DNA of 64,000 nt from Hyphomonadaceae bacterium ML37 (GTDB taxonomy: Bacteria; Pseudomonadota; Alphaproteobacteria; Caulobacterales; Maricaulaceae): NCBI GenBank assembly GCA_027627685.1, contig CP091241.1:767149-831148 (forward strand), read 5' to 3'. The position numbers and the translations under genes are program-made. The notes below the pieces were generated by a model. That model saw nothing but the letters and a program-made list of their open reading frames with translations. It was not told the DNA's origin and ran no database searches. Below are positions 1 to 64,000 of this stretch, in pieces; position 1 is the stretch's first letter, and the number at the start of each line of letters is the position of its first letter.

Positions 1-228
1 CTGCCCATGCTCGCCGCCGAACTGCTATCGGTGGGCGAGGAGGTGGGTGATCTCGCGCCGGCTGCGGAACGCCTTGCGCGCTTCTATGAAACACGCGTTC
101 AGAATGATGCGCGCCGCGCCGCACAACTGATCGGACCTCTGGTCATCATCCTGGCCGGTCTTGTCATCGGCGCCGTTATCGTATCGATTCTGCTGGCGTT
201 GGTGAGTGTCAGCGCCGTGAGCTTCTGA
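1..228 (+). CDS. gspF: Type II secretion inner-membrane protein GspF, C-terminal fragment
   Basis: This reading frame is open from the first base and stops at 226-228, so only the last 75 codons of the gene lie in the window. It ends in a long hydrophobic helix (about LIGPLVIILAGLVIGAVIVS) followed by a short tail, as at the C-terminus of GspF/PilC platform proteins. The residues before the helix (RLARFYETRVQNDARRAAQL) match the usual cytoplasmic approach to the last membrane segment. GspF is the inner-membrane platform that links the secretion ATPase to the pseudopilus. gspG begins 10 bp downstream, which fixes the assignment. The 5' part of the gene, and presumably gspE and gspD, lie outside. 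Confidence 0.85.
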   Translation: MPMLAAELLSVGEEVGDLAPAAERLARFYETRVQNDARRAAQLIGPLVIILAGLVIGAVIVSILLALVSVSAVSF

Positions 229-238
229 AGGAGCCGAC

Positions 239-679
239 ATGAACAAGCATCATCGCCGGCGCGCCCGGCGCGCACGAGCCGGCTTCACGCTGACCGAGCT
301 TATGGTTGTGTTGCTTATCCTGGCGCTCCTGATCGCCCTGGTGACGCCCAACATCATTCGCTATGTCGGCCGCGCCCGGGTCCAGGCCGCCGAGGCGCAG
401 ATGGCCAATTTCGCCAGCGCCCTGGAAATGTACCGCCTGGAGGTCGGGCAATATCCCAACGCCGCCGCCGGACTGGGGGCGCTGATTTCCGCTCCGTCGG
501 ATGCGCGTAACTGGGCCGGACCATATCTTCCCGGCGGGCGCATTCCGGATGATCCTTGGGGGAACCCCTATGTTTACGAGCGCGCCTCGATGGACTGCTT
601 CGTCATCCGCTCCTACGGGCGCGACGGCGTCGCTGGCGGAACGGGAGAAGATGAAGATATCGCGCGCAGCGCCTGCTAG
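239..679 (+). CDS. gspG: Major pseudopilin GspG
   Basis: A protein of 146 residues with a short basic leader ending in Gly, then the class III prepilin motif FTLTELMVVLLILALLIAL, which carries the Glu at mature position 5 needed for assembly. The C-terminal part has the GspG signature DPWGNPYVY and a SYGRDG-like calcium-loop region. GspG is the main subunit of the periplasmic pseudopilus that pushes folded exoproteins through the secretin. Leader cleavage and N-methylation would be done by a GspO/PilD peptidase that is not in the window. AAGGAG sits just before the ATG. The 3' end overlaps gspH by 29 bp. Confidence 0.95.
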   Translation: MNKHHRRRARRARAGFTLTELMVVLLILALLIALVTPNIIRYVGRARVQAAEAQMANFASALEMYRLEVGQYPNAAAGLGALISAPSDARNWAGPYLPGGRIPDDPWGNPYVYERASMDCFVIRSYGRDGVAGGTGEDEDIARSAC

Positions 680-1133
680 GGAGCACCGCCGCAGCGGCTA
701 TACCCTGATCGAGCTGACGGTGGTGCTGGCGATTGTCGCGCTCATCGTCGCGCTGGTCGCGCCCAGACTTTTCATGCCGTCCAGCGCGGCCGAGATACGC
801 AAGGCGGCATCAATGATCGACACCGCGGCGCGTATGGCCCGGGCCGACGCGCGCATGAGCGGCCGTGACGCCCTCGTAATCATCGATCTGGACGCGCACA
901 CCGTAGAAGTCGCCCCGCGCGGACAGGTCAGGGCCTTGCCTGGCGCCGTCGAAATCGAGGCCCGGGTCGCCGATTCAGAACTGGTTGGCAGGCGGGCAGC
1001 GGTGCGGTTCCTGCCGGACGGCGGCGCCACCGGCGGCCGTTTCGACATCGAGCACGGGCGCATGCGCGGCTCGGTGAATGTCGACTGGATCACCGGAAAG
1101 GTTGGACATGCGCCCGCTGAGCAGACGCAATAG
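651..1133 (+). CDS. gspH: Minor pseudopilin GspH
   Basis: A protein of 160 residues beginning MKISRAAP, with the prepilin cleavage motif RRSG then YTLIELTVVLAIVALIVALV (Glu at position 5). The frame is open much further upstream, but the ATG at 651 has a GGGAGAAG ribosome site and gives a normal leader length, so I prefer it. GspH is a minor pseudopilin near the tip complex. It lies between gspG and gspI and overlaps both slightly. The soluble part is beta-rich and poorly conserved, as is usual for this family. Confidence 0.88.
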   Translation: MKISRAAPAREHRRSGYTLIELTVVLAIVALIVALVAPRLFMPSSAAEIRKAASMIDTAARMARADARMSGRDALVIIDLDAHTVEVAPRGQVRALPGAVEIEARVADSELVGRRAAVRFLPDGGATGGRFDIEHGRMRGSVNVDWITGKVGHAPAEQTQ

Positions 1134-1479
1134 GTCCGGCTTCACGCTGGTTGAAGCGCTGGTGGCGATGCTCGTCGCGGCGGCCGGATTCGTGGCCATC
1201 TATCAGATCTATGCCAATGCCGCGCGCAGCGAGCGCGCCGCCACCGAGGTGGCTCAGGGCGTGCGTCTGGCCGAAGCGTTGCTGGCGCAGGTCCAGCTCG
1301 CCGCCGGAGACGCTCAAGACGGAGAGACCGATGGCTGGCGCTGGCGGGTCCATGCATCGCCGGCTCCGGCTCCCTATGAGCGCCAACTGCTGAACCTGGA
1401 GGCCGAGGTGCTGGCGCCATCGGGACGCCGGATTTCACTGGCCGTGGAGCGCGCCGCCACCACGCAGGCGCCGCAATGA
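1108..1479 (+). CDS. gspI: Minor pseudopilin GspI
   Basis: A protein of 123 residues starting MRPLSRRNRSG, followed by FTLVEALVAMLVAAAGFVAI, a canonical prepilin motif with Glu5. The length fits GspI (about 120-130). An earlier in-frame ATG at 1078 exists, but the one at 1108 follows a GGAAAGG site and gives an ordinary basic leader. In the family GspI forms the tip complex with GspJ and GspK and starts pseudopilus assembly. Its stop codon overlaps the gspJ start as ATGA. Confidence 0.88.
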   Translation: MRPLSRRNRSGFTLVEALVAMLVAAAGFVAIYQIYANAARSERAATEVAQGVRLAEALLAQVQLAAGDAQDGETDGWRWRVHASPAPAPYERQLLNLEAEVLAPSGRRISLAVERAATTQAPQ

Positions 1480-2156
1480 TAAAAGCGCATCCTGGCTCAA
1501 CGCGTGCGGGCCTGACACTGGCCGAGCTGCTGGTTGCGCTGTTTGTCAGCGCGCTTGCTCTGGGCATCTGCGCTGAGGGCGTGCGCCGGGCGCTCACGAT
1601 GCATGGCGCCATTGAACGTGGCCGTATTGAGCGCGAGGCGGTTTCCGCCGGGCTGGGCGCGGCGCGCGAGCGGCTGGAGCGGGCTGTGCCGTTGACGGGG
1701 CCAGGCCCGGCAGCTGATTCATCGCGTCTGGCGCTGTTTCATGGCGTGGCTGATGGGCTGATTTTTGTCGCGGCGGACCCGGGCTATCCATCCACCGCCG
1801 GGCTGTATGAGTACCGCATCACCGTTGAGTCCGCCGACGGGCTGCTGACGCTCACCCTGACGCGCCGTCCTCTGCTCGATGTGGCCGGGTTCAACGAAGA
1901 CGGCAGCGATCGCGAGACCTGGCCGCTGGCCGTCATCCATTCAGCGGCCCGCTTTGCGTACGCCGGACCGGATCTCGCCTGGCGTGAGGAATGGCGTGAT
2001 GAGCCGGTTCTGCCGGCTCTTGTGCGGATTACCATGGACGGCTCGATCATGATCGCCCGCCTGCCGGCCGCCCCCTCGCAGCCGGAGCCTGCGCCCGCCG
2101 AGGCCGGTGACGCTGAACAGCCGCCGCCGCCACCCGAAGCGGAGGGGCCGCAATGA
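1476..2156 (+). CDS. gspJ: Minor pseudopilin GspJ
   Basis: A protein of 226 residues with leader MIKAHPGSTRAG and the prepilin helix LTLAELLVALFVSALALGI (Glu5 kept). Length and position between gspI and gspK fit GspJ. The last 25 residues are rich in Pro, Glu and Ala and are probably disordered. Start and stop both overlap the neighbouring genes as ATGA, which suggests translational coupling of the tip-complex subunits. The sequence alone does not separate J from H strongly; gene order does. Confidence 0.85.
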   Translation: MIKAHPGSTRAGLTLAELLVALFVSALALGICAEGVRRALTMHGAIERGRIEREAVSAGLGAARERLERAVPLTGPGPAADSSRLALFHGVADGLIFVAADPGYPSTAGLYEYRITVESADGLLTLTLTRRPLLDVAGFNEDGSDRETWPLAVIHSAARFAYAGPDLAWREEWRDEPVLPALVRITMDGSIMIARLPAAPSQPEPAPAEAGDAEQPPPPPEAEGPQ

Positions 2157-3022
2157 CCGCGCGGCGCGGCGTCATCCTGGTGGCGATTGTCGCCCTGCTG
2201 GGCGGACTGTCCGTGGTTGCAGCGCTGGCCGCGATGGCGGGGCAGGTGTCGTTGCGCGGCTCGCTGGCCGATCATGAGCAGGCGCGGCTGCGTCTGGCGC
2301 TGGAAAGCGCAGCGGCGCGTGCGGCTGTCGGCCTGACGCTTGAAGATGACGCCGCTCGCTGGGTCCCTGACGGACGGGCCTACACGGTCCGGATCGACGA
2401 TGTAGACGTGACAGTCCGGGTCATCGCCGAGACCGGCCGGTTTGATCTCAATCAGGGCGATCCCGGCGTGTTACAGGCCTTGCTGGTTCGGCTCGGGGTC
2501 GAGTTTCGCCAGGCGTCTCGCGTGGCTCAGGGGCTCCAGGCGTGGCGCACGCCATCGCTCGACACCGTTGCGCGCTTTGATCCCGCCTATGCCGCCGCCG
2601 GCCTCGCGCAGCCCGGCCGCCGGCCTCTGCTGGCGCCAGAGGAATTCCGCCGCATTATCGGCGTGGACGGAGCGCTCTACGAGGCTGCCCGTCCTTATCT
2701 GACTGTGATTGGCGCCCCGGCGCCCGAGCCGGCCTTCGCGCCGCCCGAACTGCTGCTGGCCCTCGATCTGCCTGTGTCCCGGACGCGGCAAATTCTGGCG
2801 GCGCGGCGCGGGGGCGGCGGGCTCGCCAGCCAAGGCGAGACGCCGGTGACCGGGGGGCAAGTGGCTGTGTTCGCAGAGGCGCGGGCGCCGTCGGGCGCCG
2901 CCATGGCCCGGGAAATCGGGCTTGCCTTGATGGGAGCGAACGGGGAGTTTCAGATAACCTGGCGCAGGCCCATGAAGTTGGGCGAGGCCGGGGGCGTTCT
3001 GGAGGCGGATGCAGACCTATGA
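2153..3022 (+). CDS. gspK: Minor pseudopilin GspK
   Basis: A protein of 289 residues starting MTARRGVILVAIVALLGGLSVV, the pattern of GspK, whose N-terminal helix lacks the Glu5 of the other pseudopilins. The middle contains FDLNQGDPGVLQALL and further helical repeats typical of the GspK alpha domain, the large cap at the pseudopilus tip. It is a little shorter than many GspK proteins. It is ATGA-coupled to gspJ before it and gspL after it. Confidence 0.87.
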   Translation: MTARRGVILVAIVALLGGLSVVAALAAMAGQVSLRGSLADHEQARLRLALESAAARAAVGLTLEDDAARWVPDGRAYTVRIDDVDVTVRVIAETGRFDLNQGDPGVLQALLVRLGVEFRQASRVAQGLQAWRTPSLDTVARFDPAYAAAGLAQPGRRPLLAPEEFRRIIGVDGALYEAARPYLTVIGAPAPEPAFAPPELLLALDLPVSRTRQILAARRGGGGLASQGETPVTGGQVAVFAEARAPSGAAMAREIGLALMGANGEFQITWRRPMKLGEAGGVLEADADL

Positions 3023-4041
3023 CGACGCTGGGGACCCCATTGGCCTCGATGCTGTCCGCCTGGCGGGAGGATGTGGATTCGGCGGCCTTCGCCATGCCGC
3101 GGGTTCGCACGGTCCTTGAACGGCGGTGGCGCATCTTGCGGGTCGAAGTCGGCGGCATGCGCTATCTCGATACGCACGGCGCTGAGGCGGAAATCCCCAA
3201 TGACCTGCCGGACAGCGAAGCGCGGGCGCACATCGCAGCCCTGTCCCGGTCCGGGCCCCTTGTCCTTCGCTTCGCCCAGCCGCTCGGATTTCGTACGGTG
3301 ACGAAGTTCCCCGTCGCCGCAGCCTCGCATCTCGACGCCGCCGCCCGCCTGGCCTTGCCGCGCCTGTCGCCGCTGCCGCCTGCCAATGTGGTGCTGGCCA
3401 TCGAACATCATCAGTCCGACCCCGACAACGAAAACTGGTTGCAGGTGCAATTGGCCATCGTGCGCAAGGATGTGCTTGAAACCTCGCTCCAACGCGCAGC
3501 TTCGCTGGGATTGGCTCCGGTTGCCACCGATCTGGAGGGCGCCGCGCCGCTTGGGGCGCCCAATTATGATTTGCGGACAGGCAAAAGAGGCGCGGGCGGC
3601 CACCGGTCCGTGTTCCGTTGGGCCATGGGGATCGCCGCGCTGGCCTTGATCGTGTCGGCGGCAGGCTGGGCGGATACGGCTCTGCGCCTGCAGCCGCAGC
3701 TGGATGAGCGGCGAGGCAGTCTGATCGCCGGCCCTGTCTCCGAGGCGGCCAATGCGCAGGCGCAGGTCAAGGCGTCAGCCGGATCGGCGACCGCGGCGAT
3801 TGCCGACCTGTCGCGCCGCCTGCCCGACGGCGCCTATCTGACCGCGCTCGACTATCGCGATGGCGTATTGCGGATCAACGGCTTCGCCGCCGACGCGGCG
3901 GCGGCGTTGCGGGCGCTGGATGCATCGCCGGAGTTTGACGGCGCCGCCTTTGCCGGCGCCACGGTGCGCGACGATGGCAATGGGCTGGAGCGGTTCGAGA
4001 TCGTCCTGTCTCATCGGCCCGGCGACGGAGCAGAATCATGA
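3019..4041 (+). CDS. gspL: Type II secretion protein GspL (PilM/PilN-like bitopic protein)
   Basis: A protein of 340 residues with a soluble N-terminal part of about 200 residues, one membrane helix near residues 203-222 (WAMGIAALALIVSAAGWADT) and a periplasmic C-terminal part with a ferredoxin-like pattern ending near FEIVLSHRPG. This is the bitopic layout of GspL, which ties the ATPase GspE to the membrane and pairs with GspM. It is on the short side for GspL, so the cytoplasmic actin-like region may be reduced. The call depends on position between gspK and gspM; a PilN-like description would fit the C-terminal half equally well. Confidence 0.78.
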   Translation: MTTLGTPLASMLSAWREDVDSAAFAMPRVRTVLERRWRILRVEVGGMRYLDTHGAEAEIPNDLPDSEARAHIAALSRSGPLVLRFAQPLGFRTVTKFPVAAASHLDAAARLALPRLSPLPPANVVLAIEHHQSDPDNENWLQVQLAIVRKDVLETSLQRAASLGLAPVATDLEGAAPLGAPNYDLRTGKRGAGGHRSVFRWAMGIAALALIVSAAGWADTALRLQPQLDERRGSLIAGPVSEAANAQAQVKASAGSATAAIADLSRRLPDGAYLTALDYRDGVLRINGFAADAAAALRALDASPEFDGAAFAGATVRDDGNGLERFEIVLSHRPGDGAES

Positions 4042-4523
4042 CCCCTGCAACGCGCCGGATGCTATCCGTCACCGCCTGCGCGGTGATCGTGGTGGCCGCA
4101 CTGGGTTCAGCCGGGGCTACGGCGGGCGCCTGGATGGGGACGAGGGCGGCGCTTTCGGCGACCGAACAACGTGCTCAATCAGCCGCATCGGCCGACCCGT
4201 CCCGTTTTCTCGCCAGCGGCGCAACGCGGGCCGAGGCCAGCGCGGAGCTCCAGGACCGGCTGGCCGTGGCCGCCCGGTCGGCAGGCGCATCGCTGACGCG
4301 GGTGCGGTTCTCCGCCGAGGACGCCGGCGAGCCGATCCGCATTTCGCTGGAGGTTGAAGCCGAAGGGGGGCTGGGCGAACTGGCGCGCTTTATCCACGCC
4401 GTAGAGGCGGCGCCTCCTGCGGTGGGCGTCACACGTATGCGGCTGGCCTCATCGGGTGAGGGGGGCCGGCTCGTCCTCACCGCTCAGGTGGAAGCACGCC
4501 GATACCCGCAGGTTTCGCCATGA
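4038..4523 (+). CDS. gspM: Type II secretion protein GspM
   Basis: A protein of 161 residues with an N-terminal membrane helix (about residues 9-30), then a helical stretch and a small alpha/beta domain (RVRFSAEDAGEPIRISLEVE; LARFIHAVEAAPPAVGVTRM), the ferredoxin-like fold of GspM/PilO proteins. GspM partners GspL in the inner-membrane assembly platform. The start overlaps the gspL stop and the stop overlaps the next gene, both by ATGA. Family members share little sequence, so the call leans on order and fold pattern. Confidence 0.78.
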   Translation: MTPATRRMLSVTACAVIVVAALGSAGATAGAWMGTRAALSATEQRAQSAASADPSRFLASGATRAEASAELQDRLAVAARSAGASLTRVRFSAEDAGEPIRISLEVEAEGGLGELARFIHAVEAAPPAVGVTRMRLASSGEGGRLVLTAQVEARRYPQVSP

Positions 4524-5005
4524 ATCGCCGCCAGGTCATTCTGTTCGGCGTTGCAGGCTTGCTCGCCGTGCTCGTCGCTCTGGACTATGCGCGGCGGTCG
4601 TACTGGGAGCAGCCGGAGCAGCCGGCTGTTTCGTCGCGCGTCGACGGCGCCCCGGTGGCTGACGCCGGCCCGTTTCTTCCAGACTTTGAGGCCTTTGATG
4701 TGATCGATCAGCGTCCGCTGTTTGCGGCGTCGCGCCGTCCGCCGCCCCGGACCCTGCAAGAGCCGTCCATGCCTGCGCCGGTGATGCGTGCGCAGGACGA
4801 TGTCCGTCCGTCCTTCCTGATTTCCGGTGTGATCTCCGGTCCCGATGGCCTGACGGTGGTGCTGGTGCGCGAAGGGGGCGAAAGCCGCCGCATTTATGCC
4901 GGCGAAACCTTCAATGGCTGGCGGATCGACAGCGTGAATGCAGACAGTGTGATCGTGACCCAAGGCAATTCGCGATGGCGCTTGCCGGTGGGGCAAAGCG
5001 ATTAA
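4520..5005 (+). CDS. GspC/GspN-like type II secretion protein (HR domain)
   Basis: A protein of 161 residues with a single N-terminal membrane helix (VILFGVAGLLAVLVALDYA), a proline-rich linker, and a small C-terminal beta domain (SFLISGVISGPDGLTVVLV to SVIVTQGNSRWRLPVG). The segment FDVIDQRPLFAASRRPPP is the 'RPLF..RRP' signature that opens the homology region of GspC/PilP-type proteins, which connect the inner membrane to the secretin. It is the last gene of the operon, whereas gspC more often opens it. I therefore leave the symbol blank between GspC and the short GspN-type proteins. Confidence 0.72.
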   Translation: MNRRQVILFGVAGLLAVLVALDYARRSYWEQPEQPAVSSRVDGAPVADAGPFLPDFEAFDVIDQRPLFAASRRPPPRTLQEPSMPAPVMRAQDDVRPSFLISGVISGPDGLTVVLVREGGESRRIYAGETFNGWRIDSVNADSVIVTQGNSRWRLPVGQSD

Positions 5006-5121
5006 GGCGCAGTCGACGCGCTCGTCGAGCCTGTTTGTATTCAGACAGGGCTTCAGGCCTGGCTGGCCGCCCTGGCAGGGGTCTTCAGTTCCAACCCCCT
5101 CCGGCGCAGGAAGGGCGGCAG

Positions 5122-5811
5122 TCAGCCTTCGCTGGACTGGCTTTCGTGCTGGCGCAGGGCGTTCACAAGCGCCCTGAGATCGGCCTGCGCGCGTCGGGTT
5201 GCTTCAGCCATTTGTGCGTCTGATGCCGCTTCGGGCTGGGCCGCGTCGCCAGCGGGGCCGCGGTCAGGCGCTGCCGCCCCGGCCGCACCGCCGGTGGCGG
5301 ATACAGGCGCCCCCGCGCCACGATCCTGCGTGTCGTCCTGCTCTGCGAACAGATAGGGCTGGACCTGATTTTGGAGCATGGCCGCCAGACGGGCCGTGTC
5401 TTCAGGCGAGGCCTCGAACGAGTCGGCGAGGCGCTGGGGCTCGGGCCGCTGGCTCGGGGTGGGGTCCGCGCCCATGCGGCCGGACAGAAGCACCAGGCGT
5501 TGACCGGACGTGTCCGCTGCGGCCGTCTCGTCATAGACGAGCACGTAGTCACGATCACGCAGCAGGGCCTGCAGCACGTGTTCCAAGGAGCCTTCAAGAG
5601 CGACATTGAAGACCCGCTCGCTCGCAAACCGCTCCGCGCCTGTGAGCGTGAAACCGGCCTGAGCGCCCAACCCATGCAGGACGTCACCCAGGCGCTGATC
5701 GTCTGCAGACACGCGCCAGACGCCGTCAGCCTGCTCAATGCGGATATCGTCATGGGCCGGCGCAGCCGCCAGCAGCAGCACCACACCGGCAGTCGCGATT
5801 GAATTGAGCAT
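5122..5811 (-). CDS. Secreted STN (secretin/TonB N0-like) domain protein
   Basis: A protein of 229 residues with a signal peptide (MLNSIATAGVVLLLAAAPAH), then a domain of about 70 residues containing RLGDVLHGLGAQAGFTLTG and VFNVALEGSLEHVLQALL, the pattern of the STN/N0 domain of secretins and TonB receptors. The C-terminal half is rich in Ala, Gly, Asp and Gln with a helical end. There is no secretin barrel. The start is ATG 5811 with AGGGA upstream; a TTG two codons earlier is also in frame. It converges with the T2SS operon, so it may be a small accessory that docks to secretin or pseudopilus parts. That role is inference. Confidence 0.65.
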   Translation of the reverse strand: MLNSIATAGVVLLLAAAPAHDDIRIEQADGVWRVSADDQRLGDVLHGLGAQAGFTLTGAERFASERVFNVALEGSLEHVLQALLRDRDYVLVYDETAAADTSGQRLVLLSGRMGADPTPSQRPEPQRLADSFEASPEDTARLAAMLQNQVQPYLFAEQDDTQDRGAGAPVSATGGAAGAAAPDRGPAGDAAQPEAASDAQMAEATRRAQADLRALVNALRQHESQSSEG

Positions 5812-5995
5812 GTGCAAGTCCCTCGACTGGATCTGCAGGGAGCCAAAGCCCGCAAGCAGATACGTGACTGACCAAATTCGGCGCCCGTTGAGTATGGACG
5901 CTTATCCTGAACGAACCGGCGCGAGCGGCCAAGCCTGTGGCCATGTCCCGCCGTTCCGCCTGTCGTCCGTCTGACCGTTGCGCGTCCGCGGAGAC

Positions 5996-6032
5996 CAGCA
6001 CAACCCTTGGCCACGGGCTTCGGGTTGTGCTG
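5996..6032. terminator. Strong hairpin between the subtilase and STN genes
   Basis: Perfect 11-bp inverted repeat: CAGCACAACCC at 5996-6006 and GGGTTGTGCTG at 6022-6032, with a 15-base loop. It lies just after the stop of the minus-strand subtilase gene. There is no clear T-run on either strand, so it may be a mRNA 3' stabiliser or weak terminator rather than a classical intrinsic terminator. Confidence 0.5.
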
Positions 6033-6066
6033 ACACGCGAGACGCTGGCCGCGTCAGTCGGAAAAG

Positions 6067-9000
6067 TTACTCCGACGTACGGACCGCGACGCTTGAGCCA
6101 CCGACGAGGACGCCGCTGCCACCCGTATCGACGAAGCGGACCTCGATCCGGTTTGTGGCCGGGGCGAAAGCGATGGCCTGACCCTGGCCTTCGACCCGGA
6201 TAGAGAAGGTTCGGATCGCATTTTGATCGAAGGGCGCAGTCACGCTGGCCGTTCTGGGCGAGAGGCAGACGCCCGTGTCCGGATTGGTTTCGCAGATCGA
6301 CAGGTTCACCGGAAGGCCGTTAACAGTGGCTTCCGGCGAGACCTGAACCGCGGTCGACGGCGCCCCGATATTGATCGCGGAAACCGCAAACGCCGTCGCG
6401 CCACCGGCAGGCAGCACAGAGACGCCGGGTTGGCTGCCAATGGTCGCGGCAACCGAGATCAGATCGGGGACTTCATCAGCGGCAGATGTCAGCACCATGG
6501 TGTTGACGCCTTCGACCGTGAGAGCCGGCGCGATATTGGCGCAGGTGAACACCGGGGCAAACACTTCGCCATTGAAGGTCACGCCCGGATCGAAAGCGAA
6601 TACAAAGCTTCTTGCGGCGCCCGGAGCGATCGGCACCTCAGGATCATTTGGACCAACCGGTTCGTTTGTCGACGGGTTTGTCTCGCGATAGGTGAACAGG
6701 CCAGGGAAGCCTGACGGAGGCGCAATAAGACAGTCGACGCCTGCATGATTGGCGCTCGCCGGATTGATGATGGTGGCGAAAGCCGTCGCCTGGTCTCCAA
6801 TACGAATGGATCTTGCATTTGGGAGCACGGCGGCGCGCAGGCGGTGGTTTTCGACCGCGTCCAGCATGAAGTTGGCCCGGAGCATGCCCTGGGCTCCGTC
6901 AAATGCGACGAAGTAGGTCTGCCCGGCCTGGCCCTCGAAACGCACCACTGCCGGTGGGTGCGGTGACATGTCGGTAGCGGAGAAATCCTCCTCAGACGCA
7001 TCGGAAACCACTTCTGTCAGATTGCCCGGGGCGCCTGAATACACGGCTATCCGCGTGGGTATCTGAGACCCGGTCGTGTCAATCACGGCGCTGGAGTTGA
7101 TCTCGAAGTTCAGGCGGAACCACACGGACGCAAATGCGGCCGAGCCGGCGTGAGCCGGTTCGCCCGATTCCGCTGTGGCGCCGATAGTGGTCCAAAGCGA
7201 CGATCCGCCGAGCGGGTCGTCAGCGCTGATCACCACCTCGACCGCGTCAGCAATGTTATCATTCGCCGGTGCGCTCATCTGGAGGAGGTTCAGAACGGCA
7301 TTGCCAGTGTCCCCGTTATACCCGTCCACAGCGATGGCATAGGTTTCACCTGCCTCGGCGGTGAACTGGACGCAGCTAAACAAACCAGAACCCGCATCCG
7401 GACAGTCGTCATTCTGTGCGACCATCGTCAGACCGCCCACGTCTGAGCCTGTATAGACGGCAAGCGTGGTGTCAAAATCATTGTCGGCGACCTGGTCTCG
7501 CGCTGTATCCACGCGGATCGTCCCGTCTGCAGGCGCGCGCCAGCTCCACCAGACCGACGCTCCGCCCGCATTGTTTGCGTGATTGGGCTCGCCTGGTTCC
7601 TTGCTGGCGCCTTCATTACTGAATGACGTCTGCACCATCAGCCCGCTCAGGTGGAAAGCGTTTTCGAAGTCATCATTCGGAACAGGCGGGGGAGGCGGAG
7701 CCGTGACGGTCACGTACGCGGCGCGCGAAGTCGTGTCGCCTCCACCGGTGGTGAAGTTAATATTGCCGAAATACTCGCCTGCGGAGCCAAAGGCTGCTGC
7801 GTTCACGGACACTTGCACCGTGGTGGTAGCGCCGGGCGCCAGGCTGCCATTCGCGGTCAGGGCCGCATCCAGTCCGGATGCGGATGCGGGCGCCGGGCTG
7901 GTGAACTGCAGGAAGGCCGCATCGCTGCTGACGGTCCAGTTCAGGGTCGAACCGCCATTATTGCGAAGGGTGTATGTCCGGGTCCCGAAACTTCCTGGTT
8001 CATCCAACGCGCCTTCAGTTACGAAGAAGTCTGTCGGCGTCACGCCCATCACCCCGGCGTTCCCGCCGCCTTCCAGCATCTGGGCGGCCAGATCGACCCG
8101 GATCCGCGGTTGGGTGATGTTGTTGCTCGGGTTGGTCACCGGCGTGCCGGTCGCCTGCAGGGCGGCCAGCGCGTCGCCCACTGAGGCGCTAGGGAAGGCG
8201 TCGAACAGGAGCGCGAAGGCGCCCGCGGCATGCGGCGCGGCCATGGACGTCCCGGAGGCGCGCGTGGCGCGCGCCTCGCCGGAATCGTTGATGCTGTGGG
8301 TCGCCGCATCAATCGATTGCCCCGGCGCCAGCAAGGCGACCAGAGGCGACGAATTGGAGAAACTGGACAGGCTGTCGGTCTTGGTCGTCGACCCTGTTGC
8401 GATCGCCCCCGGGATACAGGCCGGCGCGCCGATGGAGTCGGAGAAACCGTCATTGCCAGATGCGATCACAGTCGCGACCCCGGCGTCTCTGAGATTATTG
8501 ATCACGGTCGCTCGCGAGTCGCCCGGACAAGCGTCATAGAAGCGGCCGCCACCCAGGCTCATATTGATGACCCGCAGGTTCAGCGCGACGTGATTGGAGA
8601 ACAGCCATTCCAGCGCCGAGACCTGGCTGGAGGTGAAAGACCGGGTGCAGGGCGGGGTCGTGGAGCCGCAAATGTCTGCATCGTCGAAACGTGTAAACAC
8701 CTGCACGGCGATGATGTCGGAGTCGGGCGCCATGCCGGTCAGGTTTAGGCCGGGGGCGTTCGAGGCTTCGAATGTGGCGCCAGACGCGATGCCAGCCACG
8801 TGAGTGCCGTGGAAGCAGCCTGCGGCGCCTTCGCCCGGCGCATCAGCCTCGTTCTCGCAATTGTCACCCGCATCGACGCTTTCGGTGTCAATCGGACCGC
8901 CATTCGGGCAGAAGCTCGTTGCGTTCTGGCCGGCACTGGTGACCGAAAAGCAGACCGAGCCCGTGATGCGGTCGGCGAAGGCGGGGTGCTGGTGATCCAC

Positions 9001-9546
9001 GCCTGTATCGAGAATCGCGACCCCGACCCCTGTGCCTGTCGTGCCGGCGTTGTGCAAAACCGTAGCGCCTGTCAGGGGCAGAGATTCCGCCATGATCGGA
9101 TCAGACAGCTCGTCTTCGATGATGCGGGCCACGCGCGGAGACGCGGCAAGGCGTTCGATCTCTTCGCGGTTGAGGACCATCGCCGCGCCGGGTGTCATCA
9201 CGAAACCAGGGTTGCCGTCATATCCCGGCAGGATGCGGGGCGCGTCGGAGCCGTCGGCATTCTTGGCCAGATCGGATGCAGAGACGCCGAAGGTCTCGCG
9301 TATCGCCTCATCACGAAATTGCGCCAGGTCGCCGATCTCATCTTCGTAGCGCGCCAGATTGCCATCAATCATCGGCGGCATGGAAAAGTCGAACATCACG
9401 ATCACGTGGATCCGCTCGCCTCGTTCAAGCCGGCTCTCGGTCTGTTCAGAAAGTTCGATCGGCGCAGCAAGTGCGCTGCCAATCGACAGCACTGAAGCAA
9501 TGAGGGCCAGTATGGCTGCACGGACAAACCCACGTGATGAGGTCAT
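6067..9546 (-). CDS. Secreted S8 subtilisin-family serine protease, multidomain
   Basis: A protein of 1159 residues with a signal peptide (cleavage near residue 28, SALA|A) and a propeptide-like region to about residue 140. The S8 catalytic domain has Asp180 (VAILDTGVDH), His246 (HGTHVAGIASG) and Ser434 (GTSMAAPHAAG), and the oxyanion Asn lies in IASGNDG. After residue about 490 comes a BACON-like beta domain (TYTLRNNGGSTLNWTVSS), then two related beta-sandwich repeats (SVWWSWRAPADGTIRVDT; SVWFRLNFEINSSAVIDT), then Ig-like sequence to the end. No LPXTG, PEP-CTERM or membrane anchor is visible, so it is probably released. The adjoining T2SS operon makes it a candidate substrate. Confidence 0.93.
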   Translation of the reverse strand: MTSSRGFVRAAILALIASVLSIGSALAAPIELSEQTESRLERGERIHVIVMFDFSMPPMIDGNLARYEDEIGDLAQFRDEAIRETFGVSASDLAKNADGSDAPRILPGYDGNPGFVMTPGAAMVLNREEIERLAASPRVARIIEDELSDPIMAESLPLTGATVLHNAGTTGTGVGVAILDTGVDHQHPAFADRITGSVCFSVTSAGQNATSFCPNGGPIDTESVDAGDNCENEADAPGEGAAGCFHGTHVAGIASGATFEASNAPGLNLTGMAPDSDIIAVQVFTRFDDADICGSTTPPCTRSFTSSQVSALEWLFSNHVALNLRVINMSLGGGRFYDACPGDSRATVINNLRDAGVATVIASGNDGFSDSIGAPACIPGAIATGSTTKTDSLSSFSNSSPLVALLAPGQSIDAATHSINDSGEARATRASGTSMAAPHAAGAFALLFDAFPSASVGDALAALQATGTPVTNPSNNITQPRIRVDLAAQMLEGGGNAGVMGVTPTDFFVTEGALDEPGSFGTRTYTLRNNGGSTLNWTVSSDAAFLQFTSPAPASASGLDAALTANGSLAPGATTTVQVSVNAAAFGSAGEYFGNINFTTGGGDTTSRAAYVTVTAPPPPPVPNDDFENAFHLSGLMVQTSFSNEGASKEPGEPNHANNAGGASVWWSWRAPADGTIRVDTARDQVADNDFDTTLAVYTGSDVGGLTMVAQNDDCPDAGSGLFSCVQFTAEAGETYAIAVDGYNGDTGNAVLNLLQMSAPANDNIADAVEVVISADDPLGGSSLWTTIGATAESGEPAHAGSAAFASVWFRLNFEINSSAVIDTTGSQIPTRIAVYSGAPGNLTEVVSDASEEDFSATDMSPHPPAVVRFEGQAGQTYFVAFDGAQGMLRANFMLDAVENHRLRAAVLPNARSIRIGDQATAFATIINPASANHAGVDCLIAPPSGFPGLFTYRETNPSTNEPVGPNDPEVPIAPGAARSFVFAFDPGVTFNGEVFAPVFTCANIAPALTVEGVNTMVLTSAADEVPDLISVAATIGSQPGVSVLPAGGATAFAVSAINIGAPSTAVQVSPEATVNGLPVNLSICETNPDTGVCLSPRTASVTAPFDQNAIRTFSIRVEGQGQAIAFAPATNRIEVRFVDTGGSGVLVGGSSVAVRTSE

Positions 9547-9759
9547 GACGCACCTTCGCTAAGTTGTTTTCGGAAGATTCCCCTAGTGTGCGGCAGTGCT
9601 ACCGCGCGCCCAGGGCAATTGAAAGGAGAAACGAATGCGCATGCCGGATATCGGCGCGTCCAGAGACAGCGCGCGCAGCCCGGGAGCGCAGGTTGGCGAG
9701 CCTGGCTGCTGTGCCTCAGCCTTCTGGGCAACCGCAACGCTTTCGACTATGCCACCGGC

Positions 9760-10716
9760 ATGGAGAGCATCCTGTTCATCACAGGCGCAAGACTGGATCA
9801 CGCGGTATTCAATTCCGGCGTGCTGGACCACCTGGTGCGCACCCGCCCTGAAGCCCGCTTCACCCTTGTCTGCGGCCCGCAGGCGCAGGGGCTGATGGCG
9901 CAGACGCCGCGGCTGGAACGGCTGATTGTCGTGCGGCCGCGCCCTTTCGGGCTTCATGCGCCAGGCCTGTTGCGCCGTGTCATGTTTCGCCATTGGGATC
10001 TGATGGTGGACCTTGCGAGGTTACCTCTGACCCGCATGATTCCGGCCCGGCAGGTTGAAAGGCGGCGCGCCAGCAAAATTGTCGCGCACGCCGTGCGCGA
10101 GGCCGCCGGCGTGCTGCATCTGGAGCCTCCGCCCGCCCCGCGCCTCTACATACCGGGAGGCGCCCACGATAGCGCCGATGCACGGCTTCCACCCGGCGTC
10201 CCGATTCTGGGGGTGTCTCTGGCCGCGCGATATCCTGCCGCGGCCTGGCCCGAAGACCGGTTTGCCGAGCTGGCCCGGCGGCTGACTTCGCCCGGCGGGC
10301 CTATGGACGGCGCTGTGATCGCCGTGTTTGGCCCCTCCGGCTGCGATCACGATCGGGCGCCCATGCTGCAGACGCTGAAGGAAGGCGGCGCACTTGACCT
10401 GACGGATATGACGAACCTCAGCGAGATCGCCGCCTGCATGGCGCGCCTGCGCCTCTTCATCGGCAATGATTGCGGACCGCTGCATGTAGCGGCGGCTATG
10501 GGTGCGCCGGCGCTTGGCCTGTTCGGGCCGACCGACGAGCTGCGCCGCGGGCCGTTCGGGCTCGATTGTGCTGCGGTGCGCGGCCCAGCCGGCCATCTGG
10601 AGATCACAAGCGGTGTCAAATCCTGGCGGCGGCGCCCCAAGAGTTTGATGACGGATCTGACGGTGGACGCCGTCGCGGAAGCCGCCGCGCGCCTGCTGGC
10701 CAGAACCGGGCGCTGA
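9760..10716 (+). CDS. Glycosyltransferase family 9 (LPS heptosyltransferase-like)
   Basis: A protein of about 318 residues from MESILFITGARLDHAVFNSG, which resembles the N-terminal start of ADP-heptose:LPS heptosyltransferases. The C-terminal Rossmann half carries the GT9 signature GNDCGPLHVAAAMGAPALGLFGPT, the nucleotide-sugar binding region, with the conserved Asp and His. It probably adds a heptose or related sugar to core lipopolysaccharide at the cytoplasmic face. The frame is open upstream to 9586, but that stretch has no family similarity and ATG 9760 restores a normal length. No strong ribosome site precedes it, so the start is uncertain. Confidence 0.85.
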   Translation: MESILFITGARLDHAVFNSGVLDHLVRTRPEARFTLVCGPQAQGLMAQTPRLERLIVVRPRPFGLHAPGLLRRVMFRHWDLMVDLARLPLTRMIPARQVERRRASKIVAHAVREAAGVLHLEPPPAPRLYIPGGAHDSADARLPPGVPILGVSLAARYPAAAWPEDRFAELARRLTSPGGPMDGAVIAVFGPSGCDHDRAPMLQTLKEGGALDLTDMTNLSEIAACMARLRLFIGNDCGPLHVAAAMGAPALGLFGPTDELRRGPFGLDCAAVRGPAGHLEITSGVKSWRRRPKSLMTDLTVDAVAEAAARLLARTGR

Positions 10717-10719
10717 TTT

Positions 10720-10733
10720 GAGGACCAGTCCTC
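10720..10733. promoter_or_regulatory. Short palindrome after the GT9 gene
   Basis: GAGGAC-CA-GTCCTC starts 3 bp after the GT9 stop. Arms of 6 bp can form a small hairpin. No T-run follows. The rest of the 223-bp gap up to rmlA holds no gene that I can support. Confidence 0.3.
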
Positions 10734-10939
10734 CGCTGAACGCTGCTGACCACAAGGGCACAGGTGACGCGGCATGGCATTTGCCGCGCGTAACCAGGCC
10801 CGGAGGCGGTGGACGTTCGGCTGCAGCGCCCGGCGCCGTGCCCTTGCAGGCCTGCGTACAGGTAAGCTAAGGGGTCTGGCGGGTTCCAGAGCGGCTGAAT
10901 GCTGCACAATCTCAGCGGCTGCAGTCGAAGGGGACGGGC

Positions 10940-11803
10940 TTGAAAGGCATCATTCTGGCGGGCGGCAACGGCACTCGGCTGCAGCCCATGACGCTGGCGA
11001 CCTCCAAGCAGCTATTGCCGGTCTACGACAAGCCCATGATCTATTACCCGCTGTCCACGCTGATGCTGGCGGGCCTGCGCGAGATCCTCATAATCACGAC
11101 TCCGGAAGATCAGTCGGCATTCCGCAGGCTGCTGAGCGATGGCGGCCAGTGGGGGATTTCGATCACCTACGCCGTCCAAGCCGAGCCGCGAGGCCTGGCT
11201 GAAGCTTTCATCATCGGGCGCGACTTCATCGGGTCCGACAGTGTTTGCCTGGTCCTCGGGGACAATATTTTCTACGGGGACGGCCTTGAGGCCATGCTCA
11301 CCGAGGCGGTCAGGCGTACATCGGGCGCGACGGTCTTCGGCTACCGGGTTCACGATCCTGAACGATATGGCGTGGTGGAGTTTGATGAGGCCGGCAATGC
11401 CGTGTCCATTGAAGAAAAGCCCAAACGGCCCAAATCGCATTACGCGGTCACCGGGCTGTATTTCTACGACAATAGTGTTGTCGACATCGCGGCGTCAGTC
11501 AGCCCCTCTGGGCGAGGGGAGCTGGAAGTCACCAGCATCAACCAGACCTATCTTGAGCGCGGCGCCCTCACGGTGCAGCGGCTGGGCCGCGGCTTTGCGT
11601 GGCTGGATACCGGGACGCCCGATGCGCTGATTGATGCGGCACAGTTTGTGGCCACGCTCGAAGCGCGCCAAGGCTTGCAGATCGCCTGCCTTGAGGAGAT
11701 CGCCTTCAGGAAACAGTGGATTGACGAACGCCAACTCGCGGACGCAGCCAAGCGGCTGGGCAAATCCAAATACGGAAGATACCTCAAAGGCCTGATTGCC
11801 TGA
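10940..11803 (+). CDS. rmlA: Glucose-1-phosphate thymidylyltransferase
   Basis: A protein of 287 residues with the family start [17 protein letters not shown], then [30 protein letters not shown] and the C-terminal [11 protein letters not shown]. These are the diagnostic RmlA/RfbA motifs: the nucleotide-binding GGxGTRL, the catalytic Lys of the SKQLLP segment, and the metal-binding Asp. It makes dTDP-glucose from dTTP and glucose-1-phosphate, the first step to dTDP-rhamnose and related sugars. The start is TTG at 10940, the only one that fits the N-terminus. No rmlB, rmlC or rmlD is seen nearby, so the rest of the pathway must be elsewhere. Confidence 0.96.
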
Positions 11804-11854
11804 TCCGCGGCTGCCGCGCCAACGGGCTGCAGAGCCAGATGACATGGAGTGTTC

Positions 11855-12634
11855 ATGCCGGCGCCGGAAGACTCGACATGTCCGGTATGCGGCTGCCGCG
11901 AGACGGTGGTCCTCCAGAAAGAACTAAACATATCCTGCGCCGACTATTTCGAAGGCGCGCGCCTCTACAAGGAAGACGCCGGCCAAACCCCGCTGGCCCA
12001 GTGCGGCGGGTGTGGTTTTGCGCGCTTTCCTGAGATGCACGCCTGGCCGCCGGAGACGTTTCAGGCGCGCATTTACAATGAGGATTATCAACGCTGCGAT
12101 CCGCCATTTGAAGACGAGCGGCCGGCAAGACTCGCCCGCTGGCTGGCGCCTCATTTTCAGGGCAGACGGCTGATCGACTATGGCGGCGGCAACGGACGAA
12201 CGGCTCAAAGGCTGCGCGATCAAGGTGTTGAGGCTGTATCCTTTGATCCCTTCTATGGGGATGAGACCCTGCCGCACTGGCGGGCCGATGGGGTCACCGC
12301 GTTCGAAGTCGTCGAACACGTGCCTGATCAACGGGCATTGTTTACGGCCATGCTGGACCTGCTGAAGCCGGGCGGGATCCTGATCTTCTCCACCCTCCTG
12401 CAGCCGCCCAGCCTTGCGCCGGACTGGTGGTACGCCTCTGCGCGCAACGGCCACATCTCGTTCCACACAACGGCCAGCCTCACCAGAACGCTGCAAGACG
12501 CAGGCGCGGCGCTCATGTCGATCTCGGACGAAATTCATCTCGCCGCCCGGGACGCCAAAGCTCTGAACCGATGGCGGGAGATGACCCCGATCGCGGTGAG
12601 CGGAACGCCGCCTCACGCGGTCCTCGACACCTAG
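11855..12634 (+). CDS. SAM-dependent methyltransferase with N-terminal zinc ribbon
   Basis: A protein of 259 residues. The N-terminus has two Cys pairs (CPVCG near residue 9 and CGGCGF near residue 51), a zinc-ribbon knuckle. A class I methyltransferase core follows: LIDYGGGNGRTAQRL is the SAM-binding loop and AFEVVEHVPDQRALF is the acidic and VEHV motif of the Methyltransf_23 group. This architecture is common in polysaccharide and sugar-modifying clusters. ATG 11855 sits 5 bases after GGAG; a GTG at 11849 is the alternative. It follows rmlA by about 50 bp, so a role in decorating a surface glycan is a fair inference, but the substrate is unknown. Confidence 0.8.
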   Translation: MPAPEDSTCPVCGCRETVVLQKELNISCADYFEGARLYKEDAGQTPLAQCGGCGFARFPEMHAWPPETFQARIYNEDYQRCDPPFEDERPARLARWLAPHFQGRRLIDYGGGNGRTAQRLRDQGVEAVSFDPFYGDETLPHWRADGVTAFEVVEHVPDQRALFTAMLDLLKPGGILIFSTLLQPPSLAPDWWYASARNGHISFHTTASLTRTLQDAGAALMSISDEIHLAARDAKALNRWREMTPIAVSGTPPHAVLDT

Positions 12635-12651
12635 ATCTCCGCCGGCCCGGC

Positions 12652-13596
12652 CTATTCCTGCGGCGGTCCGCGCCAGACTGTGCGAAAGCCCAGATGCTCG
12701 GTCGAGAAAGTTTCGTCGCCGGGTTGGCGCGCCGCAGGGCGATAGCGGTGGCAATAGGTGTCCGAACACAGGAAGGACCCGCCCTTGATCACGCGAAAGC
12801 CATCGCGCTCCCACGTGCTGCTGGTCCATTCCCAGACATTGCCCGCCATGTCGTACAGGCCGAAATCATTGGGCGGGTAGCAGCCCACGGGCGCCAGTCC
12901 GGTGAAGCCGTCTGCGCCGCTGTTCTCGAACGGAAATGCGCCCTGCCAGTGATTGGCGCGGAAGTCTCCGCCGGGGCGGGTCTCGTCGCCCCAGACATAG
13001 GCCGCGCCCTCCAGCCCGCCGCGGGCCGCGCGCTCCCATTCGGATTCATTGGGCAGATCGTGGCCGCGCCAGCGCGCATAGGCCAGCGCATCTTCATAAG
13101 CGATCTGCACCACCGGAAAGGCGCTGCGCCCATCGATCGAGCTTCCGGGGCCGGTGGGCTGGCGCCAATTGGCCTCGGGCTCATAGCGCCACCAGGCGCG
13201 GATATCCGACCAGTCGCGCACCTGCACCCCCGGTCCGAACACCGCGCCGCCGCCCGTAAGGGGCCCGGCGCGCTCGGCCAGCGTGACATAGCCGGTGGCC
13301 GCCACAAACGCCATGAACTCACCATTGGTCACCGCATGGGCGGCGATCCAGAACCCGTCCACAGCAACCGTGCGCACCGGGCGCTCTTCGGGGTAGAAGT
13401 CCTGCGAACCCAGCACCACCTCGCCCGGCGCGATCCAGACCATGCCGTCTTGCGGCGCGTCCGGGTCCGGCCTCGCGATTTCGAGGCAGGCGCGCGGCGC
13501 TTCGGTTTCAGGCGCGCCGCAGGCGGCGAGCGCGATGAGCATCGTGGCCCAACAGGCCGCCGTGTACAGGCGCGCGCGTGCGTGGCCTCGCTGCAT
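12652..13596 (-). CDS. Formylglycine-generating enzyme (SUMF1 family), predicted lipoprotein
   Basis: A protein of 314 residues from MQRGHARAR. Residues 10-26 form a lipoprotein signal peptide ending LAAC (Cys26). The FGE-sulfatase domain follows: GEVVLGSQDFYPEERPVRTV, NESEWERAARGG and DMAGNVWEWTSS. The C-terminal motif FLCSDTYCHRYRPAAR holds both catalytic cysteines, Cys277 and Cys282, of the copper-dependent aerobic enzyme. It would oxidise the Cys of CxPSR sulfatases to formylglycine, and two such sulfatases are encoded 3.8 kb away. It starts 2 bases after the stop of the preceding gene, so it is the last gene of the TetR-led operon. The unusual point is the predicted export. Confidence 0.92.
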   Translation of the reverse strand: MQRGHARARLYTAACWATMLIALAACGAPETEAPRACLEIARPDPDAPQDGMVWIAPGEVVLGSQDFYPEERPVRTVAVDGFWIAAHAVTNGEFMAFVAATGYVTLAERAGPLTGGGAVFGPGVQVRDWSDIRAWWRYEPEANWRQPTGPGSSIDGRSAFPVVQIAYEDALAYARWRGHDLPNESEWERAARGGLEGAAYVWGDETRPGGDFRANHWQGAFPFENSGADGFTGLAPVGCYPPNDFGLYDMAGNVWEWTSSTWERDGFRVIKGGSFLCSDTYCHRYRPAARQPGDETFSTEHLGFRTVWRGPPQE

Positions 13597-13598
13597 GG

Positions 13599-14879
13599 TC
13601 AGGCGCCCTTGGCCGCGCCGTGCGCCGCCTGCAGATCGGCCTCCACCGCCCACAGCCTGTCCTGGCCCCAATGGGCAGGCCGGTCGTTGACCTGGAAGGC
13701 GGGCACGCCCCAGATTCCGAGCGCCAGCATCGCTTCGCGATTGGCTTCAGCCTGCGTGCGCCATGCGTCATCGCTCAAACCTGCCCGCACGTCGGCAGGG
13801 GTCAGGCCAGCCTGCGCGCCCAGATGATCAAGGCCGCGCGCCGTACCGGCATCGATCCCGTCGGCGAACACGCCCTTCAGGAAGGCGCGCGCAAAATCCG
13901 GTCCGCGTCCGAGTGTTATGGCGTGAAACAAGACCGCCAGACCCCGCTCGGCAGGGCGTCCCACCGGGTCGGCAATGCGTCCGAAGGGCAGGCCCAGCCG
14001 CTCGGCCTCGCGCTTGGTGTCGCGCACGATGTAGAGGCGCTTGGCGCGCGGCACGGGCAGGCCGCGCATCACCATGGGCAGGACCGGCCGCAGGTGCAGA
14101 TCGGCGTTGTACGCCTCCGCCAGCGCCGTCAGGCGGTCCATGGCGAGCCATGTGTAAGGGCTGCGCAGCGACACGAAGGCATCCAGACGCGGGCGCGTGG
14201 ACAGGGCCTGTCTTGAAGGGGGGATTAGGCCGGCTTCGAGGCGCGGAAAGAAGGGCGTGTCTTCCACGCCTGCAATCCTGGCGAGGCGTGCCTCGAGATA
14301 CCCCAGCCGGTCCGGCCCCCAATACCATTCGCCCTCGAAATGGAAGGTCGCACCGAGATAATGGCCCAGGCGCTGTCGCTCCGCCGCGCCGCGCGCGAGC
14401 GTAGCCTCCGCGTCGCCCGACGTACCGTGCAGGGCAGACGATGTACCCCACGCGTGTTCGATTGAACCCGCAGCGGACGTGAAAGCATGCGGGTCCACTA
14501 TTCCAGCCAGAGCGCCCTCGGCGGCGCGAATCCGGTCCTGCGTCAGGGCGGTGGCGGGCGGTGGCGCCAGGCGCAGACCGGCGGCCAGCGTTTGCGCATC
14601 GCGCAAGGACCAGGCCTGCAGGCGTTGGCGATCAGGCGCTGCGGCGGCGTCAGGTGGTGGAACCAGATACGGGCGCACGGTGACGCCGTAGCAATCGGCC
14701 AGATGGCCCAGCGCGCGCGCCGCCAGCCATGAATACGGGTCATCGCATTGATGGAAATAGCGCACCACAGGCCTCGCCCCGGACAGGCGCCGGCGCAGGC
14801 CGGACAGCCCGCGTTGCGCCGCGCGCAGGCGGCGGCTTGCGATCAGGGCCGGGATCAGGCTGCGCGCAGAGGGCTTCAT
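13599..14879 (-). CDS. Tandem DsbA-fold protein, 2-hydroxychromene-2-carboxylate isomerase-like
   Basis: A protein of 426 residues made of two thioredoxin/DsbA-type halves. The second half (from about residue 230) has [16 protein letters not shown], the Ser-Pro-Tyr form of the active site seen in HCCA isomerases and kappa GSTs, and ends with [20 protein letters not shown], the conserved GVP cis-proline and FWGQDR-like segment. The first half has the related [12 protein letters not shown], with Asp in place of Ser. Neither half has CXXC. Family members use glutathione to isomerise ring-cleavage products of polycyclic aromatics. It overlaps the GST gene before it by ATGA. The true substrate is unknown. 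Confidence 0.78.
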
Positions 14880-15535
14880 GTCACCATCTTGCGTCCGGCG
14901 CTGGCGAGTTTGGAGAGGTCTGGCAGGGGTGGGATGCCGAGGCCTTTCAGCACGGCCGGGCGCTGCTCCAGGCGCGACTTCCAGTCATTCAGCGCGTCCA
15001 GCCCGTCGAGCGGCACGCCGGCCCAAAAGTGAGCAAATACCCAGGGAAAACAGGCGATGTCGGCGACCGAATACTCATCCCCCGCCAGATAGGGCGTCTC
15101 TTTCAGGCGCGCGTCCATCACCTCGTAAAGCCGGCGTGTCTCGCCCTGGTAGCGCTGGATCGCCAGTTCGATCTTTTCAGGCAGGTAGCGGAAGAACACG
15201 TTGGCCTGGCCCTGCATCGGCCCCAGCCCGCCCACCTGCCAGAACAGCCACTGGATGGCGCGCCAGCGCCCGTCCTCATCAGAGGCGATCAGCCGGCCGG
15301 TCTTCTCGGCGAGATACAAGAGGATCGCCCCGGATTCGAACACCGCCCGGCCGCCAGCCTCGTGGTCGATAATGGCCGGAATCCGTCCGTTGGGATTGAT
15401 CTTCAGATAGTCAGCGGCCTTCTGGCCGCCTGCCTGCAGATCCAGCACATGAACAGTATAGGGCAGGCCAAGCTCCTCCAAAGCAATGGAGATTTTCCAG
15501 CCATTGGGCGTGGGCGCGGTATAGAGATCGATCAT
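14876..15535 (-). CDS. Glutathione S-transferase (YfcG/Ure2p-like)
   Basis: A protein of 219 residues from [21 protein letters not shown]. The thioredoxin-like N-terminal domain has [25 protein letters not shown], including the cis-Pro and the ESGAI glutathione gamma-Glu binding site. The helical C-terminal domain has [15 protein letters not shown] and [12 protein letters not shown], typical of the YfcG/Ure2p subgroup that often acts as a disulfide reductase. The start at 15535 has GAGGAC upstream; an ATG five codons earlier overlaps the previous gene. It sits in the middle of the TetR-led operon. Confidence 0.9.
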
Positions 15536-15539
15536 GGTC

Positions 15540-16574
15540 TCAGTCCTCATAAGCGGTGAGCAGGCCGCGATCCGACAAAGCCTGACGGGCGGCGTCGCCG
15601 TCTGATGGCGTCATGGCGGCGATCTCGGCCAGCAGCGCCTGCCGGCTTTGCTCGGCGCCCTTGCGCGCCAGCATGCGCACCTCCTGATCATAGGCGGTGA
15701 ACACTACCCATTTCTCGTCCGCCTGCACCGCTTTGCGATTGGCGGGTAGGAAATGACCATACCCCTCCCGCATCAGCGCAAACAGCGGCTCAAGGCTGGC
15801 GGGGATGGCGTCGTCGGCCAGCCAGGTCTCGTCCCCGCACTGGCGCTCCCAGCTGGTCTCGGTCCAGGTCAGCAGGCCCGGCGCGTGGCTGGCAACAAAG
15901 TCGCGGGCCAGGCTGTCCGTGGCGAAATGGGCTTTCATGGCGCCCAGCAGGCTCAGATCGGCCAGGCTCAGACGGTCTCCGAACAGGGCGGGCATTTGGG
16001 CGAAGTGCGCCTCCAGTGCTTTGATGAAGCGGGCGAACTCGCCTCGGATTGCGTCCTGATGCTCTGCTCCGGCGGCCATGACGCCCATGGCCTTGCGGCC
16101 CCAGGGCAGCACCATGCCGGCGACCGCATCGACCATGGCCTGCTCCTCGGCGTTCGGGCTCCGGCCTTTGGGTGCGCCGGCCATGTCATGGCTGATCATC
16201 TGTGCGGCTTCGTGCGCCGCGGCGTCGTCGATCCAGCGCAGGTGCAGGGCGGCGCGCACGAACCACTCGTCGATCCAGTCGTCCAGCACGCGGCACAGAA
16301 TGCGCTGGACCGGGCTGCGCGGGATCACGCTCTGGCCGGGAAAGCGCATGTCCAGCAGCTGGGTGATGTAGGTGGAATCGTGGATCACCCAGCCTTCAGG
16401 CGTCTCCACCACCGGCATGAGATGGGTGCCGGCGCGCGCTTCCAAACGATCACGCACGTCCGGTGATTTCTGCAGCGCCTGATGCGGCACGCGCATATAG
16501 CGCATCGCCGCCTCCACCATGCGTGTGTAGTAGGACGGATCGCAGCCGTAGATCCGATAGTTGCCAGGCAGCAT
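15540..16574 (-). CDS. Glutathione S-transferase family protein
   Basis: A protein of 344 residues. An N-terminal thioredoxin-like domain ([42 protein letters not shown]) is followed by a long all-helical domain with [16 protein letters not shown], the GST C-terminal signature. It is longer than ordinary GSTs (about 220), with an extra C-terminal helical region after residue 260. It lies 24 bp after the TetR gene and 4 bp before the second GST. Reaction unknown; glutathione-dependent conjugation or ether/thioether cleavage is possible. Confidence 0.78.
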
Positions 16575-16598
16575 GGCAGGCCTCTTGTGTCTTGAGCT

Positions 16599-17276
16599 TC
16601 AGCTTTGGCGCAGCACGCCGTGCTTGAGGATGGCGATGAGGGTGTCGGCGTAAGCGTCGGCGATATCTGGATCGGCCATGTCCATGCCTGCCAGCGCACG
16701 CGAATTGGCGCTTTGCGCGAACGGGCCCAGCGCGGCGTTGGTCGACAGGATGAAGGCGAAATGCGCGTCGATGCCCGCGGCCCGATTTTCCCGGGTCAGC
16801 TGGTGAAAAGGCTCCAGCGCGAAGGCGTAGGCCGGGCGCAGATGCTTTTCGACAATCCACTCATAGCGCGGGCCGCCGGCGATCCCAGCCTGCATAACGA
16901 AACCGGCCAGGTGGGGTATCCGCGCTGCTGTCCGCACGGTGGCGCGGACCTGGGCGTCCAGCCGGGCGACGGCATCGTTGAGATCGACCTCGGCGATGGC
17001 TTCCGCCATGGCCGCGTGCACCTGTCCGAATAGGAAGTCGGCCGCCGCCTCCCACAGCGCATCCTTGCTGCCGAAATAATGCCGGATCAATCCGTGGGCG
17101 AGCGCGGCCTCGTCGGCGATCGCGCGCAGCGAGGCGCCGTCGAAGCCGGCCCGGGCGAAATGCGCCGAAGCGACCTGCAGCAGCGCCTGACGCTGATTAT
17201 CCCCGTCCGCATCAAGCTTCGCCGGACGCCCGGGGCGGCGGGCCGGGTCCTGGCTGGAGGCTGCTATGGCGGACAT
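16599..17276 (-). CDS. TetR-family transcriptional regulator
   Basis: A protein of 225 residues with an N-terminal helix-turn-helix (HFARAGFDGASLRAIADEAALAHGLIRHYFGSKDALW) typical of TetR, then a ligand-binding helical domain. It opens an operon of GST, GST, HCCA-isomerase-like and FGE genes, and is divergent from the sulfatase pair. ATG 17276 is chosen because it begins the family-like region; the frame is open further upstream only through the divergent promoter region. The perfect palindrome at 17317-17334 is its likely operator, so it probably represses both arms until an effector (perhaps a sulfated or aromatic compound) binds. The effector is unknown. Confidence 0.9.
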   Translation of the reverse strand: MSAIAASSQDPARRPGRPAKLDADGDNQRQALLQVASAHFARAGFDGASLRAIADEAALAHGLIRHYFGSKDALWEAAADFLFGQVHAAMAEAIAEVDLNDAVARLDAQVRATVRTAARIPHLAGFVMQAGIAGGPRYEWIVEKHLRPAYAFALEPFHQLTRENRAAGIDAHFAFILSTNAALGPFAQSANSRALAGMDMADPDIADAYADTLIAILKHGVLRQS

Positions 17277-17316
17277 GGGGGGTTCCCAATTGCGGGTGGA
17301 CAGCGCCGCGTGTTTA

Positions 17317-17334
17317 ATTATACATTCGTATAAT
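17317..17334. promoter_or_regulatory. Palindromic operator with back-to-back -10 hexamers
   Basis: ATTATAC-ATTC-GTATAAT: 7-bp perfect arms with a 4-bp spacer, in the 133-bp gap between the TetR gene and the first sulfatase. Each arm contains a consensus TATAAT: plus strand 17329-17334, minus strand 17322-17317. No good -35 hexamer was found at 17 bp on either side. The AT-rich patch stands out from the GC-rich surroundings. Best reading: overlapping divergent promoters blocked by TetR. Confidence 0.65.
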
Positions 17335-17409
17335 AACAAGTCCGCCGATCCTGACAAGCCCGCAGGCAAACGTCTCAGGACAAGCGTGGGCAGACGGGGA
17401 GGACAAGGG

Positions 17410-19071
17410 ATGCGAATCGGACCGCTTGGACCGGGGAGCCTTGCAGCGCTTGCGGTTATCCTTGGCATAGGCGTTGGCGGTTGGCTGGCGTTTGACCGTT
17501 ATGGTGACCGCATTCCCGGCCTTGTGCAGGACTGGCAGGACCCGATCGGCCCGCACCGGGAGATGGTCTGGGAGGCCGGTCCCGAGACCGCCGGGGATCG
17601 GGGGGACAGGCCGAACATCATCCTCATTGTCGCGGACGATCTGGGCTGGAATGACATTACGCTGCATGGCGGCGTGGCTGGCGGGACTGTCCCCACCCCC
17701 AATATCGACCGGCTGGCGCGTGAAGGCGTGCAGCTAACCCATGCCTATGCAGCCAGCGGCACGTGCGCGCCTTCGCGCGCGGCGCTGATGACGGGCCGCT
17801 ACCCCACACGCTTCGGGTTTGAGTTCACCCCCATGCCCGCCGCCATGCCGATCATCATCGGGCGGGCCCAGCGCCGGCAGCCCCATGATCCGCCCTTCCA
17901 TTTCCCGGACCGGGAGCAGCCCCTGCCTGATTTTGCCGAAATGGGGTTGCCGGCCAGTGAGATAGCTTTGCCCTCATTGCTGGCGCAGGGCGGATATCAC
18001 TCGGTCCTGCTCGGCAAATGGCATCTGGGCGGCGCTAACGGCTCCGACCCGATTTCCCATGGTTTTGACGAGAGCCTGGAGCTGGCCGGTCTGTTGTATG
18101 CGCCCGCCGGGGATGAGCGCGTTGTCGAGGCGCGCCAGGCGTTTGACCCCATCGACACGGTGTATTGGGCCGCCGGCCGGGCGGCGGTGAGGGAAGGAAC
18201 CGGGCCGCGTTTCGAGCCGGATATCTACCTCACCGACTATTTCACCCGCGAGGCGGTGAGAGTCATCGAGACCAACCGCAACCGCCCGCTTTTCCTTTAC
18301 CTGGCCCACTGGGCGCCCCACTCGCCTCTTCAGGCGTCGGTGGAGGATTACGAGGCTCTGGCGCATATCGACGATCACCCGCTGCGGGTTTATGGCGCCA
18401 TGATCCGGGCCCTCGACCGCAGTGTGGGAGAAGTCCTCGACGCGCTGGAGGCGCAGGGGCTGGCTGACAACACCCTCGTCATTTTCACATCCGACAATGG
18501 CGGGGCCCACTATATCGGCCTGCCCGATATCAACCGGCCGTATCGCGGCTGGAAGGCGACCTTCTTTGATGGCGGGGTGCGGGTCCCGACTTTCGTGCGC
18601 TGGCCGGGGGTGATCGAGCCCGGCGGCGAGATGGAGGGACTGGCCCAGCATGTCGACATCTTGCCAACGCTGGCGGCTGTCGCCGGGGTGCGCATCCCGC
18701 AGGACCGGGTCATGGACGGGCGCGATCTGACGCCCTTCCTGACGGGCGCCGAAACGGGCTCGCCGCGCGACACCCTGTTCTGGCGCAGCGGGCACTACCG
18801 CGCGGTCATCCATCAGGGCTGGAAGCTGCAGATTGCGGGCCGGCCCGATCAGGTCTGGCTGTTCGATCTGGAGCGCGATCCGGGCGAGCAGAACAATCTG
18901 GCTGATCGCGAGCCGGAGCGCGCCGCCATGCTGCGCGCGATGCTGGACGCCCATGAGGCCGAACAGGCCGAGCCGCTCTGGCCCTCCATCGTGGAAATGC
19001 CGGTCAATATCGACAGGCCGCTGGGACGGCCGCGCGAGGAGGAGGACGAGCATGTCTACTGGCCCAACTGA
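17410..19071 (+). CDS. Membrane-anchored Cys-type sulfatase (arylsulfatase family)
   Basis: A protein of 553 residues with an N-terminal hydrophobic helix (about residues 9-28) that works as a signal anchor. The alkaline-phosphatase-fold domain starts NIILIVADDLGWND (metal-binding Asp pair) and has the formylglycine motif TCAPSRAALMTGRYPTRFG with Cys119, then LLGKWHLGG and FTSDNGGAHYIG. It would hydrolyse sulfate esters in the periplasm after Cys119 is oxidised by an FGE, and an FGE is encoded in the divergent operon. The ATG at 17410 follows AGGACAAGGG. It overlaps the second sulfatase gene by 20 bp. Confidence 0.93.
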   Translation: MRIGPLGPGSLAALAVILGIGVGGWLAFDRYGDRIPGLVQDWQDPIGPHREMVWEAGPETAGDRGDRPNIILIVADDLGWNDITLHGGVAGGTVPTPNIDRLAREGVQLTHAYAASGTCAPSRAALMTGRYPTRFGFEFTPMPAAMPIIIGRAQRRQPHDPPFHFPDREQPLPDFAEMGLPASEIALPSLLAQGGYHSVLLGKWHLGGANGSDPISHGFDESLELAGLLYAPAGDERVVEARQAFDPIDTVYWAAGRAAVREGTGPRFEPDIYLTDYFTREAVRVIETNRNRPLFLYLAHWAPHSPLQASVEDYEALAHIDDHPLRVYGAMIRALDRSVGEVLDALEAQGLADNTLVIFTSDNGGAHYIGLPDINRPYRGWKATFFDGGVRVPTFVRWPGVIEPGGEMEGLAQHVDILPTLAAVAGVRIPQDRVMDGRDLTPFLTGAETGSPRDTLFWRSGHYRAVIHQGWKLQIAGRPDQVWLFDLERDPGEQNNLADREPERAAMLRAMLDAHEAEQAEPLWPSIVEMPVNIDRPLGRPREEEDEHVYWPN

Positions 19072-20857
19072 TCGCTGGCGGGCGACGGCGCTCGCCGCCG
19101 CCTTTGCGCTCCTCGCTGCGCCCGCCTTTGCGCAAGACCTGATGGATGATCCCGATCAGGTTCAAGAGGCCGTGCGGCCGAACTTCCTGATCGTGATCCT
19201 GGACGATATCGGTTTCACCGATCTGGGCGCCTATGGAAGCGAGATGCGCACGCCGCATATCGATGCGCAGGCGGAGCGGGGGCTGATGTTCTCCGGTTTC
19301 CGGGTCGGGCCGACTTGTGCGCCCTCGCGCGCCATGCTGATGACCGGCGTGGACAGCCACCGCACCGGCGTGCCGACGCTGGAGCATCTCATGCTGCCCG
19401 AGCAGCTGGGCCAGCCTGGCCATGAAGGCGAGCTGAACCTGCGCGTCGCCACCATTGCAGAGCATTTGTCGGCGGCGGGCTATGCCAGCCTGATCACCGG
19501 CAAATGGCATCTGGGGCGGTCGCCGACCAGCCTGCCGTCGGCGCGCGGATTTCACCGCAGCTTCATTCTGGATTCGTCCGGCGCCGACAATTGGGAGCAC
19601 CAGACCTATCTGCCCCACTACACCCACGCCGAATGGTGGGAGGATGACGCGCCGGTGGAGAGCCTGCCGGAGGATTTCTATTCCTCGGCTTTTCTCGTGG
19701 ACCGAATGATCGACTATCTCGATGAGGTCGCGCCCGATCAGCCATTCCTCTCGGTTCTCTCGTTTCAGGCCAATCATATTCCACTGCAGGCGCCGCGCGA
19801 ATACGTGGAGCGCTATGACGGCGTCTATGACGCGGGGTGGGAGGCGCTGGCCGCCGAGCGCCACGCCGCCGCCATTGCACTGGGGCTCGTCCCTGTCGAT
19901 GCGCCCATGGCGGCCATGCCCGAGGGTCTGAGGCGCTGGGAGGATCTGTCAGCGCGTGAACGCAGGCTGAGCGCCATGAGCCGTCAGGTCGCCGCCGGCA
20001 TGCTGGAGGCGGCGGACCATCATTTCGGGCGGCTGGTGGAGCGCCTGCGCGAAACCGGGCGCTATGACGATACGGTGATCATCATCCTGTCCGACAACGG
20101 GGCCGAGTTTAATGATCCGGGGCGCAGCCGCGCCTTTTTTGGCTGGCTCGCCACCCAGGGCTATTCGCGTGACCCCGAGCGGCTGGGCGAGCGCGGGACC
20201 TATACATGGATCGGGCCGGAATGGGCGGCGGCGTCCACCTCGCCCCTGTCCATGTTCAAATTCCACGCCGCCGAGGGCGGGGTGCGCGTGCCCCTGATCA
20301 TAGCCGGTCCGGGCGTCGGCGAAGGCGGGATCGCGCCGGCCTTCTCCAACGTCACCGATATCGCGCCCACTCTGCTCGATCTGGCGGGCGCGAACCCGGT
20401 GGAAGGGCGCGAACCCTTCGCCGGGCGCAGCCTGGCGCCGCTCCTGTCCGGCGCGGCGGACCGCATTTACGGCCCGGAGGAAGCTATCGGCTTGGAGATG
20501 TCAGGCCAGTCAGCCCTGTACCGGGGCGATTACAAGCTCACCCGCAGCCTGCCGCCCTATGGCGACCGGCGATGGCGGCTGTTCAACCTGGCTGTTGATC
20601 CGGGTGAAACGCGTGATCTGTCGGCTGAACAGCCCGAGCTGATGGCCGAGCTGATGGCCGCCTATCAGGCCTATGAACAGCGCGTCGGCGTGCTGCCGGT
20701 GCCAGCAGACTATAACGCCCAGCGCCGCCTCGACATGCTGGGCTGGCGCGCCTTCTATATCAATAATGCGCTGGCGATCTGGCTGGTGGGCCTGGTCTTG
20801 CTGGGATTGATCGGGGGCGGGGTGATGATGGTGCGGCGGGGGAGGCGGGGGCGTTGA
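19052..20857 (+). CDS. Secreted Cys-type sulfatase with C-terminal membrane anchor
   Basis: A protein of 601 residues with signal peptide ALAAAFALLAAPAFA. The sulfatase domain begins NFLIVILDDIGFTDLGAYGS, and the motif PTCAPSRAMLMTGVDSHRTG places the formylglycine precursor at Cys89. ITGKWHLGRSP and IILSDNGAEFND supply further active-site and metal residues. A C-terminal membrane helix (AIWLVGLVLLGLIGGGVMMV) ends in MVRRGRRGR, so the enzyme is tethered to the inner membrane facing the periplasm. The start has AGGAGG upstream and lies inside the end of the first sulfatase gene, so the two are translationally linked. Substrate unknown. Confidence 0.93.
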   Translation: MSTGPTDRWRATALAAAFALLAAPAFAQDLMDDPDQVQEAVRPNFLIVILDDIGFTDLGAYGSEMRTPHIDAQAERGLMFSGFRVGPTCAPSRAMLMTGVDSHRTGVPTLEHLMLPEQLGQPGHEGELNLRVATIAEHLSAAGYASLITGKWHLGRSPTSLPSARGFHRSFILDSSGADNWEHQTYLPHYTHAEWWEDDAPVESLPEDFYSSAFLVDRMIDYLDEVAPDQPFLSVLSFQANHIPLQAPREYVERYDGVYDAGWEALAAERHAAAIALGLVPVDAPMAAMPEGLRRWEDLSARERRLSAMSRQVAAGMLEAADHHFGRLVERLRETGRYDDTVIIILSDNGAEFNDPGRSRAFFGWLATQGYSRDPERLGERGTYTWIGPEWAAASTSPLSMFKFHAAEGGVRVPLIIAGPGVGEGGIAPAFSNVTDIAPTLLDLAGANPVEGREPFAGRSLAPLLSGAADRIYGPEEAIGLEMSGQSALYRGDYKLTRSLPPYGDRRWRLFNLAVDPGETRDLSAEQPELMAELMAAYQAYEQRVGVLPVPADYNAQRRLDMLGWRAFYINNALAIWLVGLVLLGLIGGGVMMVRRGRRGR

Positions 20858-20885
20858 GGCGGGCGTCTGCCGGCGTCCCGCGCCC

Positions 20886-22088
20886 TCAAGCCTGCGCCGC
20901 CGCATAGGCGCTCGCCCAGGCCCACTGGAAATTATAGCCGCCGAGCCAGCCGGTCACGTCGACGCACTCGCCGATGAAGTAGAGCCCCGGCACGCGCCGG
21001 CTCTCCATGGTTTTTGATGACAGGCCGTCCGTGTCGACGCCGCCCACGGTGACCTCTGCGGTCCGCCAGCCTTCGGTGCCTGACGGTTTGATGGTCCAGT
21101 GCGACAGATGGGCCGTCAGGGCGTCAATCGCGCCATGGGACAGATCAGCCATGCGCGGCGTGGCCGGAACATCGCCGCGGGCTTCGAGCAAGGCCACCAG
21201 GCGGGCCGGCAAAAGCGTCTCCATCGCGCTGGCCAGAGATTTTTTCGGGTGCTGCGCCTTGAAGGTGGTCAGGGCTGCGCCTGCCTGAAGCCCGGCCAGC
21301 AGGTCCAGTGTCACGGGTTCGCCGGCCGTCCAGTAGGACGAGATCTGCAGGATGGCCGGGCCGGACAGGCCGCGATGGGTGAACAGCATCGCTTCCTCGA
21401 ACGCGGCGCGGTCATTGCGGGCCTGAACCTGGCAGGCGAGGCCGGAGATGGAGGCGAAATCCTCCTTGTCGCGGCCTTCAAACACGAAGGGGACGAGCGC
21501 CGGGCGCGGGTCAATGATGGCGTGTCCGAATTGGCGCGCCACATCATAGGCAAACCCCGTCGCGCCCATTTTCGGAATGGACAGCCCGCCGCTGGCGATC
21601 ACCAGGCGCGCCGCATCAACGACGCCGCCCGATGTGGTGACGCGGAAGCCAGCTTTGGTCTTCGCGATGTCCTGGACGGACGTGTTGAGGCGCAGTGCTC
21701 CGCCGGCATTGCGCAGATCGCCGAGCAGCATGTCGATAATGGCGCCCGACCGGCCATCGCAGAACAGCTGGCCCAGCGTCTTCTCGTGCCAGGTGATGGC
21801 GTGGCGGGCGAGCTGATCGATGAAGTCCTGGGGGGTGTAGCGCGCCAGGGCGGATTTGGCGAAATGCGGGTTGGCGCTGATGAAATTCTGAGGCGCGGTG
21901 TGGATGTTGGTGAAATTGCACCGCCCACCGCCGGAGATGCGCACCTTCTCGGCCGGCTTTGCGGCATGATCCACGACCAGCACCCGCAATCCCGCCTCGC
22001 CCGCGCGCGCGCCATAGAACAGCCCCGCCGCGCCGGCCCCAATGACCAGCGCGTCGTATGAAGTGTGTGTGTCCTGGTTTGGCGGCAT
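20886..22088 (-). CDS. HI0933/BaiN-family NAD(P)/FAD-dependent oxidoreductase
   Basis: A protein of 400 residues from MPPNQDTHTSYDALVIGAGAAG. The dinucleotide-binding GAGAAGLFYGARAGEAG, then AEKVRISGGGRCNFTNI, which is diagnostic of the HI0933 flavoprotein family, and the C-terminal VPGLYFIGECVDVTGWLGGYNFQWAWASG-like region (broken here as GYNFQWAWASAYAA). Members include bile-acid dehydroxylation enzyme BaiN, but most have no known substrate. A GTG at 22148 is in frame but lacks good spacing to a ribosome site. It converges with the sulfatase operon and is divergent from the PRC-barrel gene. Confidence 0.9.
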   Translation of the reverse strand: MPPNQDTHTSYDALVIGAGAAGLFYGARAGEAGLRVLVVDHAAKPAEKVRISGGGRCNFTNIHTAPQNFISANPHFAKSALARYTPQDFIDQLARHAITWHEKTLGQLFCDGRSGAIIDMLLGDLRNAGGALRLNTSVQDIAKTKAGFRVTTSGGVVDAARLVIASGGLSIPKMGATGFAYDVARQFGHAIIDPRPALVPFVFEGRDKEDFASISGLACQVQARNDRAAFEEAMLFTHRGLSGPAILQISSYWTAGEPVTLDLLAGLQAGAALTTFKAQHPKKSLASAMETLLPARLVALLEARGDVPATPRMADLSHGAIDALTAHLSHWTIKPSGTEGWRTAEVTVGGVDTDGLSSKTMESRRVPGLYFIGECVDVTGWLGGYNFQWAWASAYAAAQA

Positions 22089-22204
22089 GACGCACGCTGT
22101 CGGGCGTGGCGCGCGATGCGTCAAGGGCGATGTGCGTCCCGGACTCACCCCTCGGCAGCGCTCTGTCGTCTTGATGCCTCGATCGCGACCAAGAGCGCTT
22201 GCAA

Positions 22205-22237
22205 ATATAAATTGTCCACGGATGATCGTGTTTATAT
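22205..22237. repeat. AT-rich inverted repeat in the flavoprotein/PRC gap
   Basis: ATATAAA at 22205-22211 and TTTATAT at 22231-22237 form 7-bp perfect arms around a 19-bp spacer, inside the most AT-rich stretch of the window (about 22200-22270). This could be a regulator site or a bent-DNA element upstream of the PRC-barrel gene. The bound factor is unknown. Confidence 0.35.
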
Positions 22238-22272
22238 CGCGTTATCAAAACTGCAAAAATATTTGCTGATTC

Positions 22273-22297
22273 GGAACCTTACTTCCCGCTCCGGGTT
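22273..22297 (+). promoter_or_regulatory. Candidate EcfG (general stress) promoter of the two-PRC gene
   Basis: GGAAC at 22273-22277, a 16-bp spacer, then GGTT at 22294-22297, one mismatch from the alphaproteobacterial EcfG consensus GGAAC-N16/17-CGTT. The expected start site near 22304 leaves a leader of about 47 bases before ATG 22351. An EcfG sigma factor is encoded 2 kb away. Confidence 0.55.
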
Positions 22298-22350
22298 GTT
22301 AGTCGAGTGTTCTTGAAAACAGGACGCACGAAAAACAGATGGAGACACCC

Positions 22351-23625
22351 ATGAAGAAGCTTTTGCTCAGCACCGCCCTTGCAGCGGTCACCACGTTCGG
22401 CATGACCGCGCACGCCAGCGCGTTCCAGACCCAGGCGCAAACTCAAGCGCAGGCTGAAACCCGCGCGGCCGCCCAGTCCAACTCCAGCACGTCCGTGCCG
22501 GCCTTCCTGTCCAGCTCGTTCACGGGCATGTCGGTCTATAATCTCGACACGGACACTGACAGCGCCACAGCGCTGCGTAACCGCAATGCGGATTCGGCGT
22601 CAGCGCAGAACACCTCGCGTTGGACTCGTTCGGACACGTTCAGCTCCGATCGCGATGATTGGAATGACATTGGTCAGATCAAAGACATCGTCATGACCCA
22701 GGACGGCGAGATTCACGGCATCCTCGTCGATGTGGGCGGCTTTCTCGGCCTCGGTGCGCACACCGTGCTGGTCGATATCGACGAGCTGTATTTCGTTTCC
22801 GACAGCGATGAGACCGATGAGCTCGAAGACTTCTTCGTCGTGATCTCCATGACGCAGGACGAGCTTGAAATCCTGCCGGAATGGAATGACGACCTGCTGC
22901 GCGCCGGCTTCGGTACGCGCATTGGCAATGCCCAGGGCAGTGACGCCATGGAATCGGGTTCATCCACCACCCATCGCACCTCCATGACGCCGGCGCAGAC
23001 CCAGTCCACCCGCGCGCCGACCACCACGACGGCCGGACTGACTGAAGGCAATAACGCCCGTGACGACGCGGACGAAGCCCGCGCCGACGCCCGCGCTGAG
23101 GTCACCGCGTCCCGCGCCGAGCGCAGCGCCTCTCCGAGCAATCGGTCCGAGGCTGAAGCCGAAGCGGTCGCGGAGCGCAATGAGCGCACGAACGGCCAGG
23201 CCGAAGCCGCTGAAGCGCGTGCGGAACGCGCCGCCGCCCAGGCCGAGACGGCGGCAGCCCGCGAAGAGGCCGCCCGCGCTGATCGCGCGACACGCGATGC
23301 AGAGCGTTCGGCTGCTGTGTTCTCCGACGAGTACGAGATGCTCGGCGCCGAAGAGCGCACGGTGGATCGTCTTATGGGCGCGGACGTGTTCGACAATGCC
23401 GGCAACAAGGTCGGTTCGGTCAAGGACGTGGTCATCGGCGGCGACGACGATGTGCTCAGCCTGCTGGTTGATGTCGGCGGGTTCCTCGGGATGGGCGCGC
23501 ACACCGTGAACCTGCCTATCAACGACGCCGAGATCGGTTGGAGCCAGAGCAATGACGACGTGCGGGTGCAGGTCGAAATGACCCGTTCGCAGCTCGAAGC
23601 CATGCCGGCCCACGAAGAAGACTAG
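22351..23625 (+). CDS. Exported protein with two PRC-barrel domains
   Basis: A protein of 424 residues with a signal peptide (KKLLLSTALAAVTTFGMTAHASA). The first PRC-barrel domain (about residues 90-180) contains IKDIVMTQDGEIHGILVDVG then GFLGLGAHTVLVDI. The second (about 330-424) contains VGSVKDVVIGGDDDVLSLLV then GGFLGMGAHTVNLPI. Between them, residues 195-325 are low-complexity and rich in Ala, Arg, Glu and Thr, with a long predicted coiled-coil/helical run. PRC barrels in envelope proteins of this group are linked to stress and membrane homeostasis, but the molecular role is unknown. GGAG precedes the ATG. An EcfG-like promoter lies upstream. Confidence 0.85.
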   Translation: MKKLLLSTALAAVTTFGMTAHASAFQTQAQTQAQAETRAAAQSNSSTSVPAFLSSSFTGMSVYNLDTDTDSATALRNRNADSASAQNTSRWTRSDTFSSDRDDWNDIGQIKDIVMTQDGEIHGILVDVGGFLGLGAHTVLVDIDELYFVSDSDETDELEDFFVVISMTQDELEILPEWNDDLLRAGFGTRIGNAQGSDAMESGSSTTHRTSMTPAQTQSTRAPTTTTAGLTEGNNARDDADEARADARAEVTASRAERSASPSNRSEAEAEAVAERNERTNGQAEAAEARAERAAAQAETAAAREEAARADRATRDAERSAAVFSDEYEMLGAEERTVDRLMGADVFDNAGNKVGSVKDVVIGGDDDVLSLLVDVGGFLGMGAHTVNLPINDAEIGWSQSNDDVRVQVEMTRSQLEAMPAHEED

Positions 23626-23649
23626 TCTGTCTGCAGACTGAACGGTCGA

Positions 23650-23680
23650 GGGGTCCGCGCGAGCGGGCCCCTTTGTTTTT
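23650..23680 (+). terminator. Intrinsic terminator of the two-PRC gene
   Basis: Stem GGGGTCCGC (23650-23658) and GCGGGCCCC (23663-23671) around a GCGA loop, with one G-T pair, followed by TTTGTTTTT at 23672-23680. It lies 25 bp after the stop codon. Confidence 0.88.
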
Positions 23681-23768
23681 GGGTGATGGCGATTGCGCTG
23701 CAGCCAGACGCCCAGGGCGCGCGGACACGGGCCGCGTCCAGCTCAGGGAGACATGATCCTGACCCACG

Positions 23769-23797
23769 AAAAAGGCCGCACAATCGCTTGTGCGGCC
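23769..23797 (-). terminator. Intrinsic terminator of the small PRC-barrel gene
   Basis: Read on the minus strand: a perfect 10-bp stem GGCCGCACAA / TTGTGCGGCC with a 4-base loop (23774-23797), followed by five T residues (23773-23769). It is 25 bp beyond the stop of the gene at 23823. Confidence 0.9.
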
Positions 23798-23822
23798 TCG
23801 TCTCGTTTAGTACCGGCTCAGG

Positions 23823-24185
23823 CTATTTCGCGTCGTGGTGCGGCATCGCCTTGAGCTGCTCTTTGGTGGCGTCCAGGTGGACGCGTACATCGTCGCCGTC
23901 GGTCTTGCGAAGGACGGTGAGCTGGCCGAACGGCAGCTGGACGGAGTGGGCGCCCATTCCGAGGAAGCCGCCGACATCGATGACGGCGTGGGTGATCTTG
24001 CCGTCCGGGCTGACCTTCAGATCGGTGATCGATCCGATGGAATTGTCGGTGCGGTCATAGACTTTCGCACTTTCAATGTCGGACGCGGTGAGAGCATGGA
24101 CCTCGGCCCGGTGATAACCATCGCGGGCGAACCCGAAGGCGCCGCCGTGATCATGTCCGTGCGGCGTGTTGGCTGGATGTGTCAT
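23823..24185 (-). CDS. Small cytoplasmic PRC-barrel domain protein
   Basis: A protein of 120 residues starting MTHPANTPHGHDHGG, a His-rich N-terminus, and without a signal peptide. One PRC-barrel domain covers about residues 30-115: SIGSITDLKVSPDGKITHAV, then GFLGMGAHSVQLPFG. This repeats the GGFLGMGAH motif of both domains of the exported protein nearby. AAGGAG precedes ATG 24185. It lies between its own terminator and a symmetrical GGAAC-N16-CGTT element 145 bp upstream, next to the EcfG sigma gene, so stress control is likely. Function unknown. Confidence 0.85.
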   Translation of the reverse strand: MTHPANTPHGHDHGGAFGFARDGYHRAEVHALTASDIESAKVYDRTDNSIGSITDLKVSPDGKITHAVIDVGGFLGMGAHSVQLPFGQLTVLRKTDGDDVRVHLDATKEQLKAMPHHDAK

Positions 24186-24325
24186 GAAAAGTCTCCTTGA
24201 TCCCGGGGGGCGGGATGGTTGCGCAGGCGCCTCCTGCAGGGTCGTGACCGGATCAGCGAGCGGCGTCGCCGCGGCCGGGGGGGCATTTCGCGGCTGGAAC
24301 CGCTTCGGGCATGATCCGGTCACTC

Positions 24326-24356
24326 AAAAGGAACGCCGCAATGCAATGGGCGTTCC
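24326..24356. promoter_or_regulatory. Symmetrical EcfG-promoter-like palindrome, also a terminator-like hairpin
   Basis: GGAACGCC (24330-24337) and GGCGTTCC (24349-24356) are perfect 8-bp arms. Each strand therefore reads GGAAC-N16-CGTT, an exact EcfG consensus. On the minus strand this would drive the small PRC gene, with a leader of about 140 bases. The same arms followed by TTTT on the minus strand (24329-24326) also look like an intrinsic terminator for the sigma gene that ends at 24410. Both roles are possible and sequence alone cannot decide. Confidence 0.55.
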
Positions 24357-24409
24357 CAAGCAAACACGGTGATTTGTGTCCGCGGCGCCGGCCGGCGGCG
24401 GCGTCGATG

Positions 24410-24988
24410 TCAGCGCGCGCGGCGCGGCGCCATGTGAGGCGGCAACAGCGCGCCCAGAGACGCGCGGGCCCTCGAAACCCGGCTCTTGATGGTGCCGATG
24501 GCGCAGCCGAGGCGGATGGCCGCCTCTTCCTGGCTGAACCCGGTGGCGCCCACCAGTGTCAGCGCCTGACGCTGGCTTTCGGGCAAGGCGGTCATGGCCG
24601 TCATGAGCTGCGACAGGGCCACCGCGTGATCCTGCGATGGCGGCTGCGACAGTCTTGCGGTCAGATGGCCGTCCGCATCCTCGACCTCGCGCCGGCGCTT
24701 GCGCACATCGCTGAGGAAGGTGTTGCGCAGAATGGTGTGAAGCCAGGCGCGCAGATTGGTGCCCGGCGTGTAGCGGGCCCGGTTGGCCCAGGCCTTGGTC
24801 AGGGTCTCCTGCACCAGGTCCTGCGCCCGATGCCAGTCGCGCGTCAGCCGGATCGCATGACGGCGCAGCTCGGGCGTTTCGATCCGGAGCTGGTCGTGGA
24901 ACGGGTGCGTCCCGGCTTGGCAGGCGGCGGGCTGCGGGGCGTGAACGAGGGCACGCGGCTCTACCGAAACGGCAGTGTCGTGGGTCAT
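24410..24988 (-). CDS. ecfG: EcfG-type (ECF15) general stress response sigma factor
   Basis: A protein of 192 residues with sigma region 2 (RAQDLVQETLTKAWANRARYTPGTNLRAWL then ILRNTFLSDVRKRRREVEDADG, given here in pieces) and region 4 (QRQALTLVGATGFSQEEAAI, then GCAIGTIKSRVSRARASL). The 'TILRNxF..RKRRREVEDxDG' linker and 'LVGAxGFSxEEAA' are hallmarks of EcfG/RpoE2/SigT. In Alphaproteobacteria this factor is held by the anti-sigma NepR and released by phosphorylated PhyR. Neither NepR nor PhyR is visible here, so this may be a second, paralogous EcfG. The start ATG 24988 has AGGAAGAGAG upstream. Confidence 0.9.
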   Translation of the reverse strand: MTHDTAVSVEPRALVHAPQPAACQAGTHPFHDQLRIETPELRRHAIRLTRDWHRAQDLVQETLTKAWANRARYTPGTNLRAWLHTILRNTFLSDVRKRRREVEDADGHLTARLSQPPSQDHAVALSQLMTAMTALPESQRQALTLVGATGFSQEEAAIRLGCAIGTIKSRVSRARASLGALLPPHMAPRRAR

Positions 24989-25189
24989 GGGTCCACTCTC
25001 TTCCTGAGGCTGAATGTCAGGCTAGCGTGGCGCACGCCGGTGGCCGCTAACCTCGATCAGGCGGCCTTTGCACAGGGTGGAGACCGGGCTTGTTCGCACC
25101 GGGAGAGGCGCCTGTGACCGCGCGGCCCGTGACCTTCGCCCCGCGCGACCTACAACCTGTTGCCGGGCCGTCGGGTCAGGGAGCGCGTC

Positions 25190-26500
25190 ATGGCCGAGAA
25201 CACACCGCGCGGCGTCGCCACGCCGTCAGGACGCATCAGCCGCACCGCGCGGGTGGCGGGTCTGGGCGTAGAGCTGGCCGGGCGGGCGCTGATCGCCGGG
25301 GCCGGGGCGCTGGCGCGCGGCGAGGCGCTGGCGCCGCGCGATCTGGTGCTGACGCCCGGCAACCTCAATCGCCTGGCCGACGAGCTGGCGCGCCTGCGCG
25401 GCGCGGCGATGAAGGCCGGACAGCTGGTGTCCATGGATTATGGGGCGGTGCTGGCGCCCGAGCTCGCCGCCCCGCTGGCCCGATTGCAGGAGAACGGTCC
25501 GCCCATGCCGCCACGCCAGTTGCGCCGCGTGCTCGACCGGGCCTGGGGGCCTGGCTGGATGGCGAGATTCGAGCGCTTCGAGACCCGTCCCGCCGCGTCG
25601 GCCTCCATCGGTCAGGTCCACAGGGCGCGTCTGCGCAGCGGGCGTGAGCTCGCGGTGAAGGTCCAGTTTGAAGGCGTGCGCGACAGTATCGACGTTGATC
25701 TGGACACGCTGGCCTTCATGGTGCGCCGCTCAGGCATGCTGCCCAGCGGCGCCGACATCGATCCCTTCCTCGACGGCGTTCGCGCGCGCCTGCACCGTGA
25801 GGCCGACTATGTCAGCGAGGCGACGAGCCTGAAGGCCTATGCGCGTGCGCTGGGCGATGATCGCGACTTCATCATGCCGGGCGTAGTGGACGCACTCAGC
25901 GGCGAGACCGTGCTGGCCATGGACTGGATTGCAGGCGGGCCGCTGTCCACGCTGGACGGCGCGCCCCAGCCGGTGCGCGACCGGGCGGCCCAGGCGCTGA
26001 TCAGCCTGACCGTGCGCGAGGTGTTCGCGTTCGGCCTCATCCAGTCCGATCCCAACCCGGCCAATTTCCGCTTCCGTGAGGACGGCCGCATCGCCCTCCT
26101 GGACTTTGGCGCGACAGAAACCGTGACGCCGCAGCGCGCTGGCGGCTTGCGGGCGGTGTTGCGGGCGGGGCTCGCGGGCGATGACGCGGCGCTGGGCGAG
26201 GCGCTCCTGCAAGCGGGCGCCATCAGCGATAGCCAGCCGCCGCAGATTCGCGCCCGCGCCATTGACGCCGCGCGCCTCGCCCTGGAACCGCTGGGAGGCG
26301 GCGCCCCGTTCGATTTCGCCGGCGCGGGACTGGTGGACCGCCTGCGCGAGGAAGGCGCCGCGCTTCAGGCCGCCGGCTTCAACCACACCCCGCCGGTGGA
26401 TCTGGCTTATATCCAGCGCAAGGTGGCGGGCGTGTATCTCATCGCCGCGAGGCTGCGGGCGAAGCTGGCGCTGAGGCCGCTGGTGGCGGACTGGCTGTAG
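25190..26500 (+). CDS. ABC1/AarF/UbiB-family atypical protein kinase
   Basis: A protein of 436 residues from MAENTPRG. It has the family KxGQ motif (AAMKAGQLVSMD), an Ala-rich loop (AASASIGQVHRARLRSG), the ATP-binding Lys in LAVKVQFEG, EADYVSEA, the catalytic region FGLIQSDPNPANFRF and the metal-binding DFGA (LLDFGATE). These proteins act in ubiquinone biosynthesis or lipid/quinone handling and bind nucleotide in an unusual ADP-preferring way. It has no C-terminal membrane helices such as E. coli UbiB has, so it is more like the soluble AarF/ADCK group. The start follows CAGGGAG. Confidence 0.9.
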   Translation: MAENTPRGVATPSGRISRTARVAGLGVELAGRALIAGAGALARGEALAPRDLVLTPGNLNRLADELARLRGAAMKAGQLVSMDYGAVLAPELAAPLARLQENGPPMPPRQLRRVLDRAWGPGWMARFERFETRPAASASIGQVHRARLRSGRELAVKVQFEGVRDSIDVDLDTLAFMVRRSGMLPSGADIDPFLDGVRARLHREADYVSEATSLKAYARALGDDRDFIMPGVVDALSGETVLAMDWIAGGPLSTLDGAPQPVRDRAAQALISLTVREVFAFGLIQSDPNPANFRFREDGRIALLDFGATETVTPQRAGGLRAVLRAGLAGDDAALGEALLQAGAISDSQPPQIRARAIDAARLALEPLGGGAPFDFAGAGLVDRLREEGAALQAAGFNHTPPVDLAYIQRKVAGVYLIAARLRAKLALRPLVADWL

Positions 26501-26534
26501 GGCGTCCACTGGACGGCGCGGCGGCGATAAGCGA

Positions 26535-26564
26535 GGTTGAGGTGTCAACCAGACTGGACGTCTG
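26535..26564. promoter_or_regulatory. Two adjacent inverted repeats before the alpha/beta hydrolase
   Basis: GGTTGA-GGTG-TCAACC (26535-26550) directly abuts CAGAC-TGGAC-GTCTG (26550-26564), 22 bp before ATG 26587. Either could be an operator or a leader hairpin. No regulator is identified. Confidence 0.3.
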
Positions 26565-26586
26565 ACTCGCGGGGACCCCCAACCGA

Positions 26587-27525
26587 ATGGACAAGACACT
26601 TCTTATCGCGGCGGTGGTGATCGGCGTGCTGGTGGCTGTGGGGGTCTGGCTGTGGACGCCGGATCTGTCGCGTGAACGGCTGGAGGCGGCGTATCTGCGT
26701 TCCGCCTCGGACATGATGGATGTGGAGGGCGCGCGCCTGCATGTGCGCGCCGATGGTCCGGCAGACGCGCCCGCGATCATCATGATCCACGGGTTCGGTT
26801 CCAGCTTGCACACCTGGGAAGACTGGGCCGCCGCCCTTTCGGACCGGTACCGTGTGGTGCGCTTCGATCTGCCGGGCTCCGGCCTGTCGCCGCCGGACCC
26901 GGCGGGGCGCTATGACGATGCGCGCGCGTTCGAGCTCCTCCTGGGACTGATGGCCCGTCTGGAGGTTGGCGAGGCGGCGATCATCGGCAATTCCGTGGGC
27001 GGACGGATCGCCTGGTCTTTCGCCAGTGAACACCCGGACAGGGTGTCGCGGCTGGTTCTGATCGCGCCGGACGGGTTCGCCAGCGTGGGGTTTGAGTATG
27101 GCGAGGCGCCCAAGATCGGCGCGGTCACCCACGCCATGCGCGCGATCCTGCCGCGCTTTCTGGTCAAGATGAATCTGGACCAGAGCTATAGCGATCCCGC
27201 GCGCCTCGAGCCGCACGTGGTGGCGCGATACTATGATCTTCTGCGGGCGCCGGGTGCGCGCCTGGCCCTGATCCACCGTATGGAGCAGACGATTCTCACC
27301 GATCCGCTGGCGCGTCTGGCCGCCCTGGACAAACCGGTGCTCCTGCTCTGGGGCGAGGATGACCGGCTGATCCCGGTGTCGAACGCGCAGGACTATCTTG
27401 GCGCGCTGCCGGACGCTCAGCTGACGGCGCTGCCCGGTGTCGGGCATCTGCCCCAGGAGGAAGCCCCGGATGAGAGCCTTATTCCGGTAGAGGCCTTTCT
27501 CAGCGCACTGAGGGACGGCGCATGA
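26587..27525 (+). CDS. Membrane-anchored alpha/beta hydrolase
   Basis: A protein of 312 residues with an N-terminal membrane helix (about 4-23: TLLIAAVVIGVLVAVGVWLW). The alpha/beta hydrolase core has oxyanion HGFGSSLHTW, nucleophile elbow GNSVGG (Ser136), acid in LLLWGEDDRLIP and catalytic His in GVGHLPQEE. It is ATGA-coupled to the FrhB-like gene. Similar pairs of an alpha/beta hydrolase with a pigment-type reductase occur in photosynthetic gene clusters (BchO type), but a general esterase role is equally possible. Confidence 0.88.
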   Translation: MDKTLLIAAVVIGVLVAVGVWLWTPDLSRERLEAAYLRSASDMMDVEGARLHVRADGPADAPAIIMIHGFGSSLHTWEDWAAALSDRYRVVRFDLPGSGLSPPDPAGRYDDARAFELLLGLMARLEVGEAAIIGNSVGGRIAWSFASEHPDRVSRLVLIAPDGFASVGFEYGEAPKIGAVTHAMRAILPRFLVKMNLDQSYSDPARLEPHVVARYYDLLRAPGARLALIHRMEQTILTDPLARLAALDKPVLLLWGEDDRLIPVSNAQDYLGALPDAQLTALPGVGHLPQEEAPDESLIPVEAFLSALRDGA

Positions 27526-28799
27526 CGGCAATTTTGCCTGAAGCTGACGGCGTCACCGCGCCGCCCGTGCGCGAGCCGGTGGCGCGTCATCTGTGCACTG
27601 ATTGCGGCGTGTCGCGCATGGAGGACCCCAAAGCGTGCGGGCGGGCCTGCCAGTTCATCAAGCCGGACTATGAGCGGCTGGAAGCGAAGGTCCATGGCCG
27701 CACGCGCGATCCGGCGCGTCCCGACGAGCTGCATTTCGGACCCTTCCGCCGCATGGTGCGCGCCTCGCTCAAAGCCCCGCGGCCAGGCGCCCAATGGACC
27801 GGCATCACCACGCGGCTGGCCGAGCGCCTGCTGGAGCGGGACGCCGTGGATGTGGTGCTGACCATGGCGCCGGACCCGGAGGATCGGTGGAAGCCCGTGC
27901 CGGTGCTGGTGACCAAGGCCGAGGGCATGGCGCAGGTGCGCGGCATGCGCATGGGCTACGCGCCGCTCCTGGCGCTGCTCGAACCAGTGCGTGAGCGCGG
28001 CTACAAGCGCGTCGCCGTCATCGGCATTCCGTGCCAAGTCTACGCCCTTCGGGCGCTCGAGGAGGAGCTGGGCCTCGACAAGCTCTATGTTATCGGCACG
28101 CCGTGTTCTGACAATACGACCACGCAGCGCTTCCATGATTTTCTGGCGCTGTTGTCTGACCAGCCCGAGACCATCACCTATCTGGAGTTCCGGGCCGATT
28201 ATCAGGTGGAGCTGCGCTTCGAGGACGGGGAGGTCAAAACCATCCCGTTCCTGAAACTGCCCATCTCCAAGCTGCCGCCCGATTTCTTCCCGCTCACCTG
28301 CCGCACCTGCGTGGATTACACCAATGTGCTGGCCGACATCACGGTGGGGTATATGGGCGGGCAGGGCGAGCAGTGGCTGCTGGTTCGCAATGAGACCGGC
28401 GAGGAGCTGATCTCGCTGATCGAGGATGAAGTGACGCTGGCCGAGCCCGGCTCGGCGGGAAAGCGCCAGTCGGCCGTGACGGGGTTCATCGCCAACACCG
28501 AGCGCGCGGCGGGCGGATTGCCCCTGCGCGGCATGCCCGATTGGGTGCGGCCCCTCGTGGCCTGGCTGATGCCCCGGATCGGCCCCAGAGGGCTGGAGTT
28601 TGCCCGGGCGCGGGTGGAGATGAAGGCGTCTGAAACCGTGCTGCATCTGCGCCGTCAGGAGCCCCGGCGCATGAAGTCCATGATCCCCGATCATGTCTGG
28701 AAGCTGGTGGCGCCCTATGGGCTGACGCCCTTGGAAGGCGAGCAGGCCGGTGGCGATGGCGAGACCGCGCAAGACCCGCCGTCAGGCACGATCGGATAG
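27522..28799 (+). CDS. Coenzyme F420 hydrogenase/dehydrogenase beta-subunit family protein (FrhB/HCAR/BciB-like)
   Basis: A protein of 425 residues. The N-terminal Cys cluster (LCTDCGVSRMEDPKACGRAC), the central IGIPCQVYALRALE and FPLTCRTCVDYTNVLADITVG are the hallmark Cys motifs of the FrhB family, binding Fe-S clusters and FAD. Chlorophyll-pathway members (7-hydroxymethyl chlorophyll a reductase HCAR, divinyl reductase BciB) share this layout and use ferredoxin rather than F420. No F420 genes and no bacteriochlorophyll genes are in the window, so the substrate is open. The start overlaps the hydrolase stop as ATGA. Confidence 0.85.
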   Translation: MTAILPEADGVTAPPVREPVARHLCTDCGVSRMEDPKACGRACQFIKPDYERLEAKVHGRTRDPARPDELHFGPFRRMVRASLKAPRPGAQWTGITTRLAERLLERDAVDVVLTMAPDPEDRWKPVPVLVTKAEGMAQVRGMRMGYAPLLALLEPVRERGYKRVAVIGIPCQVYALRALEEELGLDKLYVIGTPCSDNTTTQRFHDFLALLSDQPETITYLEFRADYQVELRFEDGEVKTIPFLKLPISKLPPDFFPLTCRTCVDYTNVLADITVGYMGGQGEQWLLVRNETGEELISLIEDEVTLAEPGSAGKRQSAVTGFIANTERAAGGLPLRGMPDWVRPLVAWLMPRIGPRGLEFARARVEMKASETVLHLRRQEPRRMKSMIPDHVWKLVAPYGLTPLEGEQAGGDGETAQDPPSGTIG

Positions 28800-28950
28800 G
28801 TGGCACCCCGCGCGGACTGGCCGCGCCGGTGCGCCGATCTATGTTTCCTATGAGGCGATCAGCCACGCTTGTATTTGTTTGTCCGCGCCATAACGGCGGA
28901 ACGCCAGGCGGGCTTGATCATCACGGGCGCTGACAGGGGGCTGACAGGCG

Positions 28951-29364
28951 ATGAGTGTGTTTCGGGCGATCTACACCTCGCGGCCGTTCGGGTTTGATAC
29001 CGGCATTCTGCGCAGCGTCCTTATGGACGCCCGCCGCTGCAATGAGCGCGATGGCGTCACCGGCGCCCTGATCTGCCGCGCAGACATTTATCTTCAATGG
29101 CTTGAGGGTCACGAAGAGCTTGTGCGGCGCACGCTGGAGCGCATCAAGCGCGATGACCGCCATCTTGAGGTCAAGCTGCATGTGGCCGAGACTGTTCCGG
29201 AACAGGTGTTTGGCGAATGGGCCATGCTCCACGATCCGGCGACGAGCTGGATCTGGACTCAGGACGAGGTCACCGCCGGGGCGGCAGAGCGCGCGACGCC
29301 GGAAGAAATCACCGGCTTCTTCCTCAGACTGCGCGACGAAAGCCGTATGCCGGATGCCGGTTGA
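28951..29364 (+). CDS. BLUF-domain blue-light sensor
   Basis: A protein of 137 residues, essentially one BLUF domain. The residues that bind and switch FAD are present: Tyr8 (AIYTSRPF), Asn31 (RRCNERDGVTGAL), Gln49 (YLQWLEG) and Trp90/Met92 (GEWAMLHDP). The domain senses blue light through flavin hydrogen-bond rearrangement. There is no fused output domain, so it must signal by protein contact. It lies 230 bp upstream of the propionyl-CoA synthase gene in the same direction. A link to that operon is suggestive but not shown. Confidence 0.93.
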   Translation: MSVFRAIYTSRPFGFDTGILRSVLMDARRCNERDGVTGALICRADIYLQWLEGHEELVRRTLERIKRDDRHLEVKLHVAETVPEQVFGEWAMLHDPATSWIWTQDEVTAGAAERATPEEITGFFLRLRDESRMPDAG

Positions 29365-29595
29365 CCGCTTGAGCAGACGACAGCCTGAGGCGGCCGCACG
29401 CGCGCCCGCCATACGTGAGCCAGTCCGGACCCGGCCCAATTTTGTTGCAAAGCAACATGTGGACGGAGTGACGGGCGTGCGCTAGCGTTCATGAAAATTC
29501 TGACTTGCCGGGGCGGGACAGTCCGGATCCGGCAAGCAATGAAGCGCGTTGCCGGCCAGGCTGGTCAGGCGCAGACGCGATCGGGGGGACGAGTT

Positions 29596-32500
29596 TTGAC
29601 GAACCAGATGATCAGGCTTCCTGTTGCGGCGCGCAATGAAGTGTTGGATGCGAAAGCCTGGACCGCCATGCGCCAGGCCTGCCTGGCGGACCCCGGCGCG
29701 TTTCATGGCGCACTGGCCAAGCGGCATCTGGCCTGGCTGATCCCTGACCAAGGCGAACAGGGCGTGTGGGCGCAGTTTGATCGCGACAGCGGCGTTTGGC
29801 GCGGCTGGGACGCGAAAACGGCAGCGCCGGTGACGCTGGACCTGCCTGTCTCGTTTGAGCCATGGGACACGGCGTTCAACGCCTCCAACGCGCCCAACTG
29901 GCGCTGGTTCGAGGGCGGCCTGACCAACGCCGCCTTCAACGAGGTGGACCGCCATGTGCTGGCCGGTCATGGCGATGAAGCCGCGCTGATCTTCGAAGGT
30001 GACCGCTGGAACATGTCGAGCGAAGGCGGGCGCGGCGGGCCGGTGGACACCTATCCGGTGTCGCGCAAAGTCCTGTTGCTGGAGAGCGCCAAGTGCGCGC
30101 TGGCGCTGAAGGCGCTGGGCCTGAAGGCCGGCGACCGTATCGCGCTGAACATGCCCAACATCCCCCAACAGATTTTCTGGACCGAGGGCGCCAAGCGCCT
30201 GGGCGTGATCTACACGCCGGTGTTCGGCGGCTTCAGCGACAAGACATTGTCAGACCGCATCGCCGACGCCGGCGCGCGGGTGATCGTCACGGCGGACGGC
30301 ACCTATCGCAACGCCCAGCTGGTGCCGTTCAAGCCCAGCTATACCGACCCGGCGCTGGACAATTTCATCGCGGTCAACGTCGCCAAGTCGATCCTGGCTG
30401 AAACCCTTGAGAACTCCGCGTTGGAGATCAGCGAAAGCGACGCCGCGCGCATCACCACCGCGGTGGACGAGACGCTGGCGGGCGAGGTGACGGTGGAGCG
30501 CTCGGACGTCATGCGCGGCGTCGGGCGGGCTTTGTCGGAGATGGGCCAGACCGGGTCGATCAGCGCCCGGCAGGCCGCTGATCTGCGCATCGCCGCGGCG
30601 GCCGCGCTGGTGGATTCGCCGCCGCGCGCCGACACCGTCATCGTGGTGCGCCATACCGGTCAGGCGGAGCTGAACTGGACCGCATCGCGCGACCGCTGGA
30701 GCCATGAGCTGACGGATGCCGCCAGCGAGACCCTGCTCAAGGCCGCGCGCGATGCCGGGTTTGATGTGGCCGATGAAGCGGCCTTGCTGACGCTGCCCGA
30801 CGGCGAGTTTGTGCAGGCAGTCTGGGCCGCGTCCAAGCCGCTGCCGGTCGACGCCGAATACCCCAATTTCATCATCTACACCTCGGGCTCCACGGGTAAG
30901 CCCAAGGGCGTGGTGCATGTCCATGGCGGCTATTGCGCCGGGATCGCGGCGACCATGGAAGTCGCGTTCGATGCCGCGCCGGGCGATGTCATGTTCGTGG
31001 TGGCCGATCCGGGCTGGATCACGGGCCAGTCCTATCTGATCGCCGGGGCGCTGTTGACCCGGGTTACCTCGATCATCGCCGAGGGCTCGCCGGTCTTCCC
31101 CCATGCGGGGCGCTTCGCCTCGATCATCGAGCGCCAAAAGGTCAATATCTTCAAGGCCGGAGTGACGTTCCTCAAATCGGTCATGCAGGACCCGGAAAAC
31201 CTCAACGATATCAAGACCTATGATCTGTCCGGCCTGAAGGTCGCGACCTTCTGCGCCGAGCCGGTCTCGCCTGCGGTCCAGGCTTTCGCCATGGAGCATG
31301 TGGCGCCCTGGTACATCAATTCCTACTGGGCGACCGAACATGGCGGGATCGTCTGGACCCATTTCTATGGCGCGAAGGATTTCGCCCTGCGCCCCGATGC
31401 CCACACCTATCCGCTGCCCTGGATCGTGGGCGATGTGTGGGTGGAGGACGCCGACGTCGCGAGGCCGGACGTGGGCGCGGACGTGCTCAAGCGCGGCGAA
31501 GATCAGGGCGCGCCGTGGCGCCGGGCGGACAAGGGCGAGAAGGGCGAGATCGTCATCGCGCTGCCCTATCCCTATCTGGCGCGCACGATCTGGGGCGACA
31601 CGCAGAATTTCGTAGTTGAGTCCGACGGCCCCGGCGCCCGCATACAAGCGGGCTGGAGGGGCGATGCCCAGCGCTATGGCGACACGTACTGGCGGCGCTG
31701 GCGCGGGGCATGGGCGTACACACAGGGCGATTTCGCCATCGCCCATGAGGACGGCTCGTTCTCGCTGCATGGCCGCTCGGATGACGTGATCAACGTCTCG
31801 GGCCACCGCATCGGCACCGAGGAGATCGAAGGCGCGATCCTGCGCGACAAGGCGCTCGATCCCAACTCGCCCGTGGGCAATGTGCTGGTGATCGGTGCGC
31901 CGCATCGCGAAAAGGGCGTCACCCCGGTGGCTTTCATCACCCCGGCGGCGGGCGCGAAACTGACCCTGGACGACAAGCGGCGTCTCACAGATCTGGTGCG
32001 CACCGAAAAGGGCGCGGTCGCCGTGCCGTCTGATTTTCTTGAAGTGCCGGAGTTTCCCGAAACCCGCAGCGGCAAATACATGCGCCGCATGGTGCGCGCC
32101 ATCGTGGAAGGCGGCGAGGTGGGCGACACGTCCACCCTGCGCAATCCGGGCAGCCTGGACGCCCTGCGGCGCGTCGTGGCTGACTGGAACGCCCGCCAGA
32201 AGCGCTCTGAAGAGCAGGCGCTGTTTGAGCGCTACCGCTATTTCCTGGTCCAGTACAACGCCGCCGCCAAGGGCAAGCGGGTGGCCACGGTCACGGTCAA
32301 CAACCCGCCGGTGAACGCGCTGAACGAGCGCGCGATCGATGAGCTGGCCACTATCGTGGAGCACTTGTCGCGCAAGGACGACGTGGCCGCCGTGGTGTTC
32401 ACCGGCTCCGGCTCCAGCTCCTTCGTGGCGGGCGCGGACATTCGCCAGATGCTCGAAGAGGTTAACACGCTGTCCGAGGCGATGGCCCTGCCCAGCAACG

Positions 32501-35100
32501 CCCAGCTGGCGTTCCGGCGCATCGAGATGATGAACAAACCTTGTATCGCGGCGATCCAGGGCCTCGCGCTGGGCGGGGGGATGGAGTTTGCGCTGGCCTG
32601 CCATTACCGCATCGCCGAACCGACGGCGCGCTTTGGCCAGCCGGAGATCAATCTGCGCCTGCTGCCCGGCTATGGCGGGACGCAGCGCCTGCCGCGCCTG
32701 CTGGCGGACCGCCATCCCGAGACCGGCCTGCGCGACGCGCTGGACCTGATCCTGGGCGGACGCGCGATTGACGCGGACGCGGCGCTGGCGCTGGGCGCGA
32801 TTGACGTGGTGGCTGACGGCCCCACCGACGTCCTCTCGCTGGCCCACGCGGCTGTGCGCGATTTCGTGCGTGACCCCGATGGCAGCACGCTGGGGCAGGC
32901 CTTCAAGGAGCGCCGCGCGGCGACGCAGCGCTGGGAGCAGCCGGGAGAAGCCGATCTCGACGCGGCGCTGGCCGATGATTTCGTGCAACGCATCCTGCGC
33001 CAGCTGGACTGGGCCGGACGCGGCAAGGCAGGTGAGCGGGCACTGGACGCCATCAGAACCGGCTGGAATTCCGGGATGGCGGACGGGCTGGCGCGCGAAG
33101 CCGAAGCCTTCGCCGAAGCCATCATGGACCCCGAGGGCGGCAAGACCGGCATCCGCCTGTTCATGGACAAGCAGGCGCCGTCACTGCCCGTGCGCCGCGA
33201 TGGCGTGTGGATCGACGACGAGCACGCACCGCGCAAGGCCACGCTGATCGAAGACGGTCAGATGCTGGCGCTGGGCGCGCCCTTCTATCCGGGGATCACG
33301 CCGATCCCGCCCTATCAGCTCGCCTTCGGGATTGCGCGCGATCCCGATACCGGCGCGCCGCGCTTTGGGCCGCCGGCCACGCACGAGAAGGAGCTGATCG
33401 TTCCCGTGCGCCTGCCCGAGCCCAACGAGGCGCTGGTCTACATGCTGACCTCGGAGGTCAATTTCAACGATAACTGGGCGCTCACCGGCATTCCGGTCTC
33501 GCCGTTTGACGGCCATGACGAGGACGTGCAGATCACCGGCTCCGGCGGTCTGGCCCTGATCGCGGCGCTGGGCGCCGAGGCCAAGGCCGAAGGCCGGCTG
33601 AAAGTCGGCGATCTGGTCAATGTCTATTCAGGCACCAGCGAGCTGTTGTCTCCGGCGGCGGGCGAGGACCCGATGTATGCCGGCTTCGCCATTCAGGGCT
33701 ATGAGACCAAGACGGGCAGCCACGCCCAGTTCCTGAACGTCCAGGCGCCCCAGCTTCATGTCCCGCCCGCCGACCTGACGCTGGAGCAGGCGGGCGCTTA
33801 CACGCTGAACCTTGGCACGATCACACGCTGCCTGTTCACCACACTTCAGATTACGCCGGGCAAGACGATTTTCGTCGAGGGCGCCGCCACCGGCACGGGG
33901 CTCGACGCGCTCAAGAGCAGCGTGCGCACGGGGCTCGCAGCCACGGGGCTGGTCTCCAGCGATGACCGCGCGGACTTCATCAAGACCCAAGGCGCGGTCG
34001 GCGCGATCAATCGCAAGGACCCGCAAATCGCCGGCGCCTTCACGCCGGTGCCCGACGACGCGGACGCGGCCAGGGCCTGGGAGGCGGCGGGACTGCCGAT
34101 CCTGGAGCGCTACAAGGCGATGAATGACGGCAAGCTTGCCGATTATGTGGTGAGCCACGCCGGTGAGCGCGCCTTCCCCAGGAGCTTCCAGCTCCTGGCC
34201 GAGGGCGGGGCGCTCGCCTTCTACGGCGCGTCTTCAGGCTATCATTTCAGCTATATGGGCAAGCCGGGCGAGGCCTCGCCCGCCGACATGCTGGCGCGCG
34301 CGGGCCTGCGCGGCGGGGAATCGGTGCTGCTCTATTACGGGGCGGGGTCCGGCGAGCTCGCCGATCCCAAAGGGCTGGAGATGATCGAGGCGGCGCGCCT
34401 GTTCAAGGCGCGCATCGCGGTGGTTGCCTATTCCGACGCCCAACGCGAATTCCTGCAATCGTTGGGTCTGGAAGACGCGGTGGAGGGCGTGATCTCCATC
34501 GAGGGCCTCAAACGCCGCGACCCGGATTTCCACTGGCCGCTCACACTGCCGCGCCTGCCCGACGCCAAGACCGAGACCGAAGCCTTCAAACGCGGCGTGC
34601 GCGATTATCAGCAGAACACGCTCAAGCCCTTCGGGTCGGCAGTGGGCAAGCTCTTGCGCTCGCCTGGCAATCCGCGCGGGGCGCCCGACCTGGTGATCGA
34701 GCGCGCGGCGGTGGATACGCTGGGCGTGTCGTCCTCGCTGGTGCGCCCGTTCGGCGGACGCGTGGTCTATGCTGAGGACATGTCGGGCCGGCGCTATACC
34801 TTCTACGCGCCCCAGGTCTGGACGCGCCAGCGGCGCATATTGATGCCCACCGCCTCGATCCTGGGCACGCATTTGTGTAACGCGCACGAGGTCACGGTCA
34901 TGAATTCCATGATCGCGGCGGGCCTGCTGGATGTGACCGAACCGACCATGACCCCTTGGGAAGACCTGCCCAAGGCCCACCAGGCGATGTGGGACAACGC
35001 CCATTCGGGGGCGACCTATGTGGTCAATCACGCCTTGCCGGCGGCGGGTTTGCGCAGCCGGGACGAGTTGTTGGAGCATTGGGCGGCGGCCGAGGATTAA
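29596..35100 (+). CDS. pcs: Trifunctional propionyl-CoA synthase (3-hydroxypropionate pathway)
   Basis: A protein of about 1834 residues, the length of Chloroflexus propionyl-CoA synthase. Domain 1 is an acyl-CoA synthetase: YTSGSTGKPKG at 428-438, RSDDVINVSGHR at 727 and the catalytic Lys in TRSGKYMRR at about 827. Domain 2 is an enoyl-CoA hydratase (from about 895): VAGADIRQML, LGGGMEFALACHYR and GQPEINLRLLPGYGG, with both catalytic Glu. Domain 3 is an enoyl-CoA reductase (from about 1285): EVNFNDNWALTGIPVS and NADPH-binding EGAATGTGLDA. Reaction: 3-hydroxypropionate + CoA + ATP + NADPH to propionyl-CoA. The TTG at 29596 has GGGGGGA 6 bases upstream; ATG 29608 is the alternative. It is followed at 46 bp by malonyl-CoA reductase. 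Confidence 0.96.
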   Translation: MTNQMIRLPVAARNEVLDAKAWTAMRQACLADPGAFHGALAKRHLAWLIPDQGEQGVWAQFDRDSGVWRGWDAKTAAPVTLDLPVSFEPWDTAFNASNAPNWRWFEGGLTNAAFNEVDRHVLAGHGDEAALIFEGDRWNMSSEGGRGGPVDTYPVSRKVLLLESAKCALALKALGLKAGDRIALNMPNIPQQIFWTEGAKRLGVIYTPVFGGFSDKTLSDRIADAGARVIVTADGTYRNAQLVPFKPSYTDPALDNFIAVNVAKSILAETLENSALEISESDAARITTAVDETLAGEVTVERSDVMRGVGRALSEMGQTGSISARQAADLRIAAAAALVDSPPRADTVIVVRHTGQAELNWTASRDRWSHELTDAASETLLKAARDAGFDVADEAALLTLPDGEFVQAVWAASKPLPVDAEYPNFIIYTSGSTGKPKGVVHVHGGYCAGIAATMEVAFDAAPGDVMFVVADPGWITGQSYLIAGALLTRVTSIIAEGSPVFPHAGRFASIIERQKVNIFKAGVTFLKSVMQDPENLNDIKTYDLSGLKVATFCAEPVSPAVQAFAMEHVAPWYINSYWATEHGGIVWTHFYGAKDFALRPDAHTYPLPWIVGDVWVEDADVARPDVGADVLKRGEDQGAPWRRADKGEKGEIVIALPYPYLARTIWGDTQNFVVESDGPGARIQAGWRGDAQRYGDTYWRRWRGAWAYTQGDFAIAHEDGSFSLHGRSDDVINVSGHRIGTEEIEGAILRDKALDPNSPVGNVLVIGAPHREKGVTPVAFITPAAGAKLTLDDKRRLTDLVRTEKGAVAVPSDFLEVPEFPETRSGKYMRRMVRAIVEGGEVGDTSTLRNPGSLDALRRVVADWNARQKRSEEQALFERYRYFLVQYNAAAKGKRVATVTVNNPPVNALNERAIDELATIVEHLSRKDDVAAVVFTGSGSSSFVAGADIRQMLEEVNTLSEAMALPSNAQLAFRRIEMMNKPCIAAIQGLALGGGMEFALACHYRIAEPTARFGQPEINLRLLPGYGGTQRLPRLLADRHPETGLRDALDLILGGRAIDADAALALGAIDVVADGPTDVLSLAHAAVRDFVRDPDGSTLGQAFKERRAATQRWEQPGEADLDAALADDFVQRILRQLDWAGRGKAGERALDAIRTGWNSGMADGLAREAEAFAEAIMDPEGGKTGIRLFMDKQAPSLPVRRDGVWIDDEHAPRKATLIEDGQMLALGAPFYPGITPIPPYQLAFGIARDPDTGAPRFGPPATHEKELIVPVRLPEPNEALVYMLTSEVNFNDNWALTGIPVSPFDGHDEDVQITGSGGLALIAALGAEAKAEGRLKVGDLVNVYSGTSELLSPAAGEDPMYAGFAIQGYETKTGSHAQFLNVQAPQLHVPPADLTLEQAGAYTLNLGTITRCLFTTLQITPGKTIFVEGAATGTGLDALKSSVRTGLAATGLVSSDDRADFIKTQGAVGAINRKDPQIAGAFTPVPDDADAARAWEAAGLPILERYKAMNDGKLADYVVSHAGERAFPRSFQLLAEGGALAFYGASSGYHFSYMGKPGEASPADMLARAGLRGGESVLLYYGAGSGELADPKGLEMIEAARLFKARIAVVAYSDAQREFLQSLGLEDAVEGVISIEGLKRRDPDFHWPLTLPRLPDAKTETEAFKRGVRDYQQNTLKPFGSAVGKLLRSPGNPRGAPDLVIERAAVDTLGVSSSLVRPFGGRVVYAEDMSGRRYTFYAPQVWTRQRRILMPTASILGTHLCNAHEVTVMNSMIAAGLLDVTEPTMTPWEDLPKAHQAMWDNAHSGATYVVNHALPAAGLRSRDELLEHWAAAED

Positions 35101-35146
35101 CGGCCGCCCGCCACACCGATTTTTTTGAGTGACCAGGAGAGCTTTC

Positions 35147-38100
35147 ATGGCCGGCAAAACCCGCGACGTCGCAGCGCCTCAATCGCGAACCTCAGGTGCG
35201 GGCCGATTGGATGGAAAAATCGTCCTGATCACGGGCGCTGCGGGCAATCTCGGCAGCGAGATGGCGCGCCGGTTCGCCGATGAGGGCGCCACGCTGATCC
35301 TGACCGGGCGTACGCGCGATCGCATTGAGGCAGCGTGCGCCGCAGTGGTCGCCCAGACCGGCGTGGCGGCGGAACGTGTTGCGCCCCTGGTGCTCGACGG
35401 CGGTGATCCGGGGTCGGTGCGCGCGGCCATGGACGAGGTGAGGGCGAAGTTCGGCCGCATCGACGTGCTGGTCAACAATGCCGGATCGCCCGGTCCCAAA
35501 CAGCCGCTGGACAATGTGCCGCTGTCGAAAGCCGAGATGGAGGCCAACGGCGATACCGAGACCGTCGGCGACGCCATGCGCAATATTTTGGCGGTCACCT
35601 GGAATCTGGCGCGGGCGGCGGCGGACCTGATGCAGCCGGGCGCGGCGATCATCAATATCTCCACGATCTTCTCCCACACGCGCTACTATGGCCGCATCGC
35701 CTATGTGGTGCCCAAGGCGGCGCTGAACGCGCTGTCGCGCCAGCTGGCCGGCGAGTTCGGGGCCCGCGGCGTGCGGGTCAATAATGTGTTTCCCGGCCCT
35801 ATCGAGAGCGAACGCATCCGCACGGTGTTCGCGGCGATGGACAAGGTTCAGGGCAATAAGGACGGCGAAACGGCCGAATACTTCATGGGCCGCATGTCGC
35901 TGCGCCGCAGCGTCGACGGCGCGCCGCCCGAGCGCACCTTGCCGACCCCGGCCGATATCGCCCAGACCTGCCTGTTCCTCGCCAGCGACGAATCCGCCGC
36001 GCTCAATGGCGCGGAGATCGACGTGGCCCACGGGATGAGCGTGCGCAAGGAATCGCGCTCCACCTACAAGACCCGTCCGTCCCTGCGGGCGCTGGATGGC
36101 GCGGGCCTGACGGTCCTCATCGTGGCGGGCGAGAGCTGGGATGATGCGCTGGAGACGGCGCGCATTCAGGTCGGCTGCGGCGCGCGCGTGCTGCTGGGCA
36201 TGGCGCGCGAGGCTGACGTGGCGCAGGCCAAGGCCCGCACCCAGGCCCAGGGCCTGGTCGACGGTCTGACCATTGTGCGCTTCAATCGCACCGAGCCGGA
36301 AACCATGGCCGAGACGCTGAACGCCTACAGCGCGCAGCACGGTCCGGTGACCAGCGCCATCGTGCTGCCGCTCAAGCCGGCGCAATACTTCGCCGGGGCG
36401 CTGCTCGACGCAGACGACGCCACTGTGGACGAGTTCATGGACGTGGAGCTGGTGGGCGGCATCGCCATCGCCCGCACCCTGTCGCGCTACTGGAAGACCC
36501 GCAGCGATTTGGAACAGCCGCCGCGTTATGTCTTCATGACCAATGCCAGCGACGGCGCGGGCGATGTGTACAGCCAGGTGCTCACTGCTGCGATGACCCA
36601 GCTGATCCGCATCTGGCGCGACGAGGCGCGCGTGGATGTGGAGGCGGGCCGCTTCCCCCATGCTGTGTGGGGCAATCAGATTGTCCGCTTTTCCAATCGC
36701 GAGCGGGAAAACATCCGCTTCGCCGCCGGCCATGCGACGCGCATCGTCTTCAAGGAGCAGCGGATCGCCAATATCGATCTGCATGTGCCCGAGAAGATCG
36801 GCGAGGAGACCGGCGCCACCAGCGCCATGGTGGGCTTTGCCGAGAACATTACCGGCCTGCATCTGGGCAAGGTCGCCCTGATCACCGGCGGTTCAGCGGG
36901 CATTGGCGGCCAGGTCGCGCGCCTGCTGGCGCTGGCCGGGGCCAAGGTGATGATGGTCGCCCGGCGCGCCAGCGAGCTGGAAGCGGCGAGAGACCGCATC
37001 ATCGGCGAGCTTCAGGATATCGGCTTCTCCGGCGTGGAGCGCCGCGTGCGCATCATGGCCGATGTGGATGTCAGCGATTTCGCCTCGCTCAAGACTGCGC
37101 TGGACGCCACCATCGCGGCATGGGGCCGGGTGGATTATCTCATCAACAACGCCGGGGTCGCCGGGGCCGAGGACATGGTCGTGGACATGGATCTCGACGC
37201 CTGGCGCTTCACCCTCGACGCCAATCTGATCTCGAACTACTACCTGACACACCACGCCGCGCCGCTGATGAAGGCGCAGGGCGGCGGGTATGTGCTGAAC
37301 GTGTCGTCCTATTTTGGCGGCGAGAAGCTGCGCGCCGTGGCCTATCCCAACCGGGCCGACTACGCCGTCTCCAAGGCTGGCCAGCGCGCCATGGTGGAGA
37401 GCTTCTCGCAGTTTCTCGGGCCGATCATCCAGCTCAACGCCATTGCGCCGGGTCCTGTGGATGGTGACCGCCTGTCGGGCGTCGGCGGCAAGCCGGGCCT
37501 GTTCCAGCGCCGTGCGCGGCTGATCCTGGAAAACAAGCGCCTCAACTCGGTCTATGCCGAAGTGATCAAGTCGGTGCGCGAGGGCGCGTCTGTCGCCACG
37601 GTGCTCAACCGGCTATCGCATAATACGGCTGGGGTCCTGTCCCACGACATGCTGGCGCCGTCGGGTCTGCGCAAGCTGGCGCTGAAAATCGCGCGCGAGG
37701 GTGACGGCGTGTGCACCTGGGACCAGTACATTCTGACCCCGGCGCTGGCCGAGCGGCTTCTGTCGCGCCTGCGGCTGGGCGGTTATTTGCTGGACGTGCC
37801 GGCGTGGCGCGACCTGCCCGGGGACAAGGCCAAGGGCGGCTGGCTGCGCATCACGCCGCCGGACGATGCGCCCTTCCTGCCCCAGGGCCTGATCAACAAG
37901 AACGCCGAGCAGATCGGCGAGGGCGTATTGTCCCAGCTGCATCTGGGCAAGATGCCCACCGAGGCCGATGTGGCCCAGGCCACGGTGTTCTATCTGGCTG
38001 ACCGCGCGGTCAGCGGCGAGACCTTCATGCCGTCCGGCGGCCTGAATGTGGAGCGCTCCACGGTGGAGCGCGACATGTTCGGCGGGCCGCGCCCGGAGCG

Positions 38101-38827
38101 CGTGGAGAAGCTGCGCGGCAAGACGGTCTGGTTCGCCGGTGATCATCTGGCCGACTATATCGCCGCGGCCTCCCAGCGCCTAATCGACGAATGCGGCGTG
38201 GCCGGTGTGGTCGTGCTGGCGCGCACCAAGGCGGGTGGCAAGGCGGTCACGGACATGATCGACGGCGAGGCGGCCAAGTCAGTCCATGTGGTCGTGTCGG
38301 GCGATGATATCGAGGACGCCATGGACAAGGCGCTGGCCAAATGGGGCCGTCCGGCCACTGTGGTGTCGCTGCCCGGCGACGTCCTGCCCGACCGGCTGTT
38401 CGAGGACGATGCGCCGCTTACGCCTGAAGCCTTCAGCCAGGTGGTGGAGGACAATCTGACCCGGCATTTCCGGGTGTCGCGCAAGGCCTCGCTCTATGAC
38501 GGGTGCCAGCTGGTGCTGGTGTCGCCGGACGTGGCGGTGGGCGCCAATGCGCCGGCCCACGCCATCGCCAACTTCATCAAGACCACGCTGCACGCGTTCA
38601 CCGCGACGCTGGCCGTGGAGAATGAGCGGCTGGTGCACAATGTGCCGACCAACCAGATCAACCTCACCCGCCGCGTGCGCTCGGAAGAGCCGCGCAATGA
38701 GGAGGAGCACCAGGAGGAGCTGCGCCGTTTCGCGACGGCCATTCTGCTGGTCGGCGCGCCGCTGCCCGATTCGCAGGATTCGCGTTATCGCTCGCGCATC
38801 TATCGCGGGACGTCGATGACGGTGTAG
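35147..38827 (+). CDS. mcr: Bifunctional malonyl-CoA reductase (NADPH)
   Basis: A protein of 1226 residues made of two halves with SDR folds. The N-terminal half has ITGAAGNLGSEMARRF (Gly30 region) and Tyr186-x3-Lys190 (AYVVPKAALN). The C-terminal half has ITGGSAGIGGQVARL (near 581) and Tyr739-x3-Lys743 (NRADYAVSKAGQRA). This is the layout and size of Chloroflexus malonyl-CoA reductase. There the C-terminal half makes malonate semialdehyde from malonyl-CoA, and the N-terminal half reduces it to 3-hydroxypropionate. The far C-terminus (YRSRIYRGTSMTV) also matches the family. CAGGAGA precedes ATG 35147. Co-transcription with the propionyl-CoA synthase gene is very likely. Confidence 0.96.
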   Translation: MAGKTRDVAAPQSRTSGAGRLDGKIVLITGAAGNLGSEMARRFADEGATLILTGRTRDRIEAACAAVVAQTGVAAERVAPLVLDGGDPGSVRAAMDEVRAKFGRIDVLVNNAGSPGPKQPLDNVPLSKAEMEANGDTETVGDAMRNILAVTWNLARAAADLMQPGAAIINISTIFSHTRYYGRIAYVVPKAALNALSRQLAGEFGARGVRVNNVFPGPIESERIRTVFAAMDKVQGNKDGETAEYFMGRMSLRRSVDGAPPERTLPTPADIAQTCLFLASDESAALNGAEIDVAHGMSVRKESRSTYKTRPSLRALDGAGLTVLIVAGESWDDALETARIQVGCGARVLLGMAREADVAQAKARTQAQGLVDGLTIVRFNRTEPETMAETLNAYSAQHGPVTSAIVLPLKPAQYFAGALLDADDATVDEFMDVELVGGIAIARTLSRYWKTRSDLEQPPRYVFMTNASDGAGDVYSQVLTAAMTQLIRIWRDEARVDVEAGRFPHAVWGNQIVRFSNRERENIRFAAGHATRIVFKEQRIANIDLHVPEKIGEETGATSAMVGFAENITGLHLGKVALITGGSAGIGGQVARLLALAGAKVMMVARRASELEAARDRIIGELQDIGFSGVERRVRIMADVDVSDFASLKTALDATIAAWGRVDYLINNAGVAGAEDMVVDMDLDAWRFTLDANLISNYYLTHHAAPLMKAQGGGYVLNVSSYFGGEKLRAVAYPNRADYAVSKAGQRAMVESFSQFLGPIIQLNAIAPGPVDGDRLSGVGGKPGLFQRRARLILENKRLNSVYAEVIKSVREGASVATVLNRLSHNTAGVLSHDMLAPSGLRKLALKIAREGDGVCTWDQYILTPALAERLLSRLRLGGYLLDVPAWRDLPGDKAKGGWLRITPPDDAPFLPQGLINKNAEQIGEGVLSQLHLGKMPTEADVAQATVFYLADRAVSGETFMPSGGLNVERSTVERDMFGGPRPERVEKLRGKTVWFAGDHLADYIAAASQRLIDECGVAGVVVLARTKAGGKAVTDMIDGEAAKSVHVVVSGDDIEDAMDKALAKWGRPATVVSLPGDVLPDRLFEDDAPLTPEAFSQVVEDNLTRHFRVSRKASLYDGCQLVLVSPDVAVGANAPAHAIANFIKTTLHAFTATLAVENERLVHNVPTNQINLTRRVRSEEPRNEEEHQEELRRFATAILLVGAPLPDSQDSRYRSRIYRGTSMTV

Positions 38828-38829
38828 GA

Positions 38830-38874
38830 GCATTTTCAGCGAAAGTGGGAACCGGTTTCGCGGTTCGAAAATGC
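38830..38874. repeat. Nested palindromic intergenic element
   Basis: GCATTTTC (38830-38837) and GAAAATGC (38867-38874) are perfect 8-bp outer arms. Inside are GCGAAA (38839-38844) and TTTCGC (38856-38861) flanking a GTGGGAACCGG core. It begins 3 bp after the malonyl-CoA reductase stop and lies between convergent genes. It resembles a dispersed palindromic element I recall from alphaproteobacterial intergenic regions (from memory, not searched). It could also end transcription from both sides. Confidence 0.6.
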
Positions 38875-38891
38875 GACAAGTGGAAAGGGAG

Positions 38892-40106
38892 CTATACGCG
38901 CTCGATAATCATCGCCGAGCCTGTGCCCGAGCCCCCGTGGGCGACGGCCAGGCCCAGCGATCCGCCGCAGCGGATGAGCTCGTGAACCAGCGTGGTCAGC
39001 AGGATCGCGCCGGTGGCGCCCATGGGATGTCCCATGGCCAGGTGGCCGCCATTGAGATTGACCCGGTCCGGGTCGGCGTCGCGGTCGCGCCGGAACAGGG
39101 CAGGCACGGCGGCAAACGCCTCCATGAACTCGATCCGGTCAAAATCGCGCAAGCTCAGCCCTGTCTCTTCAAGCAGCGCGTCCATGGCGGCGAAGCCCGC
39201 CGTGAGCTGGTCCACCGGATCACCGCCCCGGTCTATGCGAGCCCGGATGCGCGCTTTGGGTTTGAGCCCCGCCGCCTCGCCCGCGGCTTTCGAGCCGATC
39301 AGCACCAGCGCCGCGCCGTCGGCCATGGGCGGGCAGTGGGCGATGGCATGGAGATGCGTGATCTGCTCAAGCCCCGGATTGGCCGCCAGCATCATGGCGT
39401 CGTAGCCCGCCGCGCCCAGCTTTTCGAAAGCCGGGGGCAGGGCGTCTAGCGCTGCCTGATCCATGCCGGAGCGGATGCATTCATCGCGCTCCAGCAGCGC
39501 GTCTCCGTCCGGCCCGCGCACAGGGATGACCGCCGCGTCATGGCGCCCCTCCGCCCAGGCGCGCGCCGCGCGCTGGTGGGAGGCGATGACTTCATGGTCC
39601 AGCGCCGCCCGGTCCAGACCGGCCTTGGTGGCCAGCAGATCGGCGGACAGCGCCACCGGCGCATAGCGCAGGGCGCGCGCCAGATCCGGGTCGGTGTAAT
39701 AGCTCGCCTTGTCGCCCATGAAGGGCGCATGGCTCATCATCTCCACCCCGCCCGCCAGCATCAGGCGGTTCTCGCCGGCGCTGGCCAGCGCGGCGGCCTG
39801 TCCGGCAGCGGTGAGGCCCGCCACGCAGAAATTATTCAGCGTCCAGGCGGTCGTGTCATGGGGCAGGCCGGCGTGCAGCCGGCTGACCAGCGCGATATTG
39901 CCGCCCTGGGCGCCCACCTGACCGACACAGCCCAGGATCAGCGCGCTGGCGCTGTCGACGGCGCCTGCGCCTGCGCGGTCTTTGAGCGCCGCGACCAGCT
40001 GGGCCACAAGTTCATGGGGCCCGAGCCCGGCCAGCGCGCCGTCCTCACGCCCTTTGCCGCGTGGCGTGCGCACGGCGTCGTAGATATAGGCGTCGGTGAG
40101 TGTCAT
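38892..40106 (-). CDS. Thiolase-family acetyl-CoA acyltransferase with altered second active site
   Basis: A protein of 404 residues. N-terminal start YDAVRTPRGKG, nucleophilic Cys94 in LNNFCVAGLTAAGQ, SHAPFMG, and GGHLAMGHPMGATG with the catalytic His. The C-terminal position that normally holds the second catalytic Cys (in C-x-G-G-G) reads AVAHGGSG here, with His390 in its place. It would cleave or condense acyl-CoA esters if active. It is ATGA-coupled to the upstream thiolase-like gene. Both run against the malonyl-CoA reductase operon, so they are not part of it. Likely role is beta-oxidation of an unusual acyl-CoA. Confidence 0.85.
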   Translation of the reverse strand: MTLTDAYIYDAVRTPRGKGREDGALAGLGPHELVAQLVAALKDRAGAGAVDSASALILGCVGQVGAQGGNIALVSRLHAGLPHDTTAWTLNNFCVAGLTAAGQAAALASAGENRLMLAGGVEMMSHAPFMGDKASYYTDPDLARALRYAPVALSADLLATKAGLDRAALDHEVIASHQRAARAWAEGRHDAAVIPVRGPDGDALLERDECIRSGMDQAALDALPPAFEKLGAAGYDAMMLAANPGLEQITHLHAIAHCPPMADGAALVLIGSKAAGEAAGLKPKARIRARIDRGGDPVDQLTAGFAAMDALLEETGLSLRDFDRIEFMEAFAAVPALFRRDRDADPDRVNLNGGHLAMGHPMGATGAILLTTLVHELIRCGGSLGLAVAHGGSGTGSAMIIERV

Positions 40107-41338
40107 GCGCCGATCACCAGCGACACGTTGGCGGTGGCGGACCCGCCGACATTATAGGTGGCGACATTGCGCGCGCCTTCCACCTGACAGTCTCCGGCGC
40201 TGCCCTGAACCTGACGCGCGGCGTCGAGCGCCATGCGCACGCCTGTGGCGCCCACCGGATGGCCAAGCCCGATCAGCCCGCCCGACGGATTGACCGGGCA
40301 GCGCCCGCCCAGCGCGATGCGGCCGTCCTCCACCGCCTCGCCCGCGCGGCCCGGCGCGGTGATGCCGAAATGCTCGATCGCGGCCAGTTCGGTGATGGAG
40401 AAGCAGTCATGGGTCTCGAACGCGTCGATCTGATCGGCGCCGGACAGGCCTGCGCGCCCGTAGGCGTCGGTCATGGCCTTGCGCATCCACGGGAACATCC
40501 AGCCATCATTGCGCCCGCGCGAGGCCGCCAGCTTGGTCTCCAGAAGTAGCGGCGCGGTGGTGTGGCCCCAGCCCTTGATCCGGGGGATGTCCTCCAGCCG
40601 CTGCCCCGTCCTTGCGGCGTGGGCGCGCGCCGCGTCTGCGCCGGCCAGCACGATCATGGCGGCGCCGTCAGTGACCTGACCGCAATCGGATTTGCGCATG
40701 CGCCCTTCGATGACCGGGTTGGCCTCGTCATCTTCCGAGAAGCTCGCTTCGGTAAAGGTCCAGCTGCGGCTCTGGGCGTGGGGATTGCGCCGGGCGTTGG
40801 CGAAATTGATCCGGCTTATCTCGGCCAGATGGGCGCGCTCCAGACCAAAGCGCGCGTCATATTCCTCAACGATGTCGGAGAACATGGCAGGCCACAGATA
40901 GGTCGCGCCCTGCGCCTCGCGCCCCGCCCAGGCGGCGGCGCCCAGATGCTCGGCGGCGGTCTGGCCGGGCACGTTGCGCATCATTTCCACGCCCAGCACG
41001 GCGGCGATCCCATAGCGGCCCGATTCGATGTCGGCCATGGCCGCCAGGATCGCCATGGAGCCTGACGCGCAGGCCGCCTCATGGCGCATGGTGGGCAGGC
41101 CTTCCAGATCGGGGTGGATATGGCCCATGAACCCGCCCAGCAGGCCCTGGCCGCAGAACAGCTCGCCGGCGAAATTGCCTATATGAATGGTCTCGATCTG
41201 CGAGGGCTCCAGGCGCGCATTGTCCAGCCCCTCCAGCATCGCCTCGCCCATCAGGGCCTTGAGATCATGACCCTCGCGGGTCCAGTTGCGCGCGAAATCG
41301 GTCTGCGCCCCGCCCAGAATGAACACCTCGCCCGCCAT
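40103..41338 (-). CDS. SCP-x-type thiolase-family protein
   Basis: A protein of 411 residues from MAGEVFILGGAQTDF. Nucleophile Cys lies in RHEAACASGSMAILAAM, a catalytic-type His in THDCFSITELAA, and the NPSGGLIGLGHPVGATG loop follows. The C-terminus (YNVGGSATANVSLV) lacks the second Cys, as in the SCP-x (sterol carrier protein thiolase) branch. These enzymes act on long-chain, branched or steroid side-chain acyl-CoAs. GGGAGG precedes the ATG. It is the first gene of a two-gene operon with the other thiolase. Confidence 0.85.
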   Translation of the reverse strand: MAGEVFILGGAQTDFARNWTREGHDLKALMGEAMLEGLDNARLEPSQIETIHIGNFAGELFCGQGLLGGFMGHIHPDLEGLPTMRHEAACASGSMAILAAMADIESGRYGIAAVLGVEMMRNVPGQTAAEHLGAAAWAGREAQGATYLWPAMFSDIVEEYDARFGLERAHLAEISRINFANARRNPHAQSRSWTFTEASFSEDDEANPVIEGRMRKSDCGQVTDGAAMIVLAGADAARAHAARTGQRLEDIPRIKGWGHTTAPLLLETKLAASRGRNDGWMFPWMRKAMTDAYGRAGLSGADQIDAFETHDCFSITELAAIEHFGITAPGRAGEAVEDGRIALGGRCPVNPSGGLIGLGHPVGATGVRMALDAARQVQGSAGDCQVEGARNVATYNVGGSATANVSLVIGA

Positions 41339-41514
41339 GGCCGCCTCCCGCTGTCCGTCTGACAAAAGAGGCTAGGGGCAATCGGCGGGGGGACACAAGC
41401 GCTGACCGGAATGGTCTTGCCTTGCCCGGCCTTGCCTCGCGATCTGTGACGCCGCACACTTCGCACCATCTGACACGCCGGCTTGGCGCCTGCGCGATCC
41501 GAAGGAGAGCCGCC

Positions 41515-42963
41515 ATGACCATGATCGTGACCGAGTTCGAGCGCGAGGAGCTGAGCACGCCGCTCAACCAGCTCAACCCCTATCTCAAGGGCGTCTACGC
41601 GCCGGTGCGCGAGGAGGTGACAGCGCTGGACCTGACGGTGGAGGGCGAGATTCCGCGCGATCTGTATGGTCTGTACGTGCGCAATGGGCCCAACCCGCTC
41701 AACGCGCCGGAGGGCATGCATCACTGGTTTGACGGCGACGGCATGCTGCACGGCATTTATTTTGAGAACGGCAAGGCGGAATACCGCAACCGCTATATCC
41801 GCTCGGCTGATCATGACGCCGAACGCGCGGGTTCGCTGGATGCCGGTGGCATCATGATGCCCGCCAACAAGACCCGCCAGCCGACGACCTACAAGGATAC
41901 CGCCAATACCGACGTGGTCTTCCACAATGGCTCGCTGATGGCGCTCTGGTATGTCTCCGGCCAGCCGGTGCGCGTGGATGCGCGCACGCTGGAGACGGTG
42001 CGCACAGAGACCTTCTCCGGCCGCCTGCCGAAAAACGTGTCAGCCCATTCCAAGGTCGATCCGGAAACCGGCGAGTTCGTGTTCTTCGATTATGATCTCT
42101 ACAAGCCGGTGATGAGCGCGGGGGTGATCTCACGCGACAATGACCTCAGCTGGTTTCGCGAGATTGAACTGCCGGGTCCCCGCCTGCCTCACGACATGGC
42201 GATCACCGAGAACTACATGGTCCTGATGGATTTGCCGGTGGTGTTCACCGAGTCCGGCCTGCGCAACGGCATGTGGCAGATCAAACAGCCCAAGGGTCAA
42301 GCGACTAGGTTCGGCGTGCTGCGCAAGGACGGGACCGGCGATGTGCGCTGGTTCGAGGCGGACCCATGCTACATTTATCATGGCGTCAATGCGTGGGAGG
42401 AGGGCGACGAGATCGTCTTCTTTGCCTGCAAGATGATCCCCAATGGCCTGACCCCCGACCCGGCCTACGGGCCGTACGCGCCCATGGTTGGCGTGCTGGC
42501 GCTGCAGGCGGTGCTGCATGAATGGCGTTTCAATTTGAAGACCGGCGCCGTGAGCGAGCGGCCCGTGGATGACCGGGTCACCGAGTTTCCGGTGATCAAT
42601 CTGGACAAGACGGGGCGCAAGAGCCGGTATTCCTACCATGTCTCCATCCCCAACACGCAGACCCAGTTGTTTGACGGGCTGGTGAAGTACGACCTTTCCA
42701 CCGGCAACGGCGAGGCGCATCCGTTTGGCCCCGGACGCTACGGCTCCGAGCCGGCCTATGCGCCCAGGGTCGGCGCGAAGGATGAGGATGACGGCTATGT
42801 CATCAGCTTCGTGTTCGATGCGCAAAGCGGCGCGTCAGAGGCGCTGATTCTCAATGCCAAGGATTTCTCGCAGCCGCCGCTCGCGCGGGTGAAGCTGCCC
42901 CAGCGCGTCCCGGCCGGTTTCCACGCCGCTTGGGCGGCGGGCGACCAGATCCGCGCCGTGTGA
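41515..42963 (+). CDS. Carotenoid oxygenase (RPE65/CCD family)
   Basis: A protein of 482 residues. It starts with the family-like YLKGVYAPVREEVTALDL and GLYVRNGPNP. The four His iron ligands appear in SAHSKVDP, LPHDMAIT, YIYHGVNAW and C-terminal PAGFHAAW. The expected DGDGMLHGI follows HHWF near the N-terminus. Family members use Fe(II) and O2 to cleave carotenoid or stilbene double bonds, giving apocarotenals such as retinal. AAGGAGAG precedes ATG 41515. It is divergent from the thiolase pair and next to the SOUL heme gene. Confidence 0.93.
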   Translation: MTMIVTEFEREELSTPLNQLNPYLKGVYAPVREEVTALDLTVEGEIPRDLYGLYVRNGPNPLNAPEGMHHWFDGDGMLHGIYFENGKAEYRNRYIRSADHDAERAGSLDAGGIMMPANKTRQPTTYKDTANTDVVFHNGSLMALWYVSGQPVRVDARTLETVRTETFSGRLPKNVSAHSKVDPETGEFVFFDYDLYKPVMSAGVISRDNDLSWFREIELPGPRLPHDMAITENYMVLMDLPVVFTESGLRNGMWQIKQPKGQATRFGVLRKDGTGDVRWFEADPCYIYHGVNAWEEGDEIVFFACKMIPNGLTPDPAYGPYAPMVGVLALQAVLHEWRFNLKTGAVSERPVDDRVTEFPVINLDKTGRKSRYSYHVSIPNTQTQLFDGLVKYDLSTGNGEAHPFGPGRYGSEPAYAPRVGAKDEDDGYVISFVFDAQSGASEALILNAKDFSQPPLARVKLPQRVPAGFHAAWAAGDQIRAV

Positions 42964-42970
42964 CGCGAAC

Positions 42971-43612
42971 CTAGCGCGCGATCTCGATCAGCACTTCGTT
43001 GCGTCGCATCGGCGTGGGGGTCCAAGGCGGATTGTAGCGGGCATACACCGGCTCGCCGATGATCTCATAGCCCTCGGCCGTAAGGAAAGCGGCGAGCTCG
43101 TCGGCCTTGCGCATGAAACGCGACTCATTGGGGCCGCCAGCAAACCGGATTGCGGCGAGGCGCCGGGCCGGCTGCTCCCGCACGGTGACTGCCGGATCAT
43201 TGGGGCGCGGCAACGTCTCCAGGGTCCAGGTCTCGGGCATGATGAAGGCCACGCGCCACGTCTCGCCGCCGGCTTGCGTGCGGGTCTGGGTGACGGGCGT
43301 GGTCATCGCGATGCGTTCGGACCGGGACTGGATCACCGGGGCGGTCATGGCGATGTTTTCGCCGCCCCCGCCGCGGGGCGGCTGGTTGTCGCCGAAGATG
43401 AATCCGGCCAGCGGGCGGAAGCCCTGATTTCCGGCGCGCGTCATGTCGCCGCTCGCTTCCACCTCGGCCAGGATGAGCGCGGGATAGTCGCGGATCTCGA
43501 TATCGCCCTGCGCGCGCACCAGCACATAGGCCGGTTCATCGGAGGCGTGGGCTTGGGATGAAGCAGCGGTGACCATGACGAGGACCAGCATCCAGCGGAG
43601 CGTGTGAATCAT
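42971..43612 (-). CDS. Exported SOUL-family heme-binding protein
   Basis: A protein of 213 residues with a signal peptide (MIHTLRWMLVLVMVTAASSQAHA). The SOUL domain covers the rest: IEIRDYPALILAEVEASGDM, FIFGDNQ, IAMTAPVIQ, IAMTTPVTQ and the C-terminal YARYNPPWTPTPMRRNEVLI, all typical. Members bind heme or tetrapyrrole. AGGAG precedes ATG 43612. A perfect GGAAC-N16-CGTT EcfG promoter lies just upstream. It converges with the carotenoid oxygenase gene (7 bp apart). Confidence 0.93.
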   Translation of the reverse strand: MIHTLRWMLVLVMVTAASSQAHASDEPAYVLVRAQGDIEIRDYPALILAEVEASGDMTRAGNQGFRPLAGFIFGDNQPPRGGGGENIAMTAPVIQSRSERIAMTTPVTQTRTQAGGETWRVAFIMPETWTLETLPRPNDPAVTVREQPARRLAAIRFAGGPNESRFMRKADELAAFLTAEGYEIIGEPVYARYNPPWTPTPMRRNEVLIEIAR

Positions 43613-43645
43613 CGGGGAACTCCTAAACACGTCCTCTATACGTCG

Positions 43646-43670
43646 AACGCCGCCTTCCGGATTGCGTTCC
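43646..43670 (-). promoter_or_regulatory. EcfG (general stress) promoter of the SOUL heme protein gene
   Basis: On the minus strand: GGAAC (43670-43666), 16 bp, CGTT (43649-43646), an exact match to the alphaproteobacterial EcfG consensus. The expected start near 43640 gives a leader of about 28 bases that holds the AGGAG site before ATG 43612. Confidence 0.72.
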
Positions 43671-43673
43671 CCA

Positions 43674-44333
43674 TTACGGCGCGTGACCGCCCCATATTCC
43701 CAGCGCCGTGAGCAAGGCGAGGCCAGCCAGCAGGGCCGCCGCCAGATAGCGCCAGGCCGGCCGGCGCAAAAGCGCCGCCACCGATGCTGCGCCGCCCGCC
43801 AGCACGGTGAGGGCCGGGATCGTCCCCAGTCCGAACCCCGCCATCACCAAAGCGCCCTGCACCGGACTGCCGGTGAGGCCGGCATAGAAAGTCGCCAGAT
43901 ACACCATGGCGCAGGGGATCAGTCCCCAGGCGAGGCCGAGGCCTGCCGGGCCCAATCGGTGGAGATGATGGAGCCGGCGCGTCATGGGCGAGAAGAGCCG
44001 TCCGGCGACGCGTCCTCCAGCGCCGCCGAACACCGGAATGTCCAGCACCGAGAAGGCGGCGGCCATGAGCACAGCTGCGCTGAGCCAGCGGGCGATGGTG
44101 CGGGCCAGGTCTGGCGGCTGGCTGTCATGAAATCCCCAGCCAATGGCGCCCGCCGCTGCGCCCAGCGCGATATAGACGCAGACCCGCGCCAGCTGCGCCT
44201 GGGTCAGCACGACAAGACGCCGCCGTGCGCCTGCGTCGCCCGCGCCCTGAATGGCGATTGCCGCGGCGATTCCGCCGCACATGGCCAAGCAGTGGACGCT
44301 CGCTGACAGGCCTGCGAGGAGGCCCGCGAGCAT
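43674..44333 (-). CDS. SafE/UreH-type sulfite-exporter-family membrane protein of the cbb3 locus
   Basis: A protein of 219 residues with about six membrane helices. It starts MLAGLLAGLSASVHCLAMCGGI, with the HCxxMCGG motif of the UreH/DsbD_2-like branch often found beside ccoNOP and ccoGHIS genes and proposed to help copper or heme handling for cbb3 oxidase. RLGPAGLGLAWGLIPCAMVY repeats the half-motif with a second Cys. ATG 44333 has GGAG 6 bases before it; GTG 44390 would add 19 residues. It is divergent from ccoN. Confidence 0.8.
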   Translation of the reverse strand: MLAGLLAGLSASVHCLAMCGGIAAAIAIQGAGDAGARRRLVVLTQAQLARVCVYIALGAAAGAIGWGFHDSQPPDLARTIARWLSAAVLMAAAFSVLDIPVFGGAGGRVAGRLFSPMTRRLHHLHRLGPAGLGLAWGLIPCAMVYLATFYAGLTGSPVQGALVMAGFGLGTIPALTVLAGGAASVAALLRRPAWRYLAAALLAGLALLTALGIWGGHAP

Positions 44334-44584
44334 GTCGAGCTCCAAGCGTCCGGCCAGCGCTGGACTGATATTGATTCCGGAGTGCGTCACAGGTTAGTGC
44401 CGTCAGGCATACGAATATTACCTTGGCCGAGTTGCACGCCGAAACGGGCAGGCCATTCTGGCTCCGCGGTGCCAACCTAAACGGACGGCGGGCGTCGGCA
44501 AGATGAGACATAATGCCCTACTGCTATTGCGGATATTTAACCGCACAAGGGGTGTGAATTTTAGTTCCCGGCCAGGAGGGGCGG

Positions 44585-46240
44585 ATGACCGTGATAGCGG
44601 CAGGCAGGAAAACCGGATTTGATTACAATGGGGTGGCGGTGCTCGGCATATGCATCGCGGGTGCGGTGTGGGCGCTGCTTGCCGCTGCGATCGGGGCGGA
44701 TGCAGCCATGCGCACCCATGCCTGGGTGATCCTGGCCGGTTTCCTGACCGGGATACTGATCCTCGTCGGCGCCTATTCCAACGGCGGCGTGGACGTCGAC
44801 AAGCGCGAATACAACGAATCAATCGTGCGCTATGGCGTCATCGCGTCCATGTTCTGGGCCATTGTCGGCATGCTGGTGGGCGTGATCATCGCCGCCCAGC
44901 TCGCCTGGCCGACCATTTTTCAGTTCGACGCCTTCCCGCAGATCAATTTCGGGCGCCTGCGCCCGGTGCACACTTCGGGCGTGATCTTCGCGTTCGGCGG
45001 CAATGTGCTGATCGCCACCAGTTTCTATGTCGTCCAGCGCACCTCGCGCGTGCGTCTGGCGGGCGGGGTCTGGCCCTGGTTTGTGTTTTGGGGCTATCAG
45101 TTCTTCATCATCATGGCGGCCACCGGCTACTTGCTGGGCATCACCCAGTCGAAGGAATACGCCGAGCCAGAATGGTATGCCGATATCTGGCTGACGCTTG
45201 TGTGGGTCGCGTATCTGCTGGTGTTCTTGGTGACGCTGGCGCGGCGCAAGGAGCCCCACATCTATGTGGCCAACTGGTTCTACCTTGCCTTCATCGTCAC
45301 CATCGCGCTGCTGCATGTGATCAATAATCTGTCCATGCCGGCCGATTGGCTCGGCTCGCGCAGCTATTCGGCGTTCGCCGGAGTCCAGGACGCCATGACC
45401 CAGTGGTGGTACGGCCACAATGCCGTGGGCTTCTTCCTCACCGCGGGCTTTCTGGGGATCATGTACTATTTCATCCCCAAGCGCGCCGAGCGGCCGGTGT
45501 TCTCGTACCGCCTGTCCATCGTGCACTTCTGGGCGCTGATCTTCATCTATATCTGGGCCGGCCCGCACCACCTTCACTACACCGCGCTGCCCGAATGGAC
45601 GCAGACGCTGGGCATGACCTTCTCGATCATGCTGCTGATGCCCAGCTGGGGCGGGATGATCAATGGGCTGATGACCCTGTCGGGCGCCTGGGACAAGCTG
45701 CGCACCGACCCGGTGATCCGCATGCTGGTTGTGTCGGTCGCCTTCTACGGCATGTCGACGTTTGAAGGTCCGGTCATGAGCATCAGGGCGGTCAACTCGC
45801 TCTCGCACTATACTGACTGGACCATCGGCCACGTGCACTCGGGCGCGCTGGGCTGGGTGGGTTTTATCTCGTTCGGGGCGATTTACTGCCTCGTGCCCTG
45901 GCTGTGGAAGCGCAAGTCGATGTTCTCGCGCGCTCTGATCGAGTGGCACTTCTGGCTCGCGACCCTTGGCATCCTGCTCTACATCACCTCGATGTGGGTG
46001 TCGGGCATCATGCAGGGCCTGATGTGGCGCGCCTATAACGAGCTGGGCTTCCTGGAATACTCCTTCATCGAGACGGTCGAGGCGATGCACCCCTATTACA
46101 TGATCCGCGCGGCGGGCGGCCTGCTCTATCTGGTCGGTGCATTGTTGATGGCCTGGAATGTCTACAAGACGATCCGGGGCGATCTGGCGGACACCGAAGA
46201 GATCACCGCCCATCAACCGCTTCTGAAGCCTGCGGAATAG
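44585..46240 (+). CDS. ccoN: cbb3-type cytochrome c oxidase subunit I (CcoN)
   Basis: A protein of 551 residues with about 13-14 membrane helices and the heme-copper residues of C-family oxidases: the low-spin heme His in [27 protein letters not shown] with the CuB His, [15 protein letters not shown] with two more CuB His, and [10 protein letters not shown]-like [11 protein letters not shown] with the heme ligands. It reduces O2 to water with high affinity and pumps protons. CAGGAGG precedes the ATG. It opens ccoNOQP-ccoGHIS. The 251-bp upstream gap shows no convincing FNR/FixK box (see rejected). Confidence 0.97.
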
Positions 46241-46252
46241 GGGAAATCCACC

Positions 46253-47011
46253 ATGGCCAAAAAACCCAATCCGATCTGGGGCTGGCACAAGAAGGTGCTG
46301 GAACAGAACTCGCTTCTGCTGACCGTCGGCATTATCGGCGTCGTCTCCATTGGCGGGCTGGTGGAGATCACCCCGCTCTTCTATCTCGACGAGACGATTG
46401 AAGAGGTGGAGGGCGTGCGCCCCTATGCGCCGCTCGCCCTGATGGGCCGCGATATCTATGTCCGGGAAGGCTGCTATACCTGCCACTCCCAGATGATCCG
46501 GCCGCTGCGCGACGAGGTGGAGCGCTACGGACACTATTCGCTGGCCGCCGAGAGCATGTATGACCGCCCGTTCCAGTGGGGGTCCAAACGCACCGGTCCC
46601 GACCTGGCGCGGGTCGGCGGCAAGTACTCCGATGAATGGCACCGCGACCACATGCGTGATCCGCGCTCGGTGGTGCCCGGCTCGATCATGCCGCCATACG
46701 CCTTCCTGGAACGCACCCCTCTGGAACTGGACGTGATCCCGGGGCGCATGCGCGCGCTGCAGCGCCTGGGCGTCCCCTATACCGACGAGATGATCGACGC
46801 CGCCATTGATGATGTGCGCACCCAGGTCGACCCGTTTGCATCGGGCTATGACGCCTTCCTGGCGCGCTATCCCGGCGCCCCGGTGCGCAATTTCGACGGT
46901 AATGAGCAGGTGATCACCGAACTCGACGCCGTGATCGCCTACCTGCAGGTGCTCGGGACCATGGTGGACTTCTCCACCTATGAAGCCGACGCCGATGTCA
47001 ATCTGAGGTGA
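46253..47011 (+). CDS. ccoO: cbb3-type cytochrome c oxidase subunit II (CcoO)
   Basis: A protein of 252 residues with one N-terminal membrane helix (about 22-42) and one c-type heme site, [16 protein letters not shown], with the later Met ligand in IMPPYAFLE. It is the mono-heme electron-transfer subunit between CcoP and CcoN, on the periplasmic side. It follows ccoN at 12 bp and precedes ccoQ at 6 bp. Confidence 0.97.
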
Positions 47012-47017
47012 CCGGCG

Positions 47018-47218
47018 ATGTATGAAGCGCTCGCCAGTTTTGCGCAGACCTGGGGCCTGGTCGCCTTCATGATCTTTTTCATCGGGGTGATCGCCTACGC
47101 CGTGTGGCCGAAGAACAAAGACAAATTTAACGCCGCCGCGAAATCGGTGCTGGACGAGAATCCTCGCCCTGCCGAGGCCGACGAGCAGACCGACACGAAG
47201 GATGGCCGGGATGGCTGA
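47018..47218 (+). CDS. ccoQ: cbb3-type oxidase small subunit CcoQ
   Basis: A protein of 66 residues: a short N-terminus, one membrane helix (TWGLVAFMIFFIGVIAYAVW), PKNKDKFN (the usual family end of the helix) and an acidic tail. CcoQ stabilises the complex. It overlaps the start of ccoP by 8 bp. Correctly placed between ccoO and ccoP. Confidence 0.92.
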   Translation: MYEALASFAQTWGLVAFMIFFIGVIAYAVWPKNKDKFNAAAKSVLDENPRPAEADEQTDTKDGRDG

Positions 47219-48179
47219 ACATGAGAAAATGCCTGTTGATGACATAACAGGCGTCGAGACCACCGGTCATGAATGGGACGGCATCACCGAGCTGGACAAT
47301 CCGCTGCCGCGCTGGTGGCTGTGGATTTTCTACGCCAGCATTGTCTGGTCCATCATCTACATGATCTTCATGCCGGCCTGGCCTGCGCTCCCGGGCTTTG
47401 ACGGCCACACGCGCGGCCTGCGCGATCACTCCGAGCGCGCCAATGTAGCGGTGGCCATGAGCGAGCTGGAGGCGCGCCGCGGACCGATGTTCGAGCAGTT
47501 GCAGCGCGTGGTCGACGAAGCCGGCGTCACCGCGATTCTGGACGATGGCGATCTGTTGAACTTCACCCTGGCGGCCGGCCGCTCGGCCTTTGGCGACAAT
47601 TGCGCCACCTGTCACGGCGTGGGCGGCGGCGGCGGGCTGGGCTATCCCAATCTGCGCGATGATGACTGGATCTGGGGCGGCTCCTATGACGCGATCCGCC
47701 AGACCATCGTGGGGGGTATTCGCTGGGATGCGCACCCCGACACCCGCTTCTCCCAGATGCCGGCGTTCGGACGCGACGGCCTGCTGACGCGTGAGGAAAT
47801 CAGCGCGGTCACCGACTATGTGATGACATTGGCTTCGCTGACGGTGTCGGCGGACGCCGATCTGGCGCAGGGGCGCGAAATCTTCGACGCCCAGTGCGCC
47901 ACCTGCCACGGCGCTGACGGCCGGGGCGACATCACCCAGGGTGCGCCGAACCTGACCAACAATATCTGGCTCTATGGCGGATCGCGCGAGCAGATCCAGG
48001 CCAGCATTCATCGCGGGCCCTATGGCGCGATGCCGGCCTGGGACAACCGCCTGCCCGAGCCGGTCATCACGGCGCTGGCGGCCTATGTGTATCTTCTGGG
48101 CGGCGGCGAGACGCTGGCGCAGACGGAGGCGTCGCTGGCGGCGCCCCGGACCGGGCTACAGGCCGGTCAGCCCGGCTAG
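47211..48179 (+). CDS. ccoP: cbb3-type cytochrome c oxidase subunit III (CcoP)
   Basis: A protein of 322 residues with the N-terminal TGHEWDGITELDNPLPRWW motif of CcoP, one membrane helix, and two class I cytochrome c domains with heme sites DNCATCHGVGG and AQCATCHGADG, plus Met ligands in FSQMPAFG and YGAMPAWD. It accepts electrons from soluble cytochrome c. ATG 47211 has AAGGA 8 bases before it; ATG 47202 is too close to that site. It overlaps ccoQ. Confidence 0.97.
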   Translation: MAEHEKMPVDDITGVETTGHEWDGITELDNPLPRWWLWIFYASIVWSIIYMIFMPAWPALPGFDGHTRGLRDHSERANVAVAMSELEARRGPMFEQLQRVVDEAGVTAILDDGDLLNFTLAAGRSAFGDNCATCHGVGGGGGLGYPNLRDDDWIWGGSYDAIRQTIVGGIRWDAHPDTRFSQMPAFGRDGLLTREEISAVTDYVMTLASLTVSADADLAQGREIFDAQCATCHGADGRGDITQGAPNLTNNIWLYGGSREQIQASIHRGPYGAMPAWDNRLPEPVITALAAYVYLLGGGETLAQTEASLAAPRTGLQAGQPG

Positions 48180-48189
48180 CGGACGAAGG

Positions 48190-48210
48190 GCGCGCCGGTC
48201 GCCGGCGCGC
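48190..48210 (+). promoter_or_regulatory. Hairpin between ccoP and ccoG
   Basis: GCGCGCCGG (48190-48198), TCG loop, CCGGCGCGC (48202-48210): a perfect 9-bp stem in the 42-bp gap, with no T-run. It could partly stop or process the message between the structural (ccoNOQP) and assembly (ccoGHIS) halves. Confidence 0.5.
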
Positions 48211-48221
48211 GGAGACAGGTC

Positions 48222-49712
48222 ATGAACCTCATCCACAACAGGCCGCACGCCGGGGGCGACGCCGCCGAAGGCGTGGCCCGGCTGGACGCTGAAGCCGTCA
48301 ACTCGGCCAGCCAGCGCGACCTGTACCAGAAGCGCCAGCAAATTTATCCCAAGCTGGTCCACGGCAAGTTCCGCCTGGCCAAATGGGTGTTTCTGGTGCT
48401 GGCGCTGGGCGTGTACTACCTATTGCCCTTCGTGCGCTGGGACCGGGGGCCGGACGCCCCCAGCCAGGCGGTGCTGATCGATTTTCCCAACACGCGCTTC
48501 TATTTTTTCTTCATCGAGATATGGCCCCAGGAAGTCTACTACATCACGGGCCTCTTGATCCTCGCGGCGCTGGTTCTGTTTCTGGTGACGGCGTTGTTTG
48601 GCCGGGTCTGGTGCGGCTATGCCTGCCCGCAGACGGTGTGGACCGATTTGTTCATCGCCGTGGAGCGATTGTTCGAGGGCGACCGCAACAAGCGTATCCT
48701 CCTCGACCGCGCGCCGATGAGTTTCAACAAGGCCTGGCGCAAGGGCGGCAAGCACACGGTCTGGGTGCTGATCGCGGCAGCCACGGGCGGGGCCTGGATC
48801 CTGTATTTCCACGATGCGTTCGACCTCCTGCGCGACTTCTTCACCGGCCAGGCGCCGCTGACGGCCTACGTGTTTTGCGCTGTCCTGACCTTCACCACCT
48901 ATTCGCTGGCCGGGCTCATGCGCGAGCAGGTGTGCACCTATATGTGCCCCTGGCCGCGCATCCAGGCCGCGCTCACCGACCGGGAATCGCTCAACGTCAC
49001 CTACCGCACCGACCGGGGCGAGCCGCGCGGGCGCCACAAGAAGGGCGAGAGCTGGGATGGGCGGGGCGATTGCATCGACTGCAAGGCCTGCGTCGCCGCC
49101 TGCCCCATGGGGATCGATATCCGCGACGGCGCGCAGCTTGAATGTATCGGCTGCGCCCTGTGCATCGATGCGTGCGATGACATCATGGATAAGATCAGCC
49201 GCCCGCGCGGTCTGATCGCCTATGACACGGACGACAACATCACGCGGCGCAGCCAGGGCGAAAAACCCCGCTTCAGCTTCATCCGCCCGCGCATCGTGCT
49301 GTATGTGGTGCTGATCGCTGGGGTGAGCGCCCTGATGCTGCTCGGCCTGAACACGCGCGACGAGCTGGGCCTGCACGCCGACCGGGACCGCAACCCGAAT
49401 TTCGTCGTCCTCACCGATGGATCAGTGCGCAATACCTACACCATCAATGTCCAGAACAAGGCCTATGCGGACCGCGCGCTGCGCCTCGACGTGGCGGGTG
49501 ATCCGGCGCTGCAGGTCCAGGTGCTGGGCGTACGCGGCGAACCCGTGCTCGAGATCGGGCCGGACCGGACGCGCCTGTTCCAGGTCTTCCTGACCTTGCC
49601 ACCCGGGGCGGCTCTGCGCCATTCCATACCGGTGACCTTCACCATCACCGATCCGGCGACGGGCGAAACGGCCGCGGCGGAAAGCTTTTTGGTGACGGGA
49701 GCTGCACCATGA
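48222..49712 (+). CDS. ccoG: cbb3 oxidase assembly protein CcoG (polyferredoxin)
   Basis: A protein of 496 residues with several membrane helices, the FGRVWCGYACPQTVW Cys motif, and two 4Fe-4S clusters (GDCIDCKACVAACPMGIDI; LECIGCALCIDACDDI). The C-terminal part is an exported Ig-like FixG domain. In the family it reduces Cu(II) for CuB assembly of cbb3 oxidase. It starts after the hairpin and overlaps ccoH by ATGA. Confidence 0.96.
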   Translation: MNLIHNRPHAGGDAAEGVARLDAEAVNSASQRDLYQKRQQIYPKLVHGKFRLAKWVFLVLALGVYYLLPFVRWDRGPDAPSQAVLIDFPNTRFYFFFIEIWPQEVYYITGLLILAALVLFLVTALFGRVWCGYACPQTVWTDLFIAVERLFEGDRNKRILLDRAPMSFNKAWRKGGKHTVWVLIAAATGGAWILYFHDAFDLLRDFFTGQAPLTAYVFCAVLTFTTYSLAGLMREQVCTYMCPWPRIQAALTDRESLNVTYRTDRGEPRGRHKKGESWDGRGDCIDCKACVAACPMGIDIRDGAQLECIGCALCIDACDDIMDKISRPRGLIAYDTDDNITRRSQGEKPRFSFIRPRIVLYVVLIAGVSALMLLGLNTRDELGLHADRDRNPNFVVLTDGSVRNTYTINVQNKAYADRALRLDVAGDPALQVQVLGVRGEPVLEIGPDRTRLFQVFLTLPPGAALRHSIPVTFTITDPATGETAAAESFLVTGAAP

Positions 49713-50203
49713 CCCGAAGCGAAGACACACCGACGCGCCGCCGCGAATTTCGTCTCACAGGATGGCATGTGCTGGCGATCCTGCTCGTCTTTTTCGGCGT
49801 GGTGTTCTCGGTGAACGGGTTTTTTATCACCACAGCCCTGAATACCTTCACCGGCGAAGAGGCGACTCGCGCCTATGTGCGTGGGCTGGAATACAATGCG
49901 GTGCTGGACGCGCGCCGCGCTCAGGCCGAGCTGGGCTGGAGCGCCGCGGTCAATGTCGCTGACGGGCGCATTCTGGTCAGCGTGACCGATCCTGACGATG
50001 CGCCTGTGGGCGGACTGGACCTCTCCGGCGAGTTGCGCCGTCCGGGCGATCCGGCGCTGGACCGCCCGCTGGCATTTTCCGAGGTCCGGGCGGGCGTCTA
50101 TTCTGCGCCGGGTGAGGATCTGGAGATCGGCCGCTGGCTGGTGCGCGTGCGCGCGGCGGGCGATGACCCGTTCGAGCTGGAGCGCGATGTGTGGCTGCGA
50201 TAG
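49709..50203 (+). CDS. ccoH: FixH/CcoH family assembly protein
   Basis: A protein of 164 residues with one N-terminal membrane helix (WHVLAILLVFFGVVFSVNGFFI) and a periplasmic beta domain. The segment ETNVT-like GEEATRAYVRGLEYNAVL and the C-terminal GRWLVRVRAAGDDPFELERDVWL match FixH. CcoH binds the cbb3 complex during maturation. Overlaps ccoG by ATGA and ccoI by 13 bp. Confidence 0.92.
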   Translation: MTRSEDTPTRRREFRLTGWHVLAILLVFFGVVFSVNGFFITTALNTFTGEEATRAYVRGLEYNAVLDARRAQAELGWSAAVNVADGRILVSVTDPDDAPVGGLDLSGELRRPGDPALDRPLAFSEVRAGVYSAPGEDLEIGRWLVRVRAAGDDPFELERDVWLR

Positions 50204-52383
50204 ACTCCTCCTGGGTCGACGGTGAAGCGGCGGCCTTCATCCGTGGTGAAGGCGACGCGCGCGCGCTCGACCTGGCCGTGGAAGGCGCCTGGTGCGGCGC
50301 GTGTATCGCTAAAATTGAAGGCGGCGTATCGCAATTGCCGGGGGTGCAGCGCGCGCGGCTGAACCTGACCTCCGGCCGGCTGTCCATCAGCTTCAACGGG
50401 CCTGACGCGCTGGCGGACCGGATCGTTAAGGCCATCAAGGCGCTGGGCTATGGCGCGCGGCCCTATCTGCCTGAAACGGCGGCGGACGCGGTCACGGGGC
50501 AGGAAAAGAACCTGCTGCGCGCCATGGCGGTCGCGGGCTTTGCCACCGCCAATGTGATGCTCCTGTCCATCGCGGTCTGGTCCGGCGCCGGCGAGATGAC
50601 CCAGTCCACACGCACCCTGCTGCACTGGGTGTCGGGCGCCATCGCCCTGCCGGCGGTCGCCTATGCCGCGCGTCCCTTCTTTGGCAGCGCGTTTCGGGCG
50701 CTGAAAGCGCGTCGGGTCAACATGGACGTGCCGATCTCGCTGGGCGTCTCGCTGGCGTGCGCCCTGTCGGTCTATGAGACAGTGATCGGCCATGGCGACG
50801 CCTATTTCGACGCGGCGGTCATGCTGCTCTTCTTCCTTCTGATCGGGCGCTATCTCGACATGCGCCTGCGAGCGCGGGCCGGGGCAGCGGCCCGGCGCCT
50901 CGCCGCGCTGGAGGCGCGCGCCGCGCGCCGGGTGGAGCCTGACGGCAGTTTGCGTGCCGTGCCCGCCAGCGAGATCCGCCCCGGTGATCATCTGCTCATC
51001 TCCGCCGGGGAGCGCATTGCGGTGGACGGCGTGGTCAGCGAGGGCGAGGGGGAGGCCGACGCCTCGCTGGTGACCGGCGAGTCCGCGCCGGTGGCGCTGC
51101 GGGCGGGTAGTCAGGTCTGGTCCGGCATGGTCAATCTGGGCGCCGCGCTGACCGTGCGGGCGACGGCGGCGCGTGACAATTCCCTGCTGGCGGAGATTAC
51201 CCGGCTGGTGGAAGCCGGCGAACAAGGACGCTCGGCCTATGTGCGCCTGGCCGACCGGGCGGCGAAAATTTACGTCCCGCTGGTCCATATCATGGCGTTC
51301 TCCACGCTGGTGGGCTGGTTCATCATTGCCCAGGAGCCGCGTCCGGCGATCATCAACGCCATTGCGGTGCTGATCATTTCCTGCCCCTGCGCGCTGGCGC
51401 TGGCTGTGCCGGCGGTTCAGGTGGTCGCCTGCGGGCGGCTCTACAAGGATGGCGTGCTGGTGCGGTCCGGCGATGCGCTGGAGCGGCTGGAGCGGGTGAG
51501 CGTTGTGGTGCTGGACAAGACCGGCACCCTCACCGAAGGCCGGCCGCGCCTGATCAATGGTGATAGCGTGCCGGACGGCATGCTGGCGCTGGCTGCGCGC
51601 CTCGCGCGCGCCTCGCGCCACCCGCTGTCGCAGGCGCTGGCCGAAGCGGCTGGCCCCGGTGAAGCGGCTGCTGGCGCAGTGGAAGTGCCCGGCCGGGGCG
51701 TCGAGGCCGAGATAGACAGGCGACGGGTGCGGTTTGGTTCGGGCCGCTGGATCGGCGCGCCGGTCCAGCCTGAGAGCCTCGAGGGCGAGGGCGCGTTCGA
51801 GCTGGAAGCCTGGCTGCAGGTTGAGGGCGAACAGCCGGTGCGTTTTGCGTTTGCTGACCAGCTGCGCGCCGATGCGCGAGAGATGATCGACGCTCTGCGC
51901 GCGCGCGGGCTGGAGCCGGAATTGCTGTCCGGTGACCGCGAGGCGCCGGTGGCCGCCGTGGCGCAGGCGCTGGGCATCACGCGCTGGCGCTCGGGACTCA
52001 CCCCAGGCGACAAGACGACCCGCCTGTCGGAACTGGCTGCGGCGGGCGAGCGTACGCTGATGGTGGGCGACGGGATCAATGACGCGCCAGCGCTGGCGGG
52101 GGCCTATGCGTCCATCTCGATGGGCTCGGCGGCGGACATCTCGCGTTCAGCCGCCGATCTGGTGATCCAGCGCGACCGCCTCGTCTCCATCCCGCTGGCG
52201 CTGGACGTGGCGTGCGCGGCGCGACGCCGGGTGGACGAGAATTTCGCGCTGACCATCCTCTACAACGTCATTGCCGTGCCCATCGCCGTGCTGGGCTTCG
52301 TCACGCCGCTGGTGGCGGCGGTGGCGATGTCGGCATCGTCGGTGGTGGTGACGGTCAACGCCATGCGGCTGATGCGCCGATGA
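50191..52383 (+). CDS. ccoI: Copper-translocating P1B-type ATPase CcoI
   Basis: A protein of 730 residues with an N-terminal heavy-metal domain (GAWCGACIAKIE, CxxC), eight membrane helices, the TGES actuator (VTGESAPV), the CPC ion site (SCPCALALAVP), the phosphorylation site DKTGTLTEG, HP (RASRHPLSQAL) and GDGINDAPAL. It delivers copper for CuB of CcoN. The start is GTG, inside the end of ccoH, with GGAG 8 bases before it. It is ATGA-coupled to ccoS. Confidence 0.95.
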   Translation: MAAIDSSWVDGEAAAFIRGEGDARALDLAVEGAWCGACIAKIEGGVSQLPGVQRARLNLTSGRLSISFNGPDALADRIVKAIKALGYGARPYLPETAADAVTGQEKNLLRAMAVAGFATANVMLLSIAVWSGAGEMTQSTRTLLHWVSGAIALPAVAYAARPFFGSAFRALKARRVNMDVPISLGVSLACALSVYETVIGHGDAYFDAAVMLLFFLLIGRYLDMRLRARAGAAARRLAALEARAARRVEPDGSLRAVPASEIRPGDHLLISAGERIAVDGVVSEGEGEADASLVTGESAPVALRAGSQVWSGMVNLGAALTVRATAARDNSLLAEITRLVEAGEQGRSAYVRLADRAAKIYVPLVHIMAFSTLVGWFIIAQEPRPAIINAIAVLIISCPCALALAVPAVQVVACGRLYKDGVLVRSGDALERLERVSVVVLDKTGTLTEGRPRLINGDSVPDGMLALAARLARASRHPLSQALAEAAGPGEAAAGAVEVPGRGVEAEIDRRRVRFGSGRWIGAPVQPESLEGEGAFELEAWLQVEGEQPVRFAFADQLRADAREMIDALRARGLEPELLSGDREAPVAAVAQALGITRWRSGLTPGDKTTRLSELAAAGERTLMVGDGINDAPALAGAYASISMGSAADISRSAADLVIQRDRLVSIPLALDVACAARRRVDENFALTILYNVIAVPIAVLGFVTPLVAAVAMSASSVVVTVNAMRLMRR

Positions 52384-52604
52384 CCTCGCTTTTGTGGCTC
52401 ATTCCTCTGGCATTGATACTCGGCGCGCTGGGGCTGCTGGCCTTTTTCTGGTCGATGCGCACAGGCCAGTATGACGACATGCAGGGCGCCGCCCAGCGCA
52501 TCCTGATCGATGACGACAAGCCGATTGTCGATGACGAGCCCGAGGACACTGACGGCGCAGATCGCCCTGGCGACGAGCCGTCAGACGGGGCCGGCCCGCG
52601 CTAA
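52380..52604 (+). CDS. ccoS: cbb3 oxidase maturation protein CcoS
   Basis: A protein of 74 residues: one N-terminal membrane helix (LIPLALILGALGLLAFFW), then SMRTGQYDDMQGAAQRILIDDD, the hallmark 'QYDD...A.RIL.DD' of CcoS, and an acidic disordered tail. It is needed to insert heme and copper into CcoN. It overlaps the ccoI stop as ATGA and is the last gene of the operon. Confidence 0.95.
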   Translation: MTSLLWLIPLALILGALGLLAFFWSMRTGQYDDMQGAAQRILIDDDKPIVDDEPEDTDGADRPGDEPSDGAGPR

Positions 52605-52620
52605 ATCAGATCACGCCGGA

Positions 52621-53403
52621 TCAGGCGCGTTCGGCCGCCATGGCTTCGCGGGACGTGGCCGGGCGCGGCGCGAAATCCTTGTAGGCGCGCCAGCTGGCAT
52701 GGGCGATCAGCGGGAAGGTGAAAGCCAGCCCGATCAGGAAGGCCGCCGAGCCCAGGATCGTGATTACTGCAATCAGCCAGGCCCAGGTGAGCATCACGCC
52801 GGGCTGGGCCTTCATGGCTTTCACACTCGCCGCGATGGCGGTGAAGGCGTCCACATCCTGATCCACCAGCATGGGAAAGGAGATCGCCGAGATGGTGAAA
52901 GCGCCCAGCGCCAGCGCGCCGCCAATCAGCGTGCCCACCACCAGAAGGGCGAGCCCCTGAGGGTCAGCCAGCAGGAAGGGCAGGACATTGGTGATGGAAA
53001 AGTCAGAGCCATGGGCGAACATCGCGAACAGGAACTGCGCCAGCCGCGCCCAGGCGAGGAAAAAGACCAGCAGAAGCACGCTCAGGAGCGCCAGCTGAGT
53101 GACCCGCCCCACGGCCATGGACCAGAAATCGAACAGGCGCGGCTTGCCGCCCGCGTCGCGCACCTGACTGATACGGTAGACTCCGACGGCGAAGGCCGGG
53201 GCGACCAGCGCGAACCCGGCCACGAAGACCGGCGCCAGTCCGCCATAGCCAAGTGCCGTCAGGCCCAGCGTGATCGCAATCCCTGCCAAGGTGAACACGG
53301 CGCCATAGCCCAGCGAAATCCCAGGCTCCGCGGCCAGGTCGGCCAGTCCGGCCTTCAGCCACGCCCAGGGTGCGTCGCGGCGCACTTTCTCGATAATCAC
53401 CAT
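52621..53403 (-). CDS. DUF2189-family integral membrane protein
   Basis: A protein of 260 residues with about six membrane helices, starting MVIIEKVRRDAPWAWLKAGLADL. FPMLVDQDVDAFTAIAASVKA and the later WAWLIAVITILGSAAFLIGLAFTFPLIAHASWRAYKD are typical of DUF2189 proteins, which often lie beside oxidase genes. Function unknown. AGG CGG upstream (GGAGGCGGAC) supports ATG 53403. It converges with ccoS (16 bp apart) and is divergent from katG. Confidence 0.85.
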   Translation of the reverse strand: MVIIEKVRRDAPWAWLKAGLADLAAEPGISLGYGAVFTLAGIAITLGLTALGYGGLAPVFVAGFALVAPAFAVGVYRISQVRDAGGKPRLFDFWSMAVGRVTQLALLSVLLLVFFLAWARLAQFLFAMFAHGSDFSITNVLPFLLADPQGLALLVVGTLIGGALALGAFTISAISFPMLVDQDVDAFTAIAASVKAMKAQPGVMLTWAWLIAVITILGSAAFLIGLAFTFPLIAHASWRAYKDFAPRPATSREAMAAERA

Positions 53404-53569
53404 GTCCGCCTCCACCAGAACTACACGGCGAGTCTCCGGAAAAGCCCTTCCAATTGCAAGGAGATTCTGCGCGGCGCGGTGGTCCGTTCGCTGGTCGATG
53501 GCCCATAGGCGTGGCCCGTGCGCGAGTGCGATGCAACATAAGCGCTATCTATAGCCATCATCAATATAA

Positions 53570-55843
<2,274 letters not shown>

Positions 55844-55867
55844 TCCAATTAGACCAACCCACTGACG

Positions 55868-55903
55868 CGGCGCTCCGGTATGTCCGGGGCGCCGTTTCTT
55901 TTT
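55868..55903 (+). terminator. Intrinsic terminator of katG
   Basis: Stem CGGCGCTCCGG (55868-55878) and CCGGGGCGCCG (55884-55894) with one G-T pair and a 5-base loop, then TTTCTTTTT (55895-55903). It begins 25 bp after the katG stop. Confidence 0.9.
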
Positions 55904-55978
55904 GGGCTGGGCGCTGGCGGGCGCGGATACGGGGTGTATGCTGCGCGGCAAAACATGACAGTCGGGGAGTGAGATACA

Positions 55979-58321
55979 ATGAACTGGAAGCTTCTGGCGG
56001 CGGGGGCCGCTCTGGTCTGGGCGGGCGGATGTGAAAGCCTGCCAGCACCGTCAAACTGGATGGGCGCGCGCGAGTCGGCTCAGGAGACCAGCGGCGGGAC
56101 CGTTCGCGAGACCGCGCCGGCGTTCGAGGCCGAGATTCTGCGCAGCGCCTATGGTGTGCCCCATATCATCGCCGCCGATCATGGCGGGCTGGGTTATGGT
56201 CTCGGCTATGCCGCAGCGCAGGACAATATCTGCGAGATCGCCGACCGGATGATCACGGTGCGCGGCGAGCGCGCGGCCTTCCTCGGGGCCGGATCGCAGA
56301 ACGCCAATGTCGCCTCGGACCTGTTCCATCGCGGCGCGGCGAGCCCGGCGGTGGTGGAAGCCTATCTGAACGGCCCGGACGGCCATCCTGATACGCCCAG
56401 CGAAGAGGCGCGCGCCTTCGTGGCGGGCTTCGCGGCGGGCATTAATCGCTATTTGCAAGAGACCGGTGTGGATGACCTGACCGACCCGCGCTGCCGTGGC
56501 GCGGCCTGGGTGCGTCCGGTGTCGGACATCTATGTCTGGTTGAGCGCCCTGATCGCCCCGTTCGGCAATCCCATCTCCTCCGTGGCCAACGCCGCCCCTC
56601 CTGCGGACCCGGCGCCGGTGACCGAGGCGCGCCTCGACCCAGATTTCGATGCGCCGGTGATGGGCAGCAACGCCTATGGTCTGGGGCGGGAAGCGACGCG
56701 CGGCGGGCGCGGCGCGCTGCTGGGCAATCCGCATTATCCCTGGAACGGGACGCTGCGCTTTTACCGCTCCCACCTGATCATTCCGGGCGAGTTGAATGTG
56801 GTGGGCGCGGGCCTCATCACCACGCCATTTCCCGGCATCGGCCACACCGAACATCTGGCCTGGACCCACACCGTCTCCACGGCGCGCCGGTTCGGCTATT
56901 TTGAACTGACCCTCGATCCACAAGACCCCACCCGCTACCTGGTCGACGGCGAGTATCGCGAGATGACGCGCCAGGATGTGACGCTGGACGTGCGGGGCGA
57001 AGACGGCGCGCTGACGCCGGTCACCCGCACGCTGTACTCGACCGAATTCGGGCCGCTGGTGGTCACCGGCGATCTGCCGTGGACGCGCGAGCGCGCCTAT
57101 GCCCGCGCGGCGCCCAGCGAGGGGTTGCGCACCATTGACCAGTATCTGGCGGTCTGGGCGGCGCGTGATGTGCGCGACCTGCACGACGCGCTGGGCCGCT
57201 ATCAGGCGACGGCGTTCAACACGATCGCTGCTGACGCGTCGGGCGAGGCGTTTCACGGCGATATGGGCATGGTCCCGCACGTGACATCCGAGCTGATCGC
57301 CGCGTGCGCGCCCTCGCCCGCAGCGCGGGGCGCCTGGGCGTCCTTGCGCATTCCGGTGCTGGACGCGTCGCGGCCCGAATGCCGCTGGGGCAGCGACCCG
57401 GACGCGACCCGTCCCGGCGTGTTCGGACCGTCCAGTGCGCCGGCGATTTTCCGTGATGACTGGGTGGCCCAGAGCAATGACAGCCACTGGCTCAGCCAGC
57501 CGGCCGCGCCCATGACCGGATACAGCCCGGTCTATGGCGACGAGACCGGCGCGCGCAGCCTGCGCACGCGCCTCGCCATCGACATGATCGAGCAGCGCCT
57601 GGCCGGCGCCGACGGGTTGGGCGAGCCGGGCTTTGATCTTGAGACGATCACTGCGGCCATGTTCTCCAACCGCCACCATGGCGGCGAGCTGGTGCGTGAC
57701 GGTCTGGCCGCCCTGTGCCGTGATGAGGGCGGGGCGGAGCTGGAGGCGGTTTGCGCCACGCTGGAAGGCTGGGACTTGCGCGTGGACCGCGACAGCCGCG
57801 GCGTTTTGTTATTCAACCTGTTCGTCGAGGCGGGCGGGCTCCAGTGGCGCCAGGGCTTTGACCCGGCTGATCCTGTGCGTACGCCCCACACGCTGGATGT
57901 CTCTGACCCGGCGGTGCTGGCGGCCCTGCGCACAGCGGCAGGTCAGCTTGAGGCGCTGGGGATTGCGCCCGACGCGCGCCTGGGCGACGTCCAGGCGGAG
58001 ATGCGGGGCGAGGAGCGCATTGAGATCCACGGCGCCACGCGCGGAATGGGCGTGTTCAACATGATCATTCCCGAAGCGCCGCGCCCGCAAGTGGGCTCGC
58101 AGCGCGTCCTTCACGGGTCCAGCTGGATCATGGCGGTGGAGTTCACCGAAGAGGGTCCGCGCTCGCGCGGCCTGTTAAGCTATTCCCAGTCCACCGACCC
58201 GACCTCGCCGCATTATGGCGACCAGACGCGTCTGTATTCGGACAAGGGGTGGGACGAGCTCTACTTTGATGAGGCCGCGGCGCGGGCCAACGCCGTATCG
58301 GCGCGCACTCTGCGCGAATAG
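55979..58321 (+). CDS. Penicillin-acylase-family Ntn hydrolase (amide/N-acyl-homoserine-lactone acylase-like)
   Basis: A protein of 780 residues. N-terminal signal (LLAAGAALVWAGGC), possibly a lipoprotein (Cys18), though the lipobox is weak at -3. The alpha chain has RSAYGVPHIIAADHGGLGYG. A spacer precedes the self-cleavage site VMGSNAYGLG, where Ser230 becomes the N-terminal nucleophile. The beta chain has LLGNPHYPWNGTLRFYRSHL and WVAQSNDSHWLS. This is the layout of PvdQ/QuiP/AHL-acylase-type enzymes, which hydrolyse acyl amides in the periplasm. Substrate unknown; quorum-signal cleavage is one option. Confidence 0.9.
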   Translation: MNWKLLAAGAALVWAGGCESLPAPSNWMGARESAQETSGGTVRETAPAFEAEILRSAYGVPHIIAADHGGLGYGLGYAAAQDNICEIADRMITVRGERAAFLGAGSQNANVASDLFHRGAASPAVVEAYLNGPDGHPDTPSEEARAFVAGFAAGINRYLQETGVDDLTDPRCRGAAWVRPVSDIYVWLSALIAPFGNPISSVANAAPPADPAPVTEARLDPDFDAPVMGSNAYGLGREATRGGRGALLGNPHYPWNGTLRFYRSHLIIPGELNVVGAGLITTPFPGIGHTEHLAWTHTVSTARRFGYFELTLDPQDPTRYLVDGEYREMTRQDVTLDVRGEDGALTPVTRTLYSTEFGPLVVTGDLPWTRERAYARAAPSEGLRTIDQYLAVWAARDVRDLHDALGRYQATAFNTIAADASGEAFHGDMGMVPHVTSELIAACAPSPAARGAWASLRIPVLDASRPECRWGSDPDATRPGVFGPSSAPAIFRDDWVAQSNDSHWLSQPAAPMTGYSPVYGDETGARSLRTRLAIDMIEQRLAGADGLGEPGFDLETITAAMFSNRHHGGELVRDGLAALCRDEGGAELEAVCATLEGWDLRVDRDSRGVLLFNLFVEAGGLQWRQGFDPADPVRTPHTLDVSDPAVLAALRTAAGQLEALGIAPDARLGDVQAEMRGEERIEIHGATRGMGVFNMIIPEAPRPQVGSQRVLHGSSWIMAVEFTEEGPRSRGLLSYSQSTDPTSPHYGDQTRLYSDKGWDELYFDEAAARANAVSARTLRE

Positions 58322-58329
58322 CGACAAGC

Positions 58330-58380
58330 CGCCCATCCCCGCGCGTCTGAGTGCGGGGACGGGCGCTCGGCGTCTTTTCT
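58330..58380 (+). terminator. Intrinsic terminator of the acylase gene
   Basis: CGCCCATCCCCGC (58330-58342) and GCGGGGACGGGCG (58353-58365), 12 of 13 pairs, with a 10-base loop, followed after a short gap by TTTT at 58374-58377. It lies between convergent genes and may serve both. Confidence 0.7.
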
Positions 58381-58861
58381 AGAGCTTGCCCAGCATGTAG
58401 TCGGCGCTGGAGACTTCGAAGCCGCCGCCCGCTTCGACGAAGAGATGCTCGACCACACCGTCATTGACGACCATGGCGTAGCGCTGGGAGCGCGGGCCCA
58501 TGCCGAATTTCGACCCGTCGAGCTCCAGACCGATGGCCGAGGCGAACTGGCCGTTGCCGTCGGCGAGCATGAGTACATCCTCGCCCGCGCCCTGATCCTT
58601 GGCCCAGGCGCCCATGACGAACACATCATTGACCGAGGTGCAGGCGATCCGGTCGATGCCTTTGGCTTTCAGCTCGTCCGCCTTGGCGATGAAGCCCGGC
58701 AGATGCTTGGCCGAACAGGTGGGGGTGAAGGCGCCGGGCACCGCGAACAGCGCCACGCGCTTGCCCTTGAAGGCGTCCGCCGTGGACATGGGCGCCGGGC
58801 CGTCCGCGGTCATGGTCATGAAGGTCACGTCAGGCAGGGCGTCGCCGGTCTTGATGGTCAT
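58379..58861 (-). CDS. Peroxiredoxin (Prx5/AhpE-like, glutaredoxin-linked type)
   Basis: A protein of 160 residues from MTIKTGDALPDVTF. The peroxidatic site is VPGAFTPTCSAKHLPGF with Cys49, the PxxxTxxC motif of peroxiredoxins. TSVNDVFVMGAW and GPRSQRYAMVVNDGVV match the Prx5 group, which uses glutathione/glutaredoxin or thioredoxin to recycle. GGAGG precedes ATG 58861. It is divergent from the yqgE gene. Confidence 0.95.
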   Translation of the reverse strand: MTIKTGDALPDVTFMTMTADGPAPMSTADAFKGKRVALFAVPGAFTPTCSAKHLPGFIAKADELKAKGIDRIACTSVNDVFVMGAWAKDQGAGEDVLMLADGNGQFASAIGLELDGSKFGMGPRSQRYAMVVNDGVVEHLFVEAGGGFEVSSADYMLGKL

Positions 58862-58999
58862 GGGGCCTCCGAGGGGTTTGCGTCCGGCGCACACACGCGC
58901 CGCCTACCCCTGCGAGATAGGCCGGGCCCGGGCGCCGCGCAAGGCGAAGCTGGCGCACGTGACTGGACAGACCCCCGTCCGGCGCGAGAGACTTGGGTC

Positions 59000-59584
59000 A
59001 TGAGCAGACCGCTGCCCCATACCGCCGCCGGTTATCTCGGCGGACGCCTGCTGATCGCCAGCCCGCTGATCGGCGACCCGCGCTTTGACCGCGCCGTGGT
59101 GTTCATGTGCGCCCATGGCGAGGACAGCGCGATGGGGCTGATCATCAACCGCCCCATGACCGGGCTGCGCCTGCGCGACCTTCTGGACCAGCTGGACGTG
59201 ACCGGCGCGGAAACCGCAGCGGACTGCCCGGTGCATGATGGCGGTCCGGTGGACCGCGACCGGGGTTTTGTCCTCCATACGCTCGATGTTACTTGCGGTC
59301 CGGCCACGCTGCCGGTCGGGGCAGGGCTGGGCCTCACGGCGACTCGCGAGATTCTGGACGCGCTGGCCTCGGGCGCCGCCCCGCGCCAGGCGTTGATGGT
59401 GCTGGGGTATTCCGGCTGGGAGGCGGGCCAGCTGGAGGATGAGATCGCGGCCAATGCCTGGCTGGTCTGCGAAGCCGACGAGGCGCTGGTCTTCGGCGCC
59501 GATGACGAGGTGAAGTGGGCCCAGGCCCTGAGCACGCTGGGCGTGACGCCGGAATACCTGACCGGCGCGTCAGGGCATGCCTAG
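59000..59584 (+). CDS. yqgE: YqgE/AlgH family protein
   Basis: A protein of 194 residues: GYLGGRLLIASPLIGDPRFD, VVFMCAHGEDSAMGLIINRP, GGPVDRDRGFVLH and LGYSGWEAGQLEDEIAANAW are all diagnostic of the YqgE/AlgH family. The protein is widespread and conserved but its biochemical role is unknown. The frame is open far upstream, antisense to the peroxiredoxin gene, but the family starts at ATG 59000. Divergent from the peroxiredoxin, 138 bp between. Confidence 0.95.
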   Translation: MSRPLPHTAAGYLGGRLLIASPLIGDPRFDRAVVFMCAHGEDSAMGLIINRPMTGLRLRDLLDQLDVTGAETAADCPVHDGGPVDRDRGFVLHTLDVTCGPATLPVGAGLGLTATREILDALASGAAPRQALMVLGYSGWEAGQLEDEIAANAWLVCEADEALVFGADDEVKWAQALSTLGVTPEYLTGASGHA

Positions 59585-59599
59585 GTTTTCCGCTTCCGC

Positions 59600-59622
59600 T
59601 TGACGCGGTGAACGAACGTTCG
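59600..59622 (+). promoter_or_regulatory. Putative promoter and operator of the TetR/hydrolase/MATE operon
   Basis: TTGACG (59600-59605, -35-like) followed by the perfect 10-bp palindrome CGAACGTTCG (59613-59622), 12 bp before ATG 59635. The position fits autorepression by the TetR protein encoded next. No clear -10 was seen. Confidence 0.5.
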
Positions 59623-59634
59623 CATGGATTGCGA

Positions 59635-60222
59635 ATGAGCGCGCTCGAGACCCGCACCCGCATAATGGACGCCGCCCTGGCCGCCTTGCCGGCGGAGGGA
59701 TTTGAAGGTCTGTCTATTGGTCGCCTAGCGGCGCGCACCGGTCTGTCAAAGAGCGGCCTGTTTGCGCATTTCGGCGGGCAAGGCGCGCTGCAGATCGCAG
59801 TCATTGATGCGGCGGCGGCGCGGTTTGACGCCATGGTGACGCGCCCGGTGCTGGCGGAAGCGGACACTCTGGAGCGCCTGAAACTGCTGGCGCAGCTATG
59901 GCTCGCCTGGGTCACGACGGACGGGCAGGGCCGGCCCTGTCCGCTGATGCAGGCGGCGATGAGTGCGCCGGGGCTGGCCGATGAGGCGGGCGGACATGCC
60001 CGCGCCGTCCGGGCGCGCTTCCATCCCTTTGTCACGAGGCTGGCGCGCCGCGCCGTGCAAGCCGGGCAGCTGCGCAAGGACACCGATCCGCAGCGCTTCG
60101 CCTTCCGGTTTGAAGCGCTGGGCCTGGCGGCGGGGCTGCATGCCCTGAGCGATGACCCGGCGCGGGTGCACGCTTGCGCTGAGGCGGAATACGCCGCCCT
60201 GTTTGAGGAGTTCGCGGCGTGA
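59635..60222 (+). CDS. TetR-family transcriptional regulator
   Basis: A protein of 195 residues with an N-terminal helix-turn-helix (GFEGLSIGRLAARTGLSKSG then LFAHFGGQGAL) and a helical ligand domain. It is the first gene of TetR-hydrolase-MATE, overlapping the hydrolase by GTGA. The ATG at 59635 is chosen because the frame further upstream lies inside yqgE. A palindrome 12 bp upstream is the likely self-operator. Effector unknown. Confidence 0.88.
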   Translation: MSALETRTRIMDAALAALPAEGFEGLSIGRLAARTGLSKSGLFAHFGGQGALQIAVIDAAAARFDAMVTRPVLAEADTLERLKLLAQLWLAWVTTDGQGRPCPLMQAAMSAPGLADEAGGHARAVRARFHPFVTRLARRAVQAGQLRKDTDPQRFAFRFEALGLAAGLHALSDDPARVHACAEAEYAALFEEFAA

Positions 60223-61031
60223 AAATGCTGGCGGTGAATCTGGCGGCGCGCCTGACCCCGCAGCGCTTTCGCGCCGAGGCGGGCCGGCGTTTCGTCACGC
60301 CGCGCGTGCGCCGGCAGTCCGATACCGGACGCGACTTTCTGCAGCAGCTGGAGCGCGCCGATTTCGACGGCCCCCTCGGGCGCCAGCGCGCCTGGACGGG
60401 CGGGGAGGGGCCGCTGGTTTTCTTCCAGCATGGCTGGGAGGCAGACAGCGCCGATCTGGCCACACTGGCCGAAGCGGTGATGGCGCGCGGGGCGCGGGTA
60501 TGCCTGATCGACGGTCCGGCCCATGGCGAGAGCGAGGGATCGACGGCGACTTTGCTGGATTTCGCCGCGGGGCTCGCCGCCGCCGCGCGCGCTTTTGGTC
60601 AGCCGGACGCGGTCGCGGCCCACTCCATGGGCTTGCCGGCCAGTGTCATCGCCATGCGCCGTCATGGGCTGGCGCCGCGGCGCGTAGCAGGGATCGCTGG
60701 GCCGGACTCGCTTCCCGCCAATGTCCGCTTCCAGGGCGGCCATATGGGCATGAGCGAGACGGCAGTCCGGCGCCTGCTGGAGGCCGTCAGCTTCCGCCTG
60801 GGTGAACCGGCGGAGGGGCTGAGCATTGTGCGCGAGGCGCATGCCCTGACCGCGCAGGCGCTGATTTTGCACGGGCGCGGGGATGTCATCACCCCGCCAG
60901 AAGCCGGCGAACGCATCGCCGCCGCCTGGCCGGGCTCTGAGCTGGTGATGTTTGATGGTCTGGGTCACCGCGCGGTGCTGCGCCACCCGGACGTGGTGGC
61001 GCGCGTCAGCGGCTTTCTCGCGCCTGATTGA
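60219..61031 (+). CDS. Alpha/beta hydrolase
   Basis: A protein of 270 residues. LVFFQHGWEADSADL is the oxyanion strand, AVAAHSMGLPASV is the nucleophile elbow with a Ser in HSMGLP (A in the usual G position), ALILHGRGDVITPP holds the acid and FDGLGHRAVLRHP the His. It starts with GTG overlapping the TetR stop; ATG two codons later is possible. Co-transcription with TetR suggests a detoxifying esterase. Substrate unknown. Confidence 0.85.
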   Translation: MKMLAVNLAARLTPQRFRAEAGRRFVTPRVRRQSDTGRDFLQQLERADFDGPLGRQRAWTGGEGPLVFFQHGWEADSADLATLAEAVMARGARVCLIDGPAHGESEGSTATLLDFAAGLAAAARAFGQPDAVAAHSMGLPASVIAMRRHGLAPRRVAGIAGPDSLPANVRFQGGHMGMSETAVRRLLEAVSFRLGEPAEGLSIVREAHALTAQALILHGRGDVITPPEAGERIAAAWPGSELVMFDGLGHRAVLRHPDVVARVSGFLAPD

Positions 61032-61106
61032 ACAGACAAGTGTGGCGGGATGGCCGCCGACGCCTTAGATAGGCCGTCACCAACCCGCCTTGCGAAAGGG
61101 CCGTTC

Positions 61107-62561
61107 ATGGCCGCCACCCGCGCCGCGCGCGACCTGACCCAGGGTCCGGTCTTCGGCCATGTCCTGCGCATGGTGATCCCGATGTCGTTCGGGATTGTGG
61201 CCATGATGCTGGTCGGCGTGGTGGACGCCTACTGGGTCGGGCGGCTGGGCACGGCGCAGCAGGCGGCTGTGCAGTTCGTGTTCCCCGTTTCCATGCTGGT
61301 CATGAGCATCGCCATCGGGCTCGGCGCCGGCGCGGTGTCCGTGGTGGCGCGCGCCGCCGGGCGCGGCGATCACGGCCGGACCCGCCGCGTGGCGACCGAT
61401 GCTGTCACCCTGTCGCTGATCGTCGTCGTCATCGTCGCCGCGCTGGGCGTCGCGACGATTGATCCGGTGTTCCGTGCGCTGGGCGCCACGGAGGCGATGA
61501 TGCCTTACGTGCGCGAATACATGGTCATCTGGTTTGCCGGCATCGTGTTCATGGTCGGGCCCATGGTGGCGGGCAATCTGTTGCGCGCGCTGGGCGATGC
61601 CATCATTCCCAGCCTGATCATGGTCTTCGCCGCCATCATCAACATGATCTTGGACCCGATCCTGATCTTCGGCTGGGGACCCATTCCGCGCATGGAAGTG
61701 CAAGGCGCGGCCTGGGCCACTCTGATCTCCAACCTGGTGGTGTTCATCCTGGCCATGGGGATCATCATCTGGCGTGAAAAGCTGATCGACTTCTCCTTCC
61801 CGGGCTGGAGCGAGCTGATGTGGAACTGGCGCGAGATCGCCCGGGTGGGCGTCCCGGCGGCTGGCTCCAACATGATCGGCCCGTTGGCTAACACCGCCGT
61901 GTTCGCTGCCGTGGCGGGATTTGGCGAGCCGGCTGTGGCGGGTCTGGGCGTGGGCATGCGGGTGGAGGCGTTGGCGATCATTCCGTTGTTTGCGCTGTCG
62001 GGTAGTATCGGGCCGATCACCGGACAGAATGGCGGCGCGGGACGCACGGACCGGGTGCGTGAGGCGTTCGTCAAATCCTTCCTGTTCAGTCTGGGCTGGG
62101 GCCTCCTCATCGCCATTGTCCTCGCGGCGCTGAGCGGGGTGCTTGCGCCCGTCTTCCTGCCTGGCGAGGAGGGTCAGGACATGGCGCGCGCCTACTGGCT
62201 GATCGCGCCCTTCGCGGTGGCCGGATATGGCGTGGCGATGGCGGCGGCGGCGGGGTTCAATGGGCTCGGCCGTCCGCTGATGGGGGTGGCGGTCAATCTG
62301 TTCCGCGGTGTTGCGCTGGTGGCGCCGCTGGCCTGGCTGGGCGCGATGCTGGGCGGCGCCACGGGCGTCATCTGGGGCGTGTTCGCCGCCAATATGATCG
62401 CCGGTGTGGTGATCGCCGCCGTCGTACTGCGCCTGTGTCCGCTGACGGCTGTGGATGCCCGCGTCCGCCGGCCGGACCCGCCGGCTACGGCGCCGGACGG
62501 CGCACCAGGCGCGCCGCCAGCTCCGCTTTCTCGCCCAGCCCCGGATGCGGGTAAGCTGTGA
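61107..62561 (+). CDS. MATE-family multidrug efflux transporter
   Basis: A protein of 484 residues with 12 membrane helices. GPVFGHVLRMVIPMSFGIVA, VDAYWVGRLGTAQQAAV and the second-half GVPAAGSNMIGPLANTAVFA are MATE (NorM/DinF) hallmarks. It would expel drugs or metabolites using Na+ or H+. GAAAGGG precedes ATG 61107. The last 45 residues are Pro/Ala-rich and overlap the 3' end of the convergent TPMT gene by 77 bp. It follows the hydrolase at 75 bp and is probably controlled by the same TetR. Confidence 0.93.
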   Translation: MAATRAARDLTQGPVFGHVLRMVIPMSFGIVAMMLVGVVDAYWVGRLGTAQQAAVQFVFPVSMLVMSIAIGLGAGAVSVVARAAGRGDHGRTRRVATDAVTLSLIVVVIVAALGVATIDPVFRALGATEAMMPYVREYMVIWFAGIVFMVGPMVAGNLLRALGDAIIPSLIMVFAAIINMILDPILIFGWGPIPRMEVQGAAWATLISNLVVFILAMGIIIWREKLIDFSFPGWSELMWNWREIARVGVPAAGSNMIGPLANTAVFAAVAGFGEPAVAGLGVGMRVEALAIIPLFALSGSIGPITGQNGGAGRTDRVREAFVKSFLFSLGWGLLIAIVLAALSGVLAPVFLPGEEGQDMARAYWLIAPFAVAGYGVAMAAAAGFNGLGRPLMGVAVNLFRGVALVAPLAWLGAMLGGATGVIWGVFAANMIAGVVIAAVVLRLCPLTAVDARVRRPDPPATAPDGAPGAPPAPLSRPAPDAGKL

Positions 62562-63108
62562 GAGGGCTGTCCGGCCAGACCCACCGCGTGTCCGGCAAAA
62601 GCGTGCGCATGGCGTCCATATCGCAGCCATAGGGCGGTCCACCGGGCTCGTCTTTCTGCATGAACAGGGCGAACAGCGATCCGCCGGGCTTCAAGCTGGC
62701 GTGCACCATGGCCTCCCAGTCGGCTCTCAGGCGCGGATGGATCGCGCACAGAAAGGTCTGCTCCCACACCGCGTCAAACGGTGCGTCCGGCAGGAAGGCC
62801 AGGGCGTCGGCGGAGACGAAGGTTCCGGCGAGCGCCTCCTGGGCAAAACGATCACGCTGCCAGTCAATGGCGCTGGGCGCCATGTCGACGCCGGTGACGA
62901 TGAGCCCAAGCCGGGCGAAGGCTTCGGGCTCGGCGCCGCGCCCGCACCCGGGAACCAGCATGCGGCTGCCCGGTTTGAACGCCCCGGCCTCCGCCCAGTC
63001 CGCCAAGGCCGGGTGAACGCCCACGCGCTCCCACGGCGCGTCATCGGCGCGAAACCGCGCGTCCCAGTCCACGACCTTGCGGTCGTCAAATGTCGGTGTG
63101 CCGGTCAT
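62485..63108 (-). CDS. Thiopurine S-methyltransferase-like SAM methyltransferase
   Basis: A protein of 207 residues from MTGTPTFDDRKVVDWDARFRA. MLVPGCGRGAEPEAFARLG is the SAM loop in TPMT form (PGCGRG), VDMAPSAIDW follows, and DAVWEQTFLCAIHP is the TPMT-type catalytic segment. Members methylate thiols, halides or tellurite/selenium species. Its 3' end runs 77 bp into the convergent MATE gene. ATG 63108 is the only start that fits the family N-terminus. Confidence 0.87.
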   Translation of the reverse strand: MTGTPTFDDRKVVDWDARFRADDAPWERVGVHPALADWAEAGAFKPGSRMLVPGCGRGAEPEAFARLGLIVTGVDMAPSAIDWQRDRFAQEALAGTFVSADALAFLPDAPFDAVWEQTFLCAIHPRLRADWEAMVHASLKPGGSLFALFMQKDEPGGPPYGCDMDAMRTLLPDTRWVWPDSPLTAYPHPGLGEKAELAARLVRRPAP

Positions 63109-63226
63109 GCCCGGTTCATGGCCCTCGCCGCAGCGTGTGTAAATAGCCGCAAGGCAAGCGGGTTCCCTGAATCTGGCGGAGGCGCTTAAACTGGCCGCTG
63201 GTTGGAGGCAGGCAGGGGAGGGCGCG

Positions 63227-64000
63227 ATGACGGTTATGCAGCATGACGCGGCGCCTGCGCCTGCACGTCCCGGCATGCGCCCCCTCCTCCCGCCCGCCAT
63301 CCTTTTTGCGGGCGCGGCGGGCGTTGTGCTCATCCTGGCCGGGTTGATGGTGCTGGCCAGCCTCAACGCCGCGCCGGACTGGTCGCAAGGCTGGCGCCCG
63401 ATCCGGTCCCCGCTCGAGCTCGATGGCCGCTTCTGGGTGTCTGTGATGACCGGCGCCCTGGCCGCCCTGTCATCGGCGTGGATCTGGTCGTTGAAACCCG
63501 GCGACCTGGCGGTGCGCCTGTTTGCGCTCAGCGGCGTCGCCACCTTCCTGTTCTGCATGGGCGCGGCCGGTAATCTCGCGCCCAGCGCTGTTGCTTTCCC
63601 GGTCGCCCTGACGCTTGCAATGATGAACGCTATCGGCGCGGTCGCCTTTGGTCTGGTGATGATCGCGCTGTTCGCCATCTATCCGGCGCGCCTGCCCGGT
63701 GCGGCCTGGCTGATCGCGGCGTGTGTGGCGGTGTTCGGCGGCTGGACGATGTTCGCCGCCTTTGGACCTCTGGACCTTTCCATCGCGGTTCAGCGCATCA
63801 CTTTTCTGGAAATGCTGGTCATTATCGCGGTCAGCCTGGCGCAGATCGCGGCGGCGCGCGGCGATCCGGTGCAACGCGCGATTGCCGTGTGGCTGAGCGC
63901 CAGCGTGATCATCGGTGCGGGAGGATTCATCGCCACGGTGGCCGCGCCCGTGACGTTTGGCGCCCGGCCGCTGATCGATCCTCAGTACGCCTTCGCCTTC
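63227..64000 (+). CDS. Multi-pass membrane protein, N-terminal part (possible sensor kinase)
   Basis: Open from ATG 63227 (after GGGGAGGG) to the end of the window, 258 codons, so the gene is truncated. It has about seven hydrophobic helices (for example AILFAGAAGVVLILAGLMVL and AVAFGLVMIALFAIYPARLP). The segment IWSLKPGDLAVRLFALSGVATFLF resembles the N-terminal sensor region of some membrane histidine kinases, but no kinase motif lies inside the window. Call it a membrane protein of unknown role. Confidence 0.6.
   Translation, partial: MTVMQHDAAPAPARPGMRPLLPPAILFAGAAGVVLILAGLMVLASLNAAPDWSQGWRPIRSPLELDGRFWVSVMTGALAALSSAWIWSLKPGDLAVRLFALSGVATFLFCMGAAGNLAPSAVAFPVALTLAMMNAIGAVAFGLVMIALFAIYPARLPGAAWLIAACVAVFGGWTMFAAFGPLDLSIAVQRITFLEMLVIIAVSLAQIAAARGDPVQRAIAVWLSASVIIGAGGFIATVAAPVTFGARPLIDPQYAFAF

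Follow-up and report, generated by a model that had tools for sequence, protein, structure and literature searches.

Malonyl-CoA reductase (MCR) and propionyl-CoA synthase (PCS) catalyze two key reactions of the 3-hydroxypropionate bi-cycle of Chloroflexus and Roseiflexus, and the reactions of both enzymes are established for the Chloroflexus and Erythrobacter sp. NAP1 proteins. In NAP1 and Blastomonas/Sphingomonas, which are aerobic anoxygenic phototrophic sphingomonads, both fused enzymes are encoded in the order found at the locus described here, and all 6 tested genomes of this type carry reaction-centre genes and lack RuBisCO. PMC10674011 already proposes the pair and its anaplerotic role for NAP1-like bacteria, reports key enzymes of the pathway in Porphyrobacter ULC335 as well, and describes 3-hydroxypropionate genes raised by day in that strain. 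The glyoxylate shunt and the ethylmalonyl-CoA pathway answer the same demand for C4 units made from acetyl-CoA.

The present locus lies in a 64,000-nucleotide stretch (the window) of the genome of Hyphomonadaceae bacterium ML37 (the host; probably Photocaulis rubescens). Comparison with the NAP1/sphingomonad pair revealed that (i) the host PCS and MCR are 75–76% and 67–70% identical to their counterparts (76% for PCS against the NAP1 enzyme itself, which bears out the comparison with NAP1 made in an earlier note on this DNA); (ii) the host belongs to the Maricaulaceae and the flanking genes are different; and (iii) the clade of the window has an upstream BLUF/BciB-like island, together with a palindrome unseen upstream of pcs elsewhere among the loci checked. 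Chloroflexus and Roseiflexus have the second half of the bi-cycle, whereas the host is known here for genes of the first half. As far as the literature was searched, the Maricaulaceae distribution, the empty insertion site, the linkage to a photosynthesis cluster, and the conserved upstream palindrome appear to be new. A known CO2-using module is thereby extended to a family of stalked bacteria whose phototrophy has come to notice only recently.

The pcs gene (29596–35100, + strand) encodes a predicted 3-hydroxypropionyl-CoA ligase/dehydratase/acryloyl-CoA reductase fusion of 1834 residues. The longest open reading frame (29491–35100) has 1869 residues, and the start is most likely the TTG at 29596 rather than the beginning of that frame, because the preceding residues are unconserved and the sister species G012 has an in-frame stop upstream. 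A GGGGGGACGAG stretch lies 5' of this codon, and a promoter-like block conserved in 3 species ends at 29489. Pfam matches follow the order ACAS_N, AMP-binding, AMP-binding_C, enoyl-CoA hydratase, and zinc-type reductase, and the ligase–hydratase–reductase order within about 1800 residues is that of PCS. The solved homologue 6EQO is matched over the full length with 3181 bits (NAP1's own PCS, locus L010, gives 4186 bits across 1821 residues). In a 24-row alignment, Lys827, Glu997, and Glu1017 are invariant in all rows, as are the glycines of the VEGAATGTG dinucleotide-binding motif. From the general families, we take Lys827 to be the ligase catalytic lysine and Glu997/Glu1017 to be the crotonase-site pair.

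The mcr gene follows on the same strand after a gap of 46 bp. Its open reading frame spans 35129–38827 (1232 residues), and the ATG at 35147, preceded by an AGGAG stretch, gives a bifunctional MCR of 1226 residues (35147–38827, + strand). Full-length matches were obtained to the solved structures 8HI4 (1124 bits) and 8HJW (1107 bits), and two structures that each cover one half of a nearer enzyme, 6K8V and 6K8S, gave 657 and 1034 bits; the Roseiflexus-type MCR (8HI4) is thus the more distant. The numbering of 8HI4 agrees with that of the Roseiflexus MCR in PMC10470521, which lists Thr165, Tyr172, Arg175, Tyr178, and Lys182 in SDR1, and Ser731, Tyr743, Arg746, Tyr749, Lys753, Arg785, Leu795, Arg799, and Arg1164 in SDR3, SDR4, and the extra domain. 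The equivalents of all these residues are conserved in all 20 rows of our MCR alignment, and alignments to solved homologues indicate that the malonyl-CoA-binding residues are retained. The earlier note had named the pair PCS and MCR, given their lengths as 1834 and 1226 residues and their spacing as 46 bp, and read the catalytic motifs as intact; the 2 start codons, the domain order, the 6EQO match, the conserved Lys, Glu, and Tyr positions, and the close identity to NAP1 all agree with this. Its description of MCR as a double-SDR protein holds insofar as Pfam finds SDR matches in the N- and C-terminal halves, but the protein is better described as 4 SDR-type domains, of which 2 are catalytic (PMC10470521).

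Within the window, the carboxylases for acetyl-CoA and propionyl-CoA, the mutase, and mct were not found among the 22 genes scanned against profile libraries (20886 to 53415), consistent with the earlier statement that other cycle genes are absent from the window. The genome-wide search that the earlier note had proposed returned 6 carboxyltransferase-family matches, assigned at the family level, and an equivalog match to methylmalonyl-CoA mutase (1240 bits) together with a small-subunit homologue under its cut-off. The candidate propionyl-CoA carboxylase would be assigned by family membership, its sole NCBIfam match at 1e-30 being methylmalonyl-CoA decarboxylase alpha, below the cut-off. Mutase and carboxyltransferase genes are present in all 21 genomes of a comparison set, and RuBisCO was found in none of them, the host included (the same search was positive in 5 of 14 control genomes). 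For the ethylmalonyl-CoA pathway, no crotonyl-CoA carboxylase scored above the cut-off in these 21 genomes (1 of the 14 controls did). As for the glyoxylate shunt, the host genome encodes a member of the isocitrate lyase family, and therefore pcs-mcr need not be its sole route from acetyl-CoA to C4 compounds; the PCS-bearing relative G002 (EIL42A08) gave no isocitrate lyase-family match.

These genes also bear on whether the host runs the complete autotrophic bi-cycle, for which MCR, PCS, mutase, and carboxyltransferase genes and 4 CoA-transferase III genes are at hand. CoA-transferase III genes number 3–4 in the 7 PCS-bearing genomes of the genus and 1–6 in the 8 genomes lacking PCS (4 in 6 of these 8), and because these counts are similar, no extra gene accompanies PCS. 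These counts, which bear on the mct check suggested in the earlier note, do not point to a dedicated mesaconyl-CoA transferase in the genus genomes. A phototrophic family member of another genus is, moreover, described as lacking photoautotrophic growth in PMC13029026, and we regard the full bi-cycle as highly improbable.

Because genes for flanking steps are present, RuBisCO is absent, and a dedicated mct is not indicated, the natural reading is that pcs-mcr serves CO2-dependent anaplerosis from acetyl-CoA to succinyl-CoA with light-supplied ATP and reductant, which we consider likely. We infer the enzyme activities, the direction, and the light dependence as follows. Acetyl-CoA carboxylase would supply malonyl-CoA, which MCR would reduce with 2 NADPH to 3-hydroxypropionate; PCS would join this to CoA at the expense of ATP, dehydrate the product, and reduce it with NADPH to propionyl-CoA, all in one protein; and propionyl-CoA carboxylase, an epimerase, and methylmalonyl-CoA mutase would lead to succinyl-CoA. 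The net conversion would be acetyl-CoA + 2 bicarbonate + 3 NADPH + ATP to succinyl-CoA, and in an aerobic anoxygenic phototroph the module would consume light-made reductant and ATP. The identity of PCS and MCR, the mutase and carboxyltransferase genes, and the lack of RuBisCO lend gene-level support to the anaplerotic role inferred in the earlier note.

A scan of named genomes with 2 peptide patterns gave 25 loci, confined to alphaproteobacteria except for 2 spurious matches (L031 and L032, 26% and 23% identity). In 20 of the 23 loci with a genuine PCS, mcr directly follows pcs; the other three are at contig ends (L029, L030) or have broken frames (L015). Within the 20 adjacent pairs, pcs of L019 is cut by the contig start and mcr of L024 is in 2 frames. 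In the 21-genome set, MCR occurs in 13 of 13 PCS-bearing genomes and in 0 of 8 PCS-less ones. The pair might instead serve the use or detoxification of 3-hydroxypropionate (or acrylate/malonate semialdehyde), PCS taking external 3-hydroxypropionate and MCR acting on malonate semialdehyde. G177, G189, and G390 carry three divergent PCS genes (51–54%) whose fetched flanks contain no mcr, as this alternative predicts, and G177 and G189 (81% and 93% complete) gave no reaction-centre match in the class sample, G390 being reaction-centre-positive. A link of PCS to light or to a neighbouring MCR therefore does not hold in every case. Against 3-hydroxypropionate use stand the adjacency in 20 of the 23 genuine loci of the named-genome scan, within the clade of the window, the exceptions being cut or broken, the failure of MCR to occur without PCS in the 21-genome set, and the malonyl-CoA-binding residues retained in MCR; we judge it unlikely.

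By gene content, the host would be an aerobic anoxygenic phototroph: its complete genome contains pufL, pufM, and bacteriochlorophyll genes and lacks RuBisCO. Presence of the module is tied to phototrophy genes in 3 ways, namely a within-genus comparison, a class-wide sample, and physical linkage in one genome. Within the genus, reaction-centre genes occur in 7 of 7 PCS-bearing and 3 of 8 PCS-lacking genomes (one-sided Fisher p 0.019, uncorrected for kinship). Among 385 alphaproteobacteria, the numbers are 3 of 5 versus 23 of 380 (p 0.0025), and 2 of 4 PCS-bearing genomes when the window's own genome is removed (p 0.023). Three genus genomes have reaction-centre genes and no pcs-mcr. In G188, an unrelated alphaproteobacterium, pcs-mcr adjoins pufM/L and bchZYX. 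A general linkage of this kind was rejected: among L008–L028, L106–L108, and L110, cluster genes occur only in the fetched flanks of L014, and because L014 is the same contig as G188/L105, the arrangement counts as one lineage. A weak bchO match in L027 is an alpha/beta hydrolase neighbour of that locus.

Upstream of pcs lie an FrhB-family gene (27522–28799, + strand; Pfam FrhB_FdhB), which we take to encode probably a BciB-type 8-vinyl reductase of bacteriochlorophyll synthesis and which occurs in all 10 genus genomes with reaction-centre genes but in none of the other 5, and a BLUF blue-light sensor gene (28951–29364, + strand; PF04940, 79.8 bits), the left edge of the insertion site. Downstream of mcr, 2 thiolases (− strand) and a carotenoid-cleavage dioxygenase (+ strand) occupy 38892–42963 and are not adjacent to mcr in the sister species G001 and G012; a SOUL-domain gene (42971–43630, − strand) forms the right edge. 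G013, a close relative, carries the corresponding locus minus pcs-mcr and keeps the BLUF gene beside the BciB-like gene. For this reason, and because the promoter-like block intervenes, BLUF is unlikely to be an operon partner of pcs. A plasmid origin received no support, a tblastn search with MCR at E 1e-100 being negative across 72,556 plasmid records. A third gene shared by every lineage was likewise rejected, as none of the 22 largest flank-gene clusters listed is of that kind; beyond the pair and internal shadow frames, the flank genes shared in these clusters come only from one group of sphingomonad loci.

The empty site of G013 would suit a recently acquired passenger without a role. 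Both genes are, by contrast, under strong purifying selection (dN/dS 0.04–0.08 against 2 sister species; 0.073 for PCS and 0.038 for MCR against G012), their frames and residues are intact, and each forms a single supported Maricaulaceae clade, which makes the passenger reading scarcely credible. The trees are quick trees with SH-aLRT support only. The PCS tree was rooted on the 3 divergent alphaproteobacterial genes, whose branches are long and which the program flagged as unsure, and the MCR tree omits G005, whose mcr lies in 2 overlapping frames. Both trees omit the spurious L031 and L032, as well as L015, L019, L020, L022, L024, L026, L027, L029, and L030, which are broken or cut or else duplicate G010, G002, G005, G003, and G001.

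Between the BLUF gene and pcs, the palindrome TGTTGC-AAA-GCAACA (29443–29457), a candidate operator of the pcs-mcr operon, occurs once in the window (0.01 expected) and is identical and in the same place in 3 species. It is followed by the promoter-like block TGGACGG-14-GCTAGCGTT (29460–29489, + strand), conserved in the alignment of the 3 species, at which a generic sigma-70 scan gave no match. The palindrome includes TGCAAAGCAACA, compatible with the loose PhaR pattern NGCN3GC[GA]N3 given in PMC10888616. This match and the 2 thiolases in the window would fit a PhaR-like regulator and a pair that mainly makes propionyl-CoA for odd-chain lipids or for the 3-hydroxyvalerate units of a storage polymer, but GC-rich DNA matches so permissive a pattern very easily and the thiolases are not beside mcr in sister species; such a role seems quite improbable.

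Taking anaplerosis as the role, we tentatively suggest, as a possibility rather than an expectation, a mobile light-coupled cassette of alphaproteobacterial phototrophs whose two genes come and go together at defined sites, which may lie next to the photosynthesis gene cluster, as in G188, and which in Photocaulis would have the palindrome between the BLUF gene and pcs as its dedicated operator. If so, it would be the photoheterotroph counterpart of the Calvin-cycle genes in the photosynthesis gene clusters of some Caulobacterales, and in G002 pcs-mcr could be the only acetyl-CoA-to-C4 route. Close relatives with and without the module (the host, which is G000, and G012 versus G013), and G002 with the module and no isocitrate lyase-family match, allow direct tests of the use to which aerobic anoxygenic phototrophs put light-driven CO2 uptake. 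An operator common to all lineages was rejected, since a comparison of 24 loci, covering in each the 420 bp that precede the aligned pcs start, shows the exact palindrome in the window, G012, and G001 only and in none of the other 21. Looser TTGC..GCAA pairs occur upstream of pcs in L012 (two) and L025 (one).

The propionyl-CoA synthase (PCS) gene, pcs (29596–35100, forward strand; 1834 residues), most likely starts at TTG 29596 and lies 46 bp upstream of mcr (35147–38827, forward strand; 1226 residues; ATG 35147), which encodes a bifunctional malonyl-CoA reductase (MCR); this confirmed the pair observed in the earlier note. The Pfam domains of PCS follow the order ACAS_N, AMP-binding, AMP-binding_C, enoyl-CoA hydratase, and zinc-type reductase. 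The sole solved chain that matched along the length of PCS was 6EQO (3181 bits). The alignment of 6EQO with the NAP1 gene of the Erythrobacter locus L010 spans 1821 residues and scores 4186 bits, so 6EQO is that NAP1 enzyme or very close to it. MCR matched the malonyl-CoA reductases 8HI4 and 8HJW along its full length, and more strongly a nearer enzyme whose halves were solved separately (6K8V, 657 bits; 6K8S, 1034 bits), which we take to be the Porphyrobacter dokdonensis malonyl-CoA reductase. An upstream pcs start at ATG 29491 (1869-residue ORF) is probably wrong. The N-terminus it would add is unconserved and carries an in-frame stop in the compared genome G012, three species share a promoter-like block that runs up to 29489, and a purine-rich stretch precedes both TTG 29596 and ATG 35147; the protein lengths and 46-bp spacing originally read are therefore right.

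Residues Lys827 of the PCS ligase and Glu997 and Glu1017 of the crotonase, the catalytic positions of their general families, are invariant in all 24 rows of the alignment. For the Roseiflexus MCR, the catalytic and substrate residues are named in passages of PMC10470521. The window MCR matches the Roseiflexus SDR1 triad and substrate residues, the SDR3 triad, and Tyr743, Arg746, Arg785, Leu795, Arg799, and Arg1164, all of which are conserved in 20/20 rows. The catalytic residues tested in both enzymes are intact, in line with the earlier note. The dN/dS values against G012 are 0.073 for PCS and 0.038 for MCR.

Of 61 genomes, counting the host's, 7 carried PCS, all of them within the genus of the host (7/15); the 22 other family members and 24 other order members had none. 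MCR was found in the same 7 genomes and in all 6 PCS-bearing sphingomonads, and in 0 of 8 PCS-negative genomes. In a sample of the class, 5 of 385 genomes, own included, carried PCS. A scan of named genomes gave 23 genuine PCS loci out of 25, and mcr directly follows pcs in 20 of them, including L019 (pcs cut at the contig start) and L024 (mcr in two frames); the remaining 3 are cut (L029 and L030) or have broken frames (L015). The broken pcs/mcr frames in L015 (6932–14072, Erythrobacter MAG MO_005.B18) and L024 (10515–14146, G005) may reflect either degraded genes or assembly errors. Beyond the pair, no gene common to all lineages was seen in the flanks compared. Three divergent PCS genes (L106, L107, and L108, from G189, G177, and G390; 51–54% identity) had no mcr within the fetched flanks, and two of the three genomes gave no reaction-centre match; a separate use of PCS is possible there.

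The complete host genome (3,038,461 bp) contains pufL and pufM, and its bchI, bchO, bchX, bchY, and bchH pass NCBIfam cut-offs; the scanned photosynthesis genes span about 37 kb, or about 45 kb with neighbours named by eye. Within the genus, reaction-centre genes occurred in 7/7 PCS-positive versus 3/8 PCS-negative genomes (one-sided Fisher p 0.019), where G005 counts as positive through a single partial gene at the end of a contig, and the seven positives are not independent because all belong to one PCS clade. All 6 PCS-positive sphingomonads tested also carried these genes. In the class sample, the proportions were 3/5 with PCS versus 23/380 without (p 0.0025), and 2/4 of the PCS-positive genomes when our own was removed (p 0.023). 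Two PCS-bearing genomes that gave no reaction-centre match, G177 (81% complete) and G189 (93% complete), speak against this tie. In G188 (L105), pcs and mcr are followed in order by a DUF3422-like gene, pufM, pufL, bchZ, bchY, bchX, bchC, and more crt and bch genes, with the genes after pufL called by match to the host cluster and names beyond puf, bchX, bchY, bchI, and bchO given by eye; in this one lineage, the pair lies next to the photosynthesis gene cluster. On contig C1 of G011, reaction-centre genes are matched in pairs at two separate places (770818–772478 and 2175917–2177598). An FrhB-family gene of the window (27522–28799) occurs in all 10 genus genomes with reaction-centre genes, in 0/5 without, and in 5/6 PCS-positive sphingomonads, the exception being NAP1. 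It probably encodes a BciB-type 8-vinyl reductase outside the main photosynthesis gene cluster.

The close relative G013 (94% complete, 5% contamination) carries reaction-centre genes but no PCS, and there 15 bp separate the ends of the BLUF and SOUL genes; exactly these two genes flank the pair in G012 and G001. The corresponding interval in the window also holds two thiolases and a carotenoid-cleavage dioxygenase (38892–42963). Since G009, which has no PCS, carries the same three genes near its BciB-like gene, this insertion place may repeatedly acquire blocks of genes. The BLUF blue-light sensor (28951–29364) is a single-domain protein whose gene adjoins the BciB-like gene and is conserved in G001, G012, and G013. 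A cbb3 oxidase cluster (CcoN, CcoO, CcoP, CcoG, FixH, and a copper ATPase; 44585–52383) lies immediately to the right of the insertion site. In the trees, the Maricaulaceae sequences fall into a single clade with SH-aLRT 100, both for PCS (7 rows) and for MCR (6 rows), with identities between the two Maricaulaceae groups of 82–83% and 79–82%, respectively, and similar values for the BciB-like gene (80–86%). In the second group (G002, G003, G005, and G010), the flanks fetched around the pair hold none of its window neighbours. Most simply, the pair would have arrived once in the genus and later relocated, with losses besides; the BciB-like gene tree does not resolve the splits bearing on the order of gain and loss.

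No RuBisCO was found in the host genome. Across 21 genomes (15 of the genus and the 6 sphingomonads), methylmalonyl-CoA mutase-family and carboxyltransferase-family genes (family-level matches) were universal, crotonyl-CoA carboxylase above the cut-off was found in none, and isocitrate lyase-family matches occurred in 19, being absent from G002 (PCS-positive) and G004 (PCS-negative). The host has 4 CoA-transferase III genes, a number that does not rise with PCS. Of the genes that the earlier note suggested looking for, the host mutase passes its NCBIfam cut-off and the carboxylases are matched at family level. Because genes of both families accompany the pair, it could link acetyl-CoA to succinyl-CoA via two carboxylations. 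CO2-dependent anaplerosis or a reductant sink in a non-Chloroflexus host, as initially interpreted, is supported as chemistry and would be the likeliest physiology.

The pair is a system of a known kind, of which the window is a further example. Parts of PMC9802188, citing earlier work, report PCS and MCR in Alpha- and Gammaproteobacteria. According to portions of PMC10674011, Porphyrobacter ULC335, like NAP1, makes key bi-cycle enzymes, its bi-cycle genes are raised by day, and CO2 co-assimilation is proposed. Passages of PMC12700997 describe Maricaulaceae with phototrophy genes and other Caulobacterales whose photosynthesis gene clusters include Calvin-cycle genes; its main text does not contain the term 3-hydroxypropion. 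The spread of the pair in Maricaulaceae, the unoccupied site in G013, the one photosynthesis-cluster linkage, and a candidate operator appear new, as we did not find them in the literature searched; an earlier mention in the Photocaulis species paper (Arch. Microbiol. 2022) is possible.

The candidate operator is the palindrome TGTTGC-AAA-GCAACA (29443–29457), which lies upstream of pcs and is shared unchanged by the window, G012, and G001, while a large part of the intergenic DNA around it differs among them. It matches once in the window versus 0.01 expected, and none of the other 21 loci checked has the exact motif upstream of pcs. The palindrome fits a loose PhaR pattern reported for Bradyrhizobium in part of PMC10888616 and, as a lead only, may be a regulatory site.
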